IMG/VR virus record: IMGVR_UViG_3300035698_021379
Span: 1-25,424 of that record
Length of the DNA: 25,424 nt
Source: a virus
Direction: 5' to 3' (one strand)
Of the stretch, positions 1 to 25,424 are shown one piece after another (the first letter of the stretch is position 1; each line of letters opens with the position of its first letter). The notes below the pieces were generated by a model, which worked only from the letters and a program-made list of their open reading frames with translations, had not been told where the DNA came from and did no database searches. The position numbers and the translations under genes are program-made.

Positions 1-56
1 GGACTTAACTTAATTTTTAAATATATTTTATAGTTGAAAAACGAAAGGAGTCAATT

Positions 57-302
57 ATGATAGGATATTGCATGAAGTGTAAGGTAAAGAGAGAAATAGT
101 AGAGGCTCAGGAAGTTGTAATGAAAAATGGAAGAAATGCTATAAAAGGAAAATGCAGTACTTGCGGAGGCGGTATGTATAGAATTTTAGGGGTTAAGAAA
201 GCAAAATCTGAAACTATGTTTCCTAAAGAAACTAAAGTAGATTATACTAATACGCCAAGTAAAGAAAAGCCCTCTGAGGATCCGTATCTTCAGACAAAAT
301 AA
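57..302 (+). CDS. DUF5679-type small zinc-ribbon protein
   Basis: An 81-residue protein with two CxxC pairs (C5/C8 and C33/C36) spaced as in a small zinc ribbon. The wording around them (YCMKCKVKREI, then KNGR and KGKCSTCG) matches the DUF5679 family as I know it, a protein common in phage packaging and head regions of metagenomic viruses. The tail after residue 48 is polar and probably disordered. An AAAGGAG Shine-Dalgarno sits 6-7 bases before the ATG. The function is unknown; metal binding is inferred from the cysteines. It is the first complete gene of the window and is followed by the DegT-like gene after about 54 bases. Confidence 0.8.
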   Translation: MIGYCMKCKVKREIVEAQEVVMKNGRNAIKGKCSTCGGGMYRILGVKKAKSETMFPKETKVDYTNTPSKEKPSEDPYLQTK

Positions 303-356
303 TAGTAACTGATTATAGTAAAGAAGAAACGATTTTAAACCGAAAAGAACCAAAAG

Positions 357-1526
357 ATGATTAATTTAGTAACTGATATAATCAATAGAGGTGACATTAA
401 TCTTTTGATAGAATGGTTGAAGAAAGATGATGTTAGACTAACTAAAGGAAAAGAGACTGTTGAATTTGAAAGACAGTGGTCTGATTATATCGGTTGTAAG
501 TATTCTGTATATGTTAATAGCGGCTCATCAGCAAATCTATTAATGGCTTATGCTTATAAATTATTAAATAGCAGGATTTCTTTATTTAATAAAAAGAAAT
601 TAAAAATTATAATTCCTGATTTAGCGTGGTCTACATCTATATCGCCTTTTATGCAATTTGATTATGATATAACACTTTGCGATATTGACTTATACACTTT
701 AAATATTAATATTGAAAAGATTGAAGAAGTTATAAGAAAAATAAGGCCTGATGCAGTATTGGTAATAAATGTATTAGGATTTACCGCGAACATGACAAAG
801 CTGCAAGAAATTTGTAAAAAATATGGTGTAGATATTTTAGAGGACTCTTGTGAAACAGTAGGGTCTACTCATAATGGTATTAAATCTGGGAATTTTGGAC
901 AGATGTCTACGTTTAGTTTTTTTTGGTCTCACGTAATTTCCACTATTGAGGGCGGCATGGTTTGTACAAATAATAAAGATATATATGATATGTTATTAAT
1001 GTTAAGAAGTCATGGCTGGGACAGGGACTTATCAGAAAAAAAACAAAAATTTTTAAGAAGGACACATAATGTAAATGAATTTAAAGCAATGTATACATTT
1101 TATTATCCAGCATTTAATATAAGATCTACTGACTTGCAAGCATTTATTGGCTTAATGCAGATGAAAAAGATAGAAATGATTTGTCAGAAAAGAAGTGATA
1201 ACTTTAATACTTATCAAAAAAACATTCATAATAGTTTCTGGAAAATAAGTCCAAGGCATAATGAATTTATATCTAATTTTGCTTATCCTATTATACATCC
1301 TAAAATGAATTCTATTATAGATGCGCTAAATAAAAATAATATCGAGAATAGGCCTCTGGTGTGTGGATCTTTATCTAAACAGCCATTTGCTAAAGATATT
1401 AAAAAAGAAGAATTGAAAAATTCTTTGATAGCAGATGAATATGGATTTTACGTACCTAATCATCATGACTTAAAAGAAAAAGATATTTTAAGTGTATGTG
1501 ATATAATAAATCAGGCAATATTATAA
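357..1526 (+). CDS. DegT/DnrJ/EryC1-fold sugar enzyme, probable PLP-dependent dehydratase-like
   Basis: A 389-residue protein, about the usual length of the DegT/DnrJ/EryC1/StrS family, which acts on nucleotide-linked keto-sugars with PLP or PMP. Visible family blocks are VNSGSSANLL (residues 53-62, phosphate-binding), the IPDLAWSTS substrate loop (86-94), LEDSCETVGS (161-170, cofactor-binding Asp) and SFFWSHVISTIEGG (187-200). The last block normally holds the Schiff-base lysine; here H192 stands in that place. In ColD and in CDP-sugar 3-dehydrase (E1/RfbH) the same Lys-to-His change marks a dehydratase that removes the C3 hydroxyl rather than an aminotransferase, so a deoxysugar role is inferred. 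The ATG has only a weak purine-rich leader. The gene sits between DUF5679 and portal, far from the other glycan genes of the window. Confidence 0.85.
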   Translation: MINLVTDIINRGDINLLIEWLKKDDVRLTKGKETVEFERQWSDYIGCKYSVYVNSGSSANLLMAYAYKLLNSRISLFNKKKLKIIIPDLAWSTSISPFMQFDYDITLCDIDLYTLNINIEKIEEVIRKIRPDAVLVINVLGFTANMTKLQEICKKYGVDILEDSCETVGSTHNGIKSGNFGQMSTFSFFWSHVISTIEGGMVCTNNKDIYDMLLMLRSHGWDRDLSEKKQKFLRRTHNVNEFKAMYTFYYPAFNIRSTDLQAFIGLMQMKKIEMICQKRSDNFNTYQKNIHNSFWKISPRHNEFISNFAYPIIHPKMNSIIDALNKNNIENRPLVCGSLSKQPFAKDIKKEELKNSLIADEYGFYVPNHHDLKEKDILSVCDIINQAIL

Positions 1527-1541
1527 AAAAGGAGATATATA

Positions 1542-2879
1542 ATGAAAAGATTGAGTAATCGATTAAAAGAATCTAATTCTGAGAAAAAAAAGAAAAGTAA
1601 AAGTTTGCAGGAAGCGTATCCTATGATTGGATATGATACAGAAGACGCGCAATGGCGGAGCCTGACAGACCGAGTCGACAGGGACTTAGCGCCATTAGTA
1701 CAAGACAGGATGCAGGATATTGCTTGTTATCTTTATGACTCTAATCCTATGGCGCATAGAATCATTGAAATAAGTAAAGATTTTACTGTAGGTGAAGGGT
1801 TTAGTTTTAAAGCTAAGGAAGAAAATGTTCAACAAATTTTAAATGATTTTTGGAATGATCCAATCAATAATTGGGATTTAAAACAATATAATAAGTCGAA
1901 AGAACTATCTTTATTTGGTGAACAACTTTACCCTGTATTTGTGAATAAGCATAATGGGCATGTTAGGCTAGGATATGTAGATCCTACCATGATTAATAAA
2001 GTTCTTTTAGATCCAAAAAATCCTGAGATCTTTAGAAAAATAGTTTTAAAGAGTAACAGAAGGGGTAAAATAAATAGTTTTAATATTATAAATGTTGATG
2101 AAAGGATTACTTCTCCTACTAAAGATATGTTGGTTGGAGATGCTTTCTTTTTCACTATTAATAGAGTTTCTTCATCGACTAGAGGCAGATCAGATTTATT
2201 GCCGCTTGCTGATTGGATAGATGGACTCGATCAATTTCTTTTTGCGAGATTAGAGCGCGCGCAAATACTAAATGCTTTCATTTGGGATATTTTGCTTGAA
2301 GGCGCTGATGAAAAAAAGATAAAAGAATTTTTACAGGCCACAGGATTACCTAAACCTGGTTCCATTAGGGCTCACAATGAAAAGGTTACATGGAATGCTG
2401 TAACGCCTAAATTAGAGGGAAGTGATGCATCTAATGAAGCTAAATTATTTAAGATGCAGATTTTAGGTGGAGCCGGATATCCAGATTTCTGGTTTTCAGA
2501 TGGCTCTAATACTACGCGTGCAACAGCCCTTAGCATGGGCCTTCCTACTCTTAAAAAATTACAGAGCCGGCAGAATTATTTTAAATATATGATTTCTCAT
2601 ATGTTTAACTTTGTCATAGATCAGGCGAAAATTCATGGAACCATACCGAAAGAAATTGATCCATCTTTTGTTATTTATGCTGCTCCATTAACAGAAAAGA
2701 ATGAAGTAACTATAGGTGTTGCGGCAGAAAAACTATCGAGTAGTTTAGCAAGAGCGGAAGAACAGGGGTGGATAACAAAAGAGGCTGCCGCAAAAACGTA
2801 TAAAATATTTATGAGGAATTCAGTTGGAATTGATACTGAATTATTAGAAAAAAAGGAGAAAAGTAATGAAATTAACTGA
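1542..2879 (+). CDS. phage portal protein
   Basis: A 445-residue protein in the usual portal size range. The N-terminus is basic and polar. The block at about residues 36-75 (W-R-S-L-T, D-R-D-L-A-P-L, Q-D-R-M, Y-L-Y-D-S-N-P-M-A) followed by KDFTVGEGFSF and then SLFGEQLYPVFVNKHNGHV and GYVDP matches portal proteins of metagenomic siphophage-like genomes that I recognise. Portal subunits form the dodecameric ring at one capsid vertex, through which DNA is packaged and ejected and to which the tail attaches. A good GGAGA Shine-Dalgarno precedes the ATG. The end overlaps the next gene by 14 bases. No catalytic motif is expected. A divergent member of the same fold is the only alternative I considered. 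Confidence 0.88.
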   Translation: MKRLSNRLKESNSEKKKKSKSLQEAYPMIGYDTEDAQWRSLTDRVDRDLAPLVQDRMQDIACYLYDSNPMAHRIIEISKDFTVGEGFSFKAKEENVQQILNDFWNDPINNWDLKQYNKSKELSLFGEQLYPVFVNKHNGHVRLGYVDPTMINKVLLDPKNPEIFRKIVLKSNRRGKINSFNIINVDERITSPTKDMLVGDAFFFTINRVSSSTRGRSDLLPLADWIDGLDQFLFARLERAQILNAFIWDILLEGADEKKIKEFLQATGLPKPGSIRAHNEKVTWNAVTPKLEGSDASNEAKLFKMQILGGAGYPDFWFSDGSNTTRATALSMGLPTLKKLQSRQNYFKYMISHMFNFVIDQAKIHGTIPKEIDPSFVIYAAPLTEKNEVTIGVAAEKLSSSLARAEEQGWITKEAAAKTYKIFMRNSVGIDTELLEKKEKSNEIN

Positions 2880-5800
2880 CATAGTTCCACAAAAATTATC
2901 TGAAGTAAGTGATCAGGAGTTATTTAGAATATGGGAGACTTTTTCATATTTAATAAAAAATCCTAAAGCAAATAGAGAAGAGATTATAAATAGAGGGACT
3001 TTTATTTTCAATGAATTAATTTCGCGAGACCTTGAAATTGAAAAAAATGATTTAAAATCTGATATTGAAGAAAGAAAGAAACAAAAAGAGTCTGATGATA
3101 AAAATTTATCTGAAGCTGTTAGGCCGCCATTTGGTTCGCCTGGGGGTAAGCGATATATGGGTGATAGATTAGTTAGAATGTTTCCAGAACATAAAGTGTA
3201 TGTAGAACCTTTTGTTGGAGCCGGAGGTGTCTTTTATAAAAAGAAAAAAGTAGAAGGAGTACAGGAAATAATTAATGATAAGGATAAAGATATAATTTTT
3301 TGTTTTAAGACTATACAAAACTTGACTGATGTTCAATGGGCTGAATTAAAGAAAATGGATTGGACAGCTTCTAAGTCCGGGTTTGCTAAAGCAAAGAAAA
3401 GTTTAGAATCTTCTACTGGATTAAAACGATTTCGTGACTTTGTTTATTTAAAGCAATTTTCTGACCTTTCAGAATTAAAGTCTTATGATGATAGAGATAA
3501 TGGAAAAACTTGGGCAGGAATTTCAAATCTTATGAGATTAAAGAATAGATTAAAAGATGTTACTATTCTAAATCAGGATTATAGAGATGTAATTAAAAAG
3601 TATGATTCAAAAGATACTTTCTTTTACATTGATCCTCCATATCCACATGCAGCCTTGAACTGGAAATTCATGCCAACTGAAGCAGAAGTAGAAGCTGCCA
3701 TGAAGTTAATCAAAGGAAATTTTTTATTATCTTATGAGTTGACTAAAGCCTTTAAAGATTTTAAGAAAAAAACTATTAGCTTATGGGCTATTGGAAACCC
3801 GGGACAACATCATCAGGGAAAATTTAAGACTGAACAACTTATAATGAATTATGAATCAAAAAGAAATACTAGGTATATGGAGTCTTTTGATTTAGATGGT
3901 AAAGGTTGGCTTGATATTTTCCATGAACACTTTGTCGCTAATGGCTATTCTGAAAATTGGTTAAAATCAAATGATACTGAAAAATATGAAAAGATTCGCG
4001 AGGCAGTAATAGATTTTGATTTAGCCTATAATGATAACTGGATTAAAGATATTGTTGGCTACGCGAAATATAAAAAGTATAATCATATATCAGCTTCTTT
4101 AAATATTATTTTAAATGAGCAGCAAGACCCTTATTTAAAATATCCTAATGAAAATTTGACATACCAATGCGTATTTCAACATCATTATCGTTCAGGGAAA
4201 ATAGACCCAAAAGCTGAAAAGAAAGCTACATCTGTTCATACTGATTTAAGAATGGAGAATTTGGAGAAGAAATTCCTTATAGGATTCACTATTCTTGATC
4301 AAATGCCTGAGTTAATTGATGAAGAAATATCTACTTATGACCAGGCTCTTAAATGGGATAAGGATAAAAATGCATTTAAAATTGATTGGAATACAGGTGA
4401 ATGGAAAAAACGAATAAAGAAAGCTACGGATAAATCTGTTAATGTAAATTTAGTTGTAATTAAAAAAGGCACGATTCCGAACGAATGGTTAACTGTAAAA
4501 GGTGTAGTTGAACCCGGAACGCCTGGAGCCACTAATTTAGGTCCCGGAGTCTTTACCATTTTAGATAAAGGTTCAGTTGAGTACCTTACTCAAAAATCTT
4601 ATAGTCATGAGTATATATTCCATTGTGACAAAATAGATTATAGATTAGTTTTTAGAAAAATAACATTACAGCAACAAGAAGCTATTCAAGATCCATTTAT
4701 TAAATTGGTTTTTTTGAATAATTTATTTGAAAGTTCTTTAGATGAAATATTTCAAGAGGCTTTAGATAATCCGCAAAAAATACTAGAGTCTTTAGATCTA
4801 TCTTTAGAAGCAGAGATTGTTCCTGCAAAAATAGGTGCATTAGGAAAAGATCAAACTGGATGGATTGTAATTAAACCGATTGAACAAATGCCTTATGTTT
4901 TATCAAGAGGTGCTATAGAGAAAAATTTTATTCCTCCAAAAGATATATCTGCTTTGACTAAAGAAATTCGTAAGCAGATTACAGAAGAGTTTCAGTATTG
5001 GAAGAAAGATTCAGAGAAAGAAAGAGTTGAAATTCGTAATGCTTTATACGAGGCAATGAAAAAAAAAGAAGTTAATATTAAGATAAAAGAGTCATGGTTG
5101 CAAGAGATTGAAAATATATTTGATTATGACCCTACATCAATAACAACAAGAAGCCTTCAGAATGATTATAGGTTATGTACTTCTTGGTATTCAACTAAGA
5201 AGCGCGGCGGAAATATAAAATATAGTTCCGAGCAAATTGAAAGTATATCGAAGAAAATTTATAATGAATTAAAAATAAGGCATATAGAATTTAATCCTGA
5301 TAACATGAAAGCGACATCAAAGGAGTTGTTTGATAAAATTAGTGAATCTAAGCACAGAAGAGATCAATGTATGGAGTGTTCTGAGCCGCCTACAGTTGAG
5401 GTGCTTTGGGCTAATGGACATGGGCATGCATGGTGGTGCGATAAGCATTTTAAGGAATGGTCTAAAGAACATAAAGACGATATTGATTATATTAAAAAGG
5501 TAAAAGATGGCGAGGCATCTGAAAAGTTTTCTGATAATACTAATCCGAATATCAAGGAATCAGAGACTAATAAATTTGCGTTACATCATAAATGGTTTAA
5601 AGAAAAGCTTGGTTCAAAATATGGAAACAGCAAAGAACATTGGGTATTACGTTTAGATCTTAATAAAGATGAATTAACTAATTTTGTTCTAGAGCATAAT
5701 CCATTAAAACAAGATAAATCATTCGCTTATATAAATAAGTCTAATGGAAATAAAAGCTGGCTTGAAAGAGGGGAAGAAATTGAAAGAATAGAGCCAGGTC

Positions 5801-5994
5801 AGCCTGGTAATCCAACAAAAAATACTTCTTGTTGGATTCAACTCTTGGATTCAGGAGATATAGTAGTTTTAGAAAACACAGATCAAATTAAAAAAATTGA
5901 ATTTAAAGGCAAAAAGCTTAAAGGTGTATGGATTTTAAAGCGAGAAAGCCCTAAATCTGAATGGTGGGAGATATCGCGTTCTGAGACTTCTTGA
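2866..5994 (+). CDS. Dam-like adenine methylase fused to two LigD-type 3'-phosphoesterase-like domains
   Basis: A 1042-residue multidomain protein starting inside the portal gene with an AAGGAGA Shine-Dalgarno. Residues 1-80 are helical and charged. Residues about 86-360 look like a D12-class N6-adenine methylase: GSPGGKRYMG (90-99), SAM motif EPFVGAGG (114-121) and catalytic IDPPYPH (255-261). Residues about 405-600 resemble the LigD phosphoesterase (PE) domain: HH (439-440), HTDLRME (458-464, cf. family HYDLRLE), then EPGTPG...GPGVFTILDKGS (549-570, cf. family IPEGxYGxGxVxxWDxG). Residues 833-861 carry CMEC and CDKH, a probable zinc site. Residues about 903-1040 look like a second PE-like domain: ALHHKWFK, HWVLRLDL (925-932), PGQPGNPTKN, LKGVWILKR (1018-1026). 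It occupies the slot where a MuF-type head protein is often found. The fusion is seen directly; activities are inferred. Confidence 0.75.
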   Translation: MKLTDIVPQKLSEVSDQELFRIWETFSYLIKNPKANREEIINRGTFIFNELISRDLEIEKNDLKSDIEERKKQKESDDKNLSEAVRPPFGSPGGKRYMGDRLVRMFPEHKVYVEPFVGAGGVFYKKKKVEGVQEIINDKDKDIIFCFKTIQNLTDVQWAELKKMDWTASKSGFAKAKKSLESSTGLKRFRDFVYLKQFSDLSELKSYDDRDNGKTWAGISNLMRLKNRLKDVTILNQDYRDVIKKYDSKDTFFYIDPPYPHAALNWKFMPTEAEVEAAMKLIKGNFLLSYELTKAFKDFKKKTISLWAIGNPGQHHQGKFKTEQLIMNYESKRNTRYMESFDLDGKGWLDIFHEHFVANGYSENWLKSNDTEKYEKIREAVIDFDLAYNDNWIKDIVGYAKYKKYNHISASLNIILNEQQDPYLKYPNENLTYQCVFQHHYRSGKIDPKAEKKATSVHTDLRMENLEKKFLIGFTILDQMPELIDEEISTYDQALKWDKDKNAFKIDWNTGEWKKRIKKATDKSVNVNLVVIKKGTIPNEWLTVKGVVEPGTPGATNLGPGVFTILDKGSVEYLTQKSYSHEYIFHCDKIDYRLVFRKITLQQQEAIQDPFIKLVFLNNLFESSLDEIFQEALDNPQKILESLDLSLEAEIVPAKIGALGKDQTGWIVIKPIEQMPYVLSRGAIEKNFIPPKDISALTKEIRKQITEEFQYWKKDSEKERVEIRNALYEAMKKKEVNIKIKESWLQEIENIFDYDPTSITTRSLQNDYRLCTSWYSTKKRGGNIKYSSEQIESISKKIYNELKIRHIEFNPDNMKATSKELFDKISESKHRRDQCMECSEPPTVEVLWANGHGHAWWCDKHFKEWSKEHKDDIDYIKKVKDGEASEKFSDNTNPNIKESETNKFALHHKWFKEKLGSKYGNSKEHWVLRLDLNKDELTNFVLEHNPLKQDKSFAYINKSNGNKSWLERGEEIERIEPGQPGNPTKNTSCWIQLLDSGDIVVLENTDQIKKIEFKGKKLKGVWILKRESPKSEWWEISRSETS

Positions 5995-6022
5995 AAAAAA
6001 TTATTAAATTAATAAGTTTTTT
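5995..6022 (+). terminator. weak AU-only hairpin with U-tract after the methylase gene
   Basis: Directly after the stop codon, A6-TTATT can pair with AATAA-(bulged G)-T6 around an AAATT loop. The stem is entirely A-U and ends in six T. It lacks the GC core of a normal intrinsic terminator, so it is at best a weak terminator or 3'-end stabiliser just ahead of the putative capsid promoter. Confidence 0.3.
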
Positions 6023-6023
6023 C

Positions 6024-6052
6024 TTGACAATACTAATTTTTTAAGCTATCTT
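6024..6052 (+). promoter_or_regulatory. putative sigma70-type promoter for the protease/capsid gene
   Basis: A perfect -35 box TTGACA (6024-6029) is followed after 17 bases by TATCTT (6047-6052), which matches four of six bases of TATAAT. It lies in the only roughly 100-base gap of the head region, about 46 bases ahead of the GTG start of the capsid gene. The implied leader also holds a 7-bp inverted repeat, TTAAAGT/ACTTTAA (6052-6058 / 6074-6080). Spacing and placement support it; no experimental evidence exists here. Confidence 0.5.
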
Positions 6053-6098
6053 TAAAGTGAAGATAATATTAATACTTTAAGCGAAAGGCTTTTTCTTA

Positions 6099-8828
6099 GT
6101 GGATATAAAGATAATACGCGATGCATTTGAACTTTTACAAGAATCTGAGGTTAATGGAAAATCTTGGAAAGTTTTTTTAATAGAAGAAGGGTTATCAAAA
6201 AACGGTAAATATTATCCAGGTGATGTATTAAAGAAGTCAGCGCCTTTGTTTGAAAAAGCAAAGGCGTTTTTTTATCAGTTCAAGGGGAAGCATTTTGATC
6301 ACATCCCTCCAACAGTTGAAAACCTTCGCCCCGAAGGTTTTCCCAGACAGATAGCCGGTTGGTATAGTAACGTCAAATTTGAAGAAAATGTTGATGTGAA
6401 TGGCGAAAAAAGAAAAGGCCTAACAGCAATTCTTCATATACATGAGGGCGCGAAATGGCTTCGTGAAATGTTAAGCGATGCATGGAAACATGGCATGAAG
6501 CGAATATTGGGGTTATCAATTGATGCGGAAGGTGATCGTGTAACTAAATTTATTGATGGTAGAAATTTAGAAGTTGTTTCATCAATAAAACGAGTTTTTG
6601 GGGTTGATTTGGTGACACATCCCGCAGCGGGCGGGCAACTATTAAGATTATTGGCTAGCGAAACTAAAGAAGGAGGAAGACCAATGGATTGGGTTATTGA
6701 ATTAATGAAGAAGATTAGGCCTGATCTTCTTGAAGGTGTGAATCTCAGTGAAATTAAAGAATCTGAGATAAAAGAAGTTTTGGAAAAAGCACTTCAAGAA
6801 GCAGACGAGTCACAGAAGAAAGCCATCGAAGAGGCGAGAAAAAAGTTTGAAGAAGCAACAAAAGAAGAAAAGAAGAAGAAGGAAGAGGAAGAAAAGAAGA
6901 AGAAGGAAGAAGATGCTAAAAAGGCCGAAGAAGCAAAGAAATTAGAAGATGTTAAAAAGGCCGAAGAAGAAAAGAAGCAGAAAGAAGCTGAAGAGATAAA
7001 ATATCAGGAAGGCATCAAATCTGCTGATAAAGATACTAAAGAACTTCTTGAATCAAGCATGAAATCTATTAAAAAGAACAAGAAGTTTGAAGAAGCTGAT
7101 GGCAAAACAACTCTTAGTCAGGCTATTGGACTGATTAAGGAAAAGAAATATGCATTAGCATTAAATGTATTACAGAAGTGGCTTAGCGCGTATCCTGTTG
7201 ATAAAGAAGCTGATGAAAATGATACCGCGAAAGAGGTTAAATCTCTTGAGAAGAAGATTGAAGCGATAAATCTGAAAAATGATTTAGCTGAATGTGCTAA
7301 TCTTCTTGATATAGAGTTGAAAAATTCAAAGCTTCCTGAACCAGTTCAAAGTAAGGTGAAGAGAAATTTTGAAGGAAAGAAATTTGAAAAGAAATCTTTG
7401 GAAGAAGCAATCAAGATAGAAAAAGATACTCTTGCTAAACTTACTGAATCAGGTGATGTTGATTTAGGTGATTTAGATACTGATATTAGTATGGGTAGAA
7501 GTGGTGAGGAAAGGCTTCATGCGTCATTGGATCTTATGATCGATCCAGATTTTGAGGCTTCTGAAAAAGAAAAGTATGAAAATATCGATGGCTTTAAGAG
7601 CCTTCGTGAAGCATATGTAAAGTTCACAGGAGATATTGAGGTTTCTGGCCGTATACCCAAGAGTAGGTTGCAGGAATCGACATCTTCTGATTTTACATAC
7701 GCGCTAGGAACGTCCATAACAAGAAAAATGGTCAGAGATTATAAAGTTACTCCAGCATTATGGAAAGAACTTGCTGACGTAGTTTCTGTTAAGGATTTTA
7801 AGTCGCAGGAAATAATTCGCTGGGGTGGTTTCGCGAATCTAGAAACTGTGTCTGAATCAACATCTAGTGATTATCCGGAGATAACCGTTGCTCAGGATGA
7901 GGAAGCTACTTATTCAGCAGCGACTCGCGGTGGTTTGATTACTATCACAAGGAAGATGATTATCAACGATGATCTTAGAATGTTGAGAAAGATCCCTGCT
8001 AAGGCAACTCGCGCGGCAGTAAGAACATTAAATCGGTTTGTATTTGATTTAATGCTTTCAGCTCAGTCAACCGGCGCTGTCAACGCTGATGATATTTATG
8101 ACAGCTTAAAGCTTTATGATACTTCCGGTAAGCATTTCAATTATACTACTGAGGCATTGGATTATGATGCTTTAAGTGACATGATTGATAGAATGAGAGA
8201 GCAGAAAGAGCTTGGTTATAAGATAGCTTCAGATGCAGAAACAGCCGCAGATGCGACATCAGTTAGTGTAGCTGCTAGTGGTACTAATGTTAATGTCGGC
8301 GATTATTTGATGTGTGAAGCTGAATTTATAGGCCCTGTTTCTGCTGTAACTGCTACAGCTATTAGCGTAGCCGGTACGGGTCAACGCGGAGTATGGGGTT
8401 CAACGGCCGCAATTCACACAGTAGGTAAGTATTGGTATGTTGTAACTGATGATTTGATGTTAGAGCCAGGACTTCTTTGGGTTCCGACTGATTTAAGAGC
8501 TATTGCTCAATCATTAGAGACTAGTGATTATCAGGATGACACGCTTTCAAACAAGAATATGCTCAAGGGTTCATTTAAGACAAGAGCTGTTCCGAGAAAT
8601 TACCTTCGTGGTGATGTGAATAATTATTATCTTACTGCTAAAAAAGGCGATATTGAAATGATTGAAGTCGGCTTTTTAGGCGGTAGAGAGACTCCTGAAT
8701 TGCTTATTCAGGACGCTCCTGGTGTTGGTCATGTATTCACCAGAGATAATATTCGTTATAAATTGCGTCATGAATATGGTGGAGCTGTAGTAGATTATAG
8801 AGGCTTCCAGGGCGCTATAGTAACATAA
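6099..8828 (+). CDS. fused prohead protease, scaffold and major capsid protein
   Basis: A 909-residue protein with three parts. Residues 1-190 look like a prohead (S78/U35-type) protease: GKHFDHIP (63-70) supplies a candidate catalytic His, LGLSIDAEG (137-145) a candidate Ser, and VDLVTHPAAGG (169-179) is a family-type block. Residues about 196-460 are Glu/Lys/Ala-rich coiled coil, as in scaffolds, with a TPR-like piece near 338-368. Residues about 465-909 are an HK97-fold major capsid protein: QESTSSDF, LGTSITRKMV, RWGGFANLETVSE, then ITITRKMIINDDL (614-626) and PAKATRAAVRTLNRF. A small beta insertion (about 716-778, VNVGDYL...GTGQRGVWGSTAAIH) resembles a module common in virion proteins. 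The start is GTG with a GAAAGG Shine-Dalgarno. M196 has its own AGGAGG and could start a separate scaffold-capsid product. The cleavage sites are not known. Confidence 0.88.
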   Translation: MDIKIIRDAFELLQESEVNGKSWKVFLIEEGLSKNGKYYPGDVLKKSAPLFEKAKAFFYQFKGKHFDHIPPTVENLRPEGFPRQIAGWYSNVKFEENVDVNGEKRKGLTAILHIHEGAKWLREMLSDAWKHGMKRILGLSIDAEGDRVTKFIDGRNLEVVSSIKRVFGVDLVTHPAAGGQLLRLLASETKEGGRPMDWVIELMKKIRPDLLEGVNLSEIKESEIKEVLEKALQEADESQKKAIEEARKKFEEATKEEKKKKEEEEKKKKEEDAKKAEEAKKLEDVKKAEEEKKQKEAEEIKYQEGIKSADKDTKELLESSMKSIKKNKKFEEADGKTTLSQAIGLIKEKKYALALNVLQKWLSAYPVDKEADENDTAKEVKSLEKKIEAINLKNDLAECANLLDIELKNSKLPEPVQSKVKRNFEGKKFEKKSLEEAIKIEKDTLAKLTESGDVDLGDLDTDISMGRSGEERLHASLDLMIDPDFEASEKEKYENIDGFKSLREAYVKFTGDIEVSGRIPKSRLQESTSSDFTYALGTSITRKMVRDYKVTPALWKELADVVSVKDFKSQEIIRWGGFANLETVSESTSSDYPEITVAQDEEATYSAATRGGLITITRKMIINDDLRMLRKIPAKATRAAVRTLNRFVFDLMLSAQSTGAVNADDIYDSLKLYDTSGKHFNYTTEALDYDALSDMIDRMREQKELGYKIASDAETAADATSVSVAASGTNVNVGDYLMCEAEFIGPVSAVTATAISVAGTGQRGVWGSTAAIHTVGKYWYVVTDDLMLEPGLLWVPTDLRAIAQSLETSDYQDDTLSNKNMLKGSFKTRAVPRNYLRGDVNNYYLTAKKGDIEMIEVGFLGGRETPELLIQDAPGVGHVFTRDNIRYKLRHEYGGAVVDYRGFQGAIVT
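6240..6273 (+). terminator. intrinsic-terminator-like hairpin inside the protease coding segment
   Basis: CGCCTTTG (6241-6248) pairs perfectly with CAAAGGCG (6259-6266). The inner TTT/AAG extends the stem to 11 bp (one G-U) around a GAAA tetraloop (6252-6255). Seven T (6267-6273) follow at once. This is the full textbook form of a Rho-independent terminator, about 140 bases inside the open reading frame. It may act as an attenuator relieved by translating ribosomes. Coding constraint (A-P-L-F-E-K-A-K-A-F-F) is the alternative explanation. Confidence 0.55.
6318..6342 (+). other. perfect 11-bp hairpin within the protease coding segment
   Basis: GAAAACCTTCG (6318-6328) and CGAAGGTTTTC (6332-6342) are exact reverse complements around a CCC loop. 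It lies 45 bases after the terminator-like hairpin and has no T-tract. It could be RNA structure affecting translation or RNA processing, or a by-product of the conserved peptide N-L-R-P-E-G-F. Confidence 0.5.
6671..6686 (+). promoter_or_regulatory. internal ribosome binding site and in-frame start for a scaffold-capsid product
   Basis: AGGAGG (6671-6676) is a full-consensus Shine-Dalgarno. Seven bases later ATG (6684-6686) is codon 196 of the capsid gene, in frame and exactly where the protease ends and the coiled-coil scaffold begins. The upstream GTG has a poorer site. This mirrors the lambda C/Nu3 arrangement of an in-frame overlapping scaffold gene. The predicted product is 714 residues and lacks the protease. 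Confidence 0.65.
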
Positions 8829-8835
8829 ACCTAAC

Positions 8836-8892
8836 TTAACGGTAGGAGAGGCTAATAACCTCTCCTACTGGTAGTTTAAAAACTACCGTTAA
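8836..8892 (+). other. alternative hairpins between capsid and beta-helix genes
   Basis: Three pairings share bases. Hairpin A: GTAGGAGAGG (8842-8851) with CCTCTCCTAC (8859-8868), extendable to 12 bp with one G-U. Hairpin B: GGTAGTTT (8870-8877) with AAACTACC (8880-8887). Outer stem: TTAACGGTAG (8836-8845) with CTACCGTTAA (8883-8892). The outer stem competes with the base of A and with most of B. Neither hairpin is followed by a good T-tract, so a role in mRNA processing, stability or control of the next Shine-Dalgarno (8896-8900) seems likelier than simple termination. Confidence 0.55.
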
Positions 8893-8907
8893 AAAAGGAG
8901 AGCAACA

Positions 8908-9852
8908 ATGGGCATGCCGAATTATAAAAATGGTTTGAGGGTAATGGGTACTCCAGTAATGACAGGTAATGCATTCGCCGGTTGGTTCGGGACAGAAGCT
9001 TATTTTGTTGATGGAGATAGTGGAAGTGATAGCTATGATGGAAAAAAGCCTACTAGGGCTTTTGCTACAATTCAACATGCAATAGATAAAGCCGGTACGC
9101 AAGATACTATATATGTGAGAGTAAAGGCTCCTGATGCCGATGCTTCAGAGCCAGGCACATATGAAGAAGATTTAAGTATACCTTATGCCAAGCATGGCTT
9201 AAGAATAATTGGTGCTAGTCCTCAGATTGGTGTTTGGGGTGGCCCTAAGATTAAAAATGCTACCGCTACTACACTATTAGAAGTGTTAGCTTCAAATGTC
9301 CATCTTGAAAATTTGTCATTCAATTGCACAAGAAACAGCGGTTCATATGGTATATTACTAGATGGTAATACAGGATATACCACTAAAGCAGGGTCTGTTG
9401 GAGCTAATATAATCAATTGCTTCCTTAAAAATTCATCTGCAACTTATAGGGGAATTAGCTTAAACGGTGGATATGGCTCTTGCATATATGGTCTACATAC
9501 ATATAATGCCGAAAGCGCTGTATGGATGGGTAGTACATTGCCAAGTAACGATCATAGAGTTATAGACTGTGATTTTACTGATAACAATGGCGCTGCAGTC
9601 GCTTGTCATATTATAATTATGTCAGGGTTAAATGTTGGATTTGTAATTAAAAATTCTACATTTGGTAGGGCTACTAAATTTATTACCGTAGGCGGTAGCT
9701 GTAGTGGCATAATTTCTAAATGTCACTTTGAAGATCTTGTAGCTACGCTCGCTAATGCCGCTGGTAAGGTATCTATTACTGTTGGCACACATGTAGCTGT
9801 TACTGGATGTTTTGGCGGTGTTGGATTAGCTGTTATTCAAGATCAATCATAG
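8908..9852 (+). CDS. right-handed parallel beta-helix protein, probable virion decoration or spike
   Basis: A 314-residue protein. Residues 31-62 hold YFVDGDSGSDSYDG, then AFATIQHAIDKA, the typical opening of secreted or viral pectate-lyase-like beta-helix domains. The rest alternates short strands and turns (IIGASP, LENLSFNC, IINCFLKNSS, VIDCDFTDN, VIKNSTFG, IISKCHFED), one helix rung about every 22-28 residues. No signal peptide is seen, which suits a virion protein. A GGAGAG Shine-Dalgarno lies in the structured leader. Its position straight after the capsid gene suggests a capsid-surface or head-tail component; a host-glycan-binding or -cleaving spike is also possible, but no catalytic residues can be pointed out. 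Confidence 0.75.
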   Translation: MGMPNYKNGLRVMGTPVMTGNAFAGWFGTEAYFVDGDSGSDSYDGKKPTRAFATIQHAIDKAGTQDTIYVRVKAPDADASEPGTYEEDLSIPYAKHGLRIIGASPQIGVWGGPKIKNATATTLLEVLASNVHLENLSFNCTRNSGSYGILLDGNTGYTTKAGSVGANIINCFLKNSSATYRGISLNGGYGSCIYGLHTYNAESAVWMGSTLPSNDHRVIDCDFTDNNGAAVACHIIIMSGLNVGFVIKNSTFGRATKFITVGGSCSGIISKCHFEDLVATLANAAGKVSITVGTHVAVTGCFGGVGLAVIQDQS

Positions 9853-9885
9853 CATAAGCATAAAGCTGATAGGATAATTTGATTT

Positions 9886-10086
9886 ATGGCAAACATTATA
9901 ATCAAAGGCAAAAGTAGTGGCAATACTCGTAGTGAGCATGAACAAAATCTACGTAGTAGTGGATTTGGAAGCACGCTTACTAATGAGCAACTTGATAAAT
10001 GCAAATATCTTGAAAAAAAGGTAAAAGAAAGTACTGGAGCAAAAAATAGTTTTTTTAATCCAGTGCAAATAGATCAGATAAAATAA
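9886..10086 (+). CDS. small hypothetical protein
   Basis: A 66-residue hydrophilic protein that I do not recognise. It has a Ser/Gly/Arg-rich N-terminus (KGKSSGNTRSEHEQN) and an amphipathic Lys/Glu helix in the middle (LTNEQLDKCKYLEKKVKE). It lies 33 bases after the beta-helix gene with only a weak TAGGA site about 11 bases before the ATG. Its stop codon abuts the hairpin at 10087. Position in the structural operon suggests a minor virion or assembly protein, but this is inference only. Confidence 0.55.
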   Translation: MANIIIKGKSSGNTRSEHEQNLRSSGFGSTLTNEQLDKCKYLEKKVKESTGAKNSFFNPVQIDQIK

Positions 10087-10133
10087 GAATAGGGGGTGTA
10101 GAAATACATCCCTTATTCCATAAGTATAAGGGG
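10087..10133 (+). promoter_or_regulatory. competing hairpins ahead of the small zinc-ribbon gene
   Basis: GAATAGGGGGTGTA (10087-10100) pairs with TACATCCCTTATTC (10105-10118) over 14 bp (two G-U) around a GAAA tetraloop. Alternatively CCCTTAT (10110-10116) pairs with ATAAGGG (10126-10132), which would bury the AAGGGGG Shine-Dalgarno (10128-10134) of the next gene. The two folds exclude each other, so folding of the first would expose the ribosome site. There is no T-tract, so it is not an ordinary terminator. Confidence 0.55.
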
Positions 10134-10139
10134 GAAACA

Positions 10140-10283
10140 ATGAAATATTGCAAAAAATGCGGTGATGAATTAGATATAATAGATGGCAAAGAAATTTGTC
10201 CACGTTGTACTGAATCTGCTAAGACAGTAAAGGCACCTAAAGAGGCACCTAAAGAGGCACCTAAAGAGGCACCTAAAAAATAA
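10140..10283 (+). CDS. 47-residue zinc-ribbon protein with an APKE repeat tail
   Basis: A short gene of 47 codons. The N-terminal half (YCKKCGDEL ... EICPRCTE) has two CxxC pairs at C4/C7 and C20/C23, a minimal zinc ribbon. The C-terminal half is four A-P-K units joined by Glu, encoded by a 12-base tandem repeat, giving a rigid charged tail. A strong AAGGGGG Shine-Dalgarno lies six bases before the ATG, inside a possible occluding hairpin. Such mini zinc ribbons are common in phage head-tail regions. The function is unknown; binding nucleic acid or a virion protein through the ribbon is only a guess. Confidence 0.7.
   Translation: MKYCKKCGDELDIIDGKEICPRCTESAKTVKAPKEAPKEAPKEAPKK
10232..10279 (+). 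repeat. 12-base tandem repeat, four copies
   Basis: GGCACCTAAAGA is repeated in tandem from 10232; the fourth copy ends AAAA instead of AAGA. Copies are otherwise identical, which suggests recent expansion by slippage. The period is a multiple of three, so copy-number change keeps the reading frame of the 47-residue protein. Confidence 0.9.
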
Positions 10284-10299
10284 TTGACAAAATAGGGCG

Positions 10300-10331
10300 A
10301 GGAATAGTCAAGATTCGTTCTAGCTATTCCT
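10300..10331 (+). other. hairpin in the leader of the 118-residue structural gene
   Basis: AGGAATAG (10300-10307) pairs with CTATTCCT (10324-10331) across a 16-base loop, with one further G-U possible outside. A pyrimidine-rich stretch follows. It may be a weak terminator of the preceding gene or a leader structure. It is the third hairpin in successive gaps of this structural block. Confidence 0.35.
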
Positions 10332-10374
10332 TCTCCTTGTTTGAATATTAACGTATTGAAATAGGGAGGGCGAT

Positions 10375-10731
10375 ATGAAACAAACTAGTAGGGGTATGAT
10401 AAATACCATAAAAACCATCCTCGCGTCTGCACAAAGATCCGCTGGAGTTCAAGCATTTTCTAATTCGTTCAAAACTGCTTCCTGCAGTCAAATCCGTCTT
10501 TACGTAGACGTAACTGCTGAAACCGGCGCATCCACCCTTGACATCATAATACAGACATCTCCAGATAATTCAACATGGTATACCGCTACGACTATGACTC
10601 AAATTACCGCAATAGGGCAGTTTACAGATACTGCTACGGTAATAGGGCCATATATCAGGATAGCTTATACTATTGCTGGAACTGATTACACTTTCGCAAT
10701 TAAGATGTCAAAAAATAACTTGGTAAGTTAA
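10375..10731 (+). CDS. small beta-rich putative virion protein
   Basis: A 118-residue protein predicted to be mostly beta strand. The blocks IIIQTSPDNSTWYTAT, ITAIGQFTDT, GPYIRIAYTI and GTDYTFAIKMS follow the pattern of small phage beta-sandwich proteins (an S-P-D-x-S-x-W turn, then Y-I-R-I-x-Y and an aromatic edge strand). I do not know a named family with certainty. A strong AGGGAGG Shine-Dalgarno precedes the ATG. Position between capsid-associated genes and a baseplate-type Ig-domain gene suggests a head-tail, decoration or tail subunit. No enzymatic motif, membrane segment or signal peptide is visible. Confidence 0.6.
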   Translation: MKQTSRGMINTIKTILASAQRSAGVQAFSNSFKTASCSQIRLYVDVTAETGASTLDIIIQTSPDNSTWYTATTMTQITAIGQFTDTATVIGPYIRIAYTIAGTDYTFAIKMSKNNLVS

Positions 10732-10763
10732 GGCAAACCGATGAAAAATAAGGGGTGGATAAA

Positions 10764-11111
10764 ATGGCTACAAAAAATATTACTGTGTATCGCGGTGATA
10801 CGCATGTTTTAACTTGTATTTTTGAAGATAGAGCTGGCGCTAAATTAGATATTACAGGATGGAAACTTTACTTAACGATAAAATATAGTCCTGATGATTT
10901 AGACGCGGATGCAGTACTCACCAAAACAGTAACTTCCCACACTTTCCCACTTTTAGGCCGCAGTAAAATTACCATGACAGCCACAGAAACCGATTCTCTT
11001 TATGGCGATTATTATTATGATATTCAATATAAAAAGACTGATGGATCTATTCAGACGGCCTTAAGCGGCACAATGTTATTTACGAAAGATGAGACTAGAG
11101 GGACATCATAA
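10764..11111 (+). CDS. BppU-N-like immunoglobulin-fold baseplate protein
   Basis: A 115-residue protein when read from ATG 10764; a GTG nine bases earlier is in frame, but the AAGGGG(TGG) site fits the ATG better. The pattern VYRGDTHVLTC, KLDITGWKLYLTIK, AVLTKTVTSH, TMTATETDSLYGDYYYDIQY and a closing DGSIQTALSGTMLFTKDETRG is that of the phage BppU N-terminal Ig-like domain (baseplate upper protein family), which docks tail fibres or receptor-binding proteins on the baseplate. Only the Ig-like domain is present, so the protein may be a connector. Its stop overlaps the start of the LicC-like gene (TAATG), tying structural and glycan genes into one transcript. Confidence 0.7.
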   Translation: MATKNITVYRGDTHVLTCIFEDRAGAKLDITGWKLYLTIKYSPDDLDADAVLTKTVTSHTFPLLGRSKITMTATETDSLYGDYYYDIQYKKTDGSIQTALSGTMLFTKDETRGTS

Positions 11112-11845
11112 TGAAAGCTATTATTTTAGCAGCCGGGATAGGAAAAAGATTATATCAATATACAAATAATATACCTAAATGCATGGTTAAAGTTGATAAA
11201 AAAGAAATAATAAAGTGGGAAATTGAAGCTCTTCTACCATTTGACCTTGAAGAAATTATTGTGATTATAGGTTATAAAGGAAATTTAGTTAAAGAATTTA
11301 TTAATAATAATTTTTTAGTTGGTAATATTAAATTTATTGAAAATAAAGATTATTTAATTACCAGCAATTTACACTCTCTAAAATTAGGATTATCTAAAAT
11401 AAAAAATAAAGATGATATTTTAATTATAAATGGAGATTTAGTTTTTAGAAAAGATGTTGTAAATGAAATTTTAAAAAGTGATTATGAAAACGTGGTAGCA
11501 GTAAATAAAATACCTTGCAATGAAGAAGATATGAAAGTATGCATTAAAGATGTTGCTTATTTTGATAAATATAATTTTAATAGAATTTCTGAAATAAGTA
11601 AAGATATTCCTTTAGACAAAGCTAATGGCCAGGCATTAGGAATTTATAAAATAAAAGATGTTAATGTGTTAAAGAAAAAAACAGAAGAAATTGATAAGAT
11701 GAATTTCTTTAATGAAGCTATAAATCAAATGATAAAAGATGTATCTATTTTTTCTATAGATATTACACAATTTCAATCAATAGAAATTGATTTTCCTAAA
11801 GATTTAGAAGAAGCTAATACGATATTTAAAACGAAAGATCTGTAA
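11111..11845 (+). CDS. LicC-like nucleotidyltransferase (CTP:phosphocholine cytidylyltransferase type)
   Basis: A 244-residue GT-A-fold nucleotidyltransferase. The NTP-binding loop is LAAGIGKRL (residues 6-14), followed by PK at 22-23. IENKDYLITSNLHSL (76-90) resembles the family block of LicC-type enzymes (N-x-x-x-x-T-x-N-x-x-S-L) and INGDL (106-110) gives the metal-binding Asp. LicC activates phosphocholine to CDP-choline; related enzymes use other phospho-alcohols or sugar phosphates, so the substrate is not certain. It starts on the stop of the Ig-domain gene and its own stop overlaps the LicD-like gene, a pairing seen in bacterial lic loci. The pairing is the main support for the LicC reading over a generic hexose-1-phosphate nucleotidyltransferase. 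Confidence 0.72.
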   Translation: MKAIILAAGIGKRLYQYTNNIPKCMVKVDKKEIIKWEIEALLPFDLEEIIVIIGYKGNLVKEFINNNFLVGNIKFIENKDYLITSNLHSLKLGLSKIKNKDDILIINGDLVFRKDVVNEILKSDYENVVAVNKIPCNEEDMKVCIKDVAYFDKYNFNRISEISKDIPLDKANGQALGIYKIKDVNVLKKKTEEIDKMNFFNEAINQMIKDVSIFSIDITQFQSIEIDFPKDLEEANTIFKTKDL

Positions 11846-12459
11846 TGGGAACTGCTTTATATAAAATAAAAGAAAAAGCTAAATTAGCGTTATTTGATAT
11901 AAAAGATATATTAGATGATATGGGCATTGAATTTGTTTTGTTACAAGGAACATTACTCGGCGCTATTAGGGAAAATGATTTTATTGATACTGATGAAGAT
12001 ATGGACTTAGGCGCTAGAATATATGATGTAGCCCCTAGGGTAAAAGAATTAGTATCGCGGCTTCATGATAAAGGTTTTGGAACAAAGTTAGTAAGTTTAT
12101 CTTATAAATTTACTAAAGATATAAAAATATTTAGAAATTCTGTAAGAACGGACTTAGTTACGTATGATTTTTATAATAATAAAATGTTTCGGAGCTTAAG
12201 AAAATGGGATAAGATCAAAGTTTATGACAGAAAATTTATTGATAATTTAAAAGAGATAGATTTTTTAGGGAAACAGTTTAAAGTTTTTTCTGACGCAGAG
12301 GAGTGGTTAGAAATAGAATATGGCGCTCATTGGATAAAAAGAGAACATAGAAGTGGAAAGTTTACAACGGCTATGGTTAGTGGTTATTGGGAAGATATAA
12401 TTCTTAAAAATAAAGGTATTGATTACGGTAAAAACATTGAGGATATCTTAAAGATATGA
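11845..12459 (+). CDS. LicD-family phospho-ligand transferase
   Basis: A 204-residue protein with the LicD/fukutin hallmark: LLQGTLLGAIRENDFIDTDEDMDLG at residues 32-56, that is G-T-x-L-G-x-x-R then D-x-D-x-D-x-G for metal binding. The rest (EYGAHWI, WLEIEYG near 150-160) also fits the family. LicD enzymes move phosphocholine, or in relatives other phospho-groups such as ribitol-phosphate, from a CDP carrier onto a glycan. Its gene overlaps the LicC-like gene by one base (TAATG) and the next gene by four bases (ATGA). The two genes together predict making and attaching one CDP-activated group. The acceptor is not known. Confidence 0.82.
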   Translation: MGTALYKIKEKAKLALFDIKDILDDMGIEFVLLQGTLLGAIRENDFIDTDEDMDLGARIYDVAPRVKELVSRLHDKGFGTKLVSLSYKFTKDIKIFRNSVRTDLVTYDFYNNKMFRSLRKWDKIKVYDRKFIDNLKEIDFLGKQFKVFSDAEEWLEIEYGAHWIKREHRSGKFTTAMVSGYWEDIILKNKGIDYGKNIEDILKI

Positions 12460-13226
12460 AATATATTGTAAGATCACAAATAGACATAGATCATAAGGAC
12501 TGGAGGCCTGGTCAGAAAGGAAGGGTAACTCCTGAATGGGTAAAAGATAGGCTTGACTTATTTCATAATTATACTTTAAAAAGCATACTTAATATGACAG
12601 AAGATTATTTTGATATATGGGTTTTTTGCGGACAATGCTATAAAGCTATAACAAGTAATTATAATTGGCATCCTAGAGTCAAAGTCATATATGATATGAA
12701 TGATTTCCTTAAAAGTTATATTACAAATTGCGAAGAAGATTATTTAACAATTGCAAGAATAGATTCAGATGATTTATATCATAAAGACGCTTTAAACGCT
12801 ATAATGAAAAATTTAGTTAAAGACCCTAATGATATTACCAGAATGGCTTTTCGTAGAGTATATAGTTGGGATAGATGGAGTAATGTTTTAGGAAAATATC
12901 ATCAAAGCCATCCTCCGCAATTTGTTCATACAATACCAAAAAAAAGATATAAAGACTTTGAATATTTTATGAAATTTCATTTTACTAAACATGTTGGCGG
13001 ATCTCATAATGCCTCTACATTACCTGATTATTATTTTTGTGAAACAAGGCATAATCAAAGTTGGACAATTAGAAAAAGACATTCTTGGTCTAAGACTTAT
13101 CAGCATGATGTTTTGTTAAAAGAAACTAAGCAAAGAGGATTTAATAGTGGTAAATATCTTGCTATTGAAAAAGAAGGTTTATTCAGCATACTAAAGAACT
13201 TTGGAGTAGAAAGGGATTTAATATGA
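12456..13226 (+). CDS. GT-A-type glycosyltransferase (rhamnosyltransferase-like)
   Basis: A 256-residue protein. The core LTIARIDSDDLYHKDALNAI (residues 97-116) has the DxDD metal/nucleotide-sugar motif. Together with an N-terminal R-x-Q-I-D, W-V-K-D-R-L-D-L-F and N-Y-T-L-K-S-I-L-N it resembles the putative rhamnosyl transferase family (Rhamno_transf). The C-terminal part is rich in His, Trp and basic residues (ETRHNQSWTIRKRHSW). The ATG overlaps the preceding stop as ATGA, and its own stop overlaps the WbqC-like start the same way. The donor sugar and acceptor are not deducible. It is soluble with no membrane segment, and would act on cytoplasmic lipid-linked or protein-bound glycan. Confidence 0.65.
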   Translation: MKYIVRSQIDIDHKDWRPGQKGRVTPEWVKDRLDLFHNYTLKSILNMTEDYFDIWVFCGQCYKAITSNYNWHPRVKVIYDMNDFLKSYITNCEEDYLTIARIDSDDLYHKDALNAIMKNLVKDPNDITRMAFRRVYSWDRWSNVLGKYHQSHPPQFVHTIPKKRYKDFEYFMKFHFTKHVGGSHNASTLPDYYFCETRHNQSWTIRKRHSWSKTYQHDVLLKETKQRGFNSGKYLAIEKEGLFSILKNFGVERDLI

Positions 13227-13921
13227 TATTAACAGGCCATCAGCCGGAATATATACCTTATATTGGATTTTTCAATAAAATAATGCTTGCTGATAAATTT
13301 GTATTTGTAGATCATATACAATTTAATAAAAAGAGTTGGCAGAATAGAAACAAAATTCGCACTAAAGATGGTCAGCAATGGATTACTGTTCCTGTACTTT
13401 CTAAGAATAAATTCGAACAGAAAATAAATGAAGTAGAAATAGACAATACTGAAAGATGGAGAAAAAAGCATTTAAAGTCAATTATATTAAATTATCAAAA
13501 AGCTCCTTATTTTAAAGAGTATATTGGCTTTTTTGAAGATATTTATTCTAGAGATTGGACAAAATTATCAAAATTAAATATAGAAATTATAAAGCATTTA
13601 ATGAAAATATTAGATATTAATATCAATACATATAACAGCTCTTCTTTAAATTTGAGTGGTAAAAAAACAGATCTATTAATTGATTTATGTAATGCGTTAA
13701 ATGCAGATGGTTATTTATCAGGTTCTGGCGGAAAAGGATATATTAATGATACAAAATTTCAGAAGGCTGGAATAAAAAATCTTTTTCGTGAAATAAAACA
13801 TCCTGTATATACTCAGATATATGAACCTTTTATTTCAAACATGTCTGTTATAGATATCATTTTTAATTGCGGCGCTGAGAAAGCTCGTAAGATTATATAT
13901 AAATGTGGGAGTGTAAAATGA
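13223..13921 (+). CDS. WbqC-like family protein
   Basis: A 232-residue protein, typical length for the WbqC-like family. The N-terminal signature is ILTGHQPEYIPYIGFFNKI (residues 2-20), followed by FVFVDHIQFNKKSWQNRNKI (27-46) and an ITVPV strand; YLSGSGGKGYI (183-193) is the second conserved block. The family is found in O-antigen, flagellin-glycan and modified-sugar loci, and its biochemical role is not settled as far as I know; a part in building or attaching modified deoxysugars is suspected. ATGA overlaps on both sides place it in the same translationally coupled run as the LicD-like, glycosyltransferase and PIG-L-like genes. Confidence 0.85.
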   Translation: MILTGHQPEYIPYIGFFNKIMLADKFVFVDHIQFNKKSWQNRNKIRTKDGQQWITVPVLSKNKFEQKINEVEIDNTERWRKKHLKSIILNYQKAPYFKEYIGFFEDIYSRDWTKLSKLNIEIIKHLMKILDININTYNSSSLNLSGKKTDLLIDLCNALNADGYLSGSGGKGYINDTKFQKAGIKNLFREIKHPVYTQIYEPFISNMSVIDIIFNCGAEKARKIIYKCGSVK

Positions 13922-14532
13922 ATATATTGGCTATAGGTTCACATCCTGATGATATAGTTTTCGGCATTGGCGGAACCTTAATAAAATACTCTAAAAAAGG
14001 CCATAATATTTTTTTGTTAGTAATGACTGATGGTGCTGCGTCTGGAGATCCTGTTATTAGAAAAAAAGAGCAGGAGCAAGTTGCTATGGCATTAAAAGCA
14101 AAGAAATTAATTTGGGGTGGCTTTGAAGATACTAAATTGATGTCAAATAAAAATACTATATCTTATATTGAGGCTATAATTACTTCAGTTAATCCAGATG
14201 AAATTTATGTTAATTATAATAAAGATATGCACCAGGATCATAGAGTATTAGCTCAATCTGTAATTTCTGCTACCAGATACAAAACTAAAGTATTATTTTA
14301 CGAGTGTCTTACATCATGTAATTTTGCTCCTGATATATTTATTGATATAGAAGATATACTTGAACAAAAAATAGAATTATTGAGGAAGCATAAATCACAG
14401 GTTAATAAAGAATATCCTTGTGGCTTAAATCTTGAAGAAAGTTTAAAAGCTATGGCTAATTTCAGGGGGTTTCAGGGTAAAGTAAGATACGCGGAGGGGC
14501 TGAAATCACATAGATTTTTAAAGGAGATTTAA
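13918..14532 (+). CDS. PIG-L/LmbE-family N-acetyl-sugar deacetylase
   Basis: A 204-residue protein read from ATG 13918, which overlaps the previous stop as ATGA; an ATG 15 bases earlier is in frame but less likely. AIGSHPDDIVFGIGG (residues 5-19) carries the HPDD zinc/catalytic motif, TDGAASGD follows, and MHQDHRVL gives the second motif (H-x-D-H). These define PIG-L/LmbE enzymes, which remove an N-acetyl group from GlcNAc-type sugars (GlcNAc-PI, mycothiol and bacillithiol intermediates, some glycans). Here the setting points to deacetylation of a nucleotide- or glycan-linked amino sugar. All zinc ligands that I can identify are present, so the enzyme looks active. Confidence 0.88.
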   Translation: MNILAIGSHPDDIVFGIGGTLIKYSKKGHNIFLLVMTDGAASGDPVIRKKEQEQVAMALKAKKLIWGGFEDTKLMSNKNTISYIEAIITSVNPDEIYVNYNKDMHQDHRVLAQSVISATRYKTKVLFYECLTSCNFAPDIFIDIEDILEQKIELLRKHKSQVNKEYPCGLNLEESLKAMANFRGFQGKVRYAEGLKSHRFLKEI

Positions 14533-14533
14533 T

Positions 14534-15139
14534 ATGGAAACATTATATTTTTCAAGATTTCAAGAAGAAGAGAATATAATTAATAAGTTACTTGGTAAAA
14601 ATCCGGATAAATATCAAGGGACTTATATAGATATTGGATCTAACCATCCTATTAAAAATAGCAATACTTTTTATTACTATATTAGATCGTGGTCAGGCTT
14701 ATTGATTGAGCCAAACTCACAATGGGAAAATGGAATAAAAAAATTTCGGCCTAAAGATATTTTATTACAAGCAGCTATTATAGGGCATAATGGCACTATT
14801 GACATGCGATATGACAGAGTAAAAGGAAATAGTATTGACAAAATACATGAAGGTAAATATCAAGAAAATATATATACTGTAAAATGTATGACAATCAATG
14901 ATGTAATAAAAAAATATCCGCAATTTAGTACCCCTGATTTTATCAGTATAGATATAGAAGGTAGTGAACAAGAAATGTTATCGGTTTGTAATTTTGAAGT
15001 ATTTAGGCCAAAAGTTATTTGTATTGAATATATGCTTAAAAAGCATGACTTTAGAAAGAAGTGGGAACATTTTATTTTGCCATATTACGATTTAAAAGAA
15101 GTTGGAAGAGTAGACCTTTTTTATTTGAGGAAGAAATGA
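14534..15139 (+). CDS. FkbM-family SAM-dependent methyltransferase
   Basis: A 201-residue protein with the FkbM (Methyltransf_21) layout. GTYIDIGSNHPIKNSNT (residues 29-45) is SAM motif I, GLLIEPN (55-61) is motif II with the acidic ribose-binding residue, and FISIDIEGSEQEML (136-149) is the family's acidic motif. The family O-methylates sugars and polyketides, so methylation of a glycan residue is the natural reading here. An AAAGGAG site precedes the ATG. The gene's end overlaps the radical-SAM gene as ATGA. The substrate is unknown. Confidence 0.87.
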   Translation: METLYFSRFQEEENIINKLLGKNPDKYQGTYIDIGSNHPIKNSNTFYYYIRSWSGLLIEPNSQWENGIKKFRPKDILLQAAIIGHNGTIDMRYDRVKGNSIDKIHEGKYQENIYTVKCMTINDVIKKYPQFSTPDFISIDIEGSEQEMLSVCNFEVFRPKVICIEYMLKKHDFRKKWEHFILPYYDLKEVGRVDLFYLRKK

Positions 15140-16404
15140 AGAATATAGATATATTATTAGTTTATCCAAATGTAACTACCGATTCCCCTAATCGATTAAC
15201 TCCATTGTCTATTCTTTTTCCGGGTTCTTTATTTGAACGTAGAGGGAATAAAGTCGCTTATTATGATGAACGATTTGAAGCAAAAGAAAAGTTAATTGAC
15301 TTAATCAAACATTCTAAAGAAATAGGTGTGAGTGCTTTTACTGGTTATCAATGCAAAAGAGCTATTGAAATTCTTGAATTAGCTAAAAGTATAAATCCTG
15401 ATATTATTACTGGTATAGGTGGTAAACACGCTCAAATATTACCGGATCAAGTATTGAATGAGCCTTTTGTAGATAAAATCTGGGGTGAAAAATCTTATGG
15501 AGATGATTTATTTCCATATAATAAACAGACTAAAAAATATTTTCAGTTTGGCGATATTCAATATTTTACATCCAAAGGTTGCCCTTTCAATTGCTCGTTT
15601 TGTGCATTACATTCAAAATGGATGCCAAAGAATTTGAATGATTTAGATCTAGAGTTAAAAACTATACATAAAGATATTCAGTTTAAAGAGATTACGTTTT
15701 CAGATCCTAATATTGCTTTTGGTTATAATATAGAAAGAATTAAAATAATAGGTCAAATAATGAATGACTTAGGGGTAAATTGGATAGGGAATTTAAGATC
15801 TGAATATTTACAACCTCAAATGATAGACGCGCTTGTTAAATCGCGCTGTATTAAATTAGAAATAGGTTGTGAATCTGGAAATGATTATTTTCTTAAAAAT
15901 GTTATTAAAAAAGGTATTGGTATTAATTCTATTAAAAAAGCAGTAAGAAATATTAAGGGTTCAGGCATTTCTATTATGTATAGTTTTATCTCTAATATGC
16001 CTAGAGAAACTGAGGAAATGCGACATAATACCTATGATTTAATAGATTGGATTATAGAGAACGATCCTAATGCCAGGGTATCAATTTATAATTACGCACC
16101 ATATCCAGGAACACCTATGTATGAAGACGCTATTAATGGCGTGGATGGTTATCCAAAGTTTGTTCCACCTACTACAATGAAGGAATGGGGAAACTTAAAT
16201 CTTATGCGATCTTCATTATACTGGATTGCAGGTTTGTGTTTCAGGCAGGATAATTGCTATAAGAATTTCCCTGATAATGATTGGGAATTAATAAAACCTT
16301 ATATTGAATTAGCTAAAAAGAAGTGGAAAGAAAGAAGTTTTAATGATTTTCCTGATAAAGAAGTAGAAATACTTATTGCAAAACAAAAAGATAGGAAGGC
16401 ATAA
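15136..16404 (+). CDS. B12-binding-domain radical SAM enzyme
   Basis: A 422-residue protein read from ATG 15136, which overlaps the FkbM stop as ATGA and has a GAGGA Shine-Dalgarno; an upstream in-frame GTG at 15061 lies inside the FkbM gene and is unlikely. Residues 1-130 form a cobalamin-binding-like Rossmann domain (IDILLVYPNVT, GVSAFTGYQ, GIGGKHAQILPDQVL). TSKGCPFNCSFC (145-156) is the CxxxCxxC iron-sulfur motif (C149, C153, C156) of radical SAM enzymes. The later blocks EIGCESGND and SFISNMPRETEE are typical of the class. B12 radical SAM proteins methylate unreactive carbons or phosphorus, or rearrange sugars and lipids. The reaction here is unknown, but glycan C-methylation or a ring modification fits the neighbours. 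Confidence 0.87.
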   Translation: MKNIDILLVYPNVTTDSPNRLTPLSILFPGSLFERRGNKVAYYDERFEAKEKLIDLIKHSKEIGVSAFTGYQCKRAIEILELAKSINPDIITGIGGKHAQILPDQVLNEPFVDKIWGEKSYGDDLFPYNKQTKKYFQFGDIQYFTSKGCPFNCSFCALHSKWMPKNLNDLDLELKTIHKDIQFKEITFSDPNIAFGYNIERIKIIGQIMNDLGVNWIGNLRSEYLQPQMIDALVKSRCIKLEIGCESGNDYFLKNVIKKGIGINSIKKAVRNIKGSGISIMYSFISNMPRETEEMRHNTYDLIDWIIENDPNARVSIYNYAPYPGTPMYEDAINGVDGYPKFVPPTTMKEWGNLNLMRSSLYWIAGLCFRQDNCYKNFPDNDWELIKPYIELAKKKWKERSFNDFPDKEVEILIAKQKDRKA

Positions 16405-16405
16405 A

Positions 16406-16864
16406 ATGCACAGAGGCGCTTCAATGCACGATATTTGTTTTAGAGGATTAGAGAGAATAATTAGGGATTATAATATCAAAACAGTGCTTGAGTATGGAAG
16501 TGGAATTTCTACTGAATGGTTTGCTGAAAGAGTTGAAAAAGTTTATACAGTAGATCATAATCCAGTTTGGTTTCCGGAAAAATTAAAAAATGTGACTTGT
16601 ATTAGGATGAATAGAAAAGCTATTGGTGCTGATGTCAGGCATATTAAAAAAGATTTTGATTTAGTTTTATTAGATTGCTTAAAAACAGTCAGGCCGGTTG
16701 TGTTTGATTTTGTTAAAAATTTAAGCTGGAAAGTATTTTGTATTCATGATTGGGGCAGAGATAAAAAAAGATATAATAGAGAACTTTATAATCATTTACG
16801 ACAGGCATCTTTTGGACCCTTAAAGGTTTATTATAATGAGATAGAAGAAAAGATTAAAATATGA
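16406..16864 (+). CDS. small class I SAM-dependent methyltransferase-like protein
   Basis: A 152-residue protein from ATG 16406, with AGGAAGG ahead of it; a TTG 30 bases earlier is in frame but has no better support. TVLEYGSGISTEWFA (residues 26-40) is a SAM-binding motif I, VYTVDHN (46-52) motif II and DLVLLDC (85-91) the acidic motif IV, then FCIHDWGR closes the fold. This suits a Rossmann methyltransferase of minimal size. The target may be the same glycan as the adjacent FkbM and radical SAM enzymes; nothing in the sequence identifies it. It ends in an ATGA overlap with the next glycosyltransferase. Confidence 0.72.
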   Translation: MHRGASMHDICFRGLERIIRDYNIKTVLEYGSGISTEWFAERVEKVYTVDHNPVWFPEKLKNVTCIRMNRKAIGADVRHIKKDFDLVLLDCLKTVRPVVFDFVKNLSWKVFCIHDWGRDKKRYNRELYNHLRQASFGPLKVYYNEIEEKIKI

Positions 16865-17538
16865 AAATACCAATTTGTGTAATGACATATGAACGAGCAG
16901 ACTATTTTCATAAATCAATGCAGTCGCTTTTAAAAACAGATTTATCAAAAGGCTCAGTAAATATATTTGATGATTGCAGTCAAGAAGCCGATAAAATAAA
17001 TATTCTTAAAGAATATAAATTAAAAGGGATAAATATTATTATTTCTCATAGGCAATTGCAAACTAAAAGAATGTTTAAAAAAATGCTTAAATACAGCATT
17101 GAAAATTACGATACTGATTGTATTATAATAGTTCAGGATGATATAATATATAATAATCAATGGCTTAATAAACTTTTGGAAATAAAAAACAAGATACCAA
17201 ATTTAGGTATATTGACACCATGGGACAGAAGAAGTAATTTGAAAAAAAATGATGATGGTTGGATATCAAGAAATTTAACAGGATGTAGATGCACTATAGG
17301 AGGAGTGTGCTGGTTAGTAACAAAAAAGTTTGCCTTAGAGGTTTTGAAGATTAAAGATAGTGGTGGTAATCATTATGATAGCGCTTATCAAAAAACTTGC
17401 AATAATAGAGGTTTTGAAATAGCTTCAACTATTCCGAGTTATGTACAGCATTTTGGGGCTAAAAGAATAGTTAAAAAAGGTGGGGGATCGCGTGTAAAAT
17501 TTGCGAGAGCAAGTAATTTTATAGGAGAATACGCATGA
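16861..17538 (+). CDS. GT2-like glycosyltransferase, first of a tandem pair
   Basis: A 225-residue GT-A-fold protein. PICVMTYERADYF (4-16) begins the fold, NIFDDCS (34-40) gives an acidic nucleotide-contact motif and IIVQDDIIYNNQWLNKLLEI (89-108) holds the DxD-like metal site. WLVTKKFALEVL and the DSAYQK / IPSYVQH blocks follow. It is clearly related to the next gene in both protein and DNA. It starts on ATGA of the methyltransferase gene and overlaps its own paralogue as ATGA. It has no membrane segment. The donor and acceptor are unknown; it likely adds a residue to the same glycan as its paralogue. Confidence 0.8.
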   Translation: MKIPICVMTYERADYFHKSMQSLLKTDLSKGSVNIFDDCSQEADKINILKEYKLKGINIIISHRQLQTKRMFKKMLKYSIENYDTDCIIIVQDDIIYNNQWLNKLLEIKNKIPNLGILTPWDRRSNLKKNDDGWISRNLTGCRCTIGGVCWLVTKKFALEVLKIKDSGGNHYDSAYQKTCNNRGFEIASTIPSYVQHFGAKRIVKKGGGSRVKFARASNFIGEYA

Positions 17539-18245
17539 ATATACCGGTATGTTTAATGAGTTATGAAAGGCCTCAATATTTTGAAAAATCATTTGAGCTA
17601 TTGTTAAAAACTGATTTATCTCAAATGGATGAGTTAATTATATTTGATGATTGCAGTAAGACTCCTGAAAAGATTGAGCAATTAAAGGATCTTAAAGAAA
17701 AGGGGTATAGGATTATTAAATCAGATAAATGGGGTGGTACTAAGTATAGTTTTCTTGCCATGCTAGATTATTGTTTTAGTATACATAATTATCCTATATT
17801 TGTATTGGTTCAGGATGATATAATTTATAATGCTCAATGGCTTAATAAACTATTAGAAATATACCCTAAAGTCCCAAAACTAGGCATATTGACATGTTGG
17901 GACAGGAGGCGTTATAGCAAGCCAATTCCGGGCGTTGCTTGGTCATATCGCAACCCTGCGGGTAATGGTAAGGATTGCAGGATGGGAGGGCCTTGTTGGC
18001 TTGTTACAAAGGCTTTAGGCAGGGCAATACTGGACAAAAATGAGCATTTTATAAGAAGTTGCGGCTATGATTCAGCATTTCAGAAGAGAAGTTGGCAATT
18101 AGGTTTTAATAATGCTTGCACTATTCCTTCTTATGTTGAGCATGATGGCCGGCTTTCAATCGCGCATTTGGGAAGACATAGAGGCACAGCGCATAATGCA
18201 CATAATTTTATAGACAAAATAAAGGATAAAAAAAATGCTGATTAG
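17535..18245 (+). CDS. GT2-like glycosyltransferase, second of a tandem pair
   Basis: A 236-residue paralogue of the preceding gene. The shared blocks include LLLKTDLS, IFDDCS (37-42), LVQDDIIYNAQWLNKLLEI (91-109), LGILT-W-D-R-R, YDSAFQK and IPSYVEH. It differs by an extra loop near 128-150 (WSYRNPAGNGKDCRMGG). The tandem order and the highly similar DNA across the QDD block point to duplication with later divergence, probably for a different linkage or sugar. It starts within ATGA of the first copy and overlaps the next glycosyltransferase by 11 bases. Confidence 0.8.
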   Translation: MNIPVCLMSYERPQYFEKSFELLLKTDLSQMDELIIFDDCSKTPEKIEQLKDLKEKGYRIIKSDKWGGTKYSFLAMLDYCFSIHNYPIFVLVQDDIIYNAQWLNKLLEIYPKVPKLGILTCWDRRRYSKPIPGVAWSYRNPAGNGKDCRMGGPCWLVTKALGRAILDKNEHFIRSCGYDSAFQKRSWQLGFNNACTIPSYVEHDGRLSIAHLGRHRGTAHNAHNFIDKIKDKKNAD

Positions 18246-18909
18246 TGTTACTACATTACCAACAAGGATAAATAAGATAGCGCCTGTAATAGCATCTTTA
18301 AGAAAACAAAATATCCCTATTTATTTATGGATACCTAAATATGTAGAAAGATTAGATATGAGTTTTGACGGAAAGATCCCTGATTTCTTAAATGATATTC
18401 ATTGCAGAGTTATTGAGGATAAAGGAAGTCTTACTAAATTTACTGGTTGGAATATTACTGATGATCTCTTTTTTACAGCAGATGATGATACTATTGTACC
18501 TATAGATTGGGCGAAAAATCTTTTGGATTATTATCATGATTCAAAAGAGAAATGTGTTTGTTGCTATAGAGGAAGAGTATTTAAAGGTAAAAAGCCTACA
18601 GCATATAGAAATACTAGACTTGTAGAGGCTCCGAAAGAAGTCAGAAAAGTTGATATAGTAATGAGTAATTGGGGCGCTTTATATAGTAGGGATATGTTTA
18701 CTGATGAAGCATTTAATCATAATAAAGAAATAAATGATGATATAGCTATAGGCGCGTATTTATATAAAAATAAAATTCCTATATACTGCTTGCCATCAAA
18801 AGGCATATCTGCTACCAGAGTTTGTAGAATAGACTCTTTATGGGCGATAAATAAGAAATCAAATAATACTGATAATGCTATAAAAGCATTATGGAAAACG
18901 GAGGTTTAA
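18235..18909 (+). CDS. GT-A-fold glycosyltransferase
   Basis: A 224-residue protein. ISVTTLPTRINKIAPVIASL (residues 3-22) is a typical family-A start with T-x-x-x-R; IYLWIPKYVERL follows and FFTADDDTIVPIDW (79-92) holds the DDD metal-binding motif. NWGALYSRDMF and NDDIAIGAYLYKN (about 166-179) match the acceptor-side region, where a second acidic pair is usual for a catalytic base. The gene overlaps the previous one by 11 bases and closes the run of overlapping glycan genes. The specificity is unknown. Confidence 0.75.
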   Translation: MLISVTTLPTRINKIAPVIASLRKQNIPIYLWIPKYVERLDMSFDGKIPDFLNDIHCRVIEDKGSLTKFTGWNITDDLFFTADDDTIVPIDWAKNLLDYYHDSKEKCVCCYRGRVFKGKKPTAYRNTRLVEAPKEVRKVDIVMSNWGALYSRDMFTDEAFNHNKEINDDIAIGAYLYKNKIPIYCLPSKGISATRVCRIDSLWAINKKSNNTDNAIKALWKTEV

Positions 18910-18910
18910 A

Positions 18911-19159
18911 ATGGCAGAAGATATTAAAAAAGCCGAGATACCAAAAGAATTAAGAGAAAAGTTGGAACAAGCATTAAAATCAGGTAAGTATTTTATCAGG
19001 ATAACATGTGATGTAGGAGGCCCAATTGGCACCGATAACTTAAAGCACTATTGGATAACAGAAAATTTCCCAAAAGATAAATTAAGGCCTACTATCGATT
19101 ATTTTAAAGATGATATTTTGAATAAAGAGTTAGGAGCTAATACAAAAAAATGGGAATGA
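18911..19159 (+). CDS. small hypothetical protein
   Basis: An 82-residue acidic/basic mixed protein that I do not recognise. The N-terminal helix (EIPKELREKLEQALKSGKY) is followed by a short beta segment (FIRITCDVGG) and LKHYWITENFPKDKLRPTIDYF. A strong GGAGG Shine-Dalgarno lies seven bases before the ATG, so it is probably translated in its own right. It sits between the glycosyltransferase run and the HNH endonuclease gene. No motif supports a function. Confidence 0.6.
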   Translation: MAEDIKKAEIPKELREKLEQALKSGKYFIRITCDVGGPIGTDNLKHYWITENFPKDKLRPTIDYFKDDILNKELGANTKKWE

Positions 19160-19650
19160 TGAAAAAAGACCATTGGCTTCATAATAATCGATGTCCGGAT
19201 TGTGGTAAGCATATTTGTGATAGATCTGTGAGATGTTTAAAATGTGCGGCTATTCAAACTAGAAAAAGGTTACTTGGGGGGAAAATACCTGAAAAAGTTA
19301 GAAAAAAGATTGCTAAATCACATTTAGGATATAAACACACACCTGAAAGTTGTGTTAAAATGAGTGAGAATAATAAAGGTAAAAAAAATTATTTTTATGG
19401 TAAAAAATTTATTGGAAAATTAAACGGCAATTGGCGAAAAAAAGTGGGGGTTAATTGTTCTTTTTGTAATAAGAAAAAACAAGTTACTATAAGCTTTTTA
19501 AAGTCAAGGAAATTTCACTTTTGTACAAAAGAGTGTTATTTGAAATGGAGGAGATTACCAGAAAATAATCCTAATTTCGGTAAAAAAGTAAAACTGGAAG
19601 TGAAAGTTCTAGTTGGAAAGGTGGCATTAGCTTTGAGCCTTACGATGTAA
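19150..19650 (+). CDS. NUMOD3-containing N-terminal part of an HNH endonuclease, frame 0
   Basis: The zero-frame product is 166 residues (ATG 19150; ATG 19156 overlapping the previous stop as ATGA is equally possible). It has an N-terminal zinc site (CPDC at 15-18, CLKC at 29-32), then KIPEKVRKKIAKSHLGYKHT and SCVKMSENNKGK, a NUMOD3-type DNA-binding repeat found in phage homing endonucleases, and a second cysteine group (CSFC, CTKEC). After NNPNFGKK the frame-0 sequence becomes unrelated and stops at 19648-19650. The expected HNH domain continues without a gap in the -1 frame (see the next entry), so this is a truncated product unless frameshifting occurs. Confidence 0.75.
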   Translation: MGMMKKDHWLHNNRCPDCGKHICDRSVRCLKCAAIQTRKRLLGGKIPEKVRKKIAKSHLGYKHTPESCVKMSENNKGKKNYFYGKKFIGKLNGNWRKKVGVNCSFCNKKKQVTISFLKSRKFHFCTKECYLKWRRLPENNPNFGKKVKLEVKVLVGKVALALSLTM

Positions 19651-19928
19651 GGTGGAATGATAAATTAAAAAAGTCAGTTCGTAAACGAGATAATTATACT
19701 TGTCAACTTTGTGGAATTACTGAAGAAGAACATATAGTTATTCAAGGCCAAGTTTTACATGTTCATCATATTGATTATATTAAAATAAATTCAGTGCCAA
19801 TAAATTTAATTACTTTATGTTATCAATGCCACGCTAGAACTAATTTTAATCGTGAATATTGGGAAAAATATTTTAATGATTTAATAGAAAAAAGGATTAA
19901 AAATGCCAATAGACAAACAAGCAGTTAA
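19587..19928 (+). pseudogene. HNH nuclease domain, -1 frame continuation of the NUMOD3 gene
   Basis: Reading the A6 run at 19582-19587 with one base re-read gives S-K-T-G-S-E-S-S-S-W-K-G-G-I then SFEPYDVRWNDKLKKSVRKR, a familiar lead-in to HNH domains. It continues with NYTCQLCG, VLHVHHIDY, NLITLCYQCHARTN and ends at TAA 19926-19928. Both CxxC pairs and the HH catalytic site are intact. No ATG, and no other convincing start with a ribosome site, is present in this frame ahead of the domain, so separate translation is unlikely. Possible causes are a one-base deletion in the homopolymer (mutation or sequencing error) or a real -1 shift on A6. The gene belongs with the mobile homing endonucleases of phages. 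It overlaps the next gene by 26 bases. Confidence 0.8.
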
Positions 19929-21882
19929 AAAAATAATTTTAAGGTCACACATGTTACTAGGGGATAGTATCCAATGCACTCCTTTAGTCCGGGATTTAAA
20001 GAAGCAATTTCCGCTTTGGAAAATCAGGCCAGAAACTGCTTTTCAGCATATATGGGATAACAATCCCCATATAGATGAATTTGACGGCGGTGATATTTAT
20101 AATGTAGGCCCTAAACTTGTTACTCAAAGCTCTAAGACTAGTGGGTTACATTTTACCAATGGATTTAGGATGTCATTAGAGGTTCAACTCGATATTCCTA
20201 TTAAGCAAGGATTACTTAAACCAGAACTATTTTTAAGCGAATATGAGAAGAATAAAGTGATTATAGAAGGTCATTATTGGGTAATTAACATAGATTGTGG
20301 GCCTTATGCGGCAAAGCGTTGGTTTGATGAAAGATGGCAGGAAGTAGTGAATAGATTGCCATGGATAACATTTGTACAAATAGGATTATCTAAGGATAAT
20401 ACATATAGATTAAAAGGTGATAATGTTATAGATTATATAGGTAAAACAGATGATCAAAATATTGGACTAAGGGATCTATTCATATTAGTCTATCATTCAC
20501 AAGGTTGTTTAAGCCTAGTATCTTCTTTAATGCATATCGCGGCAGCATTTGAGAAACCTTGTGTTATACCGGCAGGATCGCGTGAGCCTGTAACATTCGA
20601 GGGGTATCAATGGCATAGATATTTACACAAGACAGGCTGCTTGCCTTGCGCCAAGACTACGGCTTGTTGGGCTTGTTCTAAAGCAGGGTGCTTTAAGAAA
20701 TGGTTTCCATTTCAATCAGATGAAATAAAGCAGAAAGAACTAGGCGAAGAAGCATATAAAACTTATAAGGATAAAAAGCAAAAGTTTAATCTAAGCAAAT
20801 GGGCTGATGATAATAAGAGGGATTGGCGGCCAAAGTGTATGGAGATAATTTCGTCTAATGAAGTAGTCAATGCTATTGAATCTTATTATGATGGTGAGAT
20901 ATTAAAAAAACCGGAGAGTAAAGCTAAAATGAATACTAGAAAAATATTCAGGATAGTATCAAATGGTTCTATGTTAGGCGGTGCGGAAAGATCTATGATA
21001 GAAATAATAAAGATGGCTCAGGAAAGAAATTATGATGTGGAATTAGCAACAAGAAATGGGGTACTTTGTAGTGCTATTAGCGATAAATTATCAAATGTAA
21101 AGATTACTAATAAAATAACTTCGTATTGTGATATATTATTATTATACGCTAGTGATATGATATGGGATTTTGATAAGGAAGAATTTAATATATTCAATAA
21201 TTTACAGGCTAAAAGAAAAATTATGGCGCTGACGTACCACATCGGTAAATCAGGCGAGGCAGAGTGGACTAAGAAATTTGACGAATACCTTTTTCTTAGC
21301 TCTGATTTAAGAGATAAATTCTTGAAGAAATTGCCTGATGCAAAAACAAAGGTATTAGCGCCGCCTGTAGATTTAAGCGAATTATTTAAAATACAGCCTG
21401 ATTATAATATACCTTTACATATATTAAGGCATAGCTCTCAAGGTGATAAGAAATACAGCGAAGACATCAATGATTTAATAAATAAATGTAATGCTAAGTT
21501 TTCCTTTATGCCAGCGCCTACTTTTTTGGCAGATAGTAGCAAAGTGACTAAGTATAGTTATAATCAATTTAGTATTAAGGATTTTCTGAGTAAAGGGAAT
21601 TTATTCGTATATAGATTGCCAAAAGATTATCAGGATCAAGGCCCAAGGGTGGTGATGGAAGCCCTCGCGGCAGGACTTCCTGCAATAGCTAATAATCATT
21701 CTGGCTGTAAAGATAGAATAAATAAAGAAACAGGATGGTTATGCGATACTATGGATGAATATATAAGCATAATTAATAGTTTAACTCCTGAAATATTAAA
21801 GAAAAAGGGGATAGCGGCAAAAGAACGAGCTAAGCAAGAATTTAGAAAAGAAAACTGGATTGAAGCGATTATAGAGAATTAA
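19903..21882 (+). CDS. fused GT9-type and GT4-type glycosyltransferases
   Basis: A 659-residue protein with two GT-B enzymes. Residues 10-335 resemble GT9 (ADP-heptose:LPS heptosyltransferase family): LLGDSIQCTPLVRDLKKQFP (18-37), then CLSLVSSLMHIAAAFEKPCV (202-221), the donor-binding block with its conserved S-x-x-M-H-I-A. A Cys cluster CLPCAKTTACWACSKAGC (246-263) is enlarged compared with the C-x-P-C of the family. Residues about 343-655 are GT4-like: SMLGGAERSMIEI (356-368) and GPRVVMEALAAGLPAIAN (580-597), whose E-A-L-A-x-G-x-P is the nucleotide-sugar motif (the usual first E is shifted). M343 could be an old start of the second enzyme. The ATG has AAAAGG about eight bases ahead and lies inside the HNH tail. 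It probably adds two successive sugars. Confidence 0.83.
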   Translation: MPIDKQAVKKIILRSHMLLGDSIQCTPLVRDLKKQFPLWKIRPETAFQHIWDNNPHIDEFDGGDIYNVGPKLVTQSSKTSGLHFTNGFRMSLEVQLDIPIKQGLLKPELFLSEYEKNKVIIEGHYWVINIDCGPYAAKRWFDERWQEVVNRLPWITFVQIGLSKDNTYRLKGDNVIDYIGKTDDQNIGLRDLFILVYHSQGCLSLVSSLMHIAAAFEKPCVIPAGSREPVTFEGYQWHRYLHKTGCLPCAKTTACWACSKAGCFKKWFPFQSDEIKQKELGEEAYKTYKDKKQKFNLSKWADDNKRDWRPKCMEIISSNEVVNAIESYYDGEILKKPESKAKMNTRKIFRIVSNGSMLGGAERSMIEIIKMAQERNYDVELATRNGVLCSAISDKLSNVKITNKITSYCDILLLYASDMIWDFDKEEFNIFNNLQAKRKIMALTYHIGKSGEAEWTKKFDEYLFLSSDLRDKFLKKLPDAKTKVLAPPVDLSELFKIQPDYNIPLHILRHSSQGDKKYSEDINDLINKCNAKFSFMPAPTFLADSSKVTKYSYNQFSIKDFLSKGNLFVYRLPKDYQDQGPRVVMEALAAGLPAIANNHSGCKDRINKETGWLCDTMDEYISIINSLTPEILKKKGIAAKERAKQEFRKENWIEAIIEN

Positions 21883-21954
21883 TAATAATTTTTTAAAATG
21901 TAGATAAAGTGTTAGATTTTAATAGTGACTAAATAATAAAAAAAAGGAGAATAA

Positions 21955-22497
21955 ATGAAGTGTATTAAAATGAAAATTAGAAGAGACAAGACTCAAAAAG
22001 GGACTCATTACGAATATCCCACACCTCATTATGATGCAAAGAGAGTCCTCTTCGGCCCAGTGTATGAGGCAGTCCTTGAAAGAAAGGTTAATGAGGTTGA
22101 TGAAAGAAATAAATCTAAGACGATTGGCGAAGAATTCATTATAGTAGGGGTAGATGAGTTGGATGCTTCTTTATTCTTACAAGCTAATGGATTTATTAAA
22201 AATGGGTTTAAATTTGAAGCTACAGAGATTGATGAATCCTCTGTTATCACATATGGTGATGATTGGACAGAGCAAATAGAAAAGATAACAGACCAAAATA
22301 AAGTTAACGAAATAGCAAAGAAAGTTGGGAAAGGAGAGCAATTAACTCAAGAAGATATGGATGCTCTTAATCCTGATAAACCCGAAATTGTAGGGATAGG
22401 AAAATCAAAATCTTTTTTAGAAGATTTGACAAAAGCTAAAGCAGAAGCAGAGCAAATCAGAGCAGATAGAGTGAGAAATAAAATTATTGAGGAATAA
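21955..22497 (+). CDS. hypothetical protein
   Basis: A 180-residue hydrophilic protein that I do not recognise. Residues 1-90 mix beta strands and loops (HYEYPTPHYDAKRVLFGPVYEA, EEFIIVGVDELDASLFL); residues 105-180 are mostly charged helix ending KAKAEAEQIRADRVRNKIIEE, a likely coiled coil. A clean AAAGGAG Shine-Dalgarno lies six bases before the ATG. A 72-base AT-rich gap without a clear promoter or terminator precedes it, the longest in the glycan region. It could be a virion protein rather than a glycan enzyme. Confidence 0.65.
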   Translation: MKCIKMKIRRDKTQKGTHYEYPTPHYDAKRVLFGPVYEAVLERKVNEVDERNKSKTIGEEFIIVGVDELDASLFLQANGFIKNGFKFEATEIDESSVITYGDDWTEQIEKITDQNKVNEIAKKVGKGEQLTQEDMDALNPDKPEIVGIGKSKSFLEDLTKAKAEAEQIRADRVRNKIIEE

Positions 22498-22498
22498 A

Positions 22499-23008
22499 AT
22501 GTTTTCTACTCCAGTGTATATAACAGATGATTTATGCCCAAGCAATTTAAAGTTCTTTAAGTATTGGGATAAAGTTAAAGAAAAAAAACCCGAACTTAAA
22601 TTGATTGCTTTCACAATAGCAAATTTTCAGAATAAAGAATTAATATCTGAAAGTCGTAAATTTGAAAAATGGTTTGAAAAGAATAAAGATTGGGTTGAGA
22701 TTGGTGTACATGGATATGACCATTTGTATCCACCCGAAGCTGAACGAGATAATTTTGAAGAACAAGTAATTAAAGCTTTTAATGTTCTTTCTCCTTATTT
22801 ACCAGATAAATATGGTTATCGTTCACCTGGTTTTAAATTTACAGTTCGATTAGAGCCATTATTAAAAAGGTTGGGATTTTATTACATAGCTTATTCACAG
22901 CATATTAAGATTTTAGAAACGGGTAAGATTATACAGCCGTTGATAAATACTCATTGTTGTGATAAATATGAACAACCTATAACTGAAATATGGAGGAATT
23001 TATGTTAA
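22499..23008 (+). CDS. polysaccharide deacetylase-like (CE4/NodB-type) protein
   Basis: A 169-residue protein from ATG 22499, with GAGG six bases ahead; a TTG 12 bases earlier is in frame. VYITDD (residues 6-11) supplies the catalytic/metal Asp pair, GVHGYDH (69-75) the H-x-x-x-H zinc ligands, and GYRSPGF (106-112) the R-x-P loop of CE4 enzymes. NTHCC (150-154) holds the late His. CE4 proteins remove N- or O-acetyl groups from polysaccharides such as peptidoglycan, chitin or capsule. The protein is at the short end of the family and lacks a signal peptide, so it would act in the cytoplasm or virion. It overlaps the next gene by seven bases. Confidence 0.8.
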   Translation: MFSTPVYITDDLCPSNLKFFKYWDKVKEKKPELKLIAFTIANFQNKELISESRKFEKWFEKNKDWVEIGVHGYDHLYPPEAERDNFEEQVIKAFNVLSPYLPDKYGYRSPGFKFTVRLEPLLKRLGFYYIAYSQHIKILETGKIIQPLINTHCCDKYEQPITEIWRNLC

Positions 23009-24333
23009 GCATTATCGTACCTATAAAGAATAATGTAAAGTTGGTAAGAAGTTTAATCGACAGTATTAAGGCATATACAGAAGATTATGAATTAATAATT
23101 GTGAATGATGGTTCTGATATTGAGACAACAGTTTATTTAAAACAAATTGAGAAAGCTTTTTATATTGAGAATCAAAAATCTGTAGGATATCCGAAGGCGT
23201 GTAATCAAGGATTAGAGTTAGCAAAAGGAGAGTACATTGTATTAGCTAACAGCGATACAGTAGTTACACACAATTGGTCACAAGATATGATTAATCACTT
23301 TGGAAGAGATAAAGGTTTAGGGGTTTTAGGTCCTATCACCAATAAAGTTGAAGGCTATCAAAGTATAGACTTTAATAAAGAGGGAGTAGATTTTCAATAT
23401 TCTGATGTAGTAACGTTTTTCTTCGTAATGATTAAACGAGAGGCTTTTAAGGATATAGGTTTATTCGATGAAAGGTTTGGACAAGGCGGGCAAGAGGACG
23501 CTGATTATTGTATCAGAGCAAGAGAAAAAGGTTGGAAAGTAGGGATAGCAAGAGATGTATTTATTTATCATTATGGCTCAGCTACATTTAGAGATGAATT
23601 AGGACACGATATTCAAAAATCAAAAGAATATGCTAATTCAAGGGTAGATTTATTAAGAGATAAATATCAGGATAAATATGATGCAGGAATAAGGAAGAGA
23701 ATATTTATAGCAATACCTTCTGCGAGTGGACATATAGTCTCAGAGTTAGTTAATATTCTTATAGCTTGGACCCACAATCCTTCTTGGATAATTCAACTTT
23801 ATATGCCTAAAGGAATGTTTCCTTTAGATAATGCAAGAAATCATTGTGTTCAAAAATTTCTTGAATCAAATAATGATTATTTACTTTGGATAGACGATGA
23901 TATAGTCCCTCCGGCAGATGGTTTGATTAAATTATTAAAAGCAGATAAAGACATTATAGGTGGCGTCGGCTTTGCTATGAAATATGAAAACGGAGTAGGT
24001 TTTCCTTATCCTGTAACTTTAAGGTATAATGAGGATAAAAAATATATAGTTCATTATGGAACAGGGATAGAAGAATACGATGCGACAGGGGGAGCTTTTG
24101 TTATGTTTAAGAGAAAAGTCTTTGAGGCAATCGAGAGGCCATATCAATTCCGATATTATAGAAATGGGACTTTAGCTCTTACTTGTGATTTCGATGTATT
24201 CCAGAAAGTGCAGAAAGCAGGATTCAAGCTGTTTATAGATAATAGTATTATTTGTGATCACGTAAGAAGCGTAAGCATTAAAGCAATTCAAAATTGTTTA
24301 GCAGCAGAGAAGGGTTTAATTAAAAGAAAGTAA
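23002..24333 (+). CDS. two-domain GT2 glycosyltransferase
   Basis: A 443-residue protein starting at ATG 23002 (GGAGG five bases ahead); an in-frame ATG at 22990 coincides with the Shine-Dalgarno region. Domain 1 (1-230) is a classical GT2: LSIIVPIKNN, LIIVNDGSD (31-39), GYIV-type VLANSDT (80-86, the DxD-like site) and GGQEDADYCIRAREKGWKV (162-180, the base-bearing E-D motif). Domain 2 (233-443) is another GT-A fold: RIFIAIPSASG, PLDNARNHCVQKFLES and YLLWIDDDIVPP (293-304, DDD motif), then GGAFVMFKRKVFE and CDFDVF. Fusion of two such enzymes suggests making a disaccharide or repeating unit. There is no membrane helix. Confidence 0.85.
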   Translation: MLSIIVPIKNNVKLVRSLIDSIKAYTEDYELIIVNDGSDIETTVYLKQIEKAFYIENQKSVGYPKACNQGLELAKGEYIVLANSDTVVTHNWSQDMINHFGRDKGLGVLGPITNKVEGYQSIDFNKEGVDFQYSDVVTFFFVMIKREAFKDIGLFDERFGQGGQEDADYCIRAREKGWKVGIARDVFIYHYGSATFRDELGHDIQKSKEYANSRVDLLRDKYQDKYDAGIRKRIFIAIPSASGHIVSELVNILIAWTHNPSWIIQLYMPKGMFPLDNARNHCVQKFLESNNDYLLWIDDDIVPPADGLIKLLKADKDIIGGVGFAMKYENGVGFPYPVTLRYNEDKKYIVHYGTGIEEYDATGGAFVMFKRKVFEAIERPYQFRYYRNGTLALTCDFDVFQKVQKAGFKLFIDNSIICDHVRSVSIKAIQNCLAAEKGLIKRK

Positions 24334-24336
24334 ATT

Positions 24337-25424
24337 ATGGGAAATTTATTAGCTAATTTTTATTTTGGCGTTTCAGATAAAATCGTTAAATTTAGTGGAT
24401 TTTCAAATTCTATTTTAGACTCTTTTAGCACACCATCGAACTGCCCTTATGGCGTCGCTTGGGACGGAGAAAATACTTATAGTCTTGATTCTGGCATTGA
24501 TAAAATGTATAAACATTCAGGATTTTCTTCAACTGTTTCTGATAGCTTCTCAAGTCCTTCAAGTTCTCCCCAAACTTTAGCTGTTGATGATGATTCTAAT
24601 TTACTTTCCTATGATACCTTGACCGATAAGATATATAGATTTAGTGGATTTTCAGCCATTATATCGAACAGCTTCAGCCAAGCTGATATGGGCGGTGTTG
24701 GATGGGCGGAAGTAAATCTATTGATGGCTTCACAGATTAGCACTGATAAAATATGGAAAATGTCAGGTTTTTCAGATTCTATTTCAGATTCTTTTAGTAG
24801 TCCATCGATGAATGTTTCAGGTGTATCTTGGGATGGAGAGAATATATTAAGCATAGATCGTATAGAGAATGTTTTTTATAAACATTCAGGATTTTCTTCT
24901 ACTATAAGTGATAGTTTTAGTAGTCCAACAACAAATGCTCAAGATCTTGCTTGGGGTTATATTAGTAGTTCTAGTTCATTATCAAGTTCTTCTTTGAGTT
25001 CATCAAGTAGATCTTCATCGTCTAGCTCATCATTGAGTTCATCAAGTAGTTCCAGTTCGTCTAGCTCAAGTTTGAGTTCATCAAGCAGCTCATCCAGTTC
25101 AAGCAGTTCATTAAGCTCTTCATCGTCTAGTTCAAGTTTGAGTTCATCAAGCAGTTCATCTAGCTCAAGTAGTTCGTTAAGTTCTAGTTCGTCTAGTTCA
25201 AGTTTGAGTTCCTCAAGCAGTTCAAGTTTTAGTACATCTTCTAGTTCAAGTAGCTCTGCACCAACATGGGAACATACTGAAATCTATTATTTTAATAGTT
25301 ATGATGTCGGTACAGTATGGGATACTGATCCAGAGAATATGGCTGATGGGAATGAGAATACTTATGCATTAGCGAACTTAGATAATAGTAGCGATGAGGA
25401 AATGCTTGACGCAAATACTTGTGA
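24337..25424 (+). CDS. beta-propeller and Ser-rich tail/adhesin-like protein, 3' end outside the window
   Basis: An open frame from ATG 24337 runs 362 codons to the window end without a stop. Residues 13-205 hold five copies of a roughly 41-residue unit (DKIYKHSGFS, then DSFSSP and a G-V-x-W-D-G-E-N strand), which suggests a beta-propeller. Residues 210-307 are almost pure Ser with periodic Leu, a long flexible linker. From residue 308 a new domain begins (APTWEHTEIYYFN, NMADGNENTY), whose N-M-x-D-G looks like an F5/8-type carbohydrate-binding start. Such propeller-plus-Ser proteins occur in metagenomic phages as tail or surface proteins. The ribosome site is weak. The position after about 13 kb of glycan genes makes it a candidate glycosylated protein, like serine-rich-repeat adhesins. 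Confidence 0.72.
   Translation, partial: MGNLLANFYFGVSDKIVKFSGFSNSILDSFSTPSNCPYGVAWDGENTYSLDSGIDKMYKHSGFSSTVSDSFSSPSSSPQTLAVDDDSNLLSYDTLTDKIYRFSGFSAIISNSFSQADMGGVGWAEVNLLMASQISTDKIWKMSGFSDSISDSFSSPSMNVSGVSWDGENILSIDRIENVFYKHSGFSSTISDSFSSPTTNAQDLAWGYISSSSSLSSSSLSSSSRSSSSSSSLSSSSSSSSSSSSLSSSSSSSSSSSSLSSSSSSSSLSSSSSSSSSSSSLSSSSSSSSLSSSSSSSFSTSSSSSSSAPTWEHTEIYYFNSYDVGTVWDTDPENMADGNENTYALANLDNSSDEEMLDANTC
24373..24951 (+). repeat. five roughly 41-residue propeller-type repeats
   Basis: The unit F/H-S-G-F-S recurs at residues 19, 60, 102, 142 and 183 of the protein (spacing 40-42), each followed about nine residues later by D/N-S-F-S. The second and fifth copies are nearly identical in protein sequence (YKHSGFSST...DSFSSP) but differ at many third positions. 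This indicates old duplication rather than recent copying. Confidence 0.8.
24964..25257 (+). repeat. Ser-rich coding repeat with 39- and 66-base periods
   Basis: Ninety-eight codons, nearly all Ser, mixing AGY and TCN codons. The phrase TTGAGTT recurs at 24994, 25033, 25072, 25138 and 25204, so the spacing is 39, 39, 66 and 66 bases (13 and 22 codons). The Leu it encodes marks the repeat. Periods divisible by three allow length change without frameshift. Confidence 0.85.

Follow-up and report, generated by a model that had tools for sequence, protein, structure and literature searches.

To our knowledge, virus-carried enzymes that mend and mark the virus's own DNA at the head are known only from large eukaryotic DNA viruses. 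The end-joining enzyme LigD has a 3′-phosphoesterase (PE) domain (PF13298; structures 3p43, 3p4h, 3n9b, 5dmp and 2lj6) with an Mn triad (His42, His48 and Asp50) and a phosphate site formed by His84 and Tyr88, both required by the Pseudomonas enzyme (PMC8656161). Large multidomain virus proteins encoded beside head genes, in which a methylase is joined to other enzyme domains, have been described as polyvalent proteins (Iyer et al. 2017, PMC5512222); they are thought to be packaged and injected, and some have proved to be virion proteins. The same work describes DarB of P1, a methylase-helicase in the virion head that acts in cis to protect P1 DNA, as well as MuF proteins fused to effector domains (PMC5512222). 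Neither LigD nor DNA ligase occurs in that paper, and no literature that brings LigD, phage and MuF together was found in a search that took in a minority of subscription journals.

Here, we analysed a 25,424-nt stretch of DNA from a tailed virus (the window), in which a gene encoding 1042 aa (2866..5994, + strand; ATG start, no internal stop) occupies the slot between the portal and capsid genes. The fold of the LigD phosphoesterase is common to two of its domains, PE1 and PE2, the first of which retains the Mn triad and the equivalent of Arg52. Unlike the PE of LigD, that of the window protein comes in tandem copies, of which the second is decayed, has His84 and Tyr88 replaced and is placed among virus head genes. 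A Pfam search of the window protein returned no match to the ligase and polymerase that are fused in the LigD end-joining enzyme, nor to Phage_Mu_F (PF04233), in which it differs from the MuF-effector fusions (PMC5512222). A ligase is present in many relatives (loci and contigs compared are designated L); none was noticed elsewhere in the 25-kb fragment when it was inspected by eye. In its make-up of several DNA-acting domains and in the place of its gene next to those for the head, the window protein resembles the polyvalent proteins.

The nearest counterpart is AJP62006 of the archaeal virus ANMV-1 (KP703175), annotated as an ATP-dependent DNA ligase, which has the same PE1-PE2 core and lies between the portal gene and a large gene; it differs in carrying a ligase in front rather than a methylase, and the Cys/His module described below was not seen in it. 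ANMV-1 was the single match of the non-methylase part of the window protein in the phage collection, with two blocks in common, and the only one of 50,697 records in which the PE core was detected with the thresholds applied. A further likeness is phrog_13242, whose start matches the D12 methylase domain of the window and whose end matches a prohead protease, a layout that suggests D12-XkdF fusions in known phages; neither phrog_13242 nor phrog_1530 matched the LigD PE regions. As a theme, multidomain virus proteins with genes near those of the head are established (PMC5512222); in the literature searched we found no account of the LigD-PE core, of its position in the MuF slot or of the repair enzymes that partner it.

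Domain architecture of the slot protein

The slot gene overlaps by 14 bases with the upstream portal gene (1542..2879, + strand; phrog_10963 portal, E value 5e-43). Downstream lies a 909-aa capsid gene (6099..8828, + strand; PF25209, E value 2.8e-33), whose capsid domain lies in its second half and which also matches phrog_133 (head maturation protease) and phrog_4523 (major head and protease protein). Going by inspection of the translations by eye, a DegT-like aminotransferase (357-1526) precedes the portal gene, and many genes in 11111-24333 resemble sugar-, glycan- and lipid-modifying enzymes (nucleotidyltransferase, LicD-like, WbqC-like, LmbE-like and FkbM-like methylase proteins, glycosyltransferases and a radical SAM protein).

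The preliminary description had proposed that a D12-class methylase is fused to LigD PE-like domains and a Cys/His cluster in this one 1042-residue protein. The fusion was confirmed (PF02086, E value 4.5e-20; structural alignment to 3p43, Z 14.2 and 17.4), and both kinds of later module are present; the layout had to be corrected to D12 methylase-PE1-Cys/His module-PE2, with two PE domains (aa ~430-610 and 900-1042) and the cluster (aa 826-900) as a separate module between them. The N-terminal segment (aa 1-84; 2866..3117, + strand) was clearly shared, among the ORFs searched with phmmer, only with L082 (iE 7e-11).

The methylase domain (about aa 85-345; 3118..3900, + strand) matches PF02086 over aa 92-261 and has both marks of a D12 adenine-N6 methylase, the SAM motif I (EPFVGAG, aa 114-120) and motif IV (DPPY, aa 256-259), in intact form. 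It also matches phrog_56 and TIGR00571 dam (E value 1.4e-18), the latter without reaching that model's cut-off; Dam was the sole credible match in a PDB phmmer search, and methylase models alone were matched in a defence-library family search. Since its motifs are intact, the enzyme is probably active.

Single-sequence searches with the window protein (Pfam, PDB and related loci) missed the PE domains, whose detection required the motif pattern PGxxGATxxxPGxF together with family profiles. PF13298 aligned weakly to PE2 (model positions 5-107, E value 0.008), and the window protein reached 10.9 bits vs the Pfam gathering score of 31.1, a cut-off that the relative L052 clears (33.6 bits). With family profiles, LigD phosphoesterase chains were the sole significant PDB matches, both for PE1 (profile A1, aa 416-624; 3p43, 9e-4) and for PE2 (profile A2; 3p43, 1e-8; 3p4h, 2e-8). 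The AlphaFold models agree: PE1 (4153..4695, + strand; pLDDT 88.5; model aa ~432-620) superposes on 3p43 with Z 14.2 and an rmsd of 1.9 Å over 123 residues and PE2 (5563..5991, + strand; model aa ~900-1042) with Z 17.4 and 1.9 Å over 120 residues, while the best unrelated row reached a Z of at most 4.7. A profile-profile comparison identifies PE1 and PE2 as homologues (probability 98.0 %), and the window protein therefore holds a tandem PE pair.

Residue mapping separates the two copies. PE1 keeps the full Mn site in His440, His458 and Asp460 (LigD His42, His48 and Asp50) as well as Arg462 (Arg52), and these four positions are invariant in all 33 sequences of alignment A1; ANMV-1, which stands outside that alignment, has Met at the Arg52 position. 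The site of His84...Tyr88 is occupied in PE1 by Pro538-x-x-Trp541, a Pro-x-x-Trp that is invariant across A1, and both residues are replaced in PE1 and PE2 of the whole family. The phosphoesterase activity of PE1 may for this reason be lost or changed. Healing of 3′ ends by PE1 would be plausible and we grade it no higher, because the metal site is complete but the phosphate site is altered. In PE2 of the window, the His42, His48 and Asp50 equivalents are Lys, His and Val, so that two of the three ligands are gone, which together with the family-wide loss of His84 and Tyr88 speaks against the earlier reading of these domains as simple end-healing LigD phosphoesterases. The metal ligands of PE2 are also lost in short slot proteins and are retained in L020, L031, L034, L036, L003, L025 and L052. 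Because of their loss in the window and the short forms, PE2 is probably an adaptor. The short-slot PE2 group gave no significant match when its profile was compared with the PDB directly (3p43, E value 1.2) and is tied to the family solely through the wider PE2 profile (hhalign 99.6 %).

The Cys/His module (5341..5565, + strand; CMEC...GHGHAWWCDKH) is probably zinc-binding and is denoted ZN below. It recurs in L012, L007, L073, L079 and L082 and in the slot genes of L083, L084, L108 and L113; since it is found on either side of PE2, we no longer regard it as part of the PE fold. The slot genes of L073 and L079 (294 and 273 aa) contain nothing but PE2 and this module.

That the long frame could result from a faulty assembly or a frame error that fused distinct genes is scarcely credible. 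It is one open frame, and L012, from another metagenome, has the identical D12-PE1-ZN-PE2 order with 37 % identity over aa 401-1042; L007, also of independent metagenomic origin and with its N-terminus cut off, shows PE1-ZN-PE2 as in the window. We have discarded this reading.

A conserved slot with interchangeable cargo

A degenerate pattern for PGxxGATxxxPGxF run over virus stretches returned 54 matches, of which 49 were true relatives whose frames span 161 to 1824 aa, some of them truncated where the contig stops, and five (L022, L023, L027, L049 and L050) were chance matches; L058, L061 and L065 in the genome scan were likewise due to chance. No match was found in the plasmid collection searched with the PE region of L012. 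The window protein is not an isolated fusion but one member of a large modular family (49 virus contigs plus ANMV-1). Contigs of metagenome-assembled genomes (MAGs) also contain relatives; these MAGs are assigned to Archaeoglobales, Thermoplasmata, Aenigmatarchaeota and Dehalococcoidia, and the contigs may be viral ones that entered them through binning.

The domains that accompany PE vary. Most of the 33 relatives scanned with Pfam have an ATP-dependent DNA ligase; the other partners are D12 methylase, metallo-beta-lactamase (MBL) and XkdF prohead protease, the last fused C-terminally to the PE protein in L018, L041 and L044. Ligase and MBL sit on the gene directly upstream in L052, L034 and L025, joined there by D12 in L052. 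A 1744-aa relative in L006 (2456-7687) combines a pyrimidine-dimer glycosylase (Pyr_excise), radical SAM, DNA ligase and PE domains. Prohead protease or capsid is encoded directly downstream of the PE gene in L040, L043, L055, L037, L005, L009, L029 and L030. LAGLIDADG, Hint or intein matches occur in L003, L033, L035 and L052, and the portal gene of L079 (3643-5562) has a long, intein-like insertion.

We then searched for relatives of the window portal (80 virus loci) and classified the non-redundant complete portal-capsid intervals with local profiles of nine domains; these were built from the same families, so that their E values are generous and independent support comes from the Pfam, PDB and structure results. 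In the close-portal set (portals at least 45 % identical, window included; L079 was counted in without a portal identity value), a PE2 gene is present in 20 of 23 intervals, either by itself or combined with ZN, ligase (LIG), D12, PE1 or MBL. The arrangements run from PE2, PE2-ZN, ZN-PE2, LIG-ZN-PE2 and LIG-PE2 to D12-PE2, D12-PE2-ZN, D12-PE1-ZN-PE2 and LIG-MBL-D12-PE1-PE2. The remaining three (L088, L109 and L115) have no slot gene above 115 aa, and the module is therefore dispensable in some viruses. With more distant portals (34-43 % identity), long PE polyproteins occur in L123, L125 and L132, and most of the remaining loci show none of these domains; all nine slot genes tested from this group match MuF (PF04233) in Pfam, five of them under the curated cut-off. 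These counts bear out the proposal of the preliminary description that the slot is one in which MuF often lies. Downstream of the MuF gene of L157, a 1530-aa protein (13086-17675) combines a Zeta toxin domain with a ligase-like match, and its N-terminal stretch resembles the end of a PE domain.

A proposed adaptor with cargo, and competing readings

By a narrow preference, we read the window protein as a modular DNA-processing protein of the late, head-linked kind, encoded where more distant relatives have MuF. PE2 is constant and often decayed while the enzymes vary, so an adaptor plus cargo fits better than a fixed enzyme; a tie to the prohead is given by the fusions with XkdF and by the exchange with MuF. 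The protein would be expressed late and become associated with the head, where the decayed PE2 and the Cys/His module would most likely form an adaptor that docks it on prohead, portal or DNA; the domains ahead of this adaptor would be the working cargo. The adenine methylase would probably mark viral DNA against restriction, and PE1, with its complete Mn site, would probably clean 3′ ends or nicks for sealing by a ligase, which sister viruses carry in the same polypeptide. These enzymes would act on packaged or injected DNA. Virion association, as proposed at the outset, is backed by context, namely the same slot across many viruses and the three XkdF fusions. We regard the domain assignments as sound; the chemistry of end healing and the packaging of the protein into virions are our inference.

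A cytoplasmic DNA-finishing enzyme, merely genetically linked to the head genes, which would methylate replicated concatemers and trim their nicks and ends before packaging and never enter the virion, strikes us as rather unlikely. The enzyme domains do act on DNA, the slot tolerates genes of widely differing length (254 to 2011 aa), and some of the enzymes are encoded apart, the ligase of L055 in a separate upstream gene and the D12 and ligase-like matches of L141 in separate genes. Against this, the gene keeps its position despite very diverse enzyme contents, XkdF is fused to it, MuF exchanges with it and the decayed PE2 is retained even where any enzyme is missing.

Less probable still, in our judgement, is a mainly structural head protein in which the PE folds and the zinc module would be MuF-like minor head parts and the methylase the sole active enzyme, protecting against restriction like P1 DarB. 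A structural role could suffice, because there are relatives with PE2 only and because the ligase-like domains beside PE2 in L083 (4376-5740), L084 (4313-5599) and L086 (2847-3971) have their nucleophile lysine replaced and seem to be inactive remnants of a ligase that the slot has retained. The loss of His84 and Tyr88 from PE1 points the same way, as do the methylase motifs, which are likewise intact in the D12-PE2 forms. The four invariant metal-site positions of PE1 in A1 would be unexpected for an inert fold, however, and the long forms retain the ligase KxDG and MBL HxHxDH motifs.

The different sets of DNA-processing enzymes that related viruses place in this slot suggest an unrecognised protein family, whose members would modify or mend the DNA of the virus in its head or at it. 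We offer more tentatively, as a possibility, its fullest form: a virion repair and modification kit (3′-end healer, ligase, MBL enzyme and methylase) mounted on a decayed LigD PE that has replaced MuF as head adaptor, with which archaeal and bacterial tailed viruses would repair and mark their DNA while it is packaged or as it enters. If true, tailed viruses would have, at the head, enzymes that mend and mark the DNA of the virus itself, a repair-enzyme fold would have been converted into a head adaptor, and many virus proteins whose present annotation is ligase, methylase or hypothetical would gain a predicted role.

Follow-up and report, generated by a model that had tools for sequence, protein, structure and literature searches.

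The window analysed here is a linear fragment of 25,424 bases that makes up an entire IMG/VR record. Its left part carries head genes, for the portal, for a D12-methyltransferase fusion protein and for a fused protease/capsid protein, with Microcystis phage Mae-JY22 as the closest match at 31–39% identity; the fused protease/capsid protein has no close relatives among the viral contigs searched. A DegT-type sugar aminotransferase (357..1526, + strand; Pfam DegT, E=2e-61) is encoded upstream of the portal gene. From 11111 to 25424 the window holds an island of sugar genes and a serine-rich ORF, all on the plus strand and mostly back to back. The arrangement described in an earlier note on this DNA, with the sugar genes (11111–24333) directly before the serine-rich protein, is therefore correct, and a gap of 3 bases separates the stop of the last glycosyltransferase (24333) from the start of the serine-rich ORF (24337). 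The same note placed a baseplate-type gene before the island, but the gene at 10755–11111 matches PHROG 1084, a function-unassigned PHROG, and its identity as a baseplate gene was not confirmed.

The upstream part of the island (11111..18909, +) is variable, and very few of its proteins have a counterpart in the relatives that share the cassette described below. It encodes an NTP-transferase, LicD, a rhamnosyltransferase-like protein, WbqC, PIG-L, FkbM, a B12-radical SAM protein, an MTase-24-like protein and three GT2-like proteins. Further downstream, but still inside the island, lies a NUMOD3-type homing endonuclease fragment (19150..19650, +; Pfam NUMOD3, E=6e-9), which is no sugar gene, and then a GT9-like/GT1 fusion glycosyltransferase (19903..21882, +; Pfam GT1, E=1e-6; GT9, E=8e-4). 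The modifying enzymes reported earlier were recovered (NTP-transferase, LicD, WbqC, PIG-L, FkbM, B12-radical SAM and DUF2334/NodB), while the count of at least seven glycosyltransferase (GT) domains stands if matches below the Pfam cut-off are included and falls short by those above it alone. Above the cut-off are the GT2 matches at 16861–17538 and 17535–18245, the GT1 half of 19903–21882 and the GT2 half of 22990–24333; below it are the GT2 match at 18235–18909, the GT9 half of 19903–21882 and the rhamnosyltransferase-like match at 12456–13226.

By hydropathy, the island proteins are all free of membrane segments (the highest value over 19 residues is 1.45). Pfam turned up neither a flippase nor a polymerase nor a GtrA/GtrC-like gene, and no base-hypermodification gene was recognised in the window. 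The two tandem GT2s have no close relatives among the viral contigs searched, and WbqC homologues, sought in genome contigs as a clue to the host, were not found. FkbM was tried as a second marker of co-occurrence and set aside as too rare (4/48 poly-Ser records against 1/42 random records).

The recurring unit is the four-gene segment 21955–25424, with the large island as a variable extra, because the genes from 11111 to 21882 have almost no homologues in the cassette relatives when neighbours are compared. We therefore rejected the whole 11–24 kb island as a unit; what recurs is its last three genes together with the propeller gene that follows. The first of these, ORF A (21955..22497, +; 180 aa), is conserved: many propeller loci encode a homologue of it ahead of the glycosyltransferase (21–48% identity). 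Its structural model (pLDDT 94.2) predicts an alpha/beta domain followed by a long C-terminal helix; the best fold match, to RRM folds, has a Z of 7.4 and is not convincing. ORF B (22487..23008, +; 173 aa) is a predicted NodB-type (DUF2334-like) polysaccharide deacetylase: its Pfam DUF2334 match lies below the cut-off, and it and its homologues conserve DD, HxxxH, RxPG and N/DxH motifs, the first three being the catalytic motifs of this class. ORF A and ORF B often complete the GT/propeller pair; the two are not both present in all relatives, their order is swapped in one locus (L257), and in another (L227) the deacetylase is fused to the A197-like glycosyltransferase domain.

The 447-aa protein encoded next (22990..24333, +) is a predicted two-domain glycosyltransferase, with an N-terminal GT2 domain (Pfam GT2, E=2e-27) and a C-terminal half that a family profile identifies as a second GT-A domain. 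The alignment of the C-terminal family shows an invariant DxD-type motif (D74 and D76) along with other invariant residues, and the closest solved structure by profile is STIV A197 (PDB 2c0n, E=6e-4). By profile similarity and its DxD-type motif, the domain is thus classed as an A197-like GT-A domain.

The last gene encodes a Ser-rich propeller protein (24337..25424, +; 362 aa) that is incomplete: the window is a whole linear fragment and the ORF runs off the contig end, so its C-terminus is missing. Its first 207 residues (24337..24957, +) consist of five repeats, which AlphaFold2 predicts to form 20 strands in five four-stranded blades (pLDDT 93.7, pTM 0.90), and the radial repetition of such blades in the model is that of a beta-propeller. 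Fold matches in the PDB are to NHL and glutaminyl-cyclase propellers; the highest VIA Z, 19.4 over 183 residues, is to a glutaminyl cyclase fold, a resemblance that at 9–10% identity is one of common fold only. The protein as a whole has no close relatives among the viral contigs searched. Using the repeat alignment as query, we found 19 other viral loci, 18 of them distinct, that encode the same propeller repeats, and none in 50,697 isolate phage records at the sensitivity used. One relative (L221) encodes a homologue of the central tail fibre J (PHROG 31, E=9e-112) and directly after it a propeller/poly-Ser gene, and in a second (L225) such a gene follows a Dit-like gene. By this gene context, the propeller protein is probably located on the tail. 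As the contig ends with this gene, we infer the tail location in the window's own phage from these two relatives.

Behind the propeller lies the feature that had attracted attention to the locus, a Ser tract (24964..25257, +). It had been described as a run of 98 serines; the length is right, and the composition is 87 Ser, 8 Leu, 1 Arg, 1 Phe and 1 Thr, with 12 as the longest pure run. Each of the six Ser codons occurs in it, and part of its DNA is a tandem repeat with a 66-bp unit. We asked how far such tracts go together with glycosyltransferases. A pattern scan of viral contigs for ORFs with at least 22 Ser in 30 residues returned at least 117 loci, so that Ser tracts are common in absolute terms in environmental phages; only 1/73 random viral-contig loci had a comparable tract, which shows that the tract is not a product of chance. 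With a narrower first pattern a single contig (L003) had been found, carrying a poly-Ser gene and no GT2.

The comparison of 48 de-duplicated poly-Ser records of at least 15 kb with 42 random records shows a GT2 on 12 and 5 of them, respectively, a difference that is not significant (Fisher p=0.18), and leaves 36 of the 48 poly-Ser records without GT2. In 9 of the 12 records with a GT2, the nearest one is no more than 5 kb away from the poly-Ser gene (5.0 expected, P=0.009), a closeness that may be explained by both genes clustering in the late or tail region. Since the excess is non-significant and the closeness explicable otherwise, a general association of Ser-rich phage proteins with islands of glycosyltransferases is a weak claim. 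Within the propeller family the tract is no better a marker: among 17 loci including the window, it is found in 3 of the 12 that carry the adjacent GT family and in 3 of the 5 that do not. We therefore rejected the Ser tract both as a signal of co-occurrence and as the link to the glycosyltransferases. The earlier note had named, as evidence against its idea, Ser-rich proteins being equally common in relatives that lack the island, and for the Ser tract this is largely what we find, given the 3/12 and 3/5 above and at least 117 loci that are mostly free of GT2. Where present, Ser tracts sit between or beside propeller domains. One relative (L230) encodes a 3,664-aa protein in which propeller blades alternate with Ser/Thr tracts of 21–403 residues, which suggests that the tracts serve as linkers or stalks. 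Thus, the tract of the window looks like an optional, flexible linker or stalk, which may itself be glycosylated.

On the other hand, the propeller does have a partner. Upstream sequence is present in 16 of the propeller loci, and in 11 of these an A197-like GT domain is encoded no more than three genes from the propeller; the five without one include L221, which has the clearest tail context and whose 54-kb record is free of any GT2. At the level of records, a GT2 occurs on 10/18 distinct propeller records as opposed to 5/42 random ones (p=0.0008). Homologues of the 447-aa glycosyltransferase adjoin the propeller in five loci (L226, L220, L229, L238 and L230) at 38–62% identity and match over nearly the full length; in others the match covers the C-terminal domain only. 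The propeller protein of L238 is complete, at 225 aa. The reciprocal query used the C-terminal GT domain only and took the best 80 of 272 loci, which left 64 after removal of near-copies. Of these 64 distinct loci from the best 80 of 272, 16 have a propeller gene, which is directly adjacent in 14, and all of the closest GT relatives among the best 80 of 272 adjoin one. Neither family was seen in 73 random loci or in 121 poly-Ser loci.

The pair is tight, with small gaps or overlaps across divergent GT lineages. The label "propeller-adjacent" has to change six times on a maximum-likelihood tree built from 74 GT domains, and at least four of these changes fall on well supported branches; the pairing is therefore not confined to one recent clade, and has either persisted or arisen in several lineages. 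Adjacency of this kind can also reflect co-inheritance instead of an enzyme and its substrate. The idea of a glycosylated tail protein survives in altered form: a link between glycosyltransferase and virion protein appears in both search directions, but the partner is the propeller, together with the last glycosyltransferase and the deacetylase, and not the Ser tract.

In other phages, one of them an annotated uncultured myovirus, genes of the A197-like family also follow capsid genes at short distance. In a distant GT lineage (L300, L315 and L324) the glycosyltransferase adjoins another Ser-rich protein, with poly-Ser or SPS repeats, which is itself encoded close after the capsid gene. Genes next to the glycosyltransferase encode proteins with at least 25% Ser+Thr in 19/117 cases, compared to 15/596 for the other genes of the same loci (OR 7.5, p=7e-8, ignoring shared ancestry). 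With the propellers removed, the bias is 8/103 against 13/590 (OR 3.7, p=0.007, again ignoring shared ancestry). The recurring gene pair also suggests that phage proteins of PHROG 1574, annotated as "unknown function", may be virion glycosyltransferases whose neighbours predict their targets.

The explanation that we favour, with moderate confidence, is that the four genes of 21955–25424 form a cassette, shared by uncultured tailed phages, that acts in the cytoplasm to glycosylate the phage's own tail propeller protein. The soluble two-domain glycosyltransferase would build an amino-sugar glycan, O-linked to Ser/Thr residues of the neighbouring gene product, the five-bladed propeller probably carried on the tail, and the NodB-type deacetylase would trim this glycan. 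The purpose would be to shield the virion protein or to tune adsorption, and the large upstream island would supply lineage-specific precursors or further decorations. Cytoplasmic protein glycosylation fits better than lipid-linked synthesis of a surface glycan because the island proteins are free of membrane segments by hydropathy. A broader version is more tentative: widespread uncultured phages might carry a dedicated cytoplasmic tail-glycosylation cassette that decorates the propeller with amino-sugar glycans, partly deacetylated and hence positively charged, to control adsorption or shield the virion. It is equally tentative that the propeller protein would sometimes resemble a mucin, with propellers and Ser/Thr stalks strung together.

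The enzymes could instead alter host polysaccharide, for seroconversion or superinfection exclusion, an alternative that we consider unlikely. We hold the same of its companion proposal, in which the propeller would be a receptor-binding protein for the unaltered or altered glycan and the genes would travel as a host-interaction module. Surface-polysaccharide loci often contain LicD, WbqC, DegT and NodB types, some weak matches in PHROG are to GtrB-like O-antigen conversion, and the propeller gene follows tail-tip genes in the two relatives described above; against this, the island lacks membrane segments as well as a flippase, polymerase or GtrA/GtrC-like gene, and in other phages the A197-like enzymes are encoded next to capsid genes, within head/tail modules. 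We also give a low probability to the absence of any functional link, with the sugar genes as late-region cargo, the pair hitch-hiking and the Ser tract merely a flexible linker. The tight pair recurring across divergent GT lineages speaks against it, as does the Ser/Thr bias of the neighbours that remains after removal of the propellers, even though many poly-Ser tracts occur where there is no GT2, the upstream island lacks conservation and the Ser/Thr tracts between the blades of L230 are linker-like. Lastly, DNA, capsids and tail tubes are all known targets of phage glycosyltransferases (PMC12619734), relatives of the GT domain follow capsid genes closely and the window encodes a D12 adenine methyltransferase, but DNA bases or the capsid, in place of the propeller protein, are very improbable targets here, with no base-hypermodification gene recognised in the window and the closest GT relatives (among the best 80 of 272 loci) adjoining a propeller gene and not a capsid gene.

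If the cytoplasmic glycosylation of the propeller holds, its relevance lies in the fact that few phages have been established to glycosylate virions with enzymes of their own, and few phage glycosyltransferases have an assigned acceptor. A recurring gene pair of enzyme and putative acceptor offers a small, concrete system (ORF A, ORF B, glycosyltransferase and propeller) in which the acceptor is directly testable in E. coli.

Among known systems, the locus had been likened to those of the serine-rich-repeat (SRR) glycoproteins (GspB, Fap1, SRRPs), with which it shares a Ser-rich protein encoded next to glycosyltransferases. The analogy goes no further: NCBIfam scans of the island glycosyltransferases returned no GtfA/GtfB model, the ORFs of 11111–25424 gave no Pfam match to accessory Sec genes (SecA2/SecY2/Asps), and the Ser-rich protein has no export signal, its N-terminus being the propeller (highest 19-residue hydropathy 0.79). 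Moreover, the conserved partner here is the propeller, while the Ser tract is optional. In P22-type gtrABC serotype conversion, phage glycosyltransferases encoded near receptor-binding genes work through membrane proteins and a lipid carrier. Our locus likewise has glycosyltransferases near a putative receptor-binding gene, but the membrane flippase and membrane glycosyltransferases of the P22 type were not found in the island.

A near-precedent for a self-glycosylating phage is provided by mycobacteriophages, in which, as papers citing the work describe it, phage-encoded glycosyltransferases modify virion proteins (Freeman et al. 2023, cited in PMC11256854, PMC10877033 and PMC12619734). Compared by description only, the capsid and tail tube are modified there, whereas the acceptor proposed here is a five-bladed propeller, and the enzymes belong to a recurring cassette with a NodB deacetylase, ORF A and an A197-like family. 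STIV A197 (2c0n) is the closest solved structure and has the DxD motif. It has been described as a strong candidate for glycosylating the coat protein of STIV, a virus that assembles in the cytosol and whose coat protein is glycosylated (PMC4187194). A197 differs in belonging to an archaeal virus, in having a single domain and in having no known deacetylase or propeller partner. We found no description of a phage propeller and glycosyltransferase pair in the literature searched, with subscription journals mostly outside the search. Thus, virion glycosylation by phage enzymes is known, and the combination of ORF A, ORF B, glycosyltransferase and propeller, not found described, is strong as a conserved gene set, from which we infer a glycosylation system.

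The A197-like glycosyltransferase also stands beside Ser-rich proteins in a distant lineage of the enzyme. In three viral contig loci, L300 (5120-6669), L315 (5069-6696) and L324 (4969-6660), a gene for a Ser-rich protein of the poly-Ser or SPS-repeat type is immediately followed by the glycosyltransferase gene, and a capsid gene lies shortly 5' of the Ser-rich protein gene. This arrangement is a second glycosyltransferase/Ser-rich pairing, independent of the one in the window. Environmental phage proteins frequently carry poly-Ser tracts (loci L003-L123), and contig ends frequently fall within or close to them; in some cases (L095, L047), such tracts occur in multiple genes of a single phage.

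Within the window, ORF A (21955-22497), the first gene of the proposed cassette, is conserved, and its confidently predicted structure has no convincing match among known folds. Distant from the sugar island, a DegT sugar aminotransferase gene (357-1526) is located in the head module, 5' of the portal gene. The ORF at 2866-5994 (1,042 aa) combines an N-terminal D12 adenine methyltransferase with a long region lacking any Pfam match, and that at 6099-8828 joins a protease-like N-terminus, a highly charged, scaffold-like middle region and the capsid protein. About four perfect copies of the 12-bp repeat AGGCACCTAAAG occupy an intergenic stretch (10231-10277).

Relatives of the propeller and glycosyltransferase show further Ser-rich architectures. 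In L227 (4423-10333), a deacetylase/glycosyltransferase fusion precedes three successive Ser- or Ser/Cys-rich ORFs, whose Cys-studded Ser tracts are out of the ordinary. L230 (4088-15079) encodes a phage protein of 3,664 aa in which dozens of propeller blades alternate with Ser/Thr tracts of 21-403 residues each, a layout that is mucin-like.
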